From NCBI GenBank assembly GCA_030148725.1, contig JASBSU010000013.1, positions 62,001-126,000 of the forward strand: a DNA stretch of 64,000 nt, written 5' to 3'. The DNA comes from Hyphomicrobium sp. Lineage in GTDB: Bacteria > Pseudomonadota > Alphaproteobacteria > Rhizobiales > Hyphomicrobiaceae. Position 1 is the stretch's first letter. Each line of letters starts with the position of its first letter. Of this stretch, positions 1 to 64,000 are shown piece by piece. A program made the position numbers and the translations under genes. The notes beneath the pieces were generated by a model, which did no database searches, was not told the origin of the DNA, and saw only the letters and a program-made list of their open reading frames with translations.

Positions 1-656
1 TGGCCCGGCTCGTTGAGCACTGTCTCCTGCTCGAGCTTGATCCAGCGGTTCGTCGGCAGAGCGGTGGCGCTGCCCATCATGCGACGTATTTCGCCGCTCT
101 CCAGCGTTACGGAGACGGCGGGGCGGCCATCCGTGTCCCACTGAGGTGCAACGGAGATGGTGCCATCCGCCGGCTTTTCGCCTGCAGTTTTGCCGCCGAA
201 AACTCCGGGCAGAAAACCGCCGCCGCCGAAATCGAATTTCTCTGGCAGCCAAATGCTATAGGTGAGGCAAGTCGCCGAGGCTTTCGCCATATTGGGGGGC
301 GCCCAGCGGAATTCGACACCGTTGCGCGCCCTGGCGCTGGCGTCGGCATCGCCCGGCAGCCGGCGCAGCTTCACTTCCAGCACATCCGGTGAAGGTGCGC
401 CTGGCGCCTGCACCACGGCGGCATTGTCGATAACGCCGAGGTCGCGCAGACCGGCCCGCGCCTGAAGCTGGATGGCAGTGACCGGTTTCCCCTCGCTCGT
501 ATGCAGCGAAAAGCGCGCTGGCGCAGGATATGCGGCGCTGCACGTCCCCTCGGTCCTGCTCTGGAATGCCGCAAAGACGATGTAGCCGACAATGATCACC
601 CCGACGATCACGGTGCCGACGTTGATCAAGAGCTCGAATTGCCTAGGATTTTTCAT
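1..656 (-). CDS. Membrane-anchored polysaccharide lyase family 14-like protein (partial, runs off left edge)
   Basis: The reading frame is open from an ATG at 656 to the window edge, so the C-terminus is missing. Residues about 8-30 form one hydrophobic segment (signal anchor), after which the protein would be extracytoplasmic. Around residues 130-155 lies a stretch reading LTYSIWLPEKFDF followed by GGGGFLPGVFGG. It resembles the conserved strand and lysine/glycine loop of polysaccharide lyase family 14 domains (usually written as F-dw-GGKLPGLfGG). The catalytic part is mostly outside the window, so lyase activity is an inference and the substrate is unknown. The start is uncertain: there is no clear Shine-Dalgarno before 656, and the frame stays open upstream through a TTG. 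No neighbour in the window helps to place its function. Confidence 0.6.
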   Translation of the reverse strand, partial: MKNPRQFELLINVGTVIVGVIIVGYIVFAAFQSRTEGTCSAAYPAPARFSLHTSEGKPVTAIQLQARAGLRDLGVIDNAAVVQAPGAPSPDVLEVKLRRLPGDADASARARNGVEFRWAPPNMAKASATCLTYSIWLPEKFDFGGGGFLPGVFGGKTAGEKPADGTISVAPQWDTDGRPAVSVTLESGEIRRMMGSATALPTNRWIKLEQETVLNEPG

Positions 657-903
657 CTGGCCGAGGTTCCGGATGCCGCGCCCTCGGTTCCCCCGCAAGG
701 CGCTGGCACAACACGGCGCTAGCTAACACCGTCTGGGTTAAAATCTCGGCGCCGGGGCGGGGGTGAGCACGGGATTGGGCGCTCCTGCCGCACGATGCGG
801 TGATTTCTCGCCCGTTTGTCTTTTGTTGCCGTGCTGGCTGGGTTAATAACCTCGCTGCGGTGCGATTGTCAGTGCGCGTCTTCGCCAACGAGGGGAGAGG
901 TTC

Positions 904-1848
904 ATGACGATGAGGCTGACGCTGGTAGCAATGATGCTTGCTGCCGCGGGAGGATCATCCCTGGTCGAGGCGCGTGACGCTGGGCCGTTGCCGCCGGCCC
1001 CGGCTGCCGCCAGTGAGGCCCCGCAGCGCGACCAGCAATCCTGGCAGGTCGCCCAGGCCAACACCAAGAAGCGCCGTAATCGCACCGTGAACACGCGCGA
1101 GACCGCGCCTGAGACGTCGGCGCTCCCACCAGGCAAGGCGAGCAACGGCGAAGTTCTGTTCGGTGTCCAGGACGTCGGCTTCCTCGTCGACCGCGACGTG
1201 ATCCGCGTCGGCGCCGAGGTCGGCAAGTTCGACCGCGTCCGTCTGCGCGTGCTGCGCAACGAGATCTTCGTCACCGATCTCAAGGCCGTATTCGATGACG
1301 GCACGACCGAGACGCTTCTCACCGACGCCAAGATCGGCGCCGATCGCAAGACCGAGTGGATCCCGCTGAAGCACAAGGGCTTCATCAAGGAGATCCAGCT
1401 CGTCTATCGCTCCAAGCCTGACTTCAAGGGACAGGCCCGCGTGGAGGTCTTCGGCGAGTACGAAGCCGGTTGGCTCGGGCCCAACGGCGAAGGCCGCAAA
1501 TACAACGATGGCTGGGTCCTGCTCGGCACCGATACGGCGGGCAGCGTCGGCTTCGACCGCGTCAAGATCCCCGTCGGCCAGAACGAAGGCGGTTTCAAGC
1601 AGCTGCGCGTCTCGGTCAAGGACCGCGACATCACCATGACCAATCTCGCCGTCGTCTACAGCGATGGCCAGAAAGACGAGATCGAGGCGAGCCGCATCAA
1701 GGTCGAGGCCGACAAGACGTTCGGCCCGGTTGATCTGAAGAAGGATGCGACCATCAAGGAGATCGAGGCCACGTGGCGATCGCGCGCTCTGGCGACCTCC
1801 AAGCGCGACCGCGCCTATGCCACGGTGCAGGTGTGGGGCAAGCACTGA
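904..1848 (+). CDS. Secreted tandem beta-domain protein (DUF2541-like repeats)
   Basis: This 314-residue protein starts at an ATG preceded by GGGGAGAGG. The N-terminus has a short hydrophobic segment ending near AlaArg (residues 4-24), which looks like a signal peptide, so the product is probably periplasmic. A low-complexity linker (about 25-80) leads to two homologous domains of about 100 residues. Each starts with a VGFD/VGKFDRV strand and contains a V-(V/F)-x-DG turn, a run ending I-KEI, and a final strand (VEVFGE in the first, VQVWGK in the second). The pattern resembles the single-domain DUF2541 periplasmic family, here duplicated. No catalytic motif is visible. The gene is monocistronic, followed by a strong terminator at 1871-1899 that also faces convergent ppc. 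Molecular function is unknown. Confidence 0.7.
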   Translation: MTMRLTLVAMMLAAAGGSSLVEARDAGPLPPAPAAASEAPQRDQQSWQVAQANTKKRRNRTVNTRETAPETSALPPGKASNGEVLFGVQDVGFLVDRDVIRVGAEVGKFDRVRLRVLRNEIFVTDLKAVFDDGTTETLLTDAKIGADRKTEWIPLKHKGFIKEIQLVYRSKPDFKGQARVEVFGEYEAGWLGPNGEGRKYNDGWVLLGTDTAGSVGFDRVKIPVGQNEGGFKQLRVSVKDRDITMTNLAVVYSDGQKDEIEASRIKVEADKTFGPVDLKKDATIKEIEATWRSRALATSKRDRAYATVQVWGKH

Positions 1849-1870
1849 GCGGCGAGCGCTCCGTCAAAAG

Positions 1871-1899
1871 AAAAAGGCCGGCGTGACGCCGGCCTTTTT
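1871..1899. terminator. Bidirectional intrinsic terminator
   Basis: A perfect 13-bp stem (1871-1883 with 1887-1899) closes a TGA loop. It begins with a run of five A and ends with a run of six T, so it reads as a terminator on both strands. It lies between the secreted protein gene (plus) and the 3' end of ppc (minus) and can end both transcripts. Confidence 0.9.
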
Positions 1900-1950
1900 T
1901 GTTGTCGCGATGGTCGGACGGTCCGGCGAGCCTTGGCGCCGATCAGCCGA

Positions 1951-4806
1951 TCAGCCGAACGCGCCGAAGTGATGCGAGATGCCCGTTCCGATCTCGCGGA
2001 TCAGTTCGTAGGCTTCCTCCATCGGCGCCAGGATTTCTGTTTCGACGCGGCCATAGTCGTCGATGCCCTGCGGACGATAGGTCGCCTTCTCATTGTATTG
2101 CGTGCCATCGCCGCCAGCCCCGGCGCGCCGCCGCGGGAACGCCTGCCGCATCTCGGTGACGACCGCCGGGATGTCCAGCATCAGCGCCAGCTCGAACAGC
2201 TGCCGGTGCGAGACTTCGCGCGTCGCGAACCGTGGCATCTGAGCAGCGAGAATGAACACGCGCATGATGAGCGCCAGACGCACCGCCTGCAGAAGGTCGA
2301 GTTCGAGGCGCGTATCGTCCGGGATCTTGCCGCCCTCGATGCCGATTTCTTCCAGCATCGAATGCAGCTCCACCGCATCGAGACGCAGATGATGCACGAG
2401 GCTGTTGATCTCGCCGTTACGGTCATCGTCGAGCAGCAGCGACGCCAGCGAGCGGAAGGCTGAATCGAGACCAGCCTCCCGGCCCCATGACCCGCGCCAC
2501 GCCCAGAAGCCTGGGTCGAATACGATGGCGTTGGCGCCCATCGCGTTGAGGCTAGACAGCTGCTTGCCGCGCGCAATCATTTCCAGGAGCGGACGCAGGC
2601 GCCGCGACGAGCGCGCCAACTGGATGAAGCGCTCGCGCTCCGACCCGACAGCCGCCCCGAGACCGGCGACGACGTTCGCCACATATCCGAATTGTTGCAG
2701 GATGGCGTTGTTCGGGATGGCGCGCATGCGCGATACGGCGCTGCGGTCGACCGCGCCAGTGGAGTCCATCTGCCGCTTCACCGGGCGCGAGCCGGTCCTG
2801 AACAGGATGTTGGCACCGAACGCGCTGAGGACAGCGCGATAACCCGGATGTGCGAAAAGGTCCTCCTGATACGTCCTCAATCGCCCGATGAAATCAAGCC
2901 TGAGGTCGGCATCCTCGTAGAACGGATCATCGCTCTGTGCCGGTACCTCCCCATCCATGATCACGGTGGCGAGTGCGCGCGTCGTCAGCCTGCGATTGGC
3001 GAAGAACAGATAGCCGTCACCGCCTTGGAAGCTCGTCTCGTGTTTGACCGGGATGCCGTTGCGGTGGAAGCGACACCGGGTCTCGTCCGAGAACACGTAA
3101 TGCAGGCGGGTGTTCATCTCACCAGGATGCGCGCCGCGGCCCATCGACTCGCCGTGAGTCGAGAACACCAGTGTCTCGGTGCCCTTCAATTCCGAGTTGC
3201 CGATCGCCTCAGCGATGCCGTGGTGCAATCGCTCGATCGCCAGCGTAGCGGTGATCTGACCGACGAAACGCCCGGCGTCGGAGAAGCCTGTCTGGTAAGC
3301 CAGTCGGCCGCGCCGCCGCACATAATTGACGTAAGCCTTCTCCTCGATCAGCCGCTCGATGACGCGAGCACCCGTTTCCAGCCCCAGTGGCGTCTCGAAA
3401 AGCGGTGACACGTCCGTGATGTCATCGACCCCGAACAGCGTGGCAAAGAATATCGCGATGAGCAGAGTTGCAGGCGACTCGGTCTCGGCGATCAGGAAGC
3501 GCACCGGGGTTTCGCGATCGACGTGTTTCTTGATCTGCGCGATAAGCGCGAACTGGCGGATCGCAGTCGCCGTCTCGAGGTCGAGCGACTCGAAGTTGAC
3601 CGTCTCCTTGCGCGCCGACTCGATCATGCTGACGATGCGCGCCAGGGCTTGGCTTTCCGTCAGGTCGTGCGTCCACGGCTCATGCACAAACGCGCGGAAA
3701 GCGTTGTTGAGCTGCACCGCGTTGATGCGGACGTGAATGTGCGCAGTTCCTAGTCCCGTCGCCTCCATGAGGCCCGCCAGTACGGCGACGCTGCGCTTGC
3801 CCTTGCCATCGGGGAGGGCCTCGACGAGCTGGCGGAGCAGGCTGACGATCGGCTCGACCGTCGTGATGTTGTAGCCGTCCTGGCGGGTGATGACGTTTGC
3901 CGCTTCGGCGAGCGGCATGTTCTTGGTCATCACCTTGTCGAGCGCTTCCACCTGCTCGTCGACGGCCGCGATCGTGAGGTCGAGCTTGCCGGTCACCTGA
4001 CGGCACAGCCGCGCCGCTTCGCCATCGTTCGGCAGCTCGTTCTTCAGCCCGAGGAAGCGTTCGCGGATGTCGGCGAGTGACGCGCGCTTTTCTTTGAGGC
4101 GCAGGATGAAAGACTTGCGCCAGTCGATGTCCGTGCGGCCGTCAAGGTCGTAGCCGACCCAGCAGGCGAACGTCGCGAGCTTGGGCCGCAGTTCGTAGGC
4201 CTTGTCGCCAAAGCGATGCACGGCCGCCGTGAAGAAGCTGTCCAGCAGCTCCACGTAAGCGTTGCGCATGTTCTGGATCGCGTTCTGCGCGCGCCGATGC
4301 TCGTAGGCGAGGTCGATGCCCTCGTCCGGCTTGTGCGGCACGCCAATGCGCGTATTCGGGTCCACGTCGTCGGCCACGGCGATCTCGACGATCCTTTTCG
4401 ACAGCTCGTCGGACAGACCGAACGTCGGATGCGCCGTCAGCACGATACCCGTGCGCGCGCGCTCCCAACGCTTCTTGAAGGTCTCGAAGTCGGCAGCAGC
4501 AGCAGCGCCTTCGACGAAGTCGGCAAATTCTTTGTAGGTGGTCGCGCGATCGACGAAGCCGACGCGTTCGCGCAGATGCAGGGCGCGCTGCACGCAAGCT
4601 CGATCCATCAGGCGCGTCGCGAGATCTTTGATCTCTGAGAAGTGGATGTCACCGCTCTCGAGTCGCCGCGAAAGATCGAACGCCAGGTTGACGATCGGGT
4701 TGAGCGCCGGCGTATCTGGGATTCGAGTGCGGAGGGCGCGAAGCTCGTCACGCAACCGGAACTCGTCGAGCTTACCGGTGGCAATCGGCTGCACGTCGTT
4801 GGCCAT
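1951..4806 (-). CDS. ppc: Phosphoenolpyruvate carboxylase (methylotroph-type)
   Basis: Carboxylates PEP to oxaloacetate, the C3-to-C4 step of the serine cycle. The 951-residue length is normal. Recognisable blocks are VLTAHPT (the catalytic His region near residue 126), a loop THGESMGRGAHPGEM in mid-protein, and the substrate loop FQGGDGY. Two features depart from textbook PEP carboxylases. The residue after TAHPT is Phe rather than Glu/Gln, and the glycine-rich HGRGG loop is replaced by HGESMGRGAHP. The C-terminus ends HHFGAFG rather than in the usual NTG. These features fit the divergent branch I associate with serine-cycle bacteria. The ATG at 4806 is preferred over an upstream GTG (4827) because GGAG lies six bases before it. 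It is the last gene of the sgaA-mcl-mtkA-mtkB-ppc series, separated from mtkB by a stem-loop. Confidence 0.93.
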   Translation of the reverse strand: MANDVQPIATGKLDEFRLRDELRALRTRIPDTPALNPIVNLAFDLSRRLESGDIHFSEIKDLATRLMDRACVQRALHLRERVGFVDRATTYKEFADFVEGAAAAADFETFKKRWERARTGIVLTAHPTFGLSDELSKRIVEIAVADDVDPNTRIGVPHKPDEGIDLAYEHRRAQNAIQNMRNAYVELLDSFFTAAVHRFGDKAYELRPKLATFACWVGYDLDGRTDIDWRKSFILRLKEKRASLADIRERFLGLKNELPNDGEAARLCRQVTGKLDLTIAAVDEQVEALDKVMTKNMPLAEAANVITRQDGYNITTVEPIVSLLRQLVEALPDGKGKRSVAVLAGLMEATGLGTAHIHVRINAVQLNNAFRAFVHEPWTHDLTESQALARIVSMIESARKETVNFESLDLETATAIRQFALIAQIKKHVDRETPVRFLIAETESPATLLIAIFFATLFGVDDITDVSPLFETPLGLETGARVIERLIEEKAYVNYVRRRGRLAYQTGFSDAGRFVGQITATLAIERLHHGIAEAIGNSELKGTETLVFSTHGESMGRGAHPGEMNTRLHYVFSDETRCRFHRNGIPVKHETSFQGGDGYLFFANRRLTTRALATVIMDGEVPAQSDDPFYEDADLRLDFIGRLRTYQEDLFAHPGYRAVLSAFGANILFRTGSRPVKRQMDSTGAVDRSAVSRMRAIPNNAILQQFGYVANVVAGLGAAVGSERERFIQLARSSRRLRPLLEMIARGKQLSSLNAMGANAIVFDPGFWAWRGSWGREAGLDSAFRSLASLLLDDDRNGEINSLVHHLRLDAVELHSMLEEIGIEGGKIPDDTRLELDLLQAVRLALIMRVFILAAQMPRFATREVSHRQLFELALMLDIPAVVTEMRQAFPRRRAGAGGDGTQYNEKATYRPQGIDDYGRVETEILAPMEEAYELIREIGTGISHHFGAFG

Positions 4807-4892
4807 CGTCTTCTCCACGTTTCGCACGACCGCCGGCCCGCGGAAGCACGCTGATCCGTGAAGTGCCCGGGGGTCGCCGAGGATTCAGGGGT

Positions 4893-4916
4893 GGCCCGCC
4901 TCCGAAGAGGCGGGCC
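4893..4916 (-). promoter_or_regulatory. Intercistronic stem-loop between mtkB and ppc, UUCG tetraloop
   Basis: On the minus strand GGCCCGCCTC and GAGGCGGGCC form a perfect 10-bp stem closing a C(UUCG)G tetraloop, an exceptionally stable RNA hairpin. It lies 9 bases after the mtkB stop and has no following U-run. It is therefore more likely an mRNA end-protector, processing site or partial attenuator than a full intrinsic terminator. It would separate the abundance of mtkAB mRNA from that of ppc. Confidence 0.75.
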
Positions 4917-4924
4917 GCAACCTC

Positions 4925-5824
4925 TTACGCGACTTTTTTCAGTTTGTTGAGCACGCCGGCGATGGTGGCGCCCATCTCTGACGGCGTCGGCGCGATTGTG
5001 ACGCCGCAGCCCTTCAGGATCTCGACCTTTTCGGGAGCAGATTCGCCGAATGCCGAGATGATCGCACCCGCGTGGCCCATCTTGCGGCCCTTCGGGGCCG
5101 ACAGACCGGCAATGTAGGCGACGACCGGCTTCTTCATGTGGTCGCGCGCGAACTGGCCGGCTTCGGCTTCCTGCGGACCGCCGATTTCGCCGATCATCAG
5201 CACGGCGTCGGTCTCAGGGTCGTTCTCGAAGTGCTCGAGGATGTCCCGGAACGAAGAGCCGTTGATCGGGTCGCCGCCGATGCCGACCGAGGTCGAGACG
5301 CCGATGCCCAGAGCCTTCATCTGCGAGGCGGCCTCATAGCCGAGAGTGCCCGAGCGGCCGACGATGCCGACGCGGCCGGGGAGGTAGATGTGGCCCGGCA
5401 TGATGCCCAGCATCGCCTTGCCTGGCGAGATCGTGCCAGCGCAGTTCGGGCCGGTGAGAACCATGCGGTTCTCTTTCTTGTAGCGCCGCATGTAGCGCTT
5501 CACGCGGATCATGTCCTGAGCCGGGATGCCGTCTGTGATGCACACGCAGTATTTGATGCCGGCATCGGCGGCTTCCATGATCGCGTCCGCCGCGAACGGC
5601 GGCGGCACGAATACGATTGCGGCTTCCGCGTTCGTCTCCTGCACGGCGCCCTTCATGGTGTTGAACACCGGACGTCCGAGGTGCGTCGCGCCGCCCTTAC
5701 CCGGAGTGACGCCGCCTACGACGTTGGTGCCGTAGTCGATCATTTCCTGAGCATGGAAGGTGCCGATGCGCCCCGTGAAGCCCTGAATGAGGATCGGTGT
5801 ATTTTCGTTGATGAATATAGCCAT
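4925..5824 (-). CDS. mtkB: Malate thiokinase (malate-CoA ligase) alpha subunit
   Basis: With MtkA it makes L-malyl-CoA from malate, CoA and ATP in the serine cycle. The 299-residue protein has the succinyl-CoA synthetase alpha-subunit architecture. It has an N-terminal CoA-binding Rossmann fold (QGFTGRIGTFHA, residues 14-25; GGVTPGKGG), the TGPNCAG loop, GRSGTLGYE, and the GHAGAI motif (about residue 252) carrying the phosphorylated His. I call it malate rather than succinate thiokinase because it sits directly between mtkA and the malyl-CoA lyase/ppc genes and not in a sucAB/lpd context; sequence alone would allow a succinyl-CoA synthetase. It starts 19 bases after mtkA stops, so the pair is co-transcribed. 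Confidence 0.92.
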   Translation of the reverse strand: MAIFINENTPILIQGFTGRIGTFHAQEMIDYGTNVVGGVTPGKGGATHLGRPVFNTMKGAVQETNAEAAIVFVPPPFAADAIMEAADAGIKYCVCITDGIPAQDMIRVKRYMRRYKKENRMVLTGPNCAGTISPGKAMLGIMPGHIYLPGRVGIVGRSGTLGYEAASQMKALGIGVSTSVGIGGDPINGSSFRDILEHFENDPETDAVLMIGEIGGPQEAEAGQFARDHMKKPVVAYIAGLSAPKGRKMGHAGAIISAFGESAPEKVEILKGCGVTIAPTPSEMGATIAGVLNKLKKVA

Positions 5825-5843
5825 GTGAGCGATCTCCCTACCC

Positions 5844-7013
5844 TTAAGCGGCGCTCTTAGCGGCGGCGACGGCCTTCTGGGCCGCTTCTGCCAGCGTATC
5901 CGCCGAGATGACGGTCAGACCGCTCTCGTCGATGATGCGGCGTCCCTCTTCGACGTTGGTGCCGGCGAGACGGACAACGACCGGCATCTTGATGTTAAGG
6001 TCGTTTACGGCGTCGACGACGCCCTTGGCGACCCAGTCACAACGGTTGATGCCGGCGAAGACGTTAAGCAACAGCGCCTTGACCTTCTTGTCCTTCAGCA
6101 CCGCCTTGAACGACTTGGCAACGCGCTCCGGAGAAGCACCGCCGCCGATGTCGAGGAAGTTGGCGGGCTCACCACCGGCAAGCTTGATCATGTCGAGCGT
6201 TGCCATGGCGAGGCCGGCGCCGTTCACGACGCAGCCGATATCGCCGTCGAGGCCGACATAAGCGAGGCCACGGTCGGAAGCATACGTCTCACGCGGGTCT
6301 TCCTGGCTCTTGTCGCGCAGCTCGGCGATGTGCGGGCGGCGGAACAGAGCGTTGTCGTCGAAGCTCATCTTGGCGTCGAGCGCGACGAGGTTCTTGTCCT
6401 TGGTGATGACCAGCGGGTTGATCTCCACCATGGTCGCGTCGAGGTCGCGGAAGGCGCGGTAGCAGGCGAGGATCGTCGGGACCAGCTTGTTGATCACCTC
6501 CGGATCGACGCCGAGGCCGTAGGCGACTTCACGGGCCTGGAACTGCTGCATTCCGACAGCCGGGTCGACCTGCACGCGGATGATCGTGTCCGGCTGTTCG
6601 GCGGAGATCTCTTCGATCTCCATGCCGCCAGCGGCCGATGCGACCACCATGATGCGCTCCGAAGCGCGATCCATCACCAGCGCGAAGTAGATCTCCTTGG
6701 CGATGTCGGTCGCTTCCTCAATGTAGAGGCGCGACACGAGCTTGCCGGCGGGACCCGTCTGGTTGGTGACCAGCTTCTTGCCGAGCATGGACTCTGCGGC
6801 CTGCTCGATCTCGCGGTCCGTCGAGCAGACCTTGATGCCGCCGGCTTTGCCGCGGGCACCCGAGTGGATCTGTGCCTTTACGACCCACTTCGAGCCACCG
6901 ATCTCGGTGGCGCGATAGGTGGCCTGTTCCGGGCTGTATGCAATGCCGCCGCGGGCGATCGGCACGCCGAACTTCGAGAGAAGCTCTTTGGCCTGATACT
7001 CGTGGATATCCAT
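5844..7013 (-). CDS. mtkA: Malate thiokinase (malate-CoA ligase) beta subunit
   Basis: This is the ATP-grasp subunit of malyl-CoA synthetase, 389 residues. The N-terminus [12 protein letters not shown] is the classic SucC-type ATP-grasp start. [15 protein letters not shown] (about 45-59) is the nucleotide-binding region, and VEINPL supplies the Mg ligand segment. The C-terminal power-helix domain contains FLDIGGGAS and a [14 protein letters not shown] stretch, corresponding to GGI-RCD in SucC. A good ribosome site (AAAAGGAGCAA on the minus strand) precedes the ATG. It lies 27 bases after mcl and 19 bases before mtkB, in an obvious operon. The malate versus succinate call is by context. Confidence 0.92.
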
Positions 7014-7040
7014 GTATCGTTGCTCCTTTTGAAGGGCTGA

Positions 7041-8009
7041 CTATTCGGCGGCAGCTTTGGCGCGGGCTGCTTCGCCCTTCTTGATGGCGGCGGCGGTGGC
7101 GATGAGGTTGTTCGCCATCTTCTCCGACGCGGCGTCGATCATCTTGCCGTCGAGAGAAGCGGCGCCCTTGCCCTGCGCCTCGGCTTCCTTGAGAGCGGCG
7201 AGGATGCGCTCGGCACGCTCCACTTCCTTGGCGGTCGGCGAGAACACGGCGTTGGCGAGCTCGATCTGCGAAGGATGGATCGCCCACTTGCCCTCGATGC
7301 CGAGAGCGGCAGCGCGCTTGGCGCCGGCGGTGTAGCCCTCAGGATCCGAGAAGTCGCCGAACGGTCCGTCGATCGGACGCAGGCCGAACGCGCGGCAGGC
7401 AACCGTCATGCGCGACAGGGCGAAGTGCCACTGGTCGCCGGGGTAATCGGGGTTGAGGCCGCCGATGACGACGGTGCGGGCCTTGTTGAAGGCGGCATAG
7501 TCGGCGACGCCGAAGTGCATCGCCTCGAGGCGGCTGTTGGCCGAGGCGATGGACTCGACATTGGCCATGCCGAGCGGCGTTTCGATCAGCGCTTCCATGC
7601 CGATCTTGTGCGGCAGGTTCTTGGCGACTTCGATCTGGCTGACGAAGCTCTCGATGGCGTAGACGTCAGCAGCCGTGCCGACCTTCGGAATGAGAATGGT
7701 GTCGAGCTTGTGTCCGGCCTGCTCGACGATGTCGACGACGTCGCGACAGCAGTAGTGCGTGTCGAGGCCGTTGATGCGCACCGAAACGGTCTTGCCCGCG
7801 CCGGCCCAGTCGAGGTCGTTCAGCGCCTGGATGATGTTCTTACGCGCCTGCTCCTTGTCCGGCGGCGCAACAGCGTCTTCGCAATCGAGGAACACGTAGT
7901 CGGCGGCGCTGGCGAGCGCCTTCTCGATCATCGTCGGGTTGGAGCCCGGGACAGCCAGCTCGCTGCGCTGCAGGCGGGATTTGCGGAGGGGGTAAAGCGT
8001 GTAGCTCAT
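7041..8009 (-). CDS. mclA: L-malyl-CoA / beta-methylmalyl-CoA lyase
   Basis: Cleaves malyl-CoA to acetyl-CoA and glyoxylate, closing the C4 arm of the serine cycle. The 322-residue protein belongs to the HpcH/HpaI (CitE-like) TIM-barrel family. It shows the N-terminal RSELAVPGSNP, the acidic metal-binding FLDCEDAV-P, RINGLDTHYC, LIPKVGTAADVYA, LIETPLGM carrying the metal-ligand Glu, and HFGVADYAAF. The C-terminal Ala-rich helix (AAAIKKGEAARAKAAAE) is typical of the family. The start ATG follows a purine-rich site. It lies downstream of sgaA across two stem-loops and is followed within 27 bases by mtkA. Confidence 0.93.
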   Translation of the reverse strand: MSYTLYPLRKSRLQRSELAVPGSNPTMIEKALASAADYVFLDCEDAVAPPDKEQARKNIIQALNDLDWAGAGKTVSVRINGLDTHYCCRDVVDIVEQAGHKLDTILIPKVGTAADVYAIESFVSQIEVAKNLPHKIGMEALIETPLGMANVESIASANSRLEAMHFGVADYAAFNKARTVVIGGLNPDYPGDQWHFALSRMTVACRAFGLRPIDGPFGDFSDPEGYTAGAKRAAALGIEGKWAIHPSQIELANAVFSPTAKEVERAERILAALKEAEAQGKGAASLDGKMIDAASEKMANNLIATAAAIKKGEAARAKAAAE

Positions 8010-8053
8010 CGTGGCGTCCCTTTAGAGGCTTTTGGTTGAAGTGATTTCGGCGC

Positions 8054-8126
8054 GGCGCCGTCTCGGCGCCTGACCGCAGGCGAAGTGCTTGCAAACGAAG
8101 CGGCGCCATTTTCGGGGCGCCGCTTC
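8054..8126 (-). promoter_or_regulatory. Two intercistronic stem-loops between sgaA and mcl
   Basis: The 129-base gap holds two inverted repeats. The one nearer sgaA is an 11-bp perfect stem (8097-8107 with 8116-8126) with an 8-base loop, starting 13 bases after the sgaA stop. The other is GGCGCC-N5-GGCGCC at 8054-8070. Neither has a long U-run on the minus strand (only GTTTGC follows the first). I read them as a partial terminator or processing region that separates sgaA from mcl-mtkA-mtkB. A second promoter inside this gap cannot be excluded. Confidence 0.6.
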
Positions 8127-8138
8127 TGTTCACGAATA

Positions 8139-9347
8139 TCAGCTTGCGAGCTTCAGCTCCGGACGGCTCGTCGCCGAAGCCTTGGTGGTCTCGCGGAAAT
8201 ACTCCGCAGCCGCACCCGTCCCCGATCCCGGGACGATGTTGACGCCGCAGTCGCGCAGCGTCATCTCGACCGCAAACAGAACGCCGCCGATCATGACCTC
8301 ATCGAGCGCCCCGAGGTGCCCGATGCGGAACACCTTCCCGGCAACCTTGTTGAGGCCGACGCCGAGCGAGGTGTTGTAGCGATAGTAGGCGGTCTTCACG
8401 ACCTGGGCGCTGTCGACGCCTTCCGGCACCAGGATGGCGCTCACCGTGTCGGAGTGCCACTTCGGTTCCTTGGCGCAAAGCTTGAGACCCCAGCCGGCGA
8501 CCGCGCGGCGCACGCCTTCCGCAAGGCGATGATGCCGCGCGAAGACGTTGTCGAGACCCTCGGCGAACAGCAGGTCGAGCGCTGCGCGAAGCCCGCGCAG
8601 GTGCGGCGTTGCCGGAGTATAGGGGAAGTAGCCGAGGTCGTTGTTCTTGATCATGTCCTCGAAGGACAGGAAGCAGCGCGGCATCTTAGCGGACTTGTTG
8701 GCCTCCAGCGCCTTGTTCGACACGGCGAGAATGCCGAGGCCGGTTGGCAGCATGAAGCCCTTCTGCGAGCCCGAAACGCAGCAATCGACGCCCCATTCTT
8801 CCATGCGCATGTCGATCGAGGCGACCGACGAAACGCCGTCGACGAACAGCAGTGCCGGATGCTTGGCGGCGTTGAGCGCCTGACGCACGCCGGCGACGTC
8901 GCTGGTGACGCCGGTTGCGGTCTCGTTCTGCGTGACGAAGACGGCTTTGATCTCGTGGTTCTTATCGGCCGCCAGAATTTCAGCGTACTTCTCGACCGGC
9001 ACGCCGGCGCCCCACTCCTCGTCGAGCACCTGCACGTTGAGGCCGAGGCGCTGCGCCATGTCGACCCACAGCAGCGAGAACTGGCCGAAGCGGCTCATCA
9101 GAACCTTGTCGCCGGTGTTCAGCGTGTTCGTGATCGCCGATTCCCAGGCGCCCGTACCGGAAGCCGGATAGATGAAGACGCGGCCGTTGGTGAGCTTGAA
9201 TGCTTTCTTGAGGTCTTCGAACAGCGGCAGTGTGAACTTCGGAAACTCGGGAGAGCGCATGTCCTCCTGACGAATGTCCATGGCGCGGCGCACCGCTTCC
9301 GGAACGTTCGTCGGCCCAGGAATAAACAGATGTGGCGTGACGAGCAT
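8139..9347 (-). CDS. sgaA: Serine-glyoxylate aminotransferase
   Basis: Transfers the amino group of serine to glyoxylate, giving hydroxypyruvate and glycine, a defining serine-cycle reaction. It is a fold-type I PLP enzyme of the AGT/SPT family, 402 residues. The N-terminus reads HLFIPGPTNVPE, followed by ASGTGAWES (about 62-70), the cofactor Asp in FVDGVSS (about 168-174), and the Schiff-base Lys196 in SGSQKGF. The ATG at 9347 is chosen because GGAGGA lies about 9 bases upstream and family members begin just before the GPTNVP motif; the open frame extends a further 51 codons upstream without similarity. It is the first gene of the serine-cycle series and faces the 379-base control region below the LuxR-type regulator. 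Confidence 0.94.
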   Translation of the reverse strand: MLVTPHLFIPGPTNVPEAVRRAMDIRQEDMRSPEFPKFTLPLFEDLKKAFKLTNGRVFIYPASGTGAWESAITNTLNTGDKVLMSRFGQFSLLWVDMAQRLGLNVQVLDEEWGAGVPVEKYAEILAADKNHEIKAVFVTQNETATGVTSDVAGVRQALNAAKHPALLFVDGVSSVASIDMRMEEWGVDCCVSGSQKGFMLPTGLGILAVSNKALEANKSAKMPRCFLSFEDMIKNNDLGYFPYTPATPHLRGLRAALDLLFAEGLDNVFARHHRLAEGVRRAVAGWGLKLCAKEPKWHSDTVSAILVPEGVDSAQVVKTAYYRYNTSLGVGLNKVAGKVFRIGHLGALDEVMIGGVLFAVEMTLRDCGVNIVPGSGTGAAAEYFRETTKASATSRPELKLAS

Positions 9348-9521
9348 AAGATGTGTCCTCCGAGTGGCCGACGTCAGTGCGTCGCGTTTTTGGTTGCGCT
9401 CGTGCGCATCTTGCCCTCGTGCCCGAGGGTGATGCGGGTGTCTGTGTTGGTGGCTGGGCCGGGAGCATCTATTTACGTTGATGCTTGCGCAACACCCCAT
9501 CGGGCAGCCGTTCTACGCGAA

Positions 9522-9565
9522 TGGGTAGTTAACTCGCTGCGCTTGCGGGTAGCTGTAACTACCCA
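9522..9565. promoter_or_regulatory. Operator-like inverted/direct repeat upstream of sgaA
   Basis: The 378-base gap between sgaA and the regulator gene contains a perfect 10-bp inverted repeat, TGGGTAGTTA (9522-9531) and TAACTACCCA (9556-9565). Between the arms is another copy, GGGTAGCT (9547-9554), that itself makes GGGTAG-N6-CTACCC with the right arm. The result is three copies of a GGGTAGYT word, the first two 24 bases apart on the same strand. It lies 175-218 bases before the sgaA start codon, a sensible place for an activator site. No convincing -35/-10 pair was identified. A further small inverted repeat, ACGTGC-N6-GCACGT, lies at about 9665-9682. Confidence 0.6.
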
Positions 9566-9725
9566 CTTGCTGCGCGTGATTGCCAACTGCATTTCGTCGA
9601 CGATCGCGCGCATTCACCGCGCCACTGACCCGCGCAAACATTAGCCGCTCGCAACGCTGAATCAACGTGCAAAAACGCACGTATTCATTGTGCAGCGCGT
9701 CAATTCTTTCCGGGGGTGCGAGCGC

Positions 9726-10376
9726 TCAGCGCTGATCCATCGTCGTTTGCATGTAGAGCGCAACGGCCATCGCGCGATTGGATACGCCGAGCTTATCGTA
9801 GAGGTTCTTGAGGTGATACTTCACCGTGTTGCGCGAGATGCCGATGCGCGATGCGATCTGCAAGTTCGTCCAGCCGTTGGCGAGCGCCGTCAGCAACTCT
9901 CGTTCGCGCGACGTGAGTTCGGAAAAAGGATCCGTCGTCAGCGCCTGCAGGTCGATGTACGGCAGCGACATGCGTCCGCGCGCAACCGACGCGATGCTCT
10001 CGACGAGCACCGCCGGCTCATCGCTCTTCGAAATGAACCCCCAAGCGCCAAGCCTGATCGCTTGCCGCAGGACTTCCTTGCCGGGCTCACCCGTGTAGAC
10101 GACGATGCGCGTCGCAAGATGGCGCCGCTTCAACGCCGCCAGGATGTCGGCGCCGGTCATGTCCGGGAACGACCACCCGATGATGCCGATGTCGGCTGGC
10201 TGCAGATCAGCGGCGGCGATGAACTCCGTGCCGCTCGCCACGGCATCGATGACCTCGAACCGGCCGTCGCGACTGATGAACTCGCGCAAGCCCGATCGCA
10301 CGACCGGGCTCTTGTCCGCGATCATGACCTTTGGGCGCGGGGCACCCTGCGTGGCTGGGAGTAGTGAATCGGCCAT
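9726..10376 (-). CDS. LuxR/NarL-type response regulator with degenerate receiver
   Basis: A 216-residue DNA-binding regulator. Residues 15-135 form a receiver-like domain, and 150-210 a GerE/LuxR helix-turn-helix (SELTSRERELLTAL, QIASRIGISRNTVKYHLKNLYDKLGV). The conserved receiver Lys is present (K117 in FISKS) and one acidic-pocket residue (D21). The phosphoacceptor Asp, expected four residues before the Pro of the SFP turn, is Gly67 (IIGWSFP). Phosphorylation-dependent control is therefore unlikely. The start at 10376 gives the usual receiver N-terminus; the frame extends upstream without similarity. It is on the same strand as, and immediately upstream of, the serine-cycle genes, so it is a candidate regulator of them (inference from position only). 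Confidence 0.85.
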   Translation of the reverse strand: MADSLLPATQGAPRPKVMIADKSPVVRSGLREFISRDGRFEVIDAVASGTEFIAAADLQPADIGIIGWSFPDMTGADILAALKRRHLATRIVVYTGEPGKEVLRQAIRLGAWGFISKSDEPAVLVESIASVARGRMSLPYIDLQALTTDPFSELTSRERELLTALANGWTNLQIASRIGISRNTVKYHLKNLYDKLGVSNRAMAVALYMQTTMDQR

Positions 10377-10443
10377 TTGAACAAAGGTAGCATCGAACCT
10401 GAAGGATTCAGTCAAGACCCGGAGCGCATCTGGCGGCTTGCGC

Positions 10444-11400
10444 CTACACCTTGTCGCAAGTCCGGGCAGCGCCGTCGGCGCAGGCCTGATGCTCGACCTC
10501 GACCGTCGCGTGCACGATGCCGAACGCTTCCCTGAGCCGCGCCTTAATGGCAGCTGCAACTTTTTCCGGAGGCACGTTATCGCACGTCAGCGCATGCAAC
10601 GTCATCACGCGCCGGTTCTCGCTCAGTGACCATGCGTGGACATGGTGAATGCTCTGCACGTCGGGGACGCTCGCCTCGAGGTCTTTGGTGATCTCGCGCA
10701 CATCGAGGTCGCTCGGGGCGCCTTCCAGCAGAATGTGACCGGCGTCCTTGGTGATCAGCCACGCGCTGCGCAGGATGAGTAAGGTAATGACCATCGACAG
10801 GATGGGATCGATAGGCGTCCACCCCGTCTGCAGGATGATGAGCGCGGCCGCGATCGCGGCCACCGATCCGAGCAGGTCGCTCATCACGTGCAGCAGCGCC
10901 GCGCGCACGTTGAGGTTTGCTTCCCCACCGTGCCTGAGGATCAGCAGCGTCGCGACGTTAACCGCGAGGCCAATGACGGCGATCGTGAGCATTGTGCCGC
11001 CCATCACCGCGACGGGTTCGAACAGGCGCTGGAACGCCTCGTAGCAGATCATCGCCGATATGAAGAACAGCGCCAGACCGTTGGCGAACGCCGCCAGCAC
11101 CTCGAAGCGGTCGAAACCATACGTGCGGCGCCAGTCCGCTGGGCGGCGCGCAAAGCGTACCGCCAGCCAGGCGAGGATCAGGGCCGCAGCGTCCGTCATC
11201 ATGTGGCCGGCGTCGGCGAGCAGCGCGAGGGAGCCGGAGACGAAGCCTCCGATGGCCTCGGCCAGCATCGTGACTGTGGTCAGCGCCGCCGCCAGCAGCA
11301 GCCGCCGCTCGTTTTGGCCAGCGCCGGCCACGCCATGTGAATGCCCATGCGAGCCGTGCCCGTGACTGTGGCCATGACTATGGCCGTGGTGATGTCCCAT
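10444..11400 (-). CDS. Cation diffusion facilitator (Zn/Co efflux)
   Basis: A proton-coupled exporter of divalent metals, 318 residues. The first 23 residues are a His-rich metal-sensing tail of GHSHGH repeats. Six membrane helices follow between about 33 and 210. The transport-site motifs are HMMTD in helix II and HVMSD in helix V, the HxxxD pairs usually associated with Zn/Cd/Co selectivity. A cytoplasmic C-terminal domain (about 215-305, HHVHAWSLSE) completes the family pattern. AGGAG precedes the ATG. It resembles ZitB/DmeF/CzcD; the metal cannot be assigned from sequence. It lies divergent to the EamA gene. Confidence 0.92.
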   Translation of the reverse strand: MGHHHGHSHGHSHGHGSHGHSHGVAGAGQNERRLLLAAALTTVTMLAEAIGGFVSGSLALLADAGHMMTDAAALILAWLAVRFARRPADWRRTYGFDRFEVLAAFANGLALFFISAMICYEAFQRLFEPVAVMGGTMLTIAVIGLAVNVATLLILRHGGEANLNVRAALLHVMSDLLGSVAAIAAALIILQTGWTPIDPILSMVITLLILRSAWLITKDAGHILLEGAPSDLDVREITKDLEASVPDVQSIHHVHAWSLSENRRVMTLHALTCDNVPPEKVAAAIKARLREAFGIVHATVEVEHQACADGAARTCDKV

Positions 11401-11485
11401 GGTTGGCTCCTGTTGAGGCCACTATAGCACCGAAGGCGCGGGGCAATTTGTCAGGCAGCAACGGTCGCGTGCCTGGGGCTAAGAG

Positions 11486-12553
11486 ATGCACTGGGCGGGC
11501 CGACGCGCGGCCACGCTTCAGAACAGGCAACTATTCTTGTCTCCCAGCACGCGCAACAGCCTGCGCTCCCTGGCCTCGGCGCTGAAGTCCAGCGGAGATC
11601 CGGGCGCCCGAAATCATCCCATCGCCGCGCTGCTCCTCGTGACGACGTCCATGGCGCTGCTCGTCGGCATCGCGGCCGTGGCGCGAAGTGCCGCCCTTGC
11701 CGGCGTCGACCCGCTGCAGATCATGTTCTTCCGCAACACCTTCTGCGTCGTGCTGATGCTGCCGTTGCTCTATCTGCGCGGCTTTTCCCTTTTGCGGACG
11801 AGCCAGCCGAAACTCTATGGCGTCCGCGTCGCCGTCAGCTTTATCGCGATGCTCACCTATTTCGAGGCCCTGGCCCTTCTGCCGATCGGCGAGGTGACTG
11901 CGATCGGCTTCCTTGCGCCCCTGTTCGGCGCGCTGTTCGCCATCTTCCTTCTAGGCGAGCACGTGGACCTTCCGCGCTGGATGGCGCTGCTCGCCGGCTT
12001 CGCTGGAGCGATGATCATTCTCCGCCCCGGCGGCATGGCATTTGGCGTCGGCCAGGCATTTGCGCTCGCCTGGGCGCTGGCGATGGGATTGATCGGGCCA
12101 CTGATCAAGCAGCTGACGGCCTCCGATGACGCTGACCGGATCGTCTTCATCACCAACCTGCTCTCCGTCCCGATCTCGCTCATCCCGGCGCTGTTCGTCT
12201 GGCAGTGGCCGCCGCTGCACATCTGGCCGCAGCTCGTCCTGCTCGGAGTGTTTGCGGTGCTCGGGCACATGACGCTGGTGCGCGGCTTCGCTGTCTCCGA
12301 CGCCTCGCTCGCGATGACCTTCAACTTCACCCGCCTGCCATTCTCAGTGCTCGTCGGATACCTGATGTTCGGCGAGCTCATTGGTTGGTGGACGTGGGTT
12401 GGCGCGATCGTGATCTTTGCTGCGTCAGCGTTCGTCACGCATCGCGAAGCGATGCTGGCAAGAAAGACAATTTCCTCGCAGGAATTGCTGCGCCGAAGCA
12501 CTCCGCTCGTCGCCGAGGCTGAACTCGAAGAGGCGATGCCGCCGCGACGTTGA
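11486..12553 (+). CDS. EamA/DMT-family membrane transporter
   Basis: A drug/metabolite transporter family permease of 355 residues with about ten membrane helices in two EamA halves (about 45-180 and 190-320). The end of the first half shows GEVTAIGFLAPLFGALFAIFLLGE, the typical helix 4-5 signature, and the second half shows the equivalent FTRLPFSVLVGYLMFGE. The 45-residue N-terminal extension is Arg/Ser rich and of unclear value; the true start may be later, but no other ATG occurs before the first helix. Substrate is unknown. It is transcribed alone, away from the CDF gene and towards ftfL. Confidence 0.85.
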   Translation: MHWAGRRAATLQNRQLFLSPSTRNSLRSLASALKSSGDPGARNHPIAALLLVTTSMALLVGIAAVARSAALAGVDPLQIMFFRNTFCVVLMLPLLYLRGFSLLRTSQPKLYGVRVAVSFIAMLTYFEALALLPIGEVTAIGFLAPLFGALFAIFLLGEHVDLPRWMALLAGFAGAMIILRPGGMAFGVGQAFALAWALAMGLIGPLIKQLTASDDADRIVFITNLLSVPISLIPALFVWQWPPLHIWPQLVLLGVFAVLGHMTLVRGFAVSDASLAMTFNFTRLPFSVLVGYLMFGELIGWWTWVGAIVIFAASAFVTHREAMLARKTISSQELLRRSTPLVAEAELEEAMPPRR

Positions 12554-12715
12554 GATTGTCAACGCGCCGCACTGCGGTAATGGCGTCAGTGCAGTTTGAC
12601 ACACTTGCGAGTCTTGTTCGAACGGACAATATCGGCGCGGGAAAAATTTTCGCCGGCCCATTCGTCAGTCGTTTGGGGCGGCCCATAAGGGCACTTTTCT
12701 GGGAGGAAATCGTCC

Positions 12716-14392
12716 GTGACCATCAAGTCCGATATCGAGATCGCGCGCGCCGCGACTATGAAGCCGATTACAGAAGTTGCGACCAAAATCGGCATTCCGG
12801 CCGACGCGCTCGTTCCGTACGGGCATACCAAGGCCAAGGTTTCCTTCAAGCACATCGAGAGCTTGAAGGATGGCAAGGACGGCAAGCTCATCCTCGTGAC
12901 AGCCATCAGCCCGACGCCCGCCGGCGAAGGCAAGACGACGACGACCGTCGGTCTCGGTGACGGCCTCAATCGCATCGGCAAGAAGGCGATGATGTGCCTG
13001 CGTGAGCCCTCGCTCGGACCCTGCTTCGGCGTCAAGGGCGGCGCTGCAGGTGGCGGCTATGCGCAGGTCGTTCCGATGGAGGACATCAACCTCCACTTCA
13101 CCGGCGACTTCCACGCCATCACCTCTGCGCACAATCTTCTGTCGGCGCTCATCGACAACCACATCTACTGGGGCAACAGCCTCGGCTTCGATACGCGCCG
13201 CATCGCATGGCGCCGCGTCCTCGACATGAACGACCGTGCGCTTCGCGAGATCACCAATTCGCTCGGCGGTGTCTCCAACGGCTTCCCGCGTACCGACGGT
13301 TTCGACATCACCGTCGCCTCCGAGGTGATGGCCATTCTCTGCCTCGCGCTCGATCTCAAGGATCTGGAGCGCCGCCTCGGCAACATCATCGTCGGCTATA
13401 CGCGCGACAAGACGCCGATCCGCGCCCGCGAGCTGAAGGCCGAGGGAGCGATGACCGTGCTCCTGAAGGACGCGTTGATGCCCAACCTCGTGCAGACGCT
13501 GGAGAACAACCCCGTGTTCATTCACGGTGGCCCGTTCGCCAACATCGCCCACGGCTGCAACTCGGTCCTCGCCACCAAGTCGGCTTTGAAGCTCGCTGAC
13601 TACGTCGTGACGGAGGCCGGCTTCGGTGCCGATCTCGGCGCCGAGAAGTTCTTCGACATCAAGTGCCGCAAGGCTGGGCTCACGCCGGCGGTGGCCGTCG
13701 TCGTGGCGACCGTCCGCGCGCTCAAGATGCACGGCGGCGTCGCCAAGGATAACCTGAAGAACGAGAACGTACTCGCCGTGAACAAAGGTTGCGAGAACCT
13801 GAAGCGGCACCTTGAGAACATGGCGAAGTTCGGCGTGCCGGTTGCGGTCGCCATCAACAAGTTCGTCACCGACACCGATGCGGAGCTGGCCGAGGTCGCG
13901 AAGGCCGCCGAAAGCCTCGGCGCCAAGGCGTTCGTCTGCACGCACTGGTCGGACGGCGGCGCCGGCACCGAGCAGCTCGCCCGTCACGTCGTCGAGCTCA
14001 CCGAGACCAAGCCGTCGAACTTCCGTCCTCTCTACGCCGACAGCCTGACGCTGCGCGACAAGGTCAAGACGATCGCGACCGAGATCTATCGCGCTGCGGA
14101 CATCGCCTGCGATGCGTCGGTCGAGACGGCGTTCAAGGACCTGGAGGCCGGCGGCTTCGGCAATCTGCCGGTCTGCATGGCCAAGACGCAGTATTCGTTC
14201 TCGACCGACCCGAGCAAGCGCGGCGCGCCGACCGGCCACATCGTGCCCGTGCGTGAGCTGCGCCTGTCCGCGGGTGCCGAGTTCGTCGTCGTCGTGACCG
14301 GTGAAATCATGACCATGCCGGGCCTGCCGCGCGTCCCTGCGGCAGATTCGATCCGCCTCAATGCCGACGGTCAGATCGAAGGCCTGTTCTAA
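12716..14392 (+). CDS. ftfL: Formate-tetrahydrofolate ligase
   Basis: Joins formate to tetrahydrofolate with ATP, giving 10-formyl-H4F. In serine-cycle methylotrophs this is the entry of formate carbon into assimilation. The 558-residue length is standard. The P-loop [16 protein letters not shown] lies at about 67-82, followed by [22 protein letters not shown] split over the substrate site, then [15 protein letters not shown] and [12 protein letters not shown]. The start is a GTG preceded by GGGAGGA with 8-base spacing. It stands alone, three kilobases from sgaA and on the opposite strand, rather than inside a mtdA-fch cluster. The 162-base leader contains a TTGACA at 12595 but no matching -10 at normal spacing. 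Confidence 0.96.
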
Positions 14393-14511
14393 AGGAAAAG
14401 CACATAAGCTTCCGCTCCGTTTGCCCTATCTCAAGGCAAATGCTCGCAACTCAGGCAGCGAACTTTGTACGATTTGCTGCCACTTCTCGTAGTTTGCAGG
14501 CATGATGCGGC

Positions 14512-15993
14512 TTGGATTGGCAATCGGGGCGGAAGTTGCAGCAGCAGGAACAGACTTCTCTCAAAGTCGGCGCAAGCCTGCGCAAGGCGTTTGACGAGAT
14601 GAACGGCGCCGGAGACGGCGTCCGCGCTCCCTACACGGCCGTGTCGGAATGGCTCGGTACACAGAAGCTGGATGATCTCAAGCGCAAGCTGCTTGAGGCC
14701 GAGACGATGTTCCGGCGCACCGGCATCACCTTTGCCGTCTACGGCAAGGAAGAGGCCGCCGAGCGCCTCATCCCCTTCGACATCATCCCCAGGATCATCG
14801 CCGCGGCTGAATGGCGTCGCCTGACGGCGGGTATCGAGCAGCGGGTACGCGCGCTCAACGCCTTCATGTACGACATCTATCACCGGCAGGAGATCATCAA
14901 GGCGGGCAAGATCCCGGAAGAGCTGGTGATCTCCAATTCGGCATTCGTGCCCGAGATGATGGGCGTTGAGCCGCCGCTCGGCATCTACAGCCACATCATC
15001 GGCATCGACATCGTCCGCACCAGCGAGAACGACTTCTTCGTGCTGGAGGACAACACACGTACCCCCTCGGGCGTCTCCTACATGCTCGAGAACCGCGAAA
15101 CGATGATGCACATGTTCCCGGACCTCTTCGCGCGCAATCGCGTCGCTCCGGTCGATGACTATCCCGAGAACCTTCTGAAGACGCTGGCGAGCGTCGCGCC
15201 GCGCAACATGGACGGCGAGCCCACCATCGCGCTGCTGACGCCCGGCCAGTACAACAGCGCCTATTTCGAGCACTCGTTCCTTGCCGACCAGATGGGCGTC
15301 GAGCTCGTCGAGGGGCATGACCTCATCGTCAAGGACGGCTACCTGCAGATGAAGACGACGCAGGGCCCACGCCGCATCGACGTTCTCTATCGCCGCATCG
15401 ACGACGATTTCCTCGACCCGCTCGTTTTCCGGCCGGACTCGATACTCGGCGTGCCGGGCCTTTTCGATCTCTATCGCGCCGGCCGTGTCAGCATCGTCAA
15501 CGCGCCGGGTGGCGGCATTGCCGACGACAAGGCGATCTACAGCTACATTCCTGAGATCATAAAGTTCTACACCGGCCGCGCGCCGATCTTGCAGAACGTG
15601 CCGACCTACAACTGCCGCAAGCCCGACGAGCTCAAGTACGTCCTCGATCATCTCCCAGAGCTGGTCGTCAAGGAGGTCCACGGATCGGGCGGCTATGGAA
15701 TGCTCGTTGGCCCCACGGCCTCGAAGGCCGAGATCGAAGCCTTCCGCCAGAAGCTGACATCCAATGCCAGCAACTACATCGCCCAGCCGACGCTCGCGCT
15801 GTCGACCTGCCCGACGCTCGTCGAGGCCGGAGTGGCGCCCCGTCACTTGGATTTGCGGCCGTTCGTTCTGTTCGGCGACGAGGTCCGGCTCTCCGCCGGC
15901 GGTCTGACCCGCGTTGCGCTGCAAGCGGGTTCGCTCGTCGTCAACTCCAGCCAGGGCGGCGGCACGAAGGACACCTGGGTTCTCCAGGACTGA
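14512..15993 (+). CDS. Circularly permuted ATP-grasp protein (Anbu operon, predicted amide ligase)
   Basis: A 493-residue member of the circularly permuted ATP-grasp type 2 family (formerly DUF404/DUF407). Recognisable blocks are FRRTGITFAVYG, IPFDIIPRII, the metal/ATP segment VLEDNTRTPSGVSYMLENR, LTPGQYNSAYFEHSFLA, VVKEVHGSGGYGM, and the closing VNSSQGGGTKDTWV. The family is predicted to form an amide/peptide bond using ATP; no substrate is established. The start is unclear. The first in-frame start is a TTG at 14512, another TTG at 14536 has GCGGAAG before it, and similarity begins near the ATG of FDEMNGAG (14596). It is first in a four-gene operon with alpha-E, transglutaminase-like and Anbu genes. 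Confidence 0.9.
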   Translation: MDWQSGRKLQQQEQTSLKVGASLRKAFDEMNGAGDGVRAPYTAVSEWLGTQKLDDLKRKLLEAETMFRRTGITFAVYGKEEAAERLIPFDIIPRIIAAAEWRRLTAGIEQRVRALNAFMYDIYHRQEIIKAGKIPEELVISNSAFVPEMMGVEPPLGIYSHIIGIDIVRTSENDFFVLEDNTRTPSGVSYMLENRETMMHMFPDLFARNRVAPVDDYPENLLKTLASVAPRNMDGEPTIALLTPGQYNSAYFEHSFLADQMGVELVEGHDLIVKDGYLQMKTTQGPRRIDVLYRRIDDDFLDPLVFRPDSILGVPGLFDLYRAGRVSIVNAPGGGIADDKAIYSYIPEIIKFYTGRAPILQNVPTYNCRKPDELKYVLDHLPELVVKEVHGSGGYGMLVGPTASKAEIEAFRQKLTSNASNYIAQPTLALSTCPTLVEAGVAPRHLDLRPFVLFGDEVRLSAGGLTRVALQAGSLVVNSSQGGGTKDTWVLQD

Positions 15994-16023
15994 CAACAAT
16001 CAGAGACGGACGCTGCACATCTC

Positions 16024-16971
16024 ATGCTAGGACGGACGGCCAACGATCTTTACTGGCTGGCGCGCTACGTGGAGCGGGCCGAAAACATGGCCCGCCTCAC
16101 CGAGGTCGGCTACCGCATCGTGCTGCTGCCGCGCGACGGCGACGGCACCCACGAGGAGTGGCGTTCGACGCTCGCCAGCGCTGGCTGCGCACAGGGCTAT
16201 TTCTCCAAGTTCGAGTCGCTCAACACGCGCGACGTCATCAATTACTTGCTCTTCGACTTCTCCAACCCGTCGAGCGTCAAGTCGTGCCTCGCCGCGGCGC
16301 GCCGCAACGGGCGCGCACAGCGCACCTCGCTCACGCGCGATATGTGGGAGAGCCTCAACTCGGCGTGGATCGAGTTCTCGAACATCGATCCGGCAAGCAT
16401 CAGCGCCGGTGAGCTGCCGCGCGTGCTCGATTGGGTGCGCTCTCGCTCGGCGCTCTACCGCGGTGCCCTGCTGAACACCATTCTGCGCAACGATACGTTC
16501 TTCTTCAGCCAGCTCGGAACGTTCCTTGAGCGTGCCGATAACACAGCGCGCATTCTGGATGTGAAGTACTATGTGCTGCTGCCTCAGATCGAAATGGTCG
16601 GCGGCGGCGTCGACGCGGTCCAATGGGCGGCCATCCTGCGCTCCGTGTCGGCCCACCGCAGCTATCGCTGGGTGTACAAGGAAAACTACAAGCCTTGGCG
16701 CATCGCCGAGTATCTGATCCTCAATCAGGCCATGCCGCGCTCGCTGCGATCCTCTTACGATGAGATCAGCGTCGCGCTGAACGATCTTGCCAATCTCTAC
16801 GGCGCACGCGCCGCTTGCCACGACACCGTCGCCGCAACCCGCGCACTGCTCGCCAACGGCAACATTGACGATATCTTCCAGTCCGGATTGCACGAGTTCA
16901 TCGAGGACTTCATCATCCGCAACAACCGGCTGGGGAATGAGGTCGCCGAGGCTTACCACTTCAATGGTTGA
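16024..16971 (+). CDS. Alpha-E domain protein
   Basis: An all-helical 315-residue protein of the alpha-E family (DUF403). The N-terminal signature MLGRTANDLYWLARYVERAENMARL is split across residues 1-25, and FFFSQLGTFLERADNTARILDVKYY repeats the same ER-x-NxAR pattern at about 160-184. The family always travels with circularly permuted ATP-grasp and transglutaminase-like genes and is thought to assist them; its biochemical role is not known. It lies 30 bases after the ATP-grasp gene and its stop TGA shares its A with the ATG of the next gene (TGATG), so translation is coupled. Confidence 0.92.
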   Translation: MLGRTANDLYWLARYVERAENMARLTEVGYRIVLLPRDGDGTHEEWRSTLASAGCAQGYFSKFESLNTRDVINYLLFDFSNPSSVKSCLAAARRNGRAQRTSLTRDMWESLNSAWIEFSNIDPASISAGELPRVLDWVRSRSALYRGALLNTILRNDTFFFSQLGTFLERADNTARILDVKYYVLLPQIEMVGGGVDAVQWAAILRSVSAHRSYRWVYKENYKPWRIAEYLILNQAMPRSLRSSYDEISVALNDLANLYGARAACHDTVAATRALLANGNIDDIFQSGLHEFIEDFIIRNNRLGNEVAEAYHFNG

Positions 16972-17801
16972 TGAGGGCGGGCGCAGTGCTCATCTCGATC
17001 GGTCACGTCACGCGCTACACATATGCACTTCCTGCCACCAGCAGCATTTACACGCTGCGGCTGACGCCTCCGACGTTCGAAGGTCAGCGCATCTTGAGCT
17101 GGCGCGTGGAGATGCCGGACATCCAGCAAGCGCTGCGCTACCGCGACGCGTTCGGCAATATCTGCCACCTCGTCTCGATCCCGCGCACCCACTCGGAAAT
17201 AGCGATCATCGCGCGCGGCTCGGTGGAGACGCAGGATAAGTCCGGCTTCGTGCGCGGCGCGACGGAAGTCTCCCCGACCCGCGTCTATCGCCGCCAGACC
17301 GATCGCACCGCGCCCGATGAGAGCATCGCGGACCTGGTGGCCGGCCTGAAATCCCCCGACCGGATCGACAAGCTCCACGAGCTGATGCAGGTCATCGGCG
17401 AGCGCGTCACCTACGAGATCGGTGCGACGAACGCCCACACCAGCGCCGTCGAGGCCCTGAAGGATGGCCGCGGCGTCTGCCAGGACCACGCCCACATATT
17501 CATCTCTGCCGCGCGCCTCATGGGCCTGCCGGCCCGCTATGTCAGCGGCTACTTTGTCACCGGTGGAGATACGGCCTCGGAGGCCCAGCACGCCTGGGCC
17601 GAGACGTTCATCGACGGCCTCGGATGGCTCGGGTTCGACCCCGCTAACCAACTTTGCCCGACCGACCGCTACGTGCGCCTCGCCTGCGGCCTCGATGCGG
17701 CATCAGCCGCCCCCATCACAGGCAACCGGCGCGGAGGGGTGGACGAGGTTCTTGACGTCTTCGTCGAAGTCCAGCAGCAAAGCAGCGCGCAGCAGCAGTA
17801 G
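16971..17801 (+). CDS. Transglutaminase-like cysteine peptidase (Anbu operon)
   Basis: A 276-residue protein with an N-terminal beta domain (GHVTRYTY, about 11-18, to about 110) typical of bacterial transglutaminase-like proteins. A papain-fold catalytic domain follows. The triad is visible as Cys170 in GRGVCQDHAH, His207 in AQHAWAE and Asp223 in GFDPAN. Such enzymes act as peptidases or amidases and, in this neighbourhood, are thought to cut the product of the ATP-grasp ligase. A TTG lies directly before the chosen ATG and a GTG at 16986 is also possible. It overlaps the alpha-E gene by one base and is 51 bases before the Anbu gene. Confidence 0.9.
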   Translation: MRAGAVLISIGHVTRYTYALPATSSIYTLRLTPPTFEGQRILSWRVEMPDIQQALRYRDAFGNICHLVSIPRTHSEIAIIARGSVETQDKSGFVRGATEVSPTRVYRRQTDRTAPDESIADLVAGLKSPDRIDKLHELMQVIGERVTYEIGATNAHTSAVEALKDGRGVCQDHAHIFISAARLMGLPARYVSGYFVTGGDTASEAQHAWAETFIDGLGWLGFDPANQLCPTDRYVRLACGLDAASAAPITGNRRGGVDEVLDVFVEVQQQSSAQQQ

Positions 17802-17852
17802 TCCCTTCGATCGGGGCGCTGGGCGCCTGGAATTCGGACGGGGACTGAGAAA

Positions 17853-18590
17853 ATGACCTACTGCGTGGCGTTGCGGCTGAACCGCGGGCTGGTGTTCGCC
17901 GCCGACACCCGCACCAATGCCGGTGTCGACAACATCGCGCAGTTCCGCAAGATCCACACGTGGAAGAAGCCAGGCGAGCGCGTGCTCGTGCTCCTGACGG
18001 CCGGCAACCTCTCGCTGACGCAGTCTGTCGTCAGTCTGCTCAATGAGCAGATCGCGAACAGCGAAGAGAACCCCGAGGTTGCGACCATCTTCAACGTGCC
18101 GTCGATGTATCGCGCCGCCCGCCACGTCGGCGACGCCGTGCGCACCATCCGCGCCATCGATGGGCCCGCTCTTGAAGCGACCAAAACCGGTTTCTCGGGA
18201 TCCTTCATTCTCGGTGGCCAGATCGGGGAGGAGCAGCCGCGCCTGTTCCAAGTCTATTCCGAAGGCAACTTCATCGAGGCGACCGACGAAACGCCGTTCT
18301 TCCAGATCGGCGAGCACAAGTACGGAAAGCCGATCCTTGATCGCGTCGCCCAGCCGACCATGCGGCTCGGCGAAGCGGCGAAGCTGATCCTGCTCAGCTT
18401 CGATTCGACGCTAAGGTCCAACCTCTCCGTCGGGATGCCGATCGATATAGTACTCTACGAGCGCGATAGCCTTGAACTGCACCGCGAGAAGCGGATCTAT
18501 CAGGACGACGAGTACTTCAAGAAACTGTCACAAGCCTGGTCCGAGGCACTGCGCACCGCCTTCACGAAGATCGACGAATTTAACGTTTAG
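17853..18590 (+). CDS. Anbu (ancestral beta subunit) proteasome-like peptidase
   Basis: A 245-residue Ntn-hydrolase of the Anbu/BPH family, related to HslV and proteasome beta subunits. The N-terminus is M-T-Y-C-V, so removal of Met would expose Thr2 as the nucleophile. LVFAADTRTNAGVDNI follows (about 13-28), then FRKIHTW with the catalytic Lys. SGSFILGGQIG in the middle matches the family core. There is no partner ATPase gene nearby, consistent with Anbu, which lacks an HslU-like unfoldase. It closes the operon of ATP-grasp, alpha-E and transglutaminase genes, a neighbourhood repeatedly seen for Anbu and suggestive of making and breaking an unknown peptide-like product. Confidence 0.93.
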   Translation: MTYCVALRLNRGLVFAADTRTNAGVDNIAQFRKIHTWKKPGERVLVLLTAGNLSLTQSVVSLLNEQIANSEENPEVATIFNVPSMYRAARHVGDAVRTIRAIDGPALEATKTGFSGSFILGGQIGEEQPRLFQVYSEGNFIEATDETPFFQIGEHKYGKPILDRVAQPTMRLGEAAKLILLSFDSTLRSNLSVGMPIDIVLYERDSLELHREKRIYQDDEYFKKLSQAWSEALRTAFTKIDEFNV

Positions 18591-18733
18591 CTTCAGGAGC
18601 GCGCGGCGACGAACCAGGAAGGTGCGATTACGCCGCAATTGCCACGTAACTCCGGTTAAGTTAGCGCGGAGCCTGGGTGCGCCGACGCACCCGACGGAAG
18701 ATCCGTTCGCCGTGCGCGAGCAGGGAGGAAACG

Positions 18734-20083
18734 ATGAACATCTGCATGGTTGGCGCCGGCTATGTCGGCCTCGTCTCCGCCGCATGCTTTTCGGAGTTCG
18801 GATGGGCCGTCACCTGCGTCGACAAGGATCCGCAGCGCCTCGCCGAGATGAAGAACGGCAAGTCTCCGATCTACGAGCCGGGCCTTGATGACCTTCTGCA
18901 GCGGAACATGCAGGCCGGCCGCCTCGTCTTCTCCGACAACCTCGGTGCCGCCGCCAAGGATGCGGACGTCATCCTGCTGGCGGTTGGAACCCCGATGCGC
19001 CGTGGTGATGGCTACGCCGACCTCTCCTATGTGTATGCGGCCGTGGACGAGATCGCGCCCCACCTCAACGGCTTCACCGTCGTCGTGACGAAGTCGACCG
19101 TGCCGGTCGGCACCAGCCGCGAGATCGAGCGCCGCTTGCGTGCGGCCCGCCCCGATGCCGATTTCGCGGTCTGCTCCAATCCCGAGTTCCTGCGCGAAGG
19201 CTCGGCGATCGGAGACTTCATGCACCCCGACCGCGTGCTGGTCGGCACCGACGATCCCCGCGCCGAGGAAATCATGGCGCGGCTCTATAAGCCACTCGCT
19301 CTCAGAAGCGCGCCCGTCGTCTTCGTCGGTCGCGAGTCGGCCGAACTTGCGAAGTACGCGGCCAACGCATTTCTCGCGCTCAAGATCAGCTTCATCAACG
19401 AGGTGGCGGATCTGTGCGAGCAGGTTGGTGCCAACGTGCAGGAGGTCGCCTCCGCCATCGGCAAGGACCGCCGCATCGGCGACAAGTTCCTGCATCCCGG
19501 CCCCGGCTACGGCGGATCATGTTTCCCCAAGGACGTGTCGGCGCTGATCCGCACGGCGCGCGAGCACAAGTCGCCCGTCTCGATCATCGAGCAGGTGCAG
19601 CGCGTCAACGATGAGCGCAAGATCTCGATGGCGCATCGCATTGAGGCCGCAGCCGGTGGCTCGGTACGCGGCAAGACGGTTGCCATCCTCGGCGTAACCT
19701 TCAAGCCGAACACGGACGACATGCGCGACGCGCCGAGCCTCGTCATCGTTCCGATGCTGCAGGAGCGCGGCGGCACCGTACGCGTCGTCGATCCGCAGGG
19801 ACGCAAGCAGGCCGATCCTTTGCTGCCCGGCGTCGTATGGTGTGAAAGCGCACTCGAAGCGGCGACAGGCGCCGATGTGCTTGTCACGGTCACCGAATGG
19901 AACGAGTTCCGCGCCCTCGACCTCAAGGCAGCGAAGGCAAAGATGCGCGGCGACGTTCTCGTCGACCTGCGCAACGTCTATTCCGCCGATATCGCCCACG
20001 ACGCGGGCTTCCGCTACTGGGCTGTCGGGCGCAAGTCCGAGGACGTGGATCTCGTCACGCCGCGCGTTGCCCTGAGCGCTTAA
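18734..20083 (+). CDS. ugd: UDP-glucose 6-dehydrogenase
   Basis: Oxidises UDP-glucose to UDP-glucuronate with two NAD, feeding exopolysaccharide or envelope glycan synthesis. The 449-residue protein has the N-terminal Rossmann motif GAGYVGLVSAA (about 7-17), GTPM, KSTVPVGT, NPEFLREGSA, the catalytic Cys in GYGGSCFPKD (about 255-264) and the C-terminal GVTFKPNTDDMRDAPS. The start ATG at 18734 follows AGGGAGGAA. The 3' end overlaps by 29 bases with the 3' end of the convergent ABC membrane-domain gene. No glycosyltransferase genes are near. Confidence 0.95.
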   Translation: MNICMVGAGYVGLVSAACFSEFGWAVTCVDKDPQRLAEMKNGKSPIYEPGLDDLLQRNMQAGRLVFSDNLGAAAKDADVILLAVGTPMRRGDGYADLSYVYAAVDEIAPHLNGFTVVVTKSTVPVGTSREIERRLRAARPDADFAVCSNPEFLREGSAIGDFMHPDRVLVGTDDPRAEEIMARLYKPLALRSAPVVFVGRESAELAKYAANAFLALKISFINEVADLCEQVGANVQEVASAIGKDRRIGDKFLHPGPGYGGSCFPKDVSALIRTAREHKSPVSIIEQVQRVNDERKISMAHRIEAAAGGSVRGKTVAILGVTFKPNTDDMRDAPSLVIVPMLQERGGTVRVVDPQGRKQADPLLPGVVWCESALEAATGADVLVTVTEWNEFRALDLKAAKAKMRGDVLVDLRNVYSADIAHDAGFRYWAVGRKSEDVDLVTPRVALSA

Positions 20084-20951
20084 TCCCGCTCTGCCGCAGA
20101 ACGATCGTCACCGCCGTTGCCGGCAGGGAGCGGATCGCGTGTTGCGGTTCCGACCCTTCGCGCGGCGGCGCGGTCCCTCCTGGCGTCATCAGGCGCTGCA
20201 GGCTTTGGCGTGCAGCCGCGAGAACGTGCCGATGCAGGGCGACCGTCTCGATCGGACCTAGAAAACGCGGCAGGAGGATCGTCGCGGTGAGCATCCCCGA
20301 CGGATGACATGCGCCCGTCATGACGAGGTAGGCACCGAGGCCCAGCGTCAGGGACTGCAGCGGCGCACGCAATCCACGCAGCAGCCCGCTGATGAGCATG
20401 GTTCTCTCCGCACCGGCCCTCGCACCAGCCGCAAGCAGCACGCAACAGCCAACTGCCATTGCGCCTGCGAGTGCCAGAAGGCAGAGCAGCGGGTGAAAGG
20501 CCAAGAGCACGGCCAGGTAGAGCGGACAGAGCGGCGCATCGCAGAGTGCCGCGGGTATGGGACCGCGCAGCAAACCGGACACGGTGCTCACCTCGCGAGC
20601 TCGCTCGGATGGGTGCAAGCCCCTGCCGGAAACGTGCGCCAGGCGGCGTTCGATGCGCTTGGCGATGGCGGTGAGCCGACGTTGCCGCGCGAGATCCGCC
20701 CCGCACGCGAGCGCATACAACGCGAGCATCGCGACCGTCGCGACGATAAGCCCCCCATGGCCGCTCGACGGCTGCAGGCGATCGAAAAGCACCAGCATGT
20801 ACGCCGGTCCGGTGAGGGAGAGGGCGTTGATGGCGAGCGTGCACACGCAGACGGTGCCGAGATGGCGGGCGCCACCGGTCAACGCCAATGCGATGGCTGA
20901 AACACGCCAGATGCCGACGAACCGCACGCCAGCCACCCCACCCCTTGGCAT
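20055..20951 (-). CDS. Type I secretion ABC exporter membrane domain without ATPase
   Basis: This frame encodes about 298 residues with six hydrophobic segments. It matches the membrane domain of PrtD-type type I secretion permease/ATPases: INALSLTGPAYMLVLFDRL (about 42-60) corresponds to the family NLLMLTGPLFMLQVYDRV. VSTVSGLLRGPIPAALCDAP and LYLAVLLAFHPLLCLLALAGA correspond to the next conserved blocks. The frame ends where a linker to the nucleotide-binding domain should begin. No Walker A, signature or Walker B is found, and the next DNA is ugd on the other strand. It is therefore a truncated remnant or an ATPase-less half. There is no neighbouring HlyD-type adaptor. The start is uncertain (ATG 20951 or TTG 20978). 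Confidence 0.65.
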   Translation of the reverse strand: MPRGGVAGVRFVGIWRVSAIALALTGGARHLGTVCVCTLAINALSLTGPAYMLVLFDRLQPSSGHGGLIVATVAMLALYALACGADLARQRRLTAIAKRIERRLAHVSGRGLHPSERAREVSTVSGLLRGPIPAALCDAPLCPLYLAVLLAFHPLLCLLALAGAMAVGCCVLLAAGARAGAERTMLISGLLRGLRAPLQSLTLGLGAYLVMTGACHPSGMLTATILLPRFLGPIETVALHRHVLAAARQSLQRLMTPGGTAPPREGSEPQHAIRSLPATAVTIVLRQSGIKRSGQRAA

Positions 20952-20995
20952 CGAACCGCGCCCGAGGGAGCACCGCAACGCGACCGCCCCCGATT

Positions 20996-21010
20996 CTTAA
21001 CAACGTTAAG
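20996..21010. promoter_or_regulatory. Perfect palindrome in the fbp upstream region
   Basis: CTTAAC-AAC-GTTAAG is a perfect 15-base inverted repeat in the divergent gap between the ABC membrane-domain gene and fbp. It also reads TTAA-N5-TTAA, which is not the N7 spacing of a CtrA site. It could be an operator for fbp-prk-rpe; LysR-type CbbR sites often carry TNA-type half-sites at similar spacing. Nothing else recognisable lies in the 248 bases before fbp. Confidence 0.4.
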
Positions 21011-21226
21011 TTGCAGTAGATGATGGATGACCGTCAACCGGGTGCTTGGCGTCATGCCGACGCCGGGCGTCCCGGCGGAAGCGATCCGCCGGGATAACTC
21101 CAAACGACGAAAGCAAAAAACCTCTGCGCTCTCGATCACGCGCCAGCGGCGTGGCATAGATCGAACCATGCGGCCGAAACGGCCCGTAAATCGCTGCGGC
21201 AGCGCATGCCGGGGGACCGCCTAAGG

Positions 21227-22267
21227 ATGAACCAGCCACAACCACTTGCGGCTTATTTCGCCGGCTGGGCCGGTAACCGCCCGGCTCGCCTGGCTGTGGC
21301 GAGCACGGTTGAGGCCCTGGCGACGGTCGCCGGCGAGCTGACGGCCCTGCTGGGTCAGGGAGCGCTGGCCGGACCGATGGGCCGCGGTACCGGGAAAATG
21401 GGCGAGGTCGACGAGCAGAAGGAGATCGACCTTCTCGCCAACAATCGCATCGTCGACGCCCTGCGCGGTGCTCCGGTGGCGTCTGTTGCCTCCGAGGAGA
21501 TGGATGCGCCGCTGCTGCTCGACGGCAAGGCGCCGCTGCTCGTCGCCGTAGATCCGCTCGACGGCTCTTCCAACATCGACGCCAACGCCTCGATCGGCAC
21601 CATCTTCACGGTGCTCCCGGCCTTGGAGCACAACGACGATCCCTCGGCATTCTTGCAGCGTGGCGTCAACCAGCTGGCCGGCGGCTTCTTCCTCTACGGG
21701 CCGCAGACGACGCTGATCATCACCGTCGGCGCGGGCACGCAGATATTCACGCTCGATCGGCGCACCGGGACGTTCTTGCTCACCCACGCCAAGGTCGAAA
21801 TCCCGCCGCGGACCAGCGAGTACGCCATCAACGACTCCAACTCCCGCCACTGGGACGATCCCATCCGGACCTACATCGAAGACTGCCGCCGCGGCAAGGA
21901 AGGCCCGAGGGGCCGCGACTTCAACATGCGATGGACCGGCTCGCCCGTGGCCGACATCTACCGCATCGTCTCGCGCGGCGGGATTTACCTCTACCCGGGC
22001 GACGACCGGCGTGAATTCCGCGACGGCAGGCTGCGTCTGATCTACGAAGCCAATCCCATCGCCTGGGTGATCGAGCAGGCCGGCGGCGCCGCCTCGACCG
22101 GCAAGGAGCGCCTGCTCGAAGTCAAGCCCACGTCCCTGCATCAGCGCGTTCCCCTGATCGCTGGATCGCGCTACGAGGTGGAACACGCGGTGCGGCTGCA
22201 CGATGGCCGGCAGGTTCGCGGCGAGCGCTCGCCCCTGTTCAGCCGCCGCGGACTGCTGCGGTTCTAA
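21227..22267 (+). CDS. fbp: Fructose-1,6-bisphosphatase, class I
   Basis: Hydrolyses fructose-1,6-bisphosphate to fructose-6-phosphate, in gluconeogenesis or in regeneration of ribulose bisphosphate. The 346-residue protein carries the metal-site VASEEMDAP (about 83-91), the signature VDPLDGSSNIDANASIGTIF split at about 108-127, and RWTGSPVADIYRI with the sugar-phosphate Arg. AIAWVIEQAGG-like text near the C-terminus is also typical. Start choice is between ATG 21227 and ATG 21206; GGGGGA lies about 11 bases before the former. It is followed after 34 bases by phosphoribulokinase, an arrangement found in cbb clusters (cbbF-cbbP). Confidence 0.93.
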   Translation: MNQPQPLAAYFAGWAGNRPARLAVASTVEALATVAGELTALLGQGALAGPMGRGTGKMGEVDEQKEIDLLANNRIVDALRGAPVASVASEEMDAPLLLDGKAPLLVAVDPLDGSSNIDANASIGTIFTVLPALEHNDDPSAFLQRGVNQLAGGFFLYGPQTTLIITVGAGTQIFTLDRRTGTFLLTHAKVEIPPRTSEYAINDSNSRHWDDPIRTYIEDCRRGKEGPRGRDFNMRWTGSPVADIYRIVSRGGIYLYPGDDRREFRDGRLRLIYEANPIAWVIEQAGGAASTGKERLLEVKPTSLHQRVPLIAGSRYEVEHAVRLHDGRQVRGERSPLFSRRGLLRF

Positions 22268-22301
22268 ATTAATCAATAACTATCGGGCATTATCCGCCGC
22301 T

Positions 22302-23177
22302 ATGTCAGCCAAGCACCCCATCATCTCGGTCACAGGATCTTCCGGCGCCGGCACGACGTCGGTGCGGCAGACGTTCGAGAACATTTTCAGACGCGAGCAC
22401 ATCACCGCCGCCTTCATCGAAGGCGACGCCTTCCATCGCTACGGACGTACCGAGATGGAGCAGGCGATCGTCGAGGCGCGCCAGGGCGGCAACAACCATT
22501 TCAGCCACTTCGGCGAGGAGGCAAATCTCCTCCAGGAGCTCGAGGAGGTGTTTCGCACCTATGGCGAGTCGGGCCGCGGCCGCACCCGCCATTACATCCA
22601 CGACGAGCAGGATTCCGCAAAGCACGCAGGAGAGATCGGGACGTTCACGCCCTGGCAGGATCTCCCGCGTGGGACCGACCTATTGTTCTACGAGGGCCTG
22701 CACGGCGCCGTGGTCACGCCGTCGGTTGATGTTGCGAGACACGCTGATCTCAAGATCGGCGTTGTGCCCGTCATCAACCTCGAATGGATTCAGAAGCTGA
22801 TCCGCGACAAGTCCATGCGCGGGTATTCGCACGACGAAGCTGTCGACGCGATTCTGACGCGCATGCCCGACTATGTGAACTACATCTGCCCGCAGTTCAC
22901 CGAGACCGACATCAACTTCCAGCGCGTGCCGACGGTCGATACCTCGAACCCCTTTGTCGCGCGGTGGATTCCGACGCCGGACGAGTCGATGGTCATCATC
23001 CGTTTCCGCGATCCGCGCGGCATTGACTTCCCCTACCTGCTGTCGATGATCCCCGATAGCTTCATGTCACGCGCCAACTCGATCGTCATTCCGGGTGGCA
23101 AGCTCGACCTCGCCATGCAGCTTATTCTGACGCCGCACATCCTGGCCTTGGTCGAGCGCAAGCGCCGCACCTCCTGA
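22302..23177 (+). CDS. prk: Phosphoribulokinase
   Basis: Phosphorylates ribulose-5-phosphate with ATP to ribulose-1,5-bisphosphate, a step unique to the Calvin-Benson cycle. The 291-residue size is that of proteobacterial class I enzymes. The P-loop GSSGAGTTSVRQTFE begins at residue 12. EGDAFHRYGRTEM, the NHFSHFGEEAN block, TPWQDLPRGTDLLFYEGLHG and PVINLEWIQKLIRDK follow as in CbbP. The upstream in-frame extension into fbp is not supported. Its presence implies a Rubisco gene elsewhere in the genome or a relict pathway. Ribosome-site quality is poor, suggesting translation linked to fbp. Confidence 0.95.
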   Translation: MSAKHPIISVTGSSGAGTTSVRQTFENIFRREHITAAFIEGDAFHRYGRTEMEQAIVEARQGGNNHFSHFGEEANLLQELEEVFRTYGESGRGRTRHYIHDEQDSAKHAGEIGTFTPWQDLPRGTDLLFYEGLHGAVVTPSVDVARHADLKIGVVPVINLEWIQKLIRDKSMRGYSHDEAVDAILTRMPDYVNYICPQFTETDINFQRVPTVDTSNPFVARWIPTPDESMVIIRFRDPRGIDFPYLLSMIPDSFMSRANSIVIPGGKLDLAMQLILTPHILALVERKRRTS

Positions 23178-23295
23178 CGCTGTTTTTTGCACAGGAGCGC
23201 CGGACCGGCCGAGCTGCCACGTTGTGAGATGTGACGTGGCGCGCTAGCTAAGCTGAAAGTCCGCCATTCGCGCGGTCATCGGAAGGATTGTGCAT

Positions 23296-23985
23296 ATGGC
23301 CGGCTCCGTCATCATCGCCCCGTCGATCCTCTCGGCTGACTTCAGTCGTTTGCGGGAAGAGGTGGCGACCGTCGAGGCTGCGGGCGCCGACTGGATCCAT
23401 CTCGACGTGATGGATGGTCATTTCGTTCCCAACATCACCTTCGGCCCACCGGTGATCAAGGCGCTGCGCCCGCACTCGAAGAAAGTCTTCGACGTGCATC
23501 TTATGATTGCGCCAGCCGATCCTTTCCTCGAGGCATTTGCCAACGCAGGCGCCGATATCATCACCGTGCATCCCGAAGCCGGCCCGCATCTCGACCGAAC
23601 ACTGCAGACCATCAAGGCGCTGGGCAAGAAGGCCGGCGTTGCGATCAATCCCGCGACGCCGGAAGACTCCATCGCTTACGTGCTGGATCGCCTGGACCTC
23701 GTCCTCATCATGACGGTCAATCCGGGTTTCGGCGGCCAGAGCTTCATCCCTGCAATGGTCGATAAGGTGCGCCGCGTGAAAAAGATGATCGGCTCCCGTC
23801 CGATCGACATCGAGATCGACGGCGGCATCACGCCGGAAACCGCGCCGCTCGTTGCAGCCGCAGGCGCCAATGTGCTCGTCGCGGGGTCTGCCGTCTTCAA
23901 GGGCGGCACGCGCGACAGCTACGCAGCGAACATCAAGGCAATCCGTCAGGCTGCCGACGCTGCACGCGCCGAAGCAGCCGCTTGA
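23296..23985 (+). CDS. rpe: Ribulose-phosphate 3-epimerase
   Basis: Interconverts ribulose-5-phosphate and xylulose-5-phosphate. The 229-residue TIM barrel shows APSILSADF (about 7-15), [12 protein letters not shown] (about 33-44), [20 protein letters not shown], and EIDGGI with the phosphate-binding GSAVF near the end. The ATG at 23296 has GGAAGG nine bases upstream; a GTG at 23290 is less likely. It follows prk by 118 bases that contain a 7-bp inverted repeat (GCCACGT at 23216 and ACGTGGC at 23234). It probably belongs to the same regulatory unit as fbp and prk, as cbbE does in cbb operons. Confidence 0.95.
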
Positions 23986-24068
23986 CCTGAGCATTTACGC
24001 GGCAGCGTTATCCCCGGCGCGTCGTGCTGAGCCTATCCTCGTGCAACGAGTTCAGTTGCGAGGATCGC

Positions 24069-25805
24069 GTGGAGACGCCCAATCTCGGCCTGCCGTACAT
24101 CATGGCGGCGCAATCACAGAAGCACGTCACGCACAACGAAGCCATTCGCGCGCTCGATGCCCTCGTTCAGCTTTCAGTGCTCGACCGCGGCTTGAGCACC
24201 CCACCGGGCGCGCCGGTCGAAGGGGCCCGCTACATCGTTGCCGCCAGCCCGACCGATGCGTGGAGCGGACATGCCGGACATATCGCGGCGTGGCAGGACG
24301 GCGCGTGGATTTTCTATCCGCCCGCCGAAGGCTGGATCGCTTGGATCGCCGACGAGAATGCTGCCGTTGTGTGGTCCGGTTCCGAATGGTCTGCGCTGAC
24401 GACCTCCGAAGGTGGCGGTGGCTCCGGTCCCGACGCGGAGTTCGACACGGTCTCCATCAACGGCGCGGCAGCGGACGCGACCAACCGGTTGTCGCTCAAC
24501 GCGCCGGCGACGCTGCTCAACCACGCCGGCAACGGGCACCAGCTCAAGATCAACAAGGCGACGGCCGGTGACACCGCAAGCCTGCTCTACCAGACGGGCT
24601 TCTCGGGGCGCGCCGAGATGGGCCTTACGGGCGATGATGATTGCCGTTTCAAGGTGAGCCCCAACGGCGCCACCTGGTATGAGGCGATCGTCATCGACAA
24701 GGACACCGGCGCGGTGTCGTTTCCCAACTCGACGAGCGGCGGCGGTGGTGGCGGTTCGAGCCCGTCGCAGCGCAACCGCTGGATCAACGGCGCGCTGGCG
24801 ATCAGCCAGCAGAACATCAACGCCTCGGCGACAACGGATGCCTATTACGTTGCCGATCAGCTCTCGGTGCATCGCGTCACCTCGGCCGGCACCATTACCG
24901 TGCAACGCGTGCAGGCGGTGACGCCGGGCGGCGCCGCCGATCGCGCGCGCGTCACCATCACCACGGCTGACGCTTCGCTGGCGGCCGGCGAGTATCTCTA
25001 CGCGCGCACGCGTCTCGAGGGGCAGAGCGTCGCCGACTTCCGCTGGGGCAGCGCCAGCGCGCGCCAGGCAATCCTGCGCTTCCTGTTCAAGGGGCCGGCC
25101 GGCACCTACGCGGTGCGGCTCACCAATTCGGCGAAGAACCGGTCCTACGTTGCGACCTTCTCGCCGGCGGCGGCCAACACCGACCAGATCATCGAGCTCG
25201 TCATTCCCGGCGACACCAGCGGCACCTGGCTGACCACCAACGGCATCGGCATCGAGATTTGCATCGTCCTTGCTTGCGGATCGACCTTCCAGGGATCCAC
25301 CGGCTGGCAGGCCGGCGACATCCTAGGCACCTCCGGCGTCTCGAACGGCATGGGCACCGGATCGGCGGTGTTCGAGCTCGGCGAGTTCGGGTTCTACATC
25401 GACCCAGACGCGATCGGCTCCGCGCCGCTGTGGGAGCTGCCCGACTTCGCGAGCGAGCTCGCTCGCTGCCAGCGCTACTACGAGAAAAGCTATGCGCTCG
25501 ATACCGCTCCCGGCGCGCTCACACAGACCGGCGCCACGGGCCTCTTCTGCGTCGGTGGATCGTCGGCCGCCTATCTCGCCGGCGTGACCATTCCCTGGAA
25601 GGTGCAGAAGCGCGTTGCGCCGACCGTCACCACCTATTCGTTCGCGACCGGCGCCAGCGGCAAGATACGCGACATCATGAACCTCGCCGACGTCAACGCC
25701 TCGCTCGAAAGCTACGAGTACCAGGCGCTGATGTGGGCGACCAATTCGACGGCGGCGGGCGGCTACAATTTTCAGTGGCACTGGACCGCGGACGCGAGGC
25801 TTTGA
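24069..25805 (+). CDS. DUF2793 phage-tail / tail-fibre protein
   Basis: A 578-residue protein starting at a GTG with GAGG five bases before it. Residues 2-115 are a clear DUF2793 domain (TPNLGLPYIMAAQSQKHVT, NEAIRALDALVQLSV, GARYIVAA, AAWQDGAWIFYPP). This domain is found in prophage and gene-transfer-agent tail regions. A Gly-rich linker (GGGGSGP) leads to a beta-rich section with a second Gly-rich linker near 225. Then comes RWINGALAISQQN, a motif common in phage tail fibres, and a long jelly-roll-like C-terminus that would bind the receptor. No other phage structural, packaging or lysis gene is near except the small downstream gene. Confidence 0.85.
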   Translation: METPNLGLPYIMAAQSQKHVTHNEAIRALDALVQLSVLDRGLSTPPGAPVEGARYIVAASPTDAWSGHAGHIAAWQDGAWIFYPPAEGWIAWIADENAAVVWSGSEWSALTTSEGGGGSGPDAEFDTVSINGAAADATNRLSLNAPATLLNHAGNGHQLKINKATAGDTASLLYQTGFSGRAEMGLTGDDDCRFKVSPNGATWYEAIVIDKDTGAVSFPNSTSGGGGGGSSPSQRNRWINGALAISQQNINASATTDAYYVADQLSVHRVTSAGTITVQRVQAVTPGGAADRARVTITTADASLAAGEYLYARTRLEGQSVADFRWGSASARQAILRFLFKGPAGTYAVRLTNSAKNRSYVATFSPAAANTDQIIELVIPGDTSGTWLTTNGIGIEICIVLACGSTFQGSTGWQAGDILGTSGVSNGMGTGSAVFELGEFGFYIDPDAIGSAPLWELPDFASELARCQRYYEKSYALDTAPGALTQTGATGLFCVGGSSAAYLAGVTIPWKVQKRVAPTVTTYSFATGASGKIRDIMNLADVNASLESYEYQALMWATNSTAAGGYNFQWHWTADARL

Positions 25806-25807
25806 GC

Positions 25808-26194
25808 ATGTACGCCTTCACAGAGAACAACAACGTGCAGCGCCTTTCCGATGGCGCCATCATCCCGATCGCCGAAGGCAATCGCGACTACGTGGCGTAT
25901 CTGGAATGGATCACGGACGGCAACGAGCCGGCGCCCTATGTGGCGCCGCCGCCGGCGGTGCCGCAGCAGGTCTCGCCCTATCAGGCGCGCATGGCGCTCG
26001 ACGCGGCTGGCCTGCTCGACGACGTCGAAGCGCTGATGGCCGATGCCACGATCACGAGGGCCGCGAAGATCGCGTGGGAGTACGCCACGACGTGGCAGCG
26101 CGACAGCCAATTCATCGCCGAGCTCGCGCCGGCGCTCGGTCTCAGCGAAGCGCAGATCGACGACCTGTTCATCGCCGCGGCGCAAGTGACATAA
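25808..26194 (+). CDS. Small phage-tail-associated protein
   Basis: A 128-residue protein starting two bases after the DUF2793 gene stops, so the two are translated together. It has an N-terminal segment with RLSDGAIIPIAEGNRDYVAYLEWITDG split over 12-38, a Pro-rich hinge (APPPAVPQQ), and a helical C-terminus (YQARMALDAAGLLDDVEALM, ITRAAKIAWEYA, LGLSEAQIDDLFIAAA). This layout is common in prophage genes beside tail fibres, where such proteins are annotated as tail-fibre assembly or hypothetical. Function is inferred only from the pairing. Confidence 0.75.
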   Translation: MYAFTENNNVQRLSDGAIIPIAEGNRDYVAYLEWITDGNEPAPYVAPPPAVPQQVSPYQARMALDAAGLLDDVEALMADATITRAAKIAWEYATTWQRDSQFIAELAPALGLSEAQIDDLFIAAAQVT

Positions 26195-26227
26195 GGGGGC
26201 AGCCGCCACCTCACGACCCGAGCGCCG

Positions 26228-26998
26228 TCAGATCTTCCAGCCGGAATGAATCGCCGCGATCCCGCCGGTGAGATTTTTATAGCTGACGCGCGCGAAGCCG
26301 GCATCCCGCACCATCTGCGCAAAGCGCTCCTGGTCGGGGAACTTGCGAATGCTCTCGACGAGGTAGCGGTATGATTCAGCATCTCCCGCCACCGCCTGTC
26401 CGAGCCGCGGGATGACCTCGAAGGAATGAAAGTCATAGATGCGGTCGAGGATCGGCACCTGCGCGTGCGAGAATTCGAGGCATAGAAAATGCCCGCCGAT
26501 CTTCAACACGCGGAATGCTTCGGCGAGCGCCTTGTCGATATGCGTGACGTTGCGAATGCCGAACGCGATCGTGTAGGCGTCGAATGACTTGTCGGGGAAC
26601 GGCAGAGTTTCTGCGTTGCCTTCCACCAGGCTGATGCGGCCGCTCAACCCCGCCTCTTCGACCCGCCGCTGCCCGACGGCGATCATCTCCGGGCTTATGT
26701 CACACAGCACGGCCGTCGCGTTTGGCCCGCTTGCCCGCGCATAGCGCATGCTTATGTCGCCGGTGCCGCCGGCCACGTCGAGCAGTCGGAACGGCTGCTG
26801 TCCGCGCGGCGGATTGAGCGCACCGATGAGGTCGCGCTTCCATAGCCTGTGCAGGCCGCCCGACATGAGGTCGTTCATCAGGTCGTAGCGCTCTGCGACA
26901 TTCGCAAAGACGCGATTGACGAGCCCCTGGCGTTCGCCTTCGTCGACGCGGCGGTAGCCGAAGCTGGTGCTGGTATCGCTGGGGGATTGATCGCTCAT
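26228..26998 (-). CDS. ubiE: Demethylmenaquinone/ubiquinone methyltransferase UbiE
   Basis: An S-adenosylmethionine-dependent C-methyltransferase of ubiquinone (and menaquinone) synthesis, 256 residues. Signatures are [22 protein letters not shown] split at about 30-51, the SAM-binding [11 protein letters not shown] (about 72-82), [14 protein letters not shown], and [15 protein letters not shown] with [11 protein letters not shown]. The closing [12 protein letters not shown] is the standard end of UbiE. It is divergent to mutM, an arrangement shared by many alphaproteobacteria. Confidence 0.96.
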
Positions 26999-27076
26999 GC
27001 CCCGGACAATAGCTAATGCCGACAGCCGGCGCTATGCTCCCGCGCCCCTCCTCCCAGCGACAAGAAGTGGCCGTTA

Positions 27077-27982
27077 ATGCCTGAGCTACCCGAAGTCGAG
27101 ATCGTGCGGCGTGGGCTGTTGCCGGCCCTCGAAGGCAAGGCATTCCGCAGCGTCGAGCAGCACCGGCCGGACCTGCGTTTCCCCCTGCCCGCCGACTTTC
27201 CCGCCCGCCTCAGTGGCCGCAGCGTGGAGCGCCTGGAGCGCCGGGGCAAATATCTGCTGGCGCATCTGTCGAGCGGCGACGTGCTGCTGATGCATCTCGG
27301 CATGACCGGCTGCTTCACGGTCCACCCGGCCGGTGCCAAGCATCGATCTGCCATGCCGGTGCGCGTGAACGGCACGGTAAACGCGGCCGGCGATGGCCTG
27401 CGAGGCGCGCATGATCACGTCGTCTTTCACATGCGCGGTGGCGCCTCCATCACCTACAACGACCCGCGCCGTTTCGGTTTCATGATGCTGATCCCGAAGG
27501 CGGAGCTGGAACTGCATCCCCTGCTGCACCACCTCGGCGTCGAGCCGCTGAGCGATGCTCTGGACGCCGCCTATCTGGCGCGCCGTGCGAGCGGTAAGCG
27601 CGGACCGCTCAAGGCGTTCCTTTCGGATCAGCGCGTGATTGCGGGGCTCGGCAATATCTATGTCTGCGAGGCGCTCTATAGATCGGGGCTCTCCCCGAAG
27701 CGCGGCGCCGCGACGCTCGCCGACAAAGCCGGCAGGCCGACCGATCGCGCCCGTGCGCTGGTCTCGGCGATCCGAGCCGTCCTGGAGGATGCCATCAAGG
27801 CCGGCGGCTCGACGCTGCGCGACTATCGTCACGCTGACGGCGAGCTCGGCTACTTCCAGCACACCTTTGCGGTTTATGGGCGTGAGGGAAAGCCGTGTCC
27901 GCGTGCTGGTTGCGGCGGCACGGTCAAACGCATCGTGCAGGCTGGACGCTCGACCTTCTATTGCCCGCGGTGCCAGCGCTAG
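27077..27982 (+). CDS. mutM: Formamidopyrimidine-DNA glycosylase
   Basis: Removes oxidised purines such as 8-oxoguanine and nicks the DNA. The 301-residue protein begins MPELPEVE, with the catalytic Pro2 and Glu3. [10 protein letters not shown] supplies the conserved Lys, LMHLGMTG follows, then the helix-two-turn-helix [24 protein letters not shown] split at about 178-201. The C-terminal zinc finger has CPRAGCGG and FYCPRCQR, giving the four-Cys site. It overlaps tail-to-tail by three bases with the convergent membrane protein gene. Confidence 0.97.
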
Positions 27983-28575
27983 GCTGTGCCGACGCGGCGG
28001 TACGTCACCAGCGACACGACCGATATCAGCAGGATCGTGACGCCGCCGGTGAGGAACACGACATTCGCCGCCCAGTCGTCCTTGGGCGTCGCGAGTTTGC
28101 CGGAGCCCACGAGATAGATGAGCGCCCCCACGATCGCGGCGACGAGGCCCATCGTCATGACCATGAGTGTCGTCAGGCCCTTCCCGTCACGCTGCGATGG
28201 ACTTCCTCCGACGAGCCGCTGCGCGACCAGCAGAGTCACTCCGCCGAGCAGCGCCATGCCCAGCCCATATTGCCACCAATGCTGCCAAACGAGCCCGCCC
28301 AGCGGGTAAACCGTGAGCATCACCGCCGCCCCCCAGGCATAGGTGACAGCGGTCAGCACCGAGTTGTCCCAAGCCCACGCGGGCTCGGAAGGGGACGCGC
28401 CAGACCGCCACAGCGGAAGGTTGATGCGCAGCAGCCAGAGCAGCACCTGCAGCGCAAAGAGAAGCGCCGCCATAGCGAACGTCAGCTCTGAATGACGTGC
28501 CGCCGCGAGCACCGCGATGACAGCGCTGAGTGCGGCCGCCAGCATCAGCGTCGGCAGCATTCGTTTCGCCTGCAT
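27979..28575 (-). CDS. Six-helix membrane protein, paralogue A of a tandem pair
   Basis: A 198-residue integral membrane protein with six predicted helices. I do not recognise the family. Conserved landmarks shared with the upstream neighbour are an [14 protein letters not shown] stretch followed by a [16 protein letters not shown] helix, and a [13 protein letters not shown] segment before the last helix. It lies 36 bases downstream of that paralogue and is surely co-transcribed. Its stop codon overlaps the mutM stop. The Trp/His-rich WxxWWQY motif could lie at a membrane face, but no redox or transport function can be assigned. Confidence 0.75.
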
Positions 28576-28611
28576 GGGCCCTCCTTGGTGCCGCGTCGCG
28601 TGTGCCGGCCG

Positions 28612-29193
28612 TCAGGCCCGACGCGCCGCCGGTCCCCACAGCGCGTTGGCACTGATCACGGCGAGCGCGACAGCGCCAAAGAAGAAGATGCCGTTGGCGG
28701 CCCAGTCCGGCTCGCTCGGGTCGCGCGGCATCTTCCCGTCGATGATCATTCCGACGATGGCGACGAGCATGCCGACAAACTGTCCGATGGTGAGGTAGCG
28801 CGCGATGTTGAGCATGGTCTCGTCGCGGCGCCCTGCGGCATCGTCTTTGGACATCATCCACGCGAACCCGAGGCTCAAGGCTGCGACGCCGACGCCAGCC
28901 AGCACGTACTGCCACCACTCGTGCCAGCTGAGGAAGAGTTGATACGTCACCAGCATCGACAACCCGGCCCATGCCCAGACCAGCGCCATAGAGGACGCGG
29001 TCGCTCCCGCGAGCGCCGGCTCGCTGCTGCCACGTTCGACCCGTCGACTGCGGTCGACGAGGGCGAGCACCACGAAGACGGCGCTGACGGATGCCGCGAC
29101 CAGCAAATGCGCCGTCTGGCCTATCGTTGCCGCATAGCTGATTGCGACCACCCCCGCGACCAGCACCGACAGCCATAGCCATATCGAAGTCAT
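28612..29193 (-). CDS. Six-helix membrane protein, paralogue B of a tandem pair
   Basis: A 193-residue membrane protein, paralogous to its downstream neighbour: WHEWWQYVLAGVGVAAL matches [16 protein letters not shown], and PDWAANGIFFFGAVALAVISANAL matches [24 protein letters not shown]. The shared order (VWAW then LVTYQLF then WxxWWQY then DWAAN) shows an old duplication. Function is unknown. It is the promoter-proximal gene of a two-gene unit that diverges from rpsT. Confidence 0.75.
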   Translation of the reverse strand: MTSIWLWLSVLVAGVVAISYAATIGQTAHLLVAASVSAVFVVLALVDRSRRVERGSSEPALAGATASSMALVWAWAGLSMLVTYQLFLSWHEWWQYVLAGVGVAALSLGFAWMMSKDDAAGRRDETMLNIARYLTIGQFVGMLVAIVGMIIDGKMPRDPSEPDWAANGIFFFGAVALAVISANALWGPAARRA

Positions 29194-29291
29194 GAAGCCC
29201 CCCTACCAAGCTTTCCCTTATGGGCGACAACAGAGCCCAGGGAAGGCCGATCTGGCAAGTCCGCGAGACGCTTAACGGCGCGCAAGCGCCG

Positions 29292-29320
29292 TTGACCCTA
29301 CACTTTGTCGCGTCTATAGG
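29292..29320 (+). promoter_or_regulatory. Sigma-70-type promoter for rpsT
   Basis: TTGACC (29292-29297) and TATAGG (29315-29320) are separated by exactly 17 bases and stand about 120 bases before the rpsT start codon. Both hexamers are near consensus for a housekeeping promoter, as expected for a ribosomal protein gene. Confidence 0.7.
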
Positions 29321-29438
29321 ATCGCCACTTGACGCCGCTCGGAGCTTCGTGTTTCGGGCGGCAGACGCATTTGGACAAGGCTACACCTGGGGTGGCGCCT
29401 GCGTTCGGGCGACGGCAGGTGTTTTAGAGGAACGACAT

Positions 29439-29705
29439 ATGGCCAATACGAAGTCTGCAAAAAAGGCGGCCCGCCAGGCGGTCCGTCGCACGGAAGTGAA
29501 TAAGGCACGTACCACGCGCGCCCGCACCGCCGTTCGCTCCGTTGAGGAAGCGATCAAGGCCGGTGACAAGGACGCCGCCTCCAAGGCGCTGCGCAGTGCC
29601 GCTCCGATTCTGGCGCGCACGGCTCAGAAGGGCGTCCTTCACAAGAAGACTGCGAGCCGCAAAGTTTCGCGTCTCTCCGCGCGCGTTAAGTCGATGGCGC
29701 AGTAA
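29439..29705 (+). CDS. rpsT: 30S ribosomal protein S20
   Basis: An 88-residue basic protein that binds 16S rRNA. It begins [17 protein letters not shown] and is rich in Lys, Arg and Ala throughout, with [12 protein letters not shown] near the C-terminus, as in all S20 proteins. The ATG at 29439 follows TTTTAGAGGAACGACAT. The frame is open far upstream but without similarity. A GCGTC-GCAA-GACGC hairpin overlaps the stop region. It lies upstream of dnaA, the conserved alphaproteobacterial order. Confidence 0.96.
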
Positions 29706-30338
29706 GCGTCGCAAGACGCTCGGGGCACTCCAAATGAGGGTGCGGTAAGTTCGCAACAGCGCTGCCGCACCATCCACCGTCACATCGCGAGTCTTCAACA
29801 GCGCTAAGTGACGGATTCCGTGGCGCTCGACGCGCGGCAGGAGCCTTCTGCCCCCATTTCGCCCACAACCCCTACTGGGCGCTCCAAGCATAAAATGACG
29901 TTTCGGCGACGTACCAGAGGACAAGTTTCTCTGGTCGTCGACGCGTCTTCAGCACCCTTGAAAATCATCAACTTGCTGAAGTGGCTATCCACAATTCTTA
30001 CTGTCGATTCACAGGTTATCCACGCATTGGCGCCGGCGCGCGAGCCTCTGCAACGCATCGTTCATACACCGGTTACGCTTGCTTAACGCCGAGTTAAACG
30101 CTACGGTCCTGGGTGTCGAGGCGCGGGGATTTATCCAGTGCTCCAGCGCCCGTCACCGCCAGGTTTTGTACAGTGTCGCGTCCCTGGCTTCAGCGTAACT
30201 TATGTTCGGTTTTCGCGTATCTTTCTGGGCTTTGGCTCGGGAGAACCAGGGAATTGTTTTCCCTGTTTGCGAGCCGGGTATGTGAGCGGGCCGGACTGAA
30301 GCGCAAGCTCCGTTCTGTCTGTGAGTTGGAGGACGAAG
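29706..30338. other. Origin-like non-coding region between rpsT and the rhodanese/dnaA genes
   Basis: These 633 bases hold no convincing gene. They contain DnaA-box-like words CTATCCACA (29985-29993), TTATCCACG (30016-30024) and TTATCCAGT (30131-30139); the first two each differ from TTATCCACA by one base. There is a perfect TTAA-N7-TTAA CtrA-type site at 30083-30097, and three GANTC methylation sites at 29789, 29814 and 30006. The combination resembles an alphaproteobacterial chromosome origin or a cell-cycle-controlled dnaA promoter. A clear AT-rich unwinding segment is not evident, so origin function is not proven. Confidence 0.5.
30083..30097 (+). promoter_or_regulatory. CtrA-type binding site TTAA-N7-TTAA
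   Basis: TTAA at 30083-30086 and TTAA at 30094-30097 have the exact seven-base spacing of the CtrA consensus. It lies among the DnaA-box-like words upstream of dnaA, where CtrA is known in Caulobacter to restrain replication initiation. Confidence 0.6.
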
Positions 30339-30779
30339 GTGGAGTCGTTGGAAGTCGTCCACATCGATGACGTGCCTGTGGAAGAGGTCTGGTCCCGTCT
30401 GGCGGAAGACGCGGGTGCCGTTCTGATCGACGTACGGACACGGGCGGAGTGGACGTTCGTGGGACTCCCCGATCTCAGCACGATCGGCAAGCGAGTTCTC
30501 ACAGTGGAATGGCAAACCGTACCGGAAGGCACAGAGGCGTGCTTTGCGGATCGGATGGCCAAGGCGCTCGATGCGGCGGGCGCAAACAAAGACAGCGAGT
30601 TGTTCTTCATCTGCCGATCCGGTGCGCGCAGTCGCATGGCCGCGGAAGCCATGTCTAGTGCCGGCTATCGACGATGCAGAAATGTGGCGGACGGTTTCGA
30701 GGGGCCTCTCGACGCCGATCGCCATCGAGGGCAGGTCGCCGGTTGGAAGGCGGCCGGACTAGCCTGGGTGCAAGGTTAG
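30339..30779 (+). CDS. Rhodanese-domain protein
   Basis: A single-domain rhodanese of 146 residues. VLIDVRTRAEWTFVGLPDL (about 28-46) is the first conserved block. The active-site loop is CRSGARSRMAAEAM (Cys near residue 86), whose CRSGxRS pattern fits a sulfurtransferase. Then GYRRCRNVADGFEGP is the typical end. The GTG at 30339 has GGAGG seven bases before it, better than the earlier GTG at 30321. It stands between the origin-like region and dnaA on the same strand. The link to replication is positional only; a role in tRNA or Fe-S sulfur transfer is as likely. Confidence 0.88.
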   Translation: MESLEVVHIDDVPVEEVWSRLAEDAGAVLIDVRTRAEWTFVGLPDLSTIGKRVLTVEWQTVPEGTEACFADRMAKALDAAGANKDSELFFICRSGARSRMAAEAMSSAGYRRCRNVADGFEGPLDADRHRGQVAGWKAAGLAWVQG

Positions 30780-30909
30780 GCACCCGTTTCGGAAGACCCA
30801 GATCAGGACCAATTGCGCAGCCGCGGCGGCGGAAGGCGTCGGTCGGACTTTGTCTGGGTGACTTTGAGGTGCAGTCAAACAAGTTCAAGAAGTGCGGGGG
30901 TTTTCACAC

Positions 30910-32487
30910 ATGCAGACGATTCAGAAAGCGGATCATTCCGTTGTTGGCGGCTTTGCGGGCGCTGCCACCAACGGCCTGGAAGAGCGTAACGTCGCGACCA
31001 TTCCGGCCAGCGCGCCTTCCTCCCTTATCACGGCCAGCAGCACGGACGAGCCACGCGGACAGAAGGTGCGGGCCATGCTGCGCGCGCGGCTTGGCGATGA
31101 CATCTTCACCAGCTGGTTCAATGCCCTTGAGTTCGAGACGTTCGAAGGCGGACTGGTCAAGTTCTCGGTGCCGGTGAAGTTTCTGCGCACCTGGATTCAG
31201 TCTCACTATTCAGAGGATCTGCTGGCCTGTTGCCGCGCCGAGTTCAAGGGTGCGGAGAAGGTTGAAGTGGTTCTTCGCCAGCCGGGTAATGCCGCCAGCG
31301 CACGCGCTGACGCAGAGCCCGTCGCGGTTGCCGAGCCGGCGAACGTCGCACGCAATGGTGCGCCGTCCGACGCCGGTCAGCAGCGCGGTCCGATGTTTGT
31401 CGCTCCGGCTCCCGTCGGTCGCACCAGCGTCGGCGGCTTCGAGGGCTCGCCCCTCGATCCGCGCTACACCTTCGACAGCTTTGTCGTCGGCTCGTCGAAC
31501 CGGATGGCTCACGCCGGTGCGACGCAGGTCGCCGAGACGGCTCTCAGCGACACGCCAGGCTTCAACCCGCTCTACATTCACTCGGCGGTTGGTCTCGGCA
31601 AGACGCATCTTCTTCATGCCATCGCATGGGAAGTGAAGCGCCGCGCGCCGAACGCCCAGGTGCTCTATCTCACGGCCGAGCGCTTCCGTTATCAGTTCGT
31701 CGAGGCCCTGCGCAGCCAGGACCCGCTGGCGTTCAAGGAGAAGTTCCGCGGCATCAACGTGCTCCTGATCGACGATCTGGAGTTCATGCACGGCGAGCGC
31801 ACGGAGCAGGAGTTCGATCACATCATCAACTCGCTGCTCGACGGCGGTCGTCAGGTGGTGGTCGCATCGGCACGCGCGCCCAACCACGTGGAGCGTCTCA
31901 ACGAGCGTATGCGCTCGCGTCTGCAGCGCGGTCTCGTCACCGAGATCGGCGTTCTCGATCACGAGCTGCGTCTCAAGGTTCTTGAGAAGCGTCTCGCCGA
32001 GAAGCGTGCGAACGACCCCTCCTTTGCGCTGGGCCGCGATATCCTCGCGCTCCTGGCCGACCGCCTCACGGAGAGCGGCCGCGAGCTCGAAGGGGCCATC
32101 ACGCGCCTGTACGCCACGTGGCAGTACATGCGCACGCCGATCACCCCGGATGTTGCCGAGACAGTGATCCGCGATCTGGTGCAGGGCCTTGAGCCCCGCC
32201 GCATCAAGATCGAGGACATCCTGCGCATCATCTCGCGGCACTTCGGCGTGTCCAAGGGAGACCTCCTCTCGCAGCGTCGCCACCGCTCGGTGGTCTGGCC
32301 GCGGCAGGTGGGCATGTACCTCGCCAAGCAGCTTACGGCCCGTTCGCTCCCCGAAATCGGCCGCCGCTTCGGTAACCGCGACCACACCACGGTCCTGCAC
32401 GCCATCCGCAAGATCGAGGGTGAACTGGCCGGAAATCCGCGTCTCAAGGAAGAACTTGAGGAACTGAAGCGCCTCCTGAGCCATTAA
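30910..32487 (+). CDS. dnaA: Chromosomal replication initiator DnaA
   Basis: Binds DnaA boxes, opens the origin and loads the helicase. The 525-residue protein has the N-terminal domain I (about 48-120), a variable linker, and an AAA+ domain with SAVGLGKTHLLHA (about 225-237) and LLIDDLEFMHG. The first Gly of the Walker A is Ser, as I recall for other Hyphomicrobiales. Domain IV ends with the DNA-binding signature FGNRDHTTVLHAIRKIE. I chose the ATG at 30910, preceded by GGGGG; a GTG at 30892 is possible. A GATTC methylation site lies just inside the coding start. Confidence 0.97.
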   Translation: MQTIQKADHSVVGGFAGAATNGLEERNVATIPASAPSSLITASSTDEPRGQKVRAMLRARLGDDIFTSWFNALEFETFEGGLVKFSVPVKFLRTWIQSHYSEDLLACCRAEFKGAEKVEVVLRQPGNAASARADAEPVAVAEPANVARNGAPSDAGQQRGPMFVAPAPVGRTSVGGFEGSPLDPRYTFDSFVVGSSNRMAHAGATQVAETALSDTPGFNPLYIHSAVGLGKTHLLHAIAWEVKRRAPNAQVLYLTAERFRYQFVEALRSQDPLAFKEKFRGINVLLIDDLEFMHGERTEQEFDHIINSLLDGGRQVVVASARAPNHVERLNERMRSRLQRGLVTEIGVLDHELRLKVLEKRLAEKRANDPSFALGRDILALLADRLTESGRELEGAITRLYATWQYMRTPITPDVAETVIRDLVQGLEPRRIKIEDILRIISRHFGVSKGDLLSQRRHRSVVWPRQVGMYLAKQLTARSLPEIGRRFGNRDHTTVLHAIRKIEGELAGNPRLKEELEELKRLLSH

Positions 32488-32547
32488 GTCTGGCCCTTTA
32501 GGAACGGCCCGCCGCGCTTGCGAAAGTGCGGCGGTGCCAAGCGGGGA

Positions 32548-32572
32548 GGGGCGGCGTTTTTTGCGCCGCTCC
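32548..32572 (+). terminator. Stem-loop after dnaA
   Basis: GGGGCGGCG (32548-32556) pairs with CGCCGCTCC (32564-32572), one G-T pair included, around a TTTTTTG loop and is followed by TTTG. It lies 60 bases after the dnaA stop and probably ends or attenuates the dnaA transcript before dnaN. Confidence 0.55.
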
Positions 32573-32834
32573 TTTGCCGCAAGGCCCCTTCCCTCGCTGC
32601 CCACCCCCCTTGAACGTAGACAAATCGCCGATTGGGCCGCCCGGCTCTTGAAAGTGACGCCCCGCTCGGGGCATGTTGACCGGGGGCGAATCCTATACAA
32701 GACGCCAGTCTCTGGTCCCGCCGAGCTTTCCCCCTCGCAAACCGGACCGTCGCGCGACCTCGCCGGAGGTCACGGGCGGACCAGTACGAACCAGGCATCG
32801 AACTGGCTTTGAAGAACCCGCCGAGGACCTATCC

Positions 32835-33953
32835 ATGCGGCTTGTGATCGAACGTGGTGAACTCTTGCGGGCGCTTGGTCACGTGACCAGCGTCGTTGAG
32901 CGCCGCACGACGATCCCCATCCTTTCGAACGTTCTGCTGCGCGCCAAGGACTCCACGCTGGAGTTCAAGGCGACCGACCTCGAGCGCGAGGTTGTCGAGG
33001 GCGTCGCAGCCGACGTTCAGCAGCCGGGCGCCGTGACGGTTCCCGCCCATATGCTGCACGACATCGTCCGCAAGCTGCCGGATGGCAGCGAGGTCGATAT
33101 TCGCAAGGACACCGACAAGGAGCGGCTGACACTCGCCGCCGGGCAGGCGCGCTTCGCGCTGCAGACGCTGCCGGCTGAGGACTTCCCCGACATCGGCGTC
33201 GGCGAGATGGGCCAGGAGTTCGAGCTCACCGCCCAGGACTTGAAGCGCCTGATCGACAAGACGCGCTTTGCCATCTCCACCGAGGAGACGCGCTACTATC
33301 TCAACGGCATCTATTTCCACACCGCGCAGGCGGACGGAAAGGCGACGCTGCGTGCCGTGGCCACCGACGGCCATCGCCTCGCGCAGGTCGAGCTTCCGCT
33401 GCCCGCCGGCGCTGAAGGCATGCCGGGCGTCATCATCCCGCGCAAGACCGTGCACGAGCTGACGCGCCTCATCGAGAACAGCTCCGCTGGCGTCAAGGTC
33501 GCGGTCAGCCCGTCCAAGGTCCGCTTCGAGATCGGCAGCGTCACGCTGACATCGAAGCTCATCGACGGCACCTTCCCCGACTATGGCCGCGTCATTCCGC
33601 AGGGCAACGACAAGGAGATGACCGTCTCCAACGCCGAGTTCATCGGCGCGGTCGATCGCGTCTCGACCATCGCGTCCGAACGCGGCCGCGCCGTGAAGCT
33701 GAACATCAAGCCCGACAAGCTCATCCTGTCGGTGAACAACCCTGAGGGCGGAAGCGCCACCGAGGAGATCGGCGTCGACTACACCGCCCAGCCCCTTGAG
33801 ATCGGCTTCAACGCCAAATATCTGCTTGATATCGCTGGCCAGCTCGAAGGCGAACGCGCGACGTTCAAGCTCGCCGACCCGGGCTCGCCGACGATGGTCA
33901 ACGATCCGGGTGACGAGACCGCGCTGTACGTGCTGATGCCGATGCGCGTCTAG
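32835..33953 (+). CDS. dnaN: DNA polymerase III beta sliding clamp
   Basis: The processivity clamp of DNA polymerase III, 372 residues in three similar domains. It begins MRLVIERGELLRALGHVTSVVERR, split at residues 1-24, with ATDLEREV at about 52-59. RAVATDGHRLAQVE marks the second domain and ends with VMPMRV at the C-terminus, the usual clamp tail (M-P-M-R). The ATG at 32835 follows CCGAGGACC. The long in-frame extension upstream has no similarity. It is downstream of dnaA in the conserved order. Confidence 0.97.
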   Translation: MRLVIERGELLRALGHVTSVVERRTTIPILSNVLLRAKDSTLEFKATDLEREVVEGVAADVQQPGAVTVPAHMLHDIVRKLPDGSEVDIRKDTDKERLTLAAGQARFALQTLPAEDFPDIGVGEMGQEFELTAQDLKRLIDKTRFAISTEETRYYLNGIYFHTAQADGKATLRAVATDGHRLAQVELPLPAGAEGMPGVIIPRKTVHELTRLIENSSAGVKVAVSPSKVRFEIGSVTLTSKLIDGTFPDYGRVIPQGNDKEMTVSNAEFIGAVDRVSTIASERGRAVKLNIKPDKLILSVNNPEGGSATEEIGVDYTAQPLEIGFNAKYLLDIAGQLEGERATFKLADPGSPTMVNDPGDETALYVLMPMRV

Positions 33954-34041
33954 GGTTGGAAGCGCCTACGACATTCCACGGTCGCTTGAGCCCGGCGGTT
34001 GCCGCGCCATGCGTCACGCCAGCCAGGGCGGCTTCCTGAGC

Positions 34042-34614
34042 ATGGCGCCATCGCCGAGTGCTGGCACGGACCGCTTCGTGATCATCTCGGGTTGCTCGGG
34101 CGGCGGTAAGTCCAGCCTGCTCCGAGAGCTTAAGTTGCGCGGCTACGCTGTGGTCGAGGAACCGGGCCGCCGCATAGTCGCCAGCGAGCTGGAGAGTGGC
34201 GGCCATGCGCTGCCGTGGGTTGATGGAGTGGCATTCGCGCAGCGCGCCTTGGAGCTGTCTCTTGCGGACCGGGCATCAGCCGAACGCTTGCCGGGCTTGG
34301 TGTTCTTCGATCGCAGCTTGATCGACGCCGCTGCCGCGCTACGGCATTTCACCGCGGAGCCCGCTATCGACGGTCGCTGCCAGACGGTTCGCTATAATCG
34401 GCAGGTGTTCGTGACGCCGCCGTGGCCGGAGATCTATGTCATGGATCAAGAAAGGCGACACGAGATCACCGAGGCCATGGCCGAGTATGATCGTTTGATC
34501 GAGGTGTATCCGTCTCTTGGCTACGAGATCCGCGTTCTGCCGAAAATCGACGTCGGCGCGAGAGCCGATTCTATTCTGACTGCCCTGCATGCAAATCCAG
34601 AATCTGAAGCATGA
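34042..34614 (+). CDS. Small P-loop ATPase (AAA_28/NadR-like) upstream of recF
   Basis: About 190 residues with a P-loop GCSGGGKSS (about 17-25), EEPGRRIVASE after strand 2, and FFDRSLIDAAAAL as a Walker B-like kinase segment. The C-terminus contains an ALRHFT and EYDRLIEVYPSLGYE pattern typical of AAA_28 ATPases similar to the kinase domain of NadR. A phosphotransferase of a small molecule is possible. The start is uncertain (ATG 34042 or ATG 34009), and neither has a good ribosome site. Its TGA overlaps the recF ATG (ATGA), so recF translation depends on it. This insertion between dnaN and recF is unusual. Confidence 0.8.
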   Translation: MAPSPSAGTDRFVIISGCSGGGKSSLLRELKLRGYAVVEEPGRRIVASELESGGHALPWVDGVAFAQRALELSLADRASAERLPGLVFFDRSLIDAAAALRHFTAEPAIDGRCQTVRYNRQVFVTPPWPEIYVMDQERRHEITEAMAEYDRLIEVYPSLGYEIRVLPKIDVGARADSILTALHANPESEA

Positions 34615-35828
34615 CGAATGAGGCGAACGATCTGAGCCCAACGGGCCAAGTATCGCTGTGGGTCGAGCGGCTCACGCTCACGAATTTTCGCAACTACGCG
34701 CACGCGGCGGTCGAGGTCGGCCCTGAACCGCAGGTGCTGATTGGCGCCAACGGTGCCGGCAAGACGAACCTTCTCGAAGCCGTATCGCTGCTTGCCCCCG
34801 GCCAGGGCATGCGCCGCGCCTCCTACCCTGATCTTGCGCGAGGCACCGGCGACGGCGGCTGGGCCGTCGCCGCGCGTACGCATACGCATGTCGGCCCGGT
34901 CGATATCGGCACCGGGCTTCTCGCCGAGAACGCCGACAATGAACGCGCGGGACGCCTCGTGCGCGTCAATGGCGAGACGGCCGGCGCGGGTTCCCTGGCT
35001 GATTACATGGAGGTCGTCTGGGTCACGCCCGCGATGGACGGCCTCTTCACCGGCCCCGGCTCCGAGCGTCGACGCTTCCTGGATCGGCTCATCCTGTGTT
35101 TCGACCCCCACTATCGCACCGGCGCCTCGCGCTTCGAGCGCGCCATGCAGCAGCGAAACCGCCTGCTGGCCGATGGCGTGCGCGATGCCTCGCGTTTCGA
35201 GGGGCTGGAATTGCTGATGGCCGAAACGGGCGTCGCCATTGCCGCCCAGCGTGCCGAGGCGGTGGCAGCGCTGGCCGCGATCATGGCCGAACGCACGGCG
35301 CGCGATCCAGGCTCGCCCTTCCCGGCTGCGGGCTTGGCCCTGGAAGGGGCGATCGACGCCGACCTCGAGCGCCTGCCTGCCATTGAGGTCGAGGACATTT
35401 ACCTGCAGCGCCTCCGCCAGGGCCGGGAGCGCGATCGCGCCGCCGGCCGCACGCTGGATGGCCCCCACCGCTCCGACCTGCTCGTCGCCCATGCCCCGAA
35501 GGCGATGCCCGCCCGCCTTTGCTCTACCGGCGAGCAGAAGGCGCTGCTGATCGGCCTGGTGTTGGCTCATGCGGAGCTTGTCGCACGCCGCCGCGATGCC
35601 GCGCCGATCCTGCTTCTCGACGAGGTGACGGCGCATCTCGACGCCGACCGCCGCGCCGCTCTGTTCGCCGAAATCCTCCGGCTGGGCGCCCAGGCTTGGA
35701 TGACCGGTACCGATGAAACGGCGTTTTCGGCCCTTGCCGGCAAGGCCCGATTCTGGCGGGTCGAAGACGGGCTTTTGCGCAACTATGGCGGAGCGCCCGA
35801 ACAAGGTGCCGCACTGCCTTCTAACTAG
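34611..35828 (+). CDS. recF: DNA replication and repair protein RecF
   Basis: An SMC-like ABC ATPase that loads RecA at gaps through RecOR. The 405-residue protein starts at ATG 34611 in an ATGA overlap with the preceding gene. It shows LTLTNFRNY (about 21-29), the Walker A GANGAGKTNLLEA (about 44-56), the ABC signature CSTGEQKALLIGL and the Walker B ILLLDEVTAHLD. The order dnaN - ATPase - recF - gyrB identifies the replication block. Confidence 0.96.
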   Translation: MTNEANDLSPTGQVSLWVERLTLTNFRNYAHAAVEVGPEPQVLIGANGAGKTNLLEAVSLLAPGQGMRRASYPDLARGTGDGGWAVAARTHTHVGPVDIGTGLLAENADNERAGRLVRVNGETAGAGSLADYMEVVWVTPAMDGLFTGPGSERRRFLDRLILCFDPHYRTGASRFERAMQQRNRLLADGVRDASRFEGLELLMAETGVAIAAQRAEAVAALAAIMAERTARDPGSPFPAAGLALEGAIDADLERLPAIEVEDIYLQRLRQGRERDRAAGRTLDGPHRSDLLVAHAPKAMPARLCSTGEQKALLIGLVLAHAELVARRRDAAPILLLDEVTAHLDADRRAALFAEILRLGAQAWMTGTDETAFSALAGKARFWRVEDGLLRNYGGAPEQGAALPSN

Positions 35829-35860
35829 CGGAAAATATTACTATTTATGTTGGGGCTGAC

Positions 35861-35940
35861 TTGCCCCGGAACGTGCTTTTCGCAGGCTTTCGTGCTATAA
35901 AATGCGCCGAGCCTGACAGACCCCTAGGACAATTCGATAA
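35861..35940 (+). promoter_or_regulatory. gyrB upstream promoter region
   Basis: The 112 bases before gyrB include TATAAA at 35896-35901, a good -10 hexamer, inside a GTGCTATAAAAT context. At a 17-base spacing the -35 would be GTGCTT, which is weak. Relaxation-sensitive gyrase promoters often have poor -35 boxes. AGGA precedes the start codon at about 11 bases. Confidence 0.4.
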
Positions 35941-38379
<2,439 letters not shown>

Positions 38380-38394
38380 GCGCACGGGACGGCG

Positions 38395-38577
38395 ATGGAC
38401 CCGCTGAAGCCATTGCCGCCGCTGGAACCGCTGCCGGCATTGGCCCGGCGCCGCAGGCGGCGGCTCCTCAGTTGGGCAACGGTGGTCGCGCTGCTCGGAG
38501 CCTTCGCGGCTGGCGCCTTCCACGCCTTCGGCGCCAAGGTTTTCGAGCGCGCCTGGGCGTTCTTCAACGTGTCGTGA
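38395..38577 (+). CDS. Small single-span membrane protein
   Basis: A 60-codon frame 15 bases after gyrB, beginning at ATG 38395 with GGGACGGCG before it. It encodes a Pro/Leu-rich head (MDPLKPLPPLEPLPAL), a run of six Arg, and one hydrophobic helix (LLSWATVVALLGAFAAGAF). Third codon positions are strongly G/C as in the neighbours, which argues for a real gene. No family is recognised. Confidence 0.5.
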   Translation: MDPLKPLPPLEPLPALARRRRRRLLSWATVVALLGAFAAGAFHAFGAKVFERAWAFFNVS

Positions 38578-38583
38578 CGGCCG

Positions 38584-39051
38584 TCACGCAACCCGTTCAT
38601 ACGTGCCGTCGATGACCGGCCCCTTGCCGGCACCCGGTGCCGACGGGCGATAGCCGCGCTTTTCAAGATGCCGCTGCAGCAGGCGCACGTTCTTCATGTT
38701 GGCTTTGAAGGCGACATCGAACGCGTCGCCGACGATCGGCACCGCGCCGACGACCGTGTCGATCAGCGAATTGCCGACCATGCGCCACAGGGTGAGCTTC
38801 GAGACGCCGAGCCGCCTTGCCTCCCAGATCAGGTAGGCCGAGACGATCTGTGCGAGCACGTCGCCGGCCACAGGCACGAGCCCGAGCAGAGAGTCCACGC
38901 CGAGCCGCAACCGTGTTCCGGGGATCGCGAACAGCGAATCCATGACCCGCGCCAGGGCATTGATGCGTGCGAGCGCCGCCTCGATCTCGGCATGTTCCAG
39001 ATGCTCGACGCGCTCGAACGTTCCGGCCATGCCGGGTTTGACGTAAGCCAT
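38584..39051 (-). CDS. DUF4112 membrane protein
   Basis: A 155-residue protein of the DUF4112 family. The conserved core RLRLGVDSLLGLVPVAGDVLAQIVSAYLI (split at about 46-74) and the following GNSLIDTVVGAVPIVGDAFDVAFKANMKNVRLL match the family, with two paired helices containing L-PVAGD and VPIVGD motifs. Function is unknown. The start at 39051 is the more likely of two; ATG 39105 is further upstream and unsupported. It converges on the small gene after gyrB. Confidence 0.85.
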   Translation of the reverse strand: MAYVKPGMAGTFERVEHLEHAEIEAALARINALARVMDSLFAIPGTRLRLGVDSLLGLVPVAGDVLAQIVSAYLIWEARRLGVSKLTLWRMVGNSLIDTVVGAVPIVGDAFDVAFKANMKNVRLLQRHLEKRGYRPSAPGAGKGPVIDGTYERVA

Positions 39052-39225
39052 GCTAATGCCCGCTCCGTTTCGGGAACAATCCGCCGCCGCCGACAAACCT
39101 GCCACGCGCGTTCCGGTTCCATATAGGAACGAATGTGATCACGTCGTTAGGGTTGTTTCGTGGCCGCTTCGGTGGTGCTAGGCTCAACCCAATCGTGCCG
39201 CGCGCCAGCAATCTGGGGGAAAGCC

Positions 39226-39516
39226 GTGCTGCGTCTGCTTCTTTCGATCAGCAACGTCGTCCTGTCGCTCATTCTCGGCGCGCTCCTGATGGCGTTTGTC
39301 GCCATCTACTCGCCTGAGACACTATCGATGATGCTGTCCTGGGCGCGCAGCTTTAAGGGGCTCATCACCTCCACTGGCCTCGACGCCAAATACAACATTT
39401 GGCTGGAGCTATTGCTCGAGGAGCGCCAGTTGCTGCTGATGTTCTTCACCGTGATCGCGCGAATCATTTTGGCGATCGTTGCCTACCCGATCATTCTTCT
39501 GCGTGAGAAAACCTGA
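39226..39516 (+). CDS. Two-helix membrane protein of unknown function
   Basis: A 96-residue protein with a hydrophobic helix at about 3-28 (LLLSISNVVLSLILGALLMA) and another near the C-terminus (LLLMFFTVIARIILAIVAYP). A GTG start at 39226 has GGGGAAAG five bases before it. An earlier GTG at 39160 would add 22 residues with little support. No family was recognised. It precedes the penicillin-binding protein by 131 bases in which I see no clear signals apart from the ribosome site. Confidence 0.6.
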   Translation: MLRLLLSISNVVLSLILGALLMAFVAIYSPETLSMMLSWARSFKGLITSTGLDAKYNIWLELLLEERQLLLMFFTVIARIILAIVAYPIILLREKT

Positions 39517-39647
39517 TAGTTCGGGCACTTAGTCGGTGCGACGCAAGGTTTACTGCGCCTTAGACGCACTCGGGTTAGGTTGATGGCGTCCGGCAGTTAA
39601 GCCGCAATCTTTCAGCAAGTCATATTCGATCGGGAGCAGGGCCTGGC

Positions 39648-41609
39648 ATGGGCCTATTTTCGTCAACGCCGTCAGAGCCCAAGCGCACCCAGATGCGTCG
39701 GCTGCTTGTCGTCCCGGTCGCTGTTGCAGCGGCGGGCGCGAGCATCATCGCGGCGTTTATGATCTATTACTCGGTGATCTATCCCGATCCGATGTCCCTG
39801 CGTCCCAAGGAAAGCGCGCCCTACGTGCGCATCCTGGCCCGCGACGGGTCGATGCTCACCGAGCGCGGCGGCAGCGACGACTATGTGCCGCTCGACCTCC
39901 TGCCCCACTACGTCGCCGACGCCGTGATCGCCACCGAGGACCAGCGCTTCTACGACCATCATGGCGTGGACCCGCTCGGCATGATGAGGGCCGCGATCAC
40001 CAACCTGCGCGAAGGCCGTACCGTCCAGGGCGGCTCGACCCTGACACAGCAGCTTGCCAAGAACCTCTATCTGACCTCCGACCGTACATTTTCGCGCAAG
40101 CTGGAAGAATTCACGCTCGCGCTCTGGTTGGAGATGAGGCTCTCGAAGGACGACATCCTCGAACTCTACCTCAACCGCGTCTATCTTGGCTCAGGTGCCT
40201 ACGGCGTCGATCAGGCCGCCCGTCGCTACTTCCGCAAGCCGGCGCGCAATCTGTCGCTCGGCGAGGCAGCGATGATCGCTGGTCTCTTGAAGGCCCCCTC
40301 CCGCTATTCGCCGCTGTCGAACCCGACGCTCGCGCGCACGCGCGCCCGCATTGTGCTCTCGCAGATGCAGGATGCTGGCTTCATCAGCGAGGATGAGGAG
40401 CGCCGCGCCGCAGAGGAAATTTCGCGCTCGTTCGAGCGTTCCGAGCGCGCCGAGCCGAACGGCGCCGACTACGCAATCGACTACGTCATGGAGCAGCTCG
40501 GCCCCGCCTACGTGGCGGGCGTCTCATCTGGCGCCGAAGGGATCGTTGTCGAAACGACGCTCGATGCACGCCTGCAGGCGAACGCCGCTGCCGTGATCGA
40601 GCAGGTGATCACGGCGCGCGGCCCGGAGTTGAACGCCAGCGAGGCCGCGGCCGTCGTCGTGGCCCGCGATGGCGGCATCTTGGCTCTCGTCGGCGGCCGG
40701 TCGTACGCGCAAACGCAGTTCAACCGCGCGGTGAAAGGGCGGCGCCAGCCCGGCTCGGCATTCAAGCCCTTCGTTTATCTCGCAGCCCTCGAAGCCGGTT
40801 ACACGCCGGACAGCATCGTCGAGGACCTCCCGCTCAGCATTGCCGGTTGGGCGCCTCGCAATGACAACGGCCAGTATCAAGGGCCGATGGCCATGCGCAC
40901 GGCGCTGGCCAAATCAGTCAACACCGTTGCGGCTCGCTTGACGCTGAAGGTCGGGCCGGCACGCGTCGCCAATACGGCGCGTCGCCTTGGCATCCGCTCG
41001 CCGCTCGCCAAGGATGCGACGATCTCGCTGGGAACGTCGGATGTTTCGCTGCTCGAATTGACCGGTGCCTACAACGTCATCGCCAACGGTGGCCGGACGG
41101 CTGAACCGTACGTGATCGCGCGCGTGCGCAGCACCCGCGGCGAGGATCTGTTCGTCCGCGCGCCGGCGCCTTTCGCGCAGCTCATCGCGCCCCCGCTCGT
41201 CGCATCGATGAACGACATGCTCGGGACGGCTCTGTCGGAAGGTACCGGGCGCCGCGCTGCTATCCCGCCGTATCCGGCTGCCGGCAAGACCGGCACCTCG
41301 CAAGGTTTCCGCGATGCTTGGTTCGTCGGCTACACCGCCTACCTGACGGCGGGCGTCTGGGCGGGCAACGATAACGGCGCCGCTATGAACCACGTCGTCG
41401 GCGGAAGCCTTCCGGCCGAGGTCTGGCGCGCGATCATGCTCAGCGCGCACGCCGGCAAGACGCCGCTGCCGCTCTCCGGACAGCCGCCGGCCGAAGCCTT
41501 CGAAGTGGCGCGTGAGATGTATCCCGAGAAAGGGATTGCCGACGATTTCGTCGCCCGCGCGATCGACCACGCGCTTGCTGAGGACACCGCCTCGATCGAT
41601 AAATTCTAA
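39648..41609 (+). CDS. Bifunctional class A penicillin-binding protein (PBP1A family)
   Basis: Polymerises and cross-links peptidoglycan in the periplasm. The 653-residue protein has one N-terminal helix (about 17-42) as membrane anchor. A glycosyltransferase family 51 domain follows, with catalytic ATEDQRFYDHHGVD (about 95-108), GGSTLTQQLAKNLYL and LEMRLSKDDILELYLN. The transpeptidase domain has the acylation site PGSAFKPFVYL (SxxK), KSVNT (SxN) and AGKTGTSQ. It lacks the long C-terminal extensions of E. coli PBP1A. GGGAGCAGGG precedes the ATG. The 131-base upstream gap follows the small membrane gene. Confidence 0.95.
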   Translation: MGLFSSTPSEPKRTQMRRLLVVPVAVAAAGASIIAAFMIYYSVIYPDPMSLRPKESAPYVRILARDGSMLTERGGSDDYVPLDLLPHYVADAVIATEDQRFYDHHGVDPLGMMRAAITNLREGRTVQGGSTLTQQLAKNLYLTSDRTFSRKLEEFTLALWLEMRLSKDDILELYLNRVYLGSGAYGVDQAARRYFRKPARNLSLGEAAMIAGLLKAPSRYSPLSNPTLARTRARIVLSQMQDAGFISEDEERRAAEEISRSFERSERAEPNGADYAIDYVMEQLGPAYVAGVSSGAEGIVVETTLDARLQANAAAVIEQVITARGPELNASEAAAVVVARDGGILALVGGRSYAQTQFNRAVKGRRQPGSAFKPFVYLAALEAGYTPDSIVEDLPLSIAGWAPRNDNGQYQGPMAMRTALAKSVNTVAARLTLKVGPARVANTARRLGIRSPLAKDATISLGTSDVSLLELTGAYNVIANGGRTAEPYVIARVRSTRGEDLFVRAPAPFAQLIAPPLVASMNDMLGTALSEGTGRRAAIPPYPAAGKTGTSQGFRDAWFVGYTAYLTAGVWAGNDNGAAMNHVVGGSLPAEVWRAIMLSAHAGKTPLPLSGQPPAEAFEVAREMYPEKGIADDFVARAIDHALAEDTASIDKF

Positions 41610-41637
41610 CGATGCAATTCGCGAGCGCCTGCGGCGC

Positions 41638-42384
41638 TCAGTCGGCCGACGGGCCGTAGCGATGCAGCTCCAGCCCATAGTGCTGTAGCCAGCGCTTGTC
41701 TTCCTTCATGCTAGGCACCAGCCGCTCCACGTGCGCCCAGAAGCGAGGGCCGTGGTTCATCTCGGCGAGATGCGCGACCTCATGGGCGGCCACATAGTCG
41801 AGAATACGCGGCGGCGCGAGGATGAGGCGCCACGAGAACGACAGAACGCCCGTCGTGGAGCAGGAACCCCAGCGGGTTGCCTGATCGCGTATGGCGATGC
41901 GCTTGGCTTTGACGCCGAGGGCACGCGCATGAACGACAACGCGCGCATCGAGATCGCGCCGCGCTTCCTCGGCGAGCCAGTCGCGCAGCCGCCGCGGCGC
42001 ATGTTCGGCGCGCCCTGAGACGCGCAATTCGGGGATATCCGTTGTGCGAGCGGCTCGCACGATGCCATCGCCCGCGGCGCGCTTGCCGGTGAATACGAGC
42101 GTGTGGAACTCGCCGCGCAGCGGCATCCGCGATCCACTCTCGAACGAGACTGCGGTTGGAATGCTGTTCAGACGCTCGCGCACCCATTCGATATTTCGAT
42201 CGATGAATGAGCCGGCTTCGCCGAGATCGCACTGAACAGGCAGCGTGACGATGACTGCGCGCCGCGTACGGCTGACACGCAGCGTCAGGCGGCGAGCACC
42301 TGGGTGGCGTCGAACTTCAACCGGGCAATCGAGCTCTTCGATGCGCGGACGCTTCAATGCCTGCCCCCGATCTGACTTCCGCAC
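41638..42384 (-). CDS. YgjP/SprT-like metal-dependent hydrolase (M48-type, DUF45)
   Basis: A 248-residue member of the YgjP-like zinc metallopeptidase family (DUF45). The zinc motif is VAAHEVAHLAEMNHGPRFW, giving HExxH plus a downstream His, at about residues 201-219. RWGSCSTTGVLSFSWRLILAPP just before it is the family signature WGSC. The GTG at 42384 is chosen because GAGGGGGA lies six bases upstream; the frame extends further without similarity. The substrate is unknown. It converges with the penicillin-binding protein gene. Confidence 0.9.
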   Translation of the reverse strand: MRKSDRGQALKRPRIEELDCPVEVRRHPGARRLTLRVSRTRRAVIVTLPVQCDLGEAGSFIDRNIEWVRERLNSIPTAVSFESGSRMPLRGEFHTLVFTGKRAAGDGIVRAARTTDIPELRVSGRAEHAPRRLRDWLAEEARRDLDARVVVHARALGVKAKRIAIRDQATRWGSCSTTGVLSFSWRLILAPPRILDYVAAHEVAHLAEMNHGPRFWAHVERLVPSMKEDKRWLQHYGLELHRYGPSAD

Positions 42385-42482
42385 CGACTTCCCCCTCGTG
42401 TAAACATCAACACGACGTTGGCCGGAACACTCATCGCAACCCGAGAGCCACAACGAGTACATTCTGACCTAGTCGAAATTCA

Positions 42483-42528
42483 GTTGCCTCGCCAGCGACA
42501 AAGCTGAGTCACCTCATGATGAGGCAAC
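42483..42528. repeat. Inverted repeats between the metallohydrolase and sco1 genes
   Basis: GTTGCCTC (42483-42490) is repeated inverted as GAGGCAAC (42521-42528), and the inner CCTCAT-G-ATGAGG (42512-42524) is itself palindromic. The element lies downstream of the sco1 gene on the minus strand and upstream of the hydrolase. It may end the sco1 transcript, although there is no U-run. Confidence 0.4.
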
Positions 42529-42564
42529 ACTGTGGCACTGTCGCCGCGCATTTCTCGGCGTGCG

Positions 42565-43176
42565 CTAAAGTGTTTTGTCGAGCTTCTCGACCATCTGATC
42601 GACGGTCGTCACCGGCGTGAAATGAGCAACATACGTGCCATCGGGACCCATGAGGTAGATGATGGACGTGTGGTTCATGCCGTATTCGGAAGGCGATTTC
42701 TCGTTCGGCGTCTTCTCATAGAACACCCGGTACGCGCGCGCTATGGCGGCAACCTCTTCCGGTGTTCCTGTCAGCCCGACGATCCGGTCGTCGAAGTTCT
42801 TCACATACGTTGCGAGTTTCTCCGAGGTGTCCCGTTCCGGGTCGACGCTGACGAAGATCGGTGTGACCTTCTCTGCCTTGGGCCCGAGTTTATCGAGCGC
42901 CGCAGCGATGAGCTGCAGCCCCGCCGGGCAGATGTCGGGACAGTTGGTGAACCCGAAGAACACCAGCATGTGGCGCCCGCGAAAGTCTTTATCGGTGACC
43001 TTCTTGCCGTGCTGATCGGTCAGCGTGAACGGGCCGCCAATCAGTGCCTTCCCCGTCGTCGTCGTTGTGCTTGAAGGCGCGAACACGGCGTTGCGCGCTT
43101 CAGGAAAAACCAGGACTGCCGCGAGGCCGCCGATCAAAACGCCAGCGACGATGCTCGCAATTACTTTTCCACGCAT
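42565..43176 (-). CDS. SCO1/SenC copper chaperone
   Basis: Delivers copper to the CuA site of cytochrome c oxidase, at the periplasmic face of the membrane. The 203-residue protein has a hydrophobic anchor at about 5-25. The thioredoxin-like domain carries the copper-binding TNCPDICP (CxxxC, about 78-85), FVSVDPERDT, and the ligand His in YGMNHTS (about 167). It is probably transcribed alone, divergent from regB. Its closeness to a redox two-component system may be relevant because RegB activity is linked to terminal oxidases in other alphaproteobacteria. Confidence 0.94.
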   Translation of the reverse strand: MRGKVIASIVAGVLIGGLAAVLVFPEARNAVFAPSSTTTTTGKALIGGPFTLTDQHGKKVTDKDFRGRHMLVFFGFTNCPDICPAGLQLIAAALDKLGPKAEKVTPIFVSVDPERDTSEKLATYVKNFDDRIVGLTGTPEEVAAIARAYRVFYEKTPNEKSPSEYGMNHTSIIYLMGPDGTYVAHFTPVTTVDQMVEKLDKTL

Positions 43177-43414
43177 GGGTACTCGCTACTCTGCCGCATC
43201 CGGCAATACGCTGTATGCCATCTTCGCGCAACTCGGCGTCTTCGTCGCGCGCGCGGAACGTTCTGGCGGCCCCGCAGCGCCTACCCCCGATGAGGCCACG
43301 CGTGCCAGACCGGCTCGATAAAATGCCTTGCGGCAACCGAGATACGAAATAGCTGGTGGATCATTTGGGGCCGCTGGAATATGCGAAGGGGCAGTCCGGT
43401 CTCCGAGGTAAAGC

Positions 43415-44770
43415 GTGTTGCTGCAGACATTCGCCCGCCGCAAGAAGAAATCCCTGGCGCTTGCCGACCCGGTCAACAATCGGCTGCGCCTCGCCACCAT
43501 CATCCGGCTGCGCTGGATCGCCGTGCTCGGCCAGTTCGCGGCCCTATCGGCGGTTGCCTTCGGGCTCGGCTTCTATGTCCCGATCGGTGCGTGCCTCACG
43601 GTCATCGCGCTGTCGGCATGGCTCAATGTATTCCTCGCCATCTGGTATCCCTCGCGCCACCGCCTCAGCGTGTCGTACGCCACCGGGCTGCTGGTCTACG
43701 ACATCCTGCAGCTTGCCACGCTGCTGTTCCTCACCGGCGGCATGGACAACCCGTTCGCGATGTTGATGGTCGCGCCCGTCACCGTTTCGGCCGCGACGCT
43801 TCCGCTTCGCAACACCATCGTCTTGGGTCTGCTGGCGCTCGCAGCAGCGGCGGTTCTCGTCGTCGCCCACGAACCACTGCCCTGGTACCCCGGCATCGAG
43901 CTTGAGCTGCCCGTCATCTACAAGATCGGCGCGTTCGCAGCCCTCTGCGTGTCGACGACCTTCATCGGGCTTTACGCGTGGCGTCTGACGAAAGAGGCGC
44001 GCCAGATGTCCGCGGCCTTGACGGCGACCGATGTCGTTCTGGCGCGTGAGCAGAAGCTGCACGCTCTCGATGGCCTCGCGGCGGCAGCTGCTCATGAACT
44101 CGGCACGCCGCTGTCGACCATCGTGCTCGTCACCAAGGAACTCGAATACGGCCTGAAGCCCGAAGACCCGATGTACGACGACATCGCGCTTCTCAAAACG
44201 CAGGCGCTGCGCTGCCGCGAGATCCTCCAGAAGCTGACGCGCCACCCCAGCGAGGAGGATCCCATGCACGCGCGCGTCAGCGTGCGTGACATGCTCGAAG
44301 AGGCGGCAGAGCCGTACTTCTCCGATAAGGTTGCGATCAGCATTTCCGCCGCTGCCGCCTACGACGCGCCCGACGGTTCCCGCCGGCAGGCTGAGGTGGA
44401 AAGACGCCCCGGCGTCATCTACGGCCTGGGCAACATCATCGAGAATGCGACCGAGTTCGCGAAATCCCGCGTCGAGGTTTCCGCTTCCTGGAGCGCTTCG
44501 GGCCTCACCGTCGCCATCGCCGATGATGGGCCCGGCTTCCCAGCCGAGATCATGGACAACATCGGCGAGCCCTATGTGACGACCCGCCCGGCCGAGATGC
44601 CCGACGGTATCCCCGCGGAGGATTCGACCGGCCTCGGCCTCGGCTTCTTCATCGCCAAGACCCTGCTCGAGCGTTCCGGAGCCACCGTGAGCCTCGCCAA
44701 TCGCACCAGCGGGGGCACCGGCGCCATCGTCACCGTGACGTGGCCGAGAGCCTTCATTCTGGCCCAATAG
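43415..44770 (+). CDS. regB: Redox-sensing sensor kinase RegB/ActS/PrrB
   Basis: A membrane histidine kinase of the global redox system, 451 residues. Six membrane helices span about 32-190. GGMDNPFAML (about 108-117) is the quinone-sensing loop. The H-box is AAAHELGTPLSTI with His227, and Cys267 in ALRCREIL corresponds to the redox-active Cys of RegB. The ATP domain shows NIIENATEFA, DDGPGFP and STGLGLGFFIAKTLLERSGA. The start is a GTG with GAGG seven bases before it. It is followed by its response regulator after 256 bases. Confidence 0.95.
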   Translation: MLLQTFARRKKKSLALADPVNNRLRLATIIRLRWIAVLGQFAALSAVAFGLGFYVPIGACLTVIALSAWLNVFLAIWYPSRHRLSVSYATGLLVYDILQLATLLFLTGGMDNPFAMLMVAPVTVSAATLPLRNTIVLGLLALAAAAVLVVAHEPLPWYPGIELELPVIYKIGAFAALCVSTTFIGLYAWRLTKEARQMSAALTATDVVLAREQKLHALDGLAAAAAHELGTPLSTIVLVTKELEYGLKPEDPMYDDIALLKTQALRCREILQKLTRHPSEEDPMHARVSVRDMLEEAAEPYFSDKVAISISAAAAYDAPDGSRRQAEVERRPGVIYGLGNIIENATEFAKSRVEVSASWSASGLTVAIADDGPGFPAEIMDNIGEPYVTTRPAEMPDGIPAEDSTGLGLGFFIAKTLLERSGATVSLANRTSGGTGAIVTVTWPRAFILAQ

Positions 44771-44867
44771 AGCCTAAGACGCGCGATTCTTTAATTTTTT
44801 TCGACCGTTAGGTGGGATTCGGGCTAATTCCGCGTTGACAAAAAGCGTATCTTGGGGCTGACAGACC

Positions 44868-44883
44868 TGCGACAAGGTGCGAC
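44868..44883 (+). promoter_or_regulatory. Direct repeat TGCGAC-N4-TGCGAC in the regA leader
   Basis: The 256-base gap between regB and regA contains TGCGAC at 44868-44873 and again at 44878-44883, a ten-base period. A TTGACA hexamer lies at 44835-44840. RegA-family proteins bind GCGNC-type repeats, so this may be an autoregulatory site for regA. No other signals are clear in the gap. Confidence 0.4.
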
Positions 44884-45026
44884 CTTACGTGGTGAAAGCC
44901 ACGCAGGGCTAGCACGGGCCGACCCCAATCGCCGAGCCGGTCCCCGACGTAACCCAGTTTTTGAGTAAGGAGGCGTTCGTGGAGGCGAAACACGCTGCCG
45001 CCCAATCCGGATTGGCCGGAGGAACA

Positions 45027-45596
45027 ATGAACGAAACAGAAGATCTTTCCTTCCGTCAGGACGAGCTTCCTGAAGACCGCTCGCTCATCGTCGTGGATGA
45101 CGACCGTGCTTTCGCGCAGCGTCTTGTACGGGCCATGGAGCTGCGCGGTTTCGAGGTGCGCGGTGCGCATTCGGTCGCCGAGGGCATCGACCTCATTCGT
45201 GAGCGCGCCCCGGCTTTCGCCGTAGTGGATATGCGCCTCGACGACGGCAACGGGCTCGACGTCATCGCCGAGCTGTCGCGGGCACGCCCCGACGCGCGTG
45301 CCATCGTCTTGACCGGTTACGGCAACATCGCAACGGCCGTTACTGCCGTTAAGCTCGGCGCTGTCGACTATCTCGCCAAGCCCGCCGACGCGGACGATGT
45401 CACCGACGCACTGCTTGCGCCGTCCGACGACAAGGCACCGCCGCCGGAGAACCCGATGTCGGCCGACCGCGTCCGTTGGGAGCATATCCAGCGCGTCTAC
45501 GAGCTGTGCAACCGCAACGTGTCGGAGACGGCGCGTCGCCTCAACATGCACCGCCGTACCTTGCAGCGCATTCTTGCCAAGCGCGCGCCGAAATAA
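45027..45596 (+). CDS. regA: Response regulator RegA/ActR/PrrA
   Basis: The partner of RegB, 189 residues. The receiver domain contains IVVDDDRAFA (about 21-30), phosphoacceptor Asp68 in VVDMRLDDGNGL, the conserved LTGYG and the YLAKPAD Lys. A short Pro linker (APPPENP) leads to the Fis-type HTH NVSETARRLNMHRRTLQRIL (about 164-183), which is nearly invariant in the family. The ATG at 45027 has GGAGG five bases before it. An in-frame ATG further up is not supported. It ends 15 bases from convergent mmcB. Confidence 0.96.
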   Translation: MNETEDLSFRQDELPEDRSLIVVDDDRAFAQRLVRAMELRGFEVRGAHSVAEGIDLIRERAPAFAVVDMRLDDGNGLDVIAELSRARPDARAIVLTGYGNIATAVTAVKLGAVDYLAKPADADDVTDALLAPSDDKAPPPENPMSADRVRWEHIQRVYELCNRNVSETARRLNMHRRTLQRILAKRAPK

Positions 45597-45611
45597 TCGG
45601 CGCCGCGAGGG

Positions 45612-46154
45612 TCAGGAATTCTCGAGGCCAGGATCCGCAAGAAGTTGAAGGCTGAATGCCGCTGCGCGGGCAAAGCGCAGCGTCATCGCCTTGCGGCGCG
45701 CAGCCGGCAGCCGTGTCTGCGGTGCTTCCCGCACGATCTCCGCGCCGTAGCGATCCGCGAGGATGAGCCCGGTGTCCTCCGGCAGCACCTGGTGCGGAAA
45801 TTCCGGTGACACCGCGAAAAAGAGCGCGTCGGAATAGTCCCGATACTCAGGCCATTTAACGTCGACCCGCAGGTCGTCGAGGCACGACTTCACCTCCACG
45901 ATCCAGATGTCGCCGGAGGGCGACAACCCGACGACGTCGGCGCGCCGCCCGTTCGGCAGCACCAGCTCTGTGATGATCGCGAACGACATCGCCCGAAGCA
46001 GGCGGCCGACACCGCGGCACACTTCGCGCGTCGTCGCATCACGACCCGCAACGACCGGCGCGACGCAGGCATCTGCTGGCAAATCAGCCACGGCATCAAC
46101 CGCTTCCGCCATATCGATGCCAGTTTCCCCGGCTTTATCGTCTACTGCCGTCAT
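45612..46154 (-). CDS. mmcB: MmcB family DNA repair protein
   Basis: A 180-residue protein of the MmcB family (formerly DUF2-type repair, PF06319-like), a putative endonuclease in alphaproteobacterial DNA damage response. Key segments are ELVLPNGRRADVVGLSPSGDIWIVEVKSC (split at about 67-95) and VDVKWPEYRDYSDALFFAV. The D-x(n)-ExK pattern (ADVVGL and VEVKS) is that of PD-(D/E)xK nucleases. The N-terminal 40 residues are Ala/Asp rich. The start is chosen as ATG 46154; the open frame reaches 46589 but loses similarity. Confidence 0.9.
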   Translation of the reverse strand: MTAVDDKAGETGIDMAEAVDAVADLPADACVAPVVAGRDATTREVCRGVGRLLRAMSFAIITELVLPNGRRADVVGLSPSGDIWIVEVKSCLDDLRVDVKWPEYRDYSDALFFAVSPEFPHQVLPEDTGLILADRYGAEIVREAPQTRLPAARRKAMTLRFARAAAFSLQLLADPGLENS

Positions 46155-46311
46155 TTGACCACCGTGGGGGTGACACTTGCCGGTCATAAACCGAGCGGAA
46201 GCATTGAGCGTGAGCGCGTCCGAACGGCCGTAGGTCTGAGCTGGCCATGCCGCGCTCGAATCTGCTCTTAGGTGTCGCGGGCAACTCATCGAGGGACGAG
46301 CGCCTGTCTCC

Positions 46312-48087
46312 ATGTTCTTCAAACTCTTCAAGTCAGACAAGAGCAAGGCCGCCGGTGATGTGGCCGCTGAAACAGCCGAGGCGGCAGACACGCCGGACGC
46401 CGCGCGCGAAGGCGCGGTCGCCGAGAGCGCCGCAACGGCTGAGGTAGCGCGCGAATCCGCCGCTGCGCTAGCCACAAGCACAGACGCTGGAACGCTCGGC
46501 TTCAAAACCACAGCCGATCTGAAGCCCCTTGACGGTCCGATCGGGCAGGAAAAGGCGATGGAAGCCATCACCTTTGGCGCCCGCATCAAGGGGCCGGGCC
46601 ATCATATGCTTGTGGTTGGACCATCAGGCTCAGGCCGCCGCACGGCAACCCGTGCCGCCTTGCAGGACGTCGCCGCGAAGGCCGATCGCCCCTCCGACTG
46701 GGTGTTCGTCAGCTCCTTCGATCCGACCGGCGGTTTCCGCGCGTTGAAGCTCCCGCCCGGAACGGCAAAGCCGTTCGCCGAGATGATCGCCGTCGCCATC
46801 GACCAGCTTGCCGACGCGCTCCCCGCAGCATTCGCTGCCGACGATTACGACCTGAAGCGCCGCACCATCGAGGAGGAATTCCGCTTCAGCCGCGAGGACG
46901 CGTTGGAAGCGCTGCGCCGCGAGGCCGAATCCCAGAACATCGCGTTGCTGCGCACGCCGGCAGGTATCGCCGTCGCGCCTGTGCTGGAAGGCAAGGTCGT
47001 CAAGACCGACGTATTCAACTCCGTGCCCGAAGCTCTGCGCCGCGAGGTTGAGACCAAGATTGCTGCGCTCGAAGCTGAGATCGAGGCGATCCTCGCTGAG
47101 CGCCCGGAAGCTGAGAAAGAGCGTCGCGCGCGCCTCGTCAGCCTCAACGAGCAGGTTGCCGGCCGCTATGTCCGCGCGGCCTTGGAGGACGTGAAAGCCG
47201 AGTACGCCGACGTCGCCGGTGTTGAGAGCTATCTCAAGGCGGCTGCCCGCGACTTGGTGCGCAACGCTGCCATGTTCACGCTGCCGCCTGGCACGCAAAC
47301 GACGCCGCACGCGCGCCTTTACGCAGCCCATCCGCGCTTCGCGCGCTACGCCGTCCACGTGCTCGCGACGAGTTCGGCGGGAACCGGCGCGCCCATCGTG
47401 TACGAGCAGAACCCGACGTACGCCAATCTCTTCGGCCGCGTCGAATTGAGCGCCGGCACCGACGGCACCAGCCAGGTCGTGCGCATCAAGCCCGGCGCGC
47501 TGCATCGCGCCAACGGTGGCTACCTGCTGATCGACGGCGATGCGCTGCTCGACAGTTCGGGCGCCGCCGAAGCGCTGCGTCGTGCACTCGAAGCCGAGGA
47601 AATCCGTTTCGATCCACCCGCCAGCCCCATCGGCGCGTTGGGCGATGAGGTGCCCGATCTCGAACCCATTCCGCTAAACGTACGCCTCGTCGTGTTTGCC
47701 AATGCCGAGACGCAGCGCCGCCTCGCGGCGAGCACCACCGGGCTGCGGCGGCTGTTCAAGGTCGAGGCCGCCTTCGAGCACGCCATCGAGCGCACCAGGG
47801 GCGCAGTCGATGCGTTCGCGCGCGTTATCGCAGGTGTGGTGCAGAAGCAGGATTTGCGCCCGATCGACGCCGAGGGCGTTGCAGTCCTTATCGATGAGGC
47901 GGCGCATCGCGCCGGTGCGGACGGGAAGATCTCGCTTCTCATCGCCGACGTCATCGATGTCTGCCGCGAAGCCGACCATTGGGCGTCGAGCGAAAGCCGC
48001 AAGATCATCTCCGCATCCGATATCCAGCGCGCCCTGCGTCAGCGGCGCGGCCTTGGATCATCCGGCGCACTGGCGGAAGCATCATGA
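46312..48087 (+). CDS. Lon-related AAA protein lacking the protease domain
   Basis: A 591-residue protein matching the N-terminal AAA part of the YcbZ/LonP-type Lon-related proteases. A low-complexity Ala-rich head (12-60) leads to the P-loop GPSGSGRRT (103-111; Arg replaces Lys, which occurs in this family). A coiled-coil insertion at about 250-295 and the central NGGYLLIDGDALLDS Walker B-like segment follow, then an arginine-finger region. It ends at RALRQRRGLGSS, where family members normally continue for about 200 residues into a Ser/Lys protease. No Lon protease domain follows in any frame. The next gene overlaps by ATGA. Confidence 0.85.
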   Translation: MFFKLFKSDKSKAAGDVAAETAEAADTPDAAREGAVAESAATAEVARESAAALATSTDAGTLGFKTTADLKPLDGPIGQEKAMEAITFGARIKGPGHHMLVVGPSGSGRRTATRAALQDVAAKADRPSDWVFVSSFDPTGGFRALKLPPGTAKPFAEMIAVAIDQLADALPAAFAADDYDLKRRTIEEEFRFSREDALEALRREAESQNIALLRTPAGIAVAPVLEGKVVKTDVFNSVPEALRREVETKIAALEAEIEAILAERPEAEKERRARLVSLNEQVAGRYVRAALEDVKAEYADVAGVESYLKAAARDLVRNAAMFTLPPGTQTTPHARLYAAHPRFARYAVHVLATSSAGTGAPIVYEQNPTYANLFGRVELSAGTDGTSQVVRIKPGALHRANGGYLLIDGDALLDSSGAAEALRRALEAEEIRFDPPASPIGALGDEVPDLEPIPLNVRLVVFANAETQRRLAASTTGLRRLFKVEAAFEHAIERTRGAVDAFARVIAGVVQKQDLRPIDAEGVAVLIDEAAHRAGADGKISLLIADVIDVCREADHWASSESRKIISASDIQRALRQRRGLGSSGALAEAS

Positions 48088-48962
48088 TCGCGCATGTCGC
48101 CGCCGCTGGAGAACGCAGTGGCCGCGTGGTGCTGTGGCTCACCGGGCAGACGGCCGCGAGCCGCATCGCCATCGAGGCGGCAATGCTGTTGGCGCAGGCG
48201 TTCCAGGCGGAGGTGGAAAGCCTCTACGTCGAGGACGCTCAGCTCTTCGACCTTGTCGAGTTCCCTTTCGCACGTGTCATCGGTGCATCTGGCGGAAGCT
48301 GGGAGCCACTGCCGCACGCCACGCTGGAGCGAGAGATGCGGTTTGCCGCCGCTGCGCTGCACCGGCAGGTCGCAGAGGCGGGGCTGGCGGCCGCGGTTCC
48401 CTGCAACGCCCGCGTCGTGCGCGACGAGCCGCTTCGCGCGTTGGCGCGCGCCTGCCAGGAAAACGGCCCCTGGAATGTCGTTGTCGTCGGCGAGCCGCTC
48501 GCGCCGAGTGACCAGCAGCGCCTTGCCGACCTGTTCGAACGCGTAACTGACACCACGGCAGCCGTCATCACCGGACCATTGGGCTGCCGGTCCCGCGGCC
48601 CGGTCGTCGCGGTCGTCGAAGAGTTCGACCGCCTCGGTCCCACACTCAAAGCCGCGCAGCGCTTGGCGCCGATGTGTGGCGGCGAGGTGAAGCTCGCCCT
48701 TGTCGGCGACCGTCGCGACGAACTCACCTGGATGGAAGGTGAAGCGAGGCTTCTCTGTGCGACCGGCGAGGAAGAAGGTGAGATCACCGCGTTCGAGAGC
48801 GTGCTCGCCGCCAACGATGACCCGGCACCCCTTGCCGCCGTCCTCCAGCGACACCGGCCGGGCATCGCGCTCGCCCGCTATGGCGGCCGCCTCATCGCCC
48901 CCGGCACCAACCTCCGCCCGCTCACGTCCGCGCTCGAATGCCCCTTGATGCTCGTCCGTTGA
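48084..48962 (+). CDS. Universal-stress-protein-like protein
   Basis: A 292-residue protein starting in an ATGA overlap with the AAA gene. The first half (about 10-165) has the layout of a universal stress protein: a start strand VVLWLTGQ, ESLYVEDAQLFDL after helix 1, and NVVVVGEPLAP. The second half (about 175-290) repeats it weakly and ends ALECPLMLVR, the usual last strand. The ATP-binding G-2x-G-9x-G(S/T) pattern is not clearly present. Together with the AAA gene it forms a tightly coupled two-gene unit whose role is unknown. Confidence 0.65.
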   Translation: MIAHVAAAGERSGRVVLWLTGQTAASRIAIEAAMLLAQAFQAEVESLYVEDAQLFDLVEFPFARVIGASGGSWEPLPHATLEREMRFAAAALHRQVAEAGLAAAVPCNARVVRDEPLRALARACQENGPWNVVVVGEPLAPSDQQRLADLFERVTDTTAAVITGPLGCRSRGPVVAVVEEFDRLGPTLKAAQRLAPMCGGEVKLALVGDRRDELTWMEGEARLLCATGEEEGEITAFESVLAANDDPAPLAAVLQRHRPGIALARYGGRLIAPGTNLRPLTSALECPLMLVR

Positions 48963-49071
48963 AAGACGGCGGCTTTCGCGCTACGGCGTGGCGTCGTTTG
49001 CCGGATATTTGCCTTCGCCTCGGCCGGCCGTGTATGCCAACATCGTTCGGCCCGCCACATAGGTTTGATCC

Positions 49072-49629
49072 ATGCTCCAGGCTTGGCTCTCGATCGGCTT
49101 CATCGTCCTTTTTGCTATTGCCGTCCTCGCGTTCGTTCTCTGGCGCAGGGACAGCCACGTCCTGGCTGTCGTCGCGCTGTTGATTGGCGTGCCGCTCTGG
49201 TTCGCGTGGGAATACGCCCGTCCGACTTGGACGACAGGCGTCATCACTGGAACCGACGTGCGCCGCAGTGATCCTGACGCCCGCGGCAACACGACCGACA
49301 TCCAGTACATCTACATGCGCAACCGCTCCGACCGCGGCCTTGAGCTGACCAACGAGGACTCCTGGTGGTGGCTGAAGCGGAACAGCGAGCGCGTCTTCAA
49401 CGACGCCAAGACCGCCGACACGCGCAAGACCGAAATGACGCTCGTGTGGAACCGGTGGCGCGCGACGCTCTTCAGCTGGTATCCGAACGTGATCGCCATC
49501 GGAGCAGCCGGTAACTGGCCGTTCTGGTCGCTCCGCATCATTGGTTTCTACGGTCTCTCGATTGCTCTTTGGATCGCGTATTTCTCTGCTTTCATCTGGC
49601 TGAGTCGGGCGCGCGCGCCGGATGCCTGA
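49072..49629 (+). CDS. DUF1523-like membrane protein
   Basis: A 185-residue protein with helices at about 4-24, 30-47 and a C-terminal one at about 150-178. Between them lies an extracytoplasmic domain: VITGTDVRRSD, DIQYIYMRNRSDRGLELTNED, and SERVFNDAKT. The TGT-VKR-like start and the D-x-W-W segment resemble DUF1523 proteins. Function is unknown. The ATG has a modest AGG-type site. Confidence 0.6.
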   Translation: MLQAWLSIGFIVLFAIAVLAFVLWRRDSHVLAVVALLIGVPLWFAWEYARPTWTTGVITGTDVRRSDPDARGNTTDIQYIYMRNRSDRGLELTNEDSWWWLKRNSERVFNDAKTADTRKTEMTLVWNRWRATLFSWYPNVIAIGAAGNWPFWSLRIIGFYGLSIALWIAYFSAFIWLSRARAPDA

Positions 49630-49661
49630 CGATATTGGTTCGTTGATTAGAGGCTCGTCTC

Positions 49662-50117
49662 ATGCGTATTGTTTCCGCTCTCCTGATCCTTGCCGCCTTC
49701 CTTGCGACCAGCGCGTCTGCGGCGCCGACAGCATGTGGGCTCGTCTCGGCCGCCGACATGAGCGCCGTGCTCGGCACGACGGTGACCGCCGCAGCGGACG
49801 ACCGCGGTGGGCAAACCAAATGCACCTATGAAACGGCCGGCGGCGAACTCGGCGCACCCTATGCCGAGGTGCAACTGAACTGGGGCGACGGCGAATCCGG
49901 CATGATGGGTGCCGGCGCCATGAAGTCGGACCTCGGGGCGGTCATGGGCAACCTTGCCGGCCTCGGAGATCAGGCAACCACCGTCGGCCCGATGATCCTC
50001 ATCCGCAGAGGCGACGATCTCATCACTCTGGTGATCTCCGGCGTCCCTGACGGCACGGCGGCCGCCAAGAGCATCTACGGACTGCTCGACAAGCGGCTCA
50101 AGGCGGCGACACCTTAA
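49662..50117 (+). CDS. Secreted small protein of unknown function
   Basis: A 151-residue protein with a clear signal peptide (residues 1-20, ending ATSASA-A). The mature part has two Cys residues (CGLVSAADMSAVLG and KCTYET), the LGTTV-type motif resembling DUF3558-like lipoprotein domains, and a Met/Gly-rich stretch. It lies 32 bases after the DUF1523-like gene, with GAGG before its ATG. No function can be given. Confidence 0.65.
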   Translation: MRIVSALLILAAFLATSASAAPTACGLVSAADMSAVLGTTVTAAADDRGGQTKCTYETAGGELGAPYAEVQLNWGDGESGMMGAGAMKSDLGAVMGNLAGLGDQATTVGPMILIRRGDDLITLVISGVPDGTAAAKSIYGLLDKRLKAATP

Positions 50118-50186
50118 CGGTCGCGCGGCGCAATCGCCGCCCGGCGATCGCGTCCTGTCGGCTCGGCACGGTAGGGCCGGCGAGCC

Positions 50187-51071
50187 TTACGGCGCGCTCT
50201 CGAAATACTTCGGCCCCGTACCGATGATTTTCGGGTCCGGCTCGCCGATGGCTTTTGCGTCCTTGCCCTCGTAATCCGAGTGATAGAGCACCCAGCGTAT
50301 CGTCTCGAGCCGGGCGCGACGCTGATCGTTGGATCGTACCACGATCCAAGGCGCTTCTTCCGTGCTCGTTCGCTTGAAGATGTCGCGCTGGGCTCGCGTG
50401 TAGTCGTCCCACTTGTCGATCGCCGCGAGATCGATGTCGGTGATCTTCCATCGCTTGAATGGATCGTGCCGGCGTTCGTGGAAGCGCTGCAACTGCATCT
50501 CGCGCCCGATCACGAGGTAGTATTTGAAGAGGCGTATCCCGTCGCGCACCAGTAAGGATTCGAAGTCTGGCGTGGCCTTCAAAAACGCCTCGACCTGCGC
50601 CGTCGTCGAGAAGCTCATGACCCGCTCGACGCCCGCGCGGTTGTACCAGGAGCGGTCGAACAGCACCATGTCGCCCGCCGTCGGCAGGTGAGCCACGTAG
50701 CGCTGGAAGTACCACTCGCCGCGCTCGGTCTCCGTCGGCTTGGTGAGGGCCACGGACCGCGCGTGGCGCGGGTTGAGCCGCTCCAGAAAGCGGTTGATGC
50801 AACTCCCCTTGCCCGACGCATCGCGTCCTTCGAAGAGCACCACGTAGCGCTGACCTTCGGCCTCGACGTAGAACTGCAGCTTCAGAAGCTCCAGCTGCAG
50901 CTTTTGCAGCTCCTCGGCATAGACCTTCTTTTTGAGCTCCTCGTCGTAGGGAAATCCGCCCGACGTCAGTGCCCGCTCCGCAATGGATGGGGACAGGACC
51001 GGATCTTCCAGGTCAAACTCCAAGGCTGACTTGGTTCCGCCTTTGCCTTCCTTGGCCGGTTTCGCATTCAT
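50187..51071 (-). CDS. ppk2: Polyphosphate kinase 2
   Basis: Transfers phosphate between polyphosphate and nucleotides, favouring GTP or ATP formation from polyphosphate. The 294-residue class I PPK2 has the Walker A FEGRDASGKGS (about 78-88), KPTETERGEWYFQRYVAHLP, and the lid/Walker B FDRSWYNRAGVERVM. It is divergent from phoR with 104 bases between them, where a perfect CTGTCAT Pho half-site lies at 51133-51139. Location beside phoR-pst-phoB suggests phosphate-starvation control. Confidence 0.95.
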   Translation of the reverse strand: MNAKPAKEGKGGTKSALEFDLEDPVLSPSIAERALTSGGFPYDEELKKKVYAEELQKLQLELLKLQFYVEAEGQRYVVLFEGRDASGKGSCINRFLERLNPRHARSVALTKPTETERGEWYFQRYVAHLPTAGDMVLFDRSWYNRAGVERVMSFSTTAQVEAFLKATPDFESLLVRDGIRLFKYYLVIGREMQLQRFHERRHDPFKRWKITDIDLAAIDKWDDYTRAQRDIFKRTSTEEAPWIVVRSNDQRRARLETIRWVLYHSDYEGKDAKAIGEPDPKIIGTGPKYFESAP

Positions 51072-51175
51072 GGCCGCTCGCTTGCCTGATTGGTTGCCTG
51101 CCCGATTGTAAGGTGAATCCGTTGCAGTTCGCCTGTCATGTTTGAAAGCCGCTACATTCCCGCATATCTAGAGCG

Positions 51176-52573
51176 ATGGCGTTGTCGAATGATCCAGGAC
51201 GCAGGCAGAAGATGTCGCTAGGCACCGCGCTGAGCAACATCCGCTGGGCCGAGCGCAAGGCTGACACTGAAGCTAGGATCGCAGCCGCTTCGCTGACGGC
51301 AAGGCACCGGCTGTCCGTCCGGCTGATGCCTGTCGCAGCAGCTTCAAGTATCTTCGTCATCCTCGTTCTCTTTGGCGCCTTGAGCTTGCCGGCGGCCGTC
51401 GCCGCTGTCGCAGGCTTGGTGTTCGCAGCCGCCATCTGGCCGCTCGACGTAACGGCGTTTATCGATGTTTTGGCAGGAAGGCCGCACGTGACAGCGATCA
51501 GTCGCGCTACCGAGACCGAGCGAAACAGCTGGAGTGCCGTCATTGACGCCATCCCTACGGCGGCTCTGGCGCTCGATGCCAATGGCACGCTGTTGCACTC
51601 CAACCGCCTCGCCGCGGAGATGTTTCCCAAGATTCGCACCGGGCTTCCGATGAGCCAGGTCTCGCGCAGCCCCGACCTGTTGATGGCCGTCGATCGAGCG
51701 CTCGCTTCCGAAGAGGAGCGGATCGATGTCGAACTGGTCGAGCGTGTCCCCGTTGAGCGCCGCGTCGCCGCCACCGTCTCCCTGCTGATGCCGTCGGTGG
51801 ATACGTCGGCCCCGCGCGTGCTCGTGACCTTCCGCGACCTGACCGAGCAGGATCGCCTGGGACAGATGCGCACCGACTTCATCGCCAACGCTAGCCACGA
51901 GCTGCGCACCCCGCTTGCCTCGCTGCGGGCGTTCGTCGAGACGTTGCAGGGGCCGGCGCGCGATGACGCCAACGCCCGCAAGCGCTTCCTGCAGCTCATG
52001 GCGAGCCAGGCCGAGCGCATGACGCGCCTCATCGACGATTTACTGTCGTTGAGCCGCGTAGAGATGCGCGTGCACCTGCCGCCCCGCGGGATCGTCGACC
52101 TGAACGAGACGGCGGCTTACGTCTGCCAGTCCCTGGAGCCGGTCGCGGAGGCAGCATCGGTGAAGATCACCCTGCTGCGCGAGGACAGCCCCGCGCGCAT
52201 CCGCGCTGACCGCGAGGAGATCGTCCAGGTTCTGCAGAACCTCATTCAGAACGCCATCAAGTACGGCCGTGAGGGCGGTTCGGTCGAGGTTCGCGTCGGG
52301 CGCGACACGCCGCCGGGGTCCGGCGGCTCGAAGGTTTGGGTGAACGTGACGGACGACGGCCCGGGGATCGCCCCCGAGCACCTCCCGCGCCTCACCGAGC
52401 GTTTCTACCGGGTGAGCGTTGTTTCCAGCCGGGACAAGGGCGGTACCGGGCTCGGCCTCGCGATCGTGAAGCACATCCTCAACCGCCATCGCGCCGACTT
52501 GCGGATTGCCTCGAGGCTGGGTGCCGGCTCGACGTTCACCGTGACGTTCGATGAGTTGGGCGGCGCAGCATAA
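51176..52573 (+). CDS. phoR: Phosphate-regulon sensor kinase PhoR
   Basis: A membrane histidine kinase of 465 residues. Two helices near 50-95 anchor it, then a PAS-like domain (about 120-225) and the H-box ASHELRTPLASLRAFVETL. The kinase domain has NLIQNAIKYG, DDGPGIAPEHLPRLTERFYR and GGTGLGLAIVKHILNRH. It is the first gene of the block phoR-pstSCAB-phoU-phoB. The ATG at 51176 has only a weak site (GAGCG). Confidence 0.93.
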   Translation: MALSNDPGRRQKMSLGTALSNIRWAERKADTEARIAAASLTARHRLSVRLMPVAAASSIFVILVLFGALSLPAAVAAVAGLVFAAAIWPLDVTAFIDVLAGRPHVTAISRATETERNSWSAVIDAIPTAALALDANGTLLHSNRLAAEMFPKIRTGLPMSQVSRSPDLLMAVDRALASEEERIDVELVERVPVERRVAATVSLLMPSVDTSAPRVLVTFRDLTEQDRLGQMRTDFIANASHELRTPLASLRAFVETLQGPARDDANARKRFLQLMASQAERMTRLIDDLLSLSRVEMRVHLPPRGIVDLNETAAYVCQSLEPVAEAASVKITLLREDSPARIRADREEIVQVLQNLIQNAIKYGREGGSVEVRVGRDTPPGSGGSKVWVNVTDDGPGIAPEHLPRLTERFYRVSVVSSRDKGGTGLGLAIVKHILNRHRADLRIASRLGAGSTFTVTFDELGGAA

Positions 52574-52650
52574 ATCCGCCGCCGCGCTGGCCCTCTAAAG
52601 CGGCTTGTGCCCGGGAATTGAATTTTACTTAGCTATTGCAGTCAATTAAC

Positions 52651-52668
52651 CTGTCACGAAACTATCGT
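52651..52668 (+). promoter_or_regulatory. Pho box upstream of pstS
   Basis: CTGTCAC-GAAA-CTATCGT is an 18-base near-match to the PhoB consensus CTGTCAT-N4-CTGTCAT, with 6 of 7 and 5 of 7 bases agreeing in the two halves. A TATCTA -10 follows 10 bases after the box at 52679-52684, the normal PhoB-dependent layout, with no need for a -35. It indicates activation of pstS on phosphate starvation. Confidence 0.75.
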
Positions 52669-52777
52669 TGCATTGGTCTATCTAAGCCGCACGGCGCAAG
52701 GAGCGCCGGCGGGGGGAGGTTCGCGAGGTGCGGTTTTCCGCACGCCCCGTATTCACCTCCAAGATCAGGAGACCAGT

Positions 52778-53833
52778 GTGAGCAACAAGCTTATCGCCAT
52801 TTCGGCGGCGGCGGCCGTCCTTGGCACGTTCGCGTTCGCCGGCGCAGCCGTCGCGCGCGACCAGATCCGCATCGTAGGATCGTCGACGGTTTATCCCTTC
52901 ACGACCGCAGTGGCCGAGCAGTTTGGCAAGTCGGGTGGCGGCAAGACCCCGGTTGTGGAGTCCACCGGTACCGGCGGCGGCATGAAGCTGTTCTGCGCCG
53001 GCGTAGGCGAAGCCAACCCGGACATCACGAACGCCTCGCGCGCGATCAAGAAGGGCGAGTTCGAGGACTGCCAGAAAAACGGCGTCAAGGATATCGTTGA
53101 GATCAAGGTCGGCATCGACGGCCTGACCATCGCCCAGTCGAAGAATGGTCCCGACACCAACCTCACACGTCAGCAGGTGTTCCAGGCTCTCGCCGCTGAG
53201 GTTCCCGATAAGGACGGCAAGCTGATCCCGAACCCCTACAAGAAGTGGTCGGACATCGACCCCTCGCTTCCCGACGTCAAGATTGAGGTTCTCGGTCCGC
53301 CGCCGACCTCCGGTACCCGCGACTCCTTCCATGAGCTGTTCATGGAGAAGGGCGCTGAGGCTTACCCGGTTCTGAAGGACCTCAAGAAGGCTGACTCTAA
53401 GGCATTCGATAAGGTTTGGAAGTCCATCCGCACGGATGGTGCATACGTCGAAGCCGGCGAGAACGACAACGTCATCGTTCAGAAGCTTGAAGCCAACAAG
53501 GACGCCTATGGCATCTTTGGCTACTCGTTCCTCGAGGAAAATGGCGCCAATCTGAAGGGCGTGTCGATCGAGGGCGTCGAGCCCGAATATGACGCCATCT
53601 CTGCTGGAAAATACAAGGGCGCCCGCCCGCTCTTCATCTACGTGAAGAAGCAGCACGTCGGCGTAGTTCCCGGCATCGACAAGTTTGTTGCGGAATACGT
53701 GTCGGACAAGGCCATGTCGAAGGACGGCTACCTCGCGCGCAAGGGCTTGGTTGCTCTTCCCAAGGAAGAGGCCGACAAGGTCCGCGAGTCCGCCATCGGC
53801 ATGAAGACGCTCTCGGCTGACCTCGTAAACTAA
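52778..53833 (+). CDS. pstS: Phosphate-binding periplasmic protein PstS
   Basis: Binds phosphate in the periplasm for the PstCAB transporter. The 351-residue protein has a signal peptide (about 1-27, ending AVARDQI). The phosphate-binding strand starts IRIVGSSTVYPF, with TGTGGGM and the typical TSGTRDSFHELF. The start is a GTG at 52778 with AGGAGA six bases before it. It is followed by a strong stem-loop, and then pstC. Confidence 0.95.
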   Translation: MSNKLIAISAAAAVLGTFAFAGAAVARDQIRIVGSSTVYPFTTAVAEQFGKSGGGKTPVVESTGTGGGMKLFCAGVGEANPDITNASRAIKKGEFEDCQKNGVKDIVEIKVGIDGLTIAQSKNGPDTNLTRQQVFQALAAEVPDKDGKLIPNPYKKWSDIDPSLPDVKIEVLGPPPTSGTRDSFHELFMEKGAEAYPVLKDLKKADSKAFDKVWKSIRTDGAYVEAGENDNVIVQKLEANKDAYGIFGYSFLEENGANLKGVSIEGVEPEYDAISAGKYKGARPLFIYVKKQHVGVVPGIDKFVAEYVSDKAMSKDGYLARKGLVALPKEEADKVRESAIGMKTLSADLVN

Positions 53834-53841
53834 GCTTGAGG

Positions 53842-53877
53842 AGGAGGTCACCGTCGCGAATTCGACGGTGACCTCCT
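53842..53877 (+). promoter_or_regulatory. Stem-loop between pstS and pstC
   Basis: AGGAGGTCACCGTCG pairs with CGACGGTGACCTCCT in a perfect 15-bp stem with a six-base CGAATT loop, nine bases after the pstS stop and followed by TTC. It could partly terminate transcription or protect the pstS message, giving more binding protein than membrane components. Confidence 0.75.
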
Positions 53878-53943
53878 TTCACTTGCTCGCCGCCGCCTAT
53901 AAAACGCCCGTCGCTAGCCCCAACGGCTAAGAAGCGAGTTGAT

Positions 53944-55335
53944 ATGTCCGGCTACTATTTCGTCACGATGGCCGCGCTGGTTTTGACGGCCTTCTTCATC
54001 TCTCGTGCCCGGGCGGGACGACTGATCAAGGGCGGCGTCGGCCAGCTGCATTCTCTGCCGAACTACCATGGGCTTTTTGCTGCGTCGGCTGTTTTTGTGC
54101 CGATGCTGGTCATCTATGCCGTTGGCGCGCCGCTATTGGAGCGTTTTGCGGAAACCCAGGCGCTTTCGTTCTTTGGAACCGACGCGGCAAGCGACGCTTT
54201 GCATCGCAACGCCACGCTCCGGGATATTCAAAACCTCGTCGCCGGCCAGTACACGGGCACCCCTGCGGATGCGCTTCTCGAAGCGGCGCGCACTCTGAAA
54301 TCCACTCTCTGGTGGGGCAATGCGCTCATATACGGCGTTGGTGTCCTTGCAGGGCTCCTTGCCATTGGTCTGAGCGTCGGCCGCGTCAGTGCTGCATTCC
54401 GCGCGCGCAATCACTTCGAACGCTTGGTCGTTGTCGTTCTCCTGCTGTGCGCTGCGGTGGCCGTTCTAACGACAATCGGCATTGTGTTCTCGGTGCTATA
54501 CGAGACGATCCGTTTCTTCTTCGACCCCAGTCTAAAGGGAAGGCCGACGGTAACGGAGTTTCTGTTTGGCACGGAATGGAACCCACAGGCGGCGATGCGT
54601 GCCGATCAGGGGGACATCAAGACTGCCTACGGGTTCATTCCCCTACTGACCGGCACTCTCTTGATCACGCTTATCGCAATTGTCGTTGCCGGTCCTTTGG
54701 GCCTGTTCTCGGCCATATACCTCTCGGAATATGCGACCGGTCGCTTTCGGGCGTGGGCGAAGCCAGTGCTTGAGATCCTGGCCGGCATCCCCACTGTCGT
54801 GCTCGGCTTCTTTGCTGCGCTGACCGTCGCGCCTCTGATCCGCGGATGGGGTGCCTACTTCGGTCTCGATGTGGCCTCGGAGTCCGCCCTAGCGGCGGGC
54901 CTTGTGATGGGGATGATGATCATCCCGTTTATCTCGTCGTTGTCCGACGACGTCATCAACTCCGTTCCCCAGTCATTGCGCGATGGCGCATACGCTATGG
55001 GAGCGACCAAATCCGAGACCATCAAGCAGGTCGTGCTTCCCGCTGCGCTGCCAGGAATCGTCTCAGCCTTCATGCTCGCGATAAGTCGTGCCATCGGCGA
55101 GACGATGATTGTCGTTATGGCTGCCGGCCTTGCCGCGAACCTGACCTTCAACCCGCTTGACGCAGTGACCACCATCACCGTGCAGATCAAGACTATTCTC
55201 GTCGGCGATCAGGAGTTCGACAGCGCCAAGACCCTTGCCGCTTTCGCGCTAGGCTTCGTGTTGTTCTTCGTCACCCTCGTTCTCAACATCATCGCGCTGA
55301 CCATCGTTCGCAGGTATCGAGAAGAATATGACTGA
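53944..55335 (+). CDS. pstC: Phosphate ABC transporter permease PstC
   Basis: One of two membrane subunits of the Pst transporter, 463 residues. It has the long N-terminal region (about 1-230) seen in alphaproteobacterial PstC, with helices at 5-25, 40-65 and 125-150. The typical permease domain contains FGLNVASES-like YFGLDVASESALAAGLV and the EAA loop region DGAYAMGATKSETIKQVVLPAALPGI (split), ending with [16 protein letters not shown]. It lies 110 bases after pstS and overlaps pstA by eight bases. Confidence 0.94.
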   Translation: MSGYYFVTMAALVLTAFFISRARAGRLIKGGVGQLHSLPNYHGLFAASAVFVPMLVIYAVGAPLLERFAETQALSFFGTDAASDALHRNATLRDIQNLVAGQYTGTPADALLEAARTLKSTLWWGNALIYGVGVLAGLLAIGLSVGRVSAAFRARNHFERLVVVVLLLCAAVAVLTTIGIVFSVLYETIRFFFDPSLKGRPTVTEFLFGTEWNPQAAMRADQGDIKTAYGFIPLLTGTLLITLIAIVVAGPLGLFSAIYLSEYATGRFRAWAKPVLEILAGIPTVVLGFFAALTVAPLIRGWGAYFGLDVASESALAAGLVMGMMIIPFISSLSDDVINSVPQSLRDGAYAMGATKSETIKQVVLPAALPGIVSAFMLAISRAIGETMIVVMAAGLAANLTFNPLDAVTTITVQIKTILVGDQEFDSAKTLAAFALGFVLFFVTLVLNIIALTIVRRYREEYD

Positions 55336-57061
55336 TATATCAGCCTCGTATGCCGCGCCCACACGGCGTGTCGACGTGACTTCGCCGGCTGCGCAGGCTC
55401 GAATTCGCGCACGCTATCGCCGCGAGAAGCGCTTCAAGCTCTATGGTCTCGTCGCACTTTCACTGGCCGCAGTTTTTGTGGTGGTGCTCATCGGCGACGT
55501 TCTCAGCCGAGGCCTGCCGGCGTTCTGGCAATATTCGTTGGTGCTCGATGTGCCGGTTGACGCTGCTGCTGTGTCCTCCGACGGAAAGGTCGATGAGGCC
55601 AGCATTCGGGCGGCGGATTACTATCCGTTGACGAGAGCGGCACTGGAGGCGGTTTTCCCAGGCGAATTGACCCGTAGCGCACAAAAGCAGCTCGTCCGCC
55701 TTGTGAGTTCCGATGCTGCACAGCCCCTTCGCGACAAGCTAGTCGCGGATCCAGCGCTTGTCGGGACCACCGTCAAGACACGTCTGATCCTCTCGGCGAA
55801 CTCAGACCTTTACTACAAGGGTTCGGGCACGCCGATATCATCTCGCGAAATGCGCGGGATCGCGACCCCGAGTGGAACGTCGGGAGACATCACGATCCTG
55901 ACCTCGGCCAACGACTTCGCAGATGTGTTGGTGGAACTGAAGCAGCGAATTTCTGAACAGGCAAAAGCCCTGCGAGCAGAAGCCGACCGGCTTGAGTTGT
56001 TTGCCGGCGATAGCATAACCGCCAAGGTCAAAGCGCTTCGGGATGAGGCGGCCAAACTCCAGCAGCGCGTTGATCAACCGAAGGTCGAGGAGAAGCTCGA
56101 CAACAAAATGCCGAGCCTTCTGGTCGCCATCGATGGTGGTCTGGTGAAGATCAACACGCTCAGCGACGTCTCAGCCAGAGGAACAGTGCTTCTTCCGCTG
56201 CAATCAACGGCGGATGCAAAACCAGGCACTTGGAAGCTCGTCACCTACGAGACGCCAGAAAGCAACCGCAAGGTAAGCGACCAGGAGGTAGCATTTCTGG
56301 AGCGCTTGAAGGAGCTGAACCACGTTGAGCGCTCGTTCAACTGGACGTTTTTGACGGCCGGCGACAGCCGGGAGCCGGAACTGGCAGGAATTCGCGGTGC
56401 TCTAGTTGGCACTGCTCTCACACTCTTGATCACGCTCGTGCTATGCCTTCCGATCGGCGTGATGGCGGCCATTTACCTTGAGGAGTTCGCTCGTAAGGGT
56501 CGGTTGACTGATCTCATAGAGGTCAACATCAACAACCTCGCTGCGGTGCCTTCGATTGTGTTCGGCCTGCTCGGTCTGGCTGTCTTTCTCAACTTCTTCG
56601 GGATGCCGCGGTCCGCTCCTCTCGTAGGTGGCATCACGCTCGGGCTGCTCGTCCTTCCGACGATCATCATTGCGGCCCGCGCGGCCCTGAAGGCAGTCCC
56701 TCCGTCGATCAAGGAGGCCGCGCTTGGAGTAGGTGCCTCGCATCAGCAGGCGATCTTCCATCATGTCCTGCCGCTCGCGATGCCCGGCATCATGACCGGA
56801 ACGATCATCGGTATGGCGCACGCCCTCGGCGAGACGGCACCGCTATTGATGATCGGTATGATCGCCTTCATCGTCGACGTGCCACATGGCTTCACCGATG
56901 CGGCCACCGTGCTTCCCGTCCAGATCTATCTCTGGTCCGATCTGCCTGAGGTGGCCTTCAAGTCCAAGACAGCAGCGGCGATCATCGTGCTGCTGATGTT
57001 CCTTTTCGTTATGAACGGCGCAGCGATCTGGCTACGCAAAAGATTCGAGAGACGTTGGTAG
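55328..57061 (+). CDS. pstA: Phosphate ABC transporter permease PstA (long form)
   Basis: The second membrane subunit, 577 residues. It is much longer than E. coli PstA because residues about 60-350 form a large periplasmic insertion after the first helix (DUF3333-type N-terminal domain), including a coiled-coil-like [12 protein letters not shown] and [16 protein letters not shown]. The C-terminal permease part has the EAA region [25 protein letters not shown] and [11 protein letters not shown]. The start ATG overlaps the pstC end by eight bases. Confidence 0.94.
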
Positions 57062-57077
57062 GAATTCAGCAGAGGCA

Positions 57078-57902
57078 ATGATGCATACCATGGTCGACAA
57101 GCACGCCGACGCGGTCGTGCACGCTAAAGTGGCTGTTGGACTTCCGACGCCGAAGGTCAGCGCTAAGGACGTCAACGTCTACTACGGAGAGAAGCGTGCT
57201 CTGCAGGACGTGTCGGTAGATATACCCGATCGCGGCGTGATGGCCTTCATCGGCCCCTCCGGCTGCGGCAAATCCACGTTCCTGCGGTGCATCAACCGCA
57301 TGAACGACACGATCCCGATCTGCCGCGTGACCGGTAAGATCACTATCGACGACCGGGACATTTACGACCCGAAGCTCGACGTCGTTCAGCTTCGCGCCCG
57401 CGTCGGCATGGTGTTCCAGAAGCCGAACCCGTTCCCGAAGTCCATTTACGAGAACGTCGCCTACGGTCCGCGCATCCACGGCCTCAGTCACTCAAAGGCC
57501 GATCTCGACGAGATTGTTCAGTCGAGCCTCGAGAAGGCCGGCCTTTGGAATGAGGTCAAAGACCGTCTGAATGACAGTGGCACGGGAATGTCCGGAGGCC
57601 AGCAGCAGCGCCTGTGCATCGCCCGCGCCATCGCGGTGAACCCTGAGGTAATCCTCATGGACGAGCCTTGCTCGGCGCTCGACCCGATCGCCACGGCGAG
57701 GATCGAGGAGCTCATCGAACAACTTCGCAAGAACTTCTGTATCATCATCGTGACCCACTCGATGCAGCAGGCCGCGCGCGTCTCGCAGCGCACCGCATTC
57801 TTCCACCTTGGCAGCCTTGTCGAAGAGGGAGTGACGACCGAAATTTTCACCAACCCGAAAGACAAACGCACGCAGGACTACATAACCGGGCGGTTCGGCT
57901 GA
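57078..57902 (+). CDS. pstB: Phosphate ABC transporter ATPase PstB
   Basis: The ATPase of the Pst transporter, 274 residues. Walker [20 protein letters not shown] (split at about 58-76), the Q-loop [13 protein letters not shown], signature [16 protein letters not shown], Walker [13 protein letters not shown] and the switch [11 protein letters not shown] are all present. Two consecutive ATG codons open the frame at 57078 with GAGG near. It ends 90 bases before phoU. Confidence 0.97.
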
Positions 57903-57991
57903 TGCTGCGCACCCTCCTCCCCTTTGGTCGCCAGCAGGCGGCGGCCCCTAAACCCTCAGCCAGCATCCCCCGTCCGGCAGGAGAGAATCCT

Positions 57992-58702
57992 ATGAACGAG
58001 CACACCGTAAAATCATACGAAGAAGAGCTGGCGCTGCTCGACAAGAAGATTGCTCAAATGGGCGGACTGGCGGAGCAGCTGCTCGGCCAGGCACTTGGAG
58101 CGCTTGAGCGCCGCGACCCGCGCCTCGCCGAAGACGTCGTCCTCGCCGACAAGCAGATCGACACGCTGGAGCGGGAGATCGAGGAGCAGGTGATCTCCAT
58201 GATTGCCCGTCGCCAGCCGATGGCTGACGACTTGCGTCACATCATGGGCGCGCTGCGCATCACCACCGACCTCGAGCGCATCGGCGATCTTGCCAAGAAC
58301 ATCGCCAAGCGCGCGCTCGCCATCGCCGACGAGTCCCATCCCAAGCCGCTGATGTCCGGCATCCGCCACATGGTGGAGCTGGCGCTGCATCAGCTGAAGG
58401 AAGTGCTCGACGCTTACGCTGAACGCGACGCCGACAAGGCGCTCTCGGTCTGGCGCAACGACGCGCAGATCGACGCCATGTACAACTCGCTGTTCCGCGA
58501 GCTGCTGACCTACATGATGGAGGATCCGCGCAACATCGGCATCTCCACCCATCTGCTGTTCGGCGCCAAGAACATCGAGCGCGTCGGAGACCACACCACC
58601 AACATCGCCGAGACGGTGCACTTCCTGGTCCGCGGCTTCAACATCGCCGACGACCGTCCCAAGGACGATCAGACCAGCTCGACGTTGATTTCAGGAACCT
58701 GA
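57992..58702 (+). CDS. phoU: Phosphate regulatory protein PhoU
   Basis: Links the Pst transporter to PhoR and represses the Pho regulon when phosphate is plentiful. The 236-residue all-helical protein shows the two-repeat pattern of PhoU: VVLADKQIDTLEREIEEQVISMIARRQP and the metal-binding [16 protein letters not shown], then in the second half NIERVGDHTTNIAETVHFLV. The ATG at 57992 has AGGAG nine bases upstream; the frame runs further up without similarity. It stops 10 bases before phoB. Confidence 0.96.
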   Translation: MNEHTVKSYEEELALLDKKIAQMGGLAEQLLGQALGALERRDPRLAEDVVLADKQIDTLEREIEEQVISMIARRQPMADDLRHIMGALRITTDLERIGDLAKNIAKRALAIADESHPKPLMSGIRHMVELALHQLKEVLDAYAERDADKALSVWRNDAQIDAMYNSLFRELLTYMMEDPRNIGISTHLLFGAKNIERVGDHTTNIAETVHFLVRGFNIADDRPKDDQTSSTLISGT

Positions 58703-58712
58703 GAGGGCGAGG

Positions 58713-59411
58713 TTGGCAAACCGAATGTCTGCAAGGGTTCTCATCGTTGAGGACGAAGCGCCGCTCGCGGAGATGCTGCGCTACAACCTCGAGTCCGAGG
58801 GCTTTCGCGTTTCGCATGCCGAGACAGGCGAAGAGGCGCTTCTCCTACTTGACGAAGAGCGCCCCGACCTCGTTGTGCTCGACTGGATGCTTCCCGGCGT
58901 GTCGGGCATCGAGCTCTGCCGCCGGCTGCGCTCCAAGCCGGATTCCCGCAACGTGCCGATCCTCATGCTGACGGCGCGCGGCGAGGAAAGCGACCGTATC
59001 CGCGGTCTGTCGACCGGCGCCGACGACTATGTCGTCAAGCCGTTCTCGCTGCCCGAGCTTATGGCGCGCGTGAAGGCCATTCTGCGTCGTGCTTCACCCG
59101 ACCGCGTCGCCGAGGTTCTGAAAATCGGCGACATCGAGCTTGATCGCGCAGCCCATCGCGTTACCCGCGGCCTGCGCCAGGTGCGCCTCGGGCCGACGGA
59201 ATTTCGCCTCCTCGAATTCCTCATGGAAAGCTCAGGGCGAGTGCTCTCGCGCACCCAGCTGCTTGACGGCGTTTGGGGACGCGATGCCTTCGTCGACGAG
59301 CGCACGGTTGACGTCCACATCGGCCGCCTGCGTAAGGCGCTGATCCGCGGCAACGAGCGTGATCCGATCCGCACGGTTCGCTCCGCCGGTTACGTCTTCG
59401 GCGAGACCTGA
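58713..59411 (+). CDS. phoB: Phosphate-regulon response regulator PhoB
   Basis: Activates the Pho regulon by binding Pho boxes. The 232-residue protein has a receiver (IVEDEAPLAEML, phosphoacceptor Asp in VVLDWMLPGVSG, LTARGEE, VKPFSLPEL) and a winged-helix OmpR-type domain (LGPTEFRLLEFLMESSGRVLSR and RTVDVHIGRLRKAL). The first start is a TTG at 58713 with AGAGGG five bases before it; ATG 58725 is an alternative. It closes the phoR-pst-phoU-phoB block. Confidence 0.95.
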   Translation: MANRMSARVLIVEDEAPLAEMLRYNLESEGFRVSHAETGEEALLLLDEERPDLVVLDWMLPGVSGIELCRRLRSKPDSRNVPILMLTARGEESDRIRGLSTGADDYVVKPFSLPELMARVKAILRRASPDRVAEVLKIGDIELDRAAHRVTRGLRQVRLGPTEFRLLEFLMESSGRVLSRTQLLDGVWGRDAFVDERTVDVHIGRLRKALIRGNERDPIRTVRSAGYVFGET

Positions 59412-59503
59412 CCGCTCCTCCATCAGCCCGGAACGCCTGATCGCGTGCGCGCCCAAGGCGACGCGCCCGCGCCTTTCCACGCAGAAAGCATCCGCCCAAG
59501 CAG

Positions 59504-59531
59504 AAAAAAAGCGCGGGTTGATCCCGCGCTT
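59504..59531 (-). terminator. Intrinsic terminator of gcrA
   Basis: AAGCGCGGG and CCCGCGCTT form a 9-bp stem around a five-base loop, and on the minus strand the stem is followed by a run of seven T. It lies 36 bases past the gcrA stop and also stands in the path of phoB, convergent with gcrA. Confidence 0.85.
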
Positions 59532-59566
59532 CAATTCTTCTTGGCTTAGTGCCGCAGCGACCGCTT

Positions 59567-60103
59567 TTATGCGGTTTCTTTGCGCGGGAGTGTGATGTCG
59601 AGTGCATGGATTTCCACGCCCTCGCGCTCGCGGCGGCGAGCTTGCGGGGGTTGGAACGCTCGACGGGCGTGGAACTCGCAGTACGGCAAGCCGGGGACCT
59701 TGTTCTTGCCGCAGAAATGGAAATCAGACATTTGCGGATCACCGATCGGCCAGCGGCAGCTGCATTCGGTGAGTGTCTGGATCGTTTTGCGCTCCGAGGC
59801 CGGAATGACCATCTCTTCCACCGGCGGCACGTAAACATCCGCCTCCTGGTAGAGGGCCCGGAACGCCGGATTGCCCTGGGCCGCAAAGCGCGTCTTCGCC
59901 ATGCGCTTGGAAGCCATCCGCGGGCGCGGCCTGTGGCTCTTCATGCGCGAGGTCGTCGCGCGTCCCGACAGGCCAAGCCGATGAACCTTGCCGATCACGG
60001 CGTTGCGGGTGACGCTGCCAAGCCGCCCGGCGATCTGGCTTGCACTCAAGCCCTCACCCCAAAGCTTCTTCAGCAGTTCCACGCGCTCATCAGTCCAAGC
60101 CAT
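59567..60103 (-). CDS. gcrA: Cell-cycle regulator GcrA
   Basis: A sigma70-associated transcription regulator specific to Alphaproteobacteria, acting at CcrM-methylated promoters. The 178-residue protein begins MAWTDERVELLKKLWGEGLSAS, split at 1-22, with an HTH QIAGRLGSVTRNAVIGKVHRLGLSGR. The C-terminal domain has CSCRWPIGDP and FHFCGKNKVPGLPYCEFH, the sigma-binding region with its Cys residues. A palindrome overlaps the ribosome site region at 60115-60129. Confidence 0.97.
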   Translation of the reverse strand: MAWTDERVELLKKLWGEGLSASQIAGRLGSVTRNAVIGKVHRLGLSGRATTSRMKSHRPRPRMASKRMAKTRFAAQGNPAFRALYQEADVYVPPVEEMVIPASERKTIQTLTECSCRWPIGDPQMSDFHFCGKNKVPGLPYCEFHARRAFQPPQARRREREGVEIHALDITLPRKETA

Positions 60104-60114
60104 AAATTCTCGCT

Positions 60115-60129
60115 CCCTGAGTATCAGGG
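60115..60129. promoter_or_regulatory. Palindrome overlapping the gcrA ribosome-binding site
   Basis: CCCTGA-GTA-TCAGGG is a perfect 15-base inverted repeat whose downstream arm on the minus strand is part of the AGGGAG Shine-Dalgarno of gcrA. It could be an operator or an RNA hairpin masking the ribosome site. Confidence 0.5.
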
Positions 60130-60653
60130 GCGCGCGCCAAGGCGCACACCGATTGACATTCGGAACAGACGACGGCGCGACGCGGAGCGTGCGGGGACGC
60201 TACGACGAACGCGACAAGCCGATGCCTGCCCGGTTACGGGACGCTTTACTGAGGATGACGCACACTGAACGCGCTTGACGTGAAGCGCGAATTCGACCGA
60301 GCGTTCAAGTGGTTCGCTGAGTCGTGTCGGGGCTACTCACAGAGGAACATGCGCAGAGCGCGAGACCTCGTGCCGCGACAGGGACCAACCTACAACAGGC
60401 AGAATTGGGCCTACAAGATCGACGGTTAGCCCCTCGGGGCATCCCACGGGACAGGTGGTATATTCGCAACATGCAACGCTGGTCCCCGTGACCGTTTTGC
60501 CTGCGAATGCGGGCTGCCTCGGCGCGCAGCGACGTTGGCCGTGCGGCAATCCCCATTACTCTCAAACAGTCCCCACGATTCGCGCCGACCGTGGCGCGAA
60601 GGCCGGCTCGGCAAACGTGTGGCCTGAAATCCAGGCATCTGCCGCCCGTTCCG
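60130..60653. other. Non-coding stretch between gcrA and the argD promoter
   Basis: The 524 bases hold no convincing gene. The longest plausible frame is 60280-60429 (49 codons from a GTG, Arg-rich, no ribosome site). No tRNA-like or other RNA structure was recognised. Confidence 0.5.
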
Positions 60654-60682
60654 TTGACAGAATTGACGCGCGCGCGTATTTA
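60654..60682 (+). promoter_or_regulatory. Sigma-70-type promoter for argD
   Basis: TTGACA (60654-60659) is a perfect -35 and TATTTA (60677-60682) an acceptable -10, with an exact 17-base spacer. It lies 78 bases before the argD start codon and directly upstream of a leader terminator. Confidence 0.75.
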
Positions 60683-60695
60683 CAGCCCTTCACTG

Positions 60696-60718
60696 GCCGC
60701 CGCGGAGGCGGCTTTTTT
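60696..60718 (+). terminator. Leader terminator between the argD promoter and argD
   Basis: GCCGCC-GCGGA-GGCGGC forms a six-bp GC stem followed by TTTTTT. It begins 14 bases after the -10 hexamer, so a transcript from that promoter would meet it within about 30 nucleotides, before the argD ribosome site (GAGGAG at about 60745). It could attenuate argD, or end an upstream transcript. Confidence 0.7.
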
Positions 60719-60759
60719 AGTTTCCAGCGACGCTTCGCTGCTTGAGGAGTGGGCCAGAG

Positions 60760-62001
60760 ATGTCCGCGTCCTTGGCCGCCTCGGATCCCTCGATCAAGGC
60801 TGCTGCACAGACAACCGGCCCATCCCCTGCTGTCATGGGCACCTACGCGCGCCAGAACCTCGTCTTTGCGAGGGGCGAAGGCGCATGGCTCATCACTGCC
60901 GCAGGCGACCGCTATCTCGACGTAGCGTCCGGCATTGCGGTCAACGTGCTGGGGCACGCACACCCGCGCCTCGTCGCGGCGCTCACCGAGCAAGCCGAGA
61001 AGCTCTGGCATACCTCTAACCTCTATCGTGTAGAGGGCCAGGAGCGGCTTGCCGAACGCCTCGTCGGTGTCACGTTCGCGGACAAGGTCTTCTTCTGTAA
61101 CTCCGGCGCCGAGGCCTGCGAGGCTGCGATCAAGGCAGCGCGCCGCTACCATTTCGTCGCCGGCAACCCCGATCGCTGGCGCATCATCGCGTTCTCGGGC
61201 GCCTTCCACGGCCGCACGCTCGCGACCATTGCCGCCGGGGGAAACCCGAAATACCTCGAAGGTTTCGGCCCTCCCGTTGAAGGGTTCGACCACGTGCCGT
61301 TTGGCGATCTCGCGGCGACCGAGCAGGCTATCGGGCCCGAGACGGCCGCCATCATGATCGAGCCGACGCAGGGCGAAGGCGGTGTCAACATCGCCAGCGC
61401 TGAGTTCCTGCAGGGCTTGCGCGCGCTGTGCGACAAGCACGGGCTGCTGCTCGTGCTTGACGAAGTGCAGTGCGGCATGGGCCGCTCCGGCAAGCTCTTC
61501 GCGCACGAATGGGCCGGCATCACGCCGGACCTCATGGCGATCGCCAAAGGCATCGGTGGCGGCTTCCCGCTCGGCGCTCTGCTAGCGACGGAGAAGGCCG
61601 CGCAAGGATTGACGCCCGGCACGCATGGGTCGACGTTCGGTGGCAATCCGCTGGCGACGGCGGTTGGCTGCGCGGTGCTGGATGCGGTCCTCGAACCCGG
61701 TTTCCTTGATGCCGTCCGGCAGAAGGAACTGCGTTTGAAACAGGCGCTCGCCGCCGTGAAGGATGCCCATCCCGATCTCGTCGAGGAAGTGCGCAGCCAA
61801 GGCCTCCTCACCGGCATCAAGGTCAAAGTCGCACCCGCCGAGGTCGTCAAGGCAGCACTCGCCGAGAAGCTGCTCGTCGCCGGCGCCTCCGACAACGTCG
61901 TACGCGTCCTGCCGCCTCTCAACATCGCCGACGAGGAGATCGCCGAAGCCGCGCAGCGCTTGTCGCGCGCCCTCGATCGACTGTCGCCCCCCGCAACCTG
62001 A
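60760..62001 (+). CDS. argD: Acetylornithine aminotransferase
   Basis: A PLP enzyme of arginine biosynthesis, also able to act on succinyldiaminopimelate in lysine synthesis. The 413-residue protein has [21 protein letters not shown] split at about 46-66, [17 protein letters not shown], the cofactor [17 protein letters not shown], and the Lys in [17 protein letters not shown]. The ATG at 60760 has GAGGAG ten bases before it; a TTG at 60742 is less likely. It heads an argD-argF-hslO series. Confidence 0.95.
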
Positions 62002-62034
62002 TTTCCAGATCCAACGTCAGCCGGCCGGAGTGCT

Positions 62035-62982
62035 ATGGCCACGAAATCGCGAACCGTTTCTGAGCCCAGACATTTTCTCGACCTCGATGTCCTCGACGCA
62101 GCGACGCTGCGCAAGATCATCGACATGGCGCACGCCATGAAGAAGGCCGGCAAGAAGACGCCATCGAAATACAAGCCGGACGGCATCGACGAGAAGACGC
62201 TGGCGATGATTTTCGAGAAGCCGTCGACGCGCACCCGCGTGTCGTTCGACGTCGCCATGCGCCAACTCGGCGGCCAGACGCTATCGCTCAACAACACCGA
62301 CCTGCAGCTCGGTCGCGGTGAATCGATCGCCGACACCGCGCGCGTCCTGTCCCGCTATATCGACGCCGTGATGATCCGCGCCAATTCGCATCAGACGCTC
62401 CTCGATCTCGCGAAATACGCAACGGTGCCGGTCATCAATGGCCTCACCGACAGGAGCCATCCCTGCCAGGTGATGGCCGACATCCAGACCTTCGAAGAGC
62501 ACAAGGGACCGATCAAAGGTCGCTCGGTGGCCTGGATCGGCGACGGCAACAACGTCGCCGTTTCGTGGATGCACGCGGCCGTACGTTTCGGCTTCGAGCT
62601 GCGGGTTGCTTGCCCTGACGAGCTGCGCCCCGAACGCGAAGCGGTCGACTGGGTGAAGCGGGAGAAAGGCGCCGTCAGCTACACGAGCGATGCGACGAAG
62701 GCCGTTCGCGGTGTCGATTGCGTCGTGACCGACACCTGGGTGTCGATGGGCCAGACCGACGCCGCGCGCCGCAAGAAAATGCTCGAGCCCTATAGCGTCG
62801 ACGCCAGCCTCATGAAGGCCGCCGACAAGGATGCGATCTTCATGCACTGCCTCCCCGCCTATCGCGGCAAGGAGGTGACCGAGGACGTCATCGACGGTCC
62901 GCAGTCCGTTGTATTCGACGAGGCAGAGAACCGCCTGCACGCACAGAAGGCGATCCTCGCCTGGTGCCTGGGAGTATCGTGA
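62035..62982 (+). CDS. argF: Ornithine carbamoyltransferase
   Basis: Makes citrulline from ornithine and carbamoyl phosphate. The 315-residue protein shows the carbamoyl-phosphate motif [12 protein letters not shown] (about 62-73), [11 protein letters not shown] with [20 protein letters not shown] and the ornithine-binding HCLPAYRG. It follows argD by 33 bases and its stop TGA shares its A with the hslO start (TGATG). Confidence 0.97.
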
Positions 62983-63953
62983 TGGCCGACGCGCCGGCGA
63001 CGCAGATCCGCAAGACGCCTGGCGACGATGATCTTGTGCTGCCGTTCCGCACCGAGCGCTCCGGCATCATCGGCCGCCTCGTGCGCCTGGGGCCGGCCAT
63101 AGATGAAATTCTCTCCCACCATGCAGCGCCCGTTCCCGTCTCGCAGGCATTGGGTGAAGCCGTAGCGTTGACTGCTCTGCTCGGCACCGCCCTCAAGATC
63201 GACGGCAAGCTGACGCTGCAGACCAAGACGGATGGCCTGTTGGATTTTCTCGTCGTCAGCTACGAGACCCCCGGGCGGCTGCGGGGTTATGCGCGTTACG
63301 ACAAGCGCCGCCTGTCGGCCGGTGAGGACATCGACCAGCGCGCCCTTTTGGGCGAAGGCCACCTCGCGATCACCATCGACCAGGGCGAGGATATGGAGCG
63401 CTATCAGGGCATCGTGGCGCTCGATGGCGACGGCATCGGCGAGGCTGCGCTGAGCTATTTCCGCCAGTCGGAGCAGCTGCCTTCGTTCTTGCGCCTCGCG
63501 GTGGCGCGTCACTACACAGCCGGCGAGAACGGAGCGCCCGGCCGCTGGCAATGGCGCGCTGGCGGCCTTCTCGTTCAGCATCTGGCGCGCGACGGCGGCA
63601 TCGAGGCTGCCGTTGAGACGTCGGAGGAAGACGAAGACATCCTCGGCGACACCGATGATGATTGGGAGCGCACGCGCATCCTCGCGTCGACTGTCGAGGA
63701 TCACGAGCTTCTCGACCCTACGCTCGCGCCGGAACGTCTTTTGTACCGGCTATTTCACGAAGAGGGCGTGCGCGCCTTCCCCTCAGCACATGTCGAAGCT
63801 TTCTGTCGCTGCTCGCGCGAGCGCGTCCACGCGTTCCTGACGAGCTTTGGTGCAGCGGAACTCGCTGACATGCGCGAGCCAGACGGCTCGATCTCCGTCA
63901 CGTGCGAATTCTGCACCAAGAACTATCGCTTCGCGCCAGACGAGATCGCCTGA
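62982..63953 (+). CDS. hslO: Redox-regulated chaperone Hsp33
   Basis: An oxidation-activated holdase chaperone of 323 residues. The N-terminal domain contains LGEAVALTALLGTALKIDGKLTLQ split at about 52-75. The C-terminal zinc site is CRCSRERV (CxC) with CEFCTKNYRF (CxxC), the redox switch. The start ATG overlaps the argF stop by one base. The extended acidic linker (EEDEDILGDTDDDWE) at about 215-229 is longer than in E. coli. It ends 47 bases before the window edge. Confidence 0.95.
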   Translation: MADAPATQIRKTPGDDDLVLPFRTERSGIIGRLVRLGPAIDEILSHHAAPVPVSQALGEAVALTALLGTALKIDGKLTLQTKTDGLLDFLVVSYETPGRLRGYARYDKRRLSAGEDIDQRALLGEGHLAITIDQGEDMERYQGIVALDGDGIGEAALSYFRQSEQLPSFLRLAVARHYTAGENGAPGRWQWRAGGLLVQHLARDGGIEAAVETSEEDEDILGDTDDDWERTRILASTVEDHELLDPTLAPERLLYRLFHEEGVRAFPSAHVEAFCRCSRERVHAFLTSFGAAELADMREPDGSISVTCEFCTKNYRFAPDEIA

Positions 63954-64000
63954 GCGCAATCAAAGCTTCCCGCCCCTGGCGTCACTGATTGCACAGAGCG

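Follow-up and report, generated by a model that had tools for sequence, protein, structure and literature searches.

A putatively phosphorylation-independent LuxR-type regulator and its candidate operator at carbon-assimilation operons of Hyphomicrobium and other Hyphomicrobiales

The window, by which we mean the whole stretch of 64,000 nucleotides that was analysed, comes from a genome of the Hyphomicrobium group (G000; 3.84 Mb, 96% complete), whose nearest named homologues are from Hyphomicrobium. On its minus strand lie, in this order, a regulator gene, sgaA, mclA, mtkA, mtkB and ppc. The regulator (9726-10376, minus strand) has 216 aa and combines a receiver with a LuxR/GerE domain. The operon presumed to be the target begins with sgaA (8139-9350, minus strand), for serine-glyoxylate aminotransferase, whose best NCBIfam model is BhcA, below the cut-off. 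This gene is followed, also on the minus strand, by mclA, for a CitE-like malyl-CoA lyase (7041-8009), mtkA, for malate-CoA ligase beta (5844-7013; NF010647 above cut-off), mtkB, for malate-CoA ligase alpha (4925-5824), and ppc, for a divergent phosphoenolpyruvate (PEP) carboxylase with a weak NCBIfam match (1951-4827). The plus strand of the window holds fructose-bisphosphatase (FBPase; PF00316, PF18913) and phosphoribulokinase (prk; NF011997 above cut-off) genes at 21206-23177, some 11 kb distant from the regulator; this genome has no more than a weak RuBisCO-like match. Also on the plus strand are a 593-aa open reading frame with a DUF2793 domain (24024-25805; PF10983), phage-tail-like by eye, and a HATPase_c sensor kinase gene (43415-44770), RegB/PrrB-like by eye and not adjacent to the regulator.

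In the regulator, the Pfam scan identified a Response_reg domain at residues 17-128 (PF00072, 7e-17) and, at residues 153-206, a GerE domain (PF00196, 1.6e-17) instead of a LysR domain, which confirms the LuxR-type DNA-binding domain that a sequence-only reading of this DNA had assigned to positions 9726-10376. The N-terminal receiver and C-terminal GerE helix-turn-helix, seen with both Pfam and Foldseek, make up the NarL/FixJ (LuxR-type) architecture. The AlphaFold model (mean pLDDT 87, pTM 0.63) has the fold of a NarL-type response regulator, and its best Foldseek matches are full-length NarL-family response regulators. Domain order and fold are common to the regulator and to NarL/NarP, LiaR, VraR, DesR and RcsB. 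NarP, LiaR, VraR, DesR and RcsB carry the phosphorylatable Asp, and the alignment shows it in NarL (1a04) as well, whereas in the regulator the same position is occupied by Gly67, followed by W68. The alignment also bears out the earlier observation that D21, the first acid of the DD pair, and K117 are kept, and T95 is present too. The second acid of the pair (residues 21-22) is replaced by Lys22, as judged from NarL and from the paralogues of the same genome, so that with G67 and K22 the full phosphoacceptor pocket is absent; all four of these paralogues retain both acids, the Asp and the Lys. The regulator is therefore a pseudo-receiver protein as this class is described in PMC12632262, that is, one with a receiver fold lacking at least one of the DD, D, T and K residues. 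Four annotated plasmid records call the gene merely a response regulator transcription factor.

The loss of the phosphoacceptor is a property of the relatives as well. Among close homologues (69 rows, some genomes appearing twice under two names, and three rows, L031, L056 and the frameshifted L072, being unreadable) residue 67 is Gly in 65 of the 66 readable rows and Ser in one Mesorhizobium row; reversion to Asp, suggested beforehand as a check, was not seen among them. Across a broader sample of 59 family members, 44 have Gly at residue 67, 11 have Asp, three Ser and one Ala, and 58 have Trp at the residue that follows. None of the 59 has the second acid (its replacements being Lys, Arg, Gln, Pro, Ser and Gly), and the whole pocket is intact in none of these sampled members. 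The 11 Asp67 rows represent a more distant serine-cycle clade, in which the pocket Lys is Arg in 10 of 11; a quick tree places them together, though weakly supported (SH-aLRT 60), and requires one change between Asp and non-Asp. Another eleven rows, with Gln in place of the pocket Lys and Glu at position 21, cluster with named Phyllobacteriaceae and Rhizobiaceae rows.

These data bear on whether the protein could be a conventional two-component response regulator that is phosphorylated on a non-canonical residue, or a weak receiver served by an orphan kinase. Most Hyphomicrobium members do retain D21, T95 and K117, the Asp67 clade exists, and inefficient phosphotransfer may persist in some Asp-retaining pseudo-receivers (PMC12632262). 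Nevertheless, we consider this very unlikely in view of the prevalence of Gly67, the universal loss of the second acid and the fact that 21 of the 59 members have Gln or Arg where the pocket Lys should be. In addition, no histidine kinase adjoins the gene among the neighbours examined at the window and at the relatives' loci, part of which were scanned, and the sensor-like neighbour found at locus L111, the only such neighbour scanned, is a chemoreceptor.

Between the regulator and sgaA, the three copies of GGGTAGYT noticed in the sequence-only reading are present at 9523, 9547 and, on the minus strand, 9557. A fourth copy lies at 27084, and the window count of 4, against 0.76 expected, was reached in none of 100 shuffles. 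The perfect 10-bp inverted repeat (9522-9531 / 9556-9565) and the inner inverted pair GGGTAG-N6-CTACCC (9547-9564), which had been read as the operator, are exact in the sequence, and GGGTAG-N(6-8)-CTACCC occurs at a single place in the genome; they look, however, like the junction between neighbouring dyads. The half-sites are best read as CTACCC-N4-GGGTAG dyads, candidate sites for a dimer. The distal dyad, CTGCGCTTGCGGGTAG (9537-9552), has two mismatches to this motif and the middle one, CTACGCGAATGGGTAG (9513-9528), has one; at up to two mismatches these are the sole matches in the window, a count that is non-significant on its own, being reached in 18 of 100 shuffles of the window. The promoter-proximal dyad, TGCCC-N4-GGGTGTTG (9490-9506, minus strand), possibly lies over a -35 element, and the earlier third copy amounts to a further half-site, GGGTAGTT (9557-9564, minus strand). 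The dyad centres, at 9544.5, 9520.5 and 9499.5, lie 24 and 21 bp apart, close to two turns of the helix. In nine Hyphomicrobium-group sequences that we selected for alignment CCC-N4-GGGTGTTG is unchanged; in other sequences it is altered. No match to the sigma-70 -10/-35 consensus was found in the operator region.

The upstream regions of relatives, once aligned, share GGGTAG-N(6-8)-CTACCC, extra CTACCC copies and, closer to sga, CCC-N4-GGGTGTTG; perfect dyads are found, for example, as CTACCCTATCGGGTAG (L128), CTACCCGTTGGGGTAG (L033) and CTACCCTGCCGGGTAG (L051). With the window excluded, GGGTAG/CTACCC ranks top of all 6-mers in 21 representative operator regions, being present in 17 of them against 1.85 expected. 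GTGTTG is enriched too (14 of the 21 regions against 3.3 expected, and one of 17 negative regions, see below), and an exact CCC-N4-GGG occurs in 10 of the 21. When the window's own genome is added, the 22 regions contain 37 hexamers, compared with a shuffle mean of 1.9 and a maximum of 8 in 500 shuffles, and two hexamers no more than 30 nt apart occur in 13 regions against 0.014 expected; Paracoccus L145, which has no scorable region, is left out of this count. At least one hexamer is found in 18 of the 22, and the four promoters that lack it (L122, L124, L129, L132) all belong to the Asp67 clade. Across 75 sequences longer than 5 kb (1.08 Mb, window included, with redundancy) 35 carry a hexamer pair, and 33 of these pairs, placed by eye, are at the promoter of a linked operon, the other two being near 2256 in L133 and inside ppc in L143. 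At L133 three hexamers lie within 36 bp (2256-2291), distant from the regulator.

As the element sits between the regulator stop and sgaA, we considered that the repeats might act as an RNA hairpin unbound by protein, either as a terminator of the regulator or as an attenuator in the sgaA leader. GGGTAG-N6-CTACCC does form a stem, and the 116-nt RNA beats all of 200 shuffles in folding (z -2.6), but the coding strand has no terminator-like site that carries a T-run. Moreover, the repeats in L111, L115 and L138 are direct and unable to pair, and the element also occurs where the flanking genes diverge (L126, L128), in front of pckG and within Calvin-cycle clusters (see below). At L051, where sga is 2.2 kb from the regulator, the perfect dyad is upstream of sga and none is beside the regulator. 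On the non-pairing repeats, the missing T-run and these other positions we rejected the terminator or attenuator, which we regard as highly improbable.

At 39 named loci, counted without L074 (27% identical, weak) of 40, the next serine-cycle gene downstream of the regulator is sga in 31 and mcl in two; four of the other six end at a contig edge within about 340 nt, and two, from Phyllobacteriaceae, have mcl or fhs within about 5 kb. In H. sulfonivorans and strain D-2 (L037, L038) sga is lost from the locus, and the regulator and motif still precede mcl. Among 32 loci outside the family, sga, mcl or mtk is on the fetched stretch in 20, several being divergent from the regulator. At L111 a chemoreceptor and a DMSP-lyase-like gene (PF16867) separate the regulator from sga (9374-11725). 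By annotated product, the order is regulator-sga-mcl-mtk on plasmid pB of Sinorhizobium meliloti LMB1, and in Paracoccus alcaliphilus the regulator lies between hprA-mtk-sga and mcl; Aminobacter aminovorans has ppc-glyA-regulator and Aminobacter SR38 has fhs-folD-regulator.

A profile search across the order found the regulator in 57 of 397 genomes (E <= 1e-35) and mtkA in 92 (NF010647 above cut-off). Both were found in 45 genomes, the regulator alone in 12 and mtkA alone in 47 (Fisher 9e-23, uncorrected for relatedness). The regulator is dispensable for the serine cycle in general, as 47 of the 92 mtkA genomes are without it. From genomes with no regulator match at this threshold we assembled a negative set of 20 serine-cycle loci, 17 of which carry sga on the stretch. 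The hexamer is absent from all 17 sga promoters (400 nt upstream), compared with its presence at 18 of 22 with the regulator (Fisher 1.8e-7). The repeat whose conservation upstream of sga the sequence-only reading had proposed to examine is conserved within and outside the family. In the negative set a single hexamer occurs in 3 of the 20 mcl upstream regions, and at L187 a hexamer pair lies just downstream of sga. We rejected autoregulation: at all 15 loci where the regulator runs in the direction of the operon, the 300 nt preceding the regulator contain no hexamer, indicating that the site belongs to the operon. At L118, outside this 15-locus set, a hexamer lies about 220 nt upstream of the regulator.

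The earlier assignment of the protein as a serine-cycle regulator is supported by synteny at 33 of the 39 loci and by a motif that tracks the regulator, but it proved too narrow in scope, as regulator and motif are also found beside Calvin-cycle genes. Twelve genomes have the regulator and no mtkA, and the loci of 10 of them were examined (G307 and G326 were left out). In nine the regulator is beside prk and transketolase genes, some with a class II FBPase, pgk, GAPDH or PPi-PFK-like gene nearby, and in the tenth (L120) there is only a PPi-PFK-like gene, about 5 kb from the regulator. All 10 genomes encode a RuBisCO large subunit (E <= 1.5e-124), in six of them on the same contig and about 11 kb or less from a regulator. 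RuBisCO is not exclusive to these genomes: among five others, G218 and G166 have good matches, G000 a weak one and G330 and G232 none. At L131 the order is cbbL-fba-pgk-tkt-prk-glpX-[CTACCC-N4-GGGTAG]-regulator, with no LysR gene among the open reading frames scanned there. In all 10 prk loci (9 genomes, 4 genera) a prk or FBPase gene has the hexamer in the 300 nt upstream of it: glpX at six loci of one genus, the second prk at L123, L125 and L127, and the first prk at L119. When each genus is represented by a single locus, seven hexamers were counted against 0.42 expected (maximum 4 in 300 shuffles). Perfect or paired copies upstream of FBPase or prk are located at 4477 in L130, 8491 in L131, 9545 in L135, 6265 in L123 and 5324 in L127. 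L118 and L120 have neither prk on the stretch nor a motif pair.

The link between regulator and operator consists of position and co-occurrence, and a different protein, such as a LysR regulator resembling QscR, might instead occupy the operator, with the LuxR-type gene as a passenger; QscR, a LysR-type homologue of CbbR, is described as the transcriptional regulator of the serine-cycle genes in Methylobacterium (M. extorquens AM1; PMC3486813). We judge this unlikely. A passenger would hardly track the motif through six or more family codes and two pathways, yet the hexamer adjoins the regulator's relatives in Calvin-cycle clusters and is missing from the sga promoters of the regulator-less serine-cycle genomes. 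The CCC-N4-GGG geometry would also suit a LuxR-type dimer, as in BldM (PMC4125116; see below).

The sole perfect CTACCC-N4-GGGTAG in G000 is about 130 nt upstream of pckG, which encodes PEP carboxykinase (NF003253 above cut-off), at positions 1501-1516 of L148 (G000:C20:75585-75600). Fifteen genomes were searched, and the dyad is found in five of the nine that have pckG, the window's own included (perfect in two, with one mismatch in two and with two mismatches in one; the other four loci with the dyad are L170, L172, L173 and L174). It is missing in four of the nine, in two of which the upstream stretch is only 302 and 477 nt. From these positions pckG is a probable second target of the regulator, and control of PEP carboxykinase would make sense because PEP carboxylase belongs to the regulated operon.

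In genus g25 a second perfect dyad occurs in four genomes. In L154 and L159 (near 1501) it is upstream of a small secreted-looking hypothetical protein adjoining ilvC, and in L153 it is beside ilvC, close to the contig end. In G021 a perfect dyad (L164, 1501-1516) is about 120 nt upstream of ftcD, for glutamate formimidoyltransferase (TIGR02024 above cut-off). In G031, whose locus no longer has sga, a perfect dyad (L163, 1501-1516) lies 191 nt upstream of a gene for a class-V aminotransferase. This protein is 24% identical to SgaA, has orthologues without the dyad in three genomes and no gene match in the sister genome G068; that the operator was kept on a replacement aminotransferase after the loss of sgaA is suggestive only. 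No motif was found upstream of a 48% identical SgaA homologue in these genomes (L079, L080).

The motif by itself does not define a regulon. Allowing one mismatch, CTACCC-N4-GGGTAG has four sites in G000 compared with 14 for the reversed control: two are the operator and the pckG site, and the others are between an aminopeptidase-like gene and an LptF/LptG gene and upstream of a tRNA-synthetase gene. Perfect dyads are not enriched genome-wide either: 18 of 99 family genomes have them, at 24 sites in all, against about 60 for the reversed control. Eight of the 24 sit at the operon operator, and many sga promoters have no perfect dyad. The argument therefore rests on position. A genome-wide regulon search by motif was abandoned, both CCCN4GGGTGTTG matches beyond the operator falling inside coding sequence.

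Among proteins of this type, NarL recognises TACYYMT heptamers with 7-2-7 spacing. A NarL-type site does not fit the spacing observed here, and CCC-N4-GGG does. BldM and WhiI of Streptomyces, both atypical response regulators, likewise have a LuxR-type output domain. BldM has a footprinted homodimer site, TCACcCgnncGgGTGA, and a bldM allele in which the Asp is changed to Ala still complements (PMC4125116). This site shares the CCC-N4-GGG core with the dyads described here (PMC4125116), which are sites predicted from sequence. In contrast to the carbon-assimilation genes considered here, the targets of BldM and WhiI are developmental, and the flanks of the BldM site are TCA/TGA rather than CTA/TAG. 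The LuxR-type methylotroph regulators MxaB, MxaX and FlhR control methanol or formaldehyde oxidation, not carbon assimilation. At the level of titles and the beginnings of abstracts, the open-access literature yielded no account of this regulator or motif. The architecture is known in kind, as that of an atypical response regulator, and the role, the operator and the distribution over two pathways appear to be new.

Taken together, the gene order, the degenerate receiver and the placement of the dyads make it likely that the protein is a dedicated regulator of carbon-assimilation operons, putatively independent of phosphorylation and acting at the tandem dyads before sgaA. Since the phospho-Asp and one of the metal-binding acids are missing from its receiver, it is most likely a ligand- or level-controlled LuxR-type dimer, which would bind the tandem CTACCC-N4-GGGTAG dyads in front of sgaA. 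The promoter-proximal dyad ending in GGGTGTTG may overlap the -35 region, an arrangement that would fit an activator of sga-mclA-mtkAB-ppc, and in part of the genus the regulator would also act at the pckG promoter, where it could repress. How pseudo-receivers are switched is termed a mystery in PMC12632262, which names ligands, oligomeric state or other modifications as possible means of governance. QscR is reported to bind more strongly with formyl-H4F and less strongly with NADP+ and acetyl-CoA (PMC3486813), so a metabolite in the receiver pocket, in a putative form of ligand control, is the signal we would favour.

The regulator family and its operator are best read as a LuxR-type counterpart to the LysR-type QscR and CbbR. 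In those proteins one LysR family serves the serine and Calvin cycles (PMC3486813), and the family described here is likewise two-branched, although it is of the GerE/LuxR type with a receiver and has an unrelated DNA-binding fold; for QscR the comparison is with the published description. A broader proposal, plausible but somewhat doubtful, is that these pseudo-receiver proteins are a hitherto unrecognised family of LuxR-type carbon-assimilation regulators of Alphaproteobacteria, which together with CTACCC-N4-GGGTAG forms a portable module that moved as a unit between the serine and Calvin cycles in parallel with QscR/CbbR, its conserved Gly-Trp pocket sensing a one-carbon or sugar-phosphate metabolite instead of a phosphoryl group and its action keeping PEP carboxylation and PEP carboxykinase in balance. 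The serine-cycle operon of Hyphomicrobium and other Hyphomicrobiales is accompanied by a regulator of a different family from QscR and by a matching candidate operator, and relatives of this regulator are found at RuBisCO clusters. Methylotroph engineering would thereby gain a candidate regulator and a promoter handle, and with a likely operator and pathway assigned to a pseudo-receiver, the question of how such proteins are switched may become testable with few candidate ligands.
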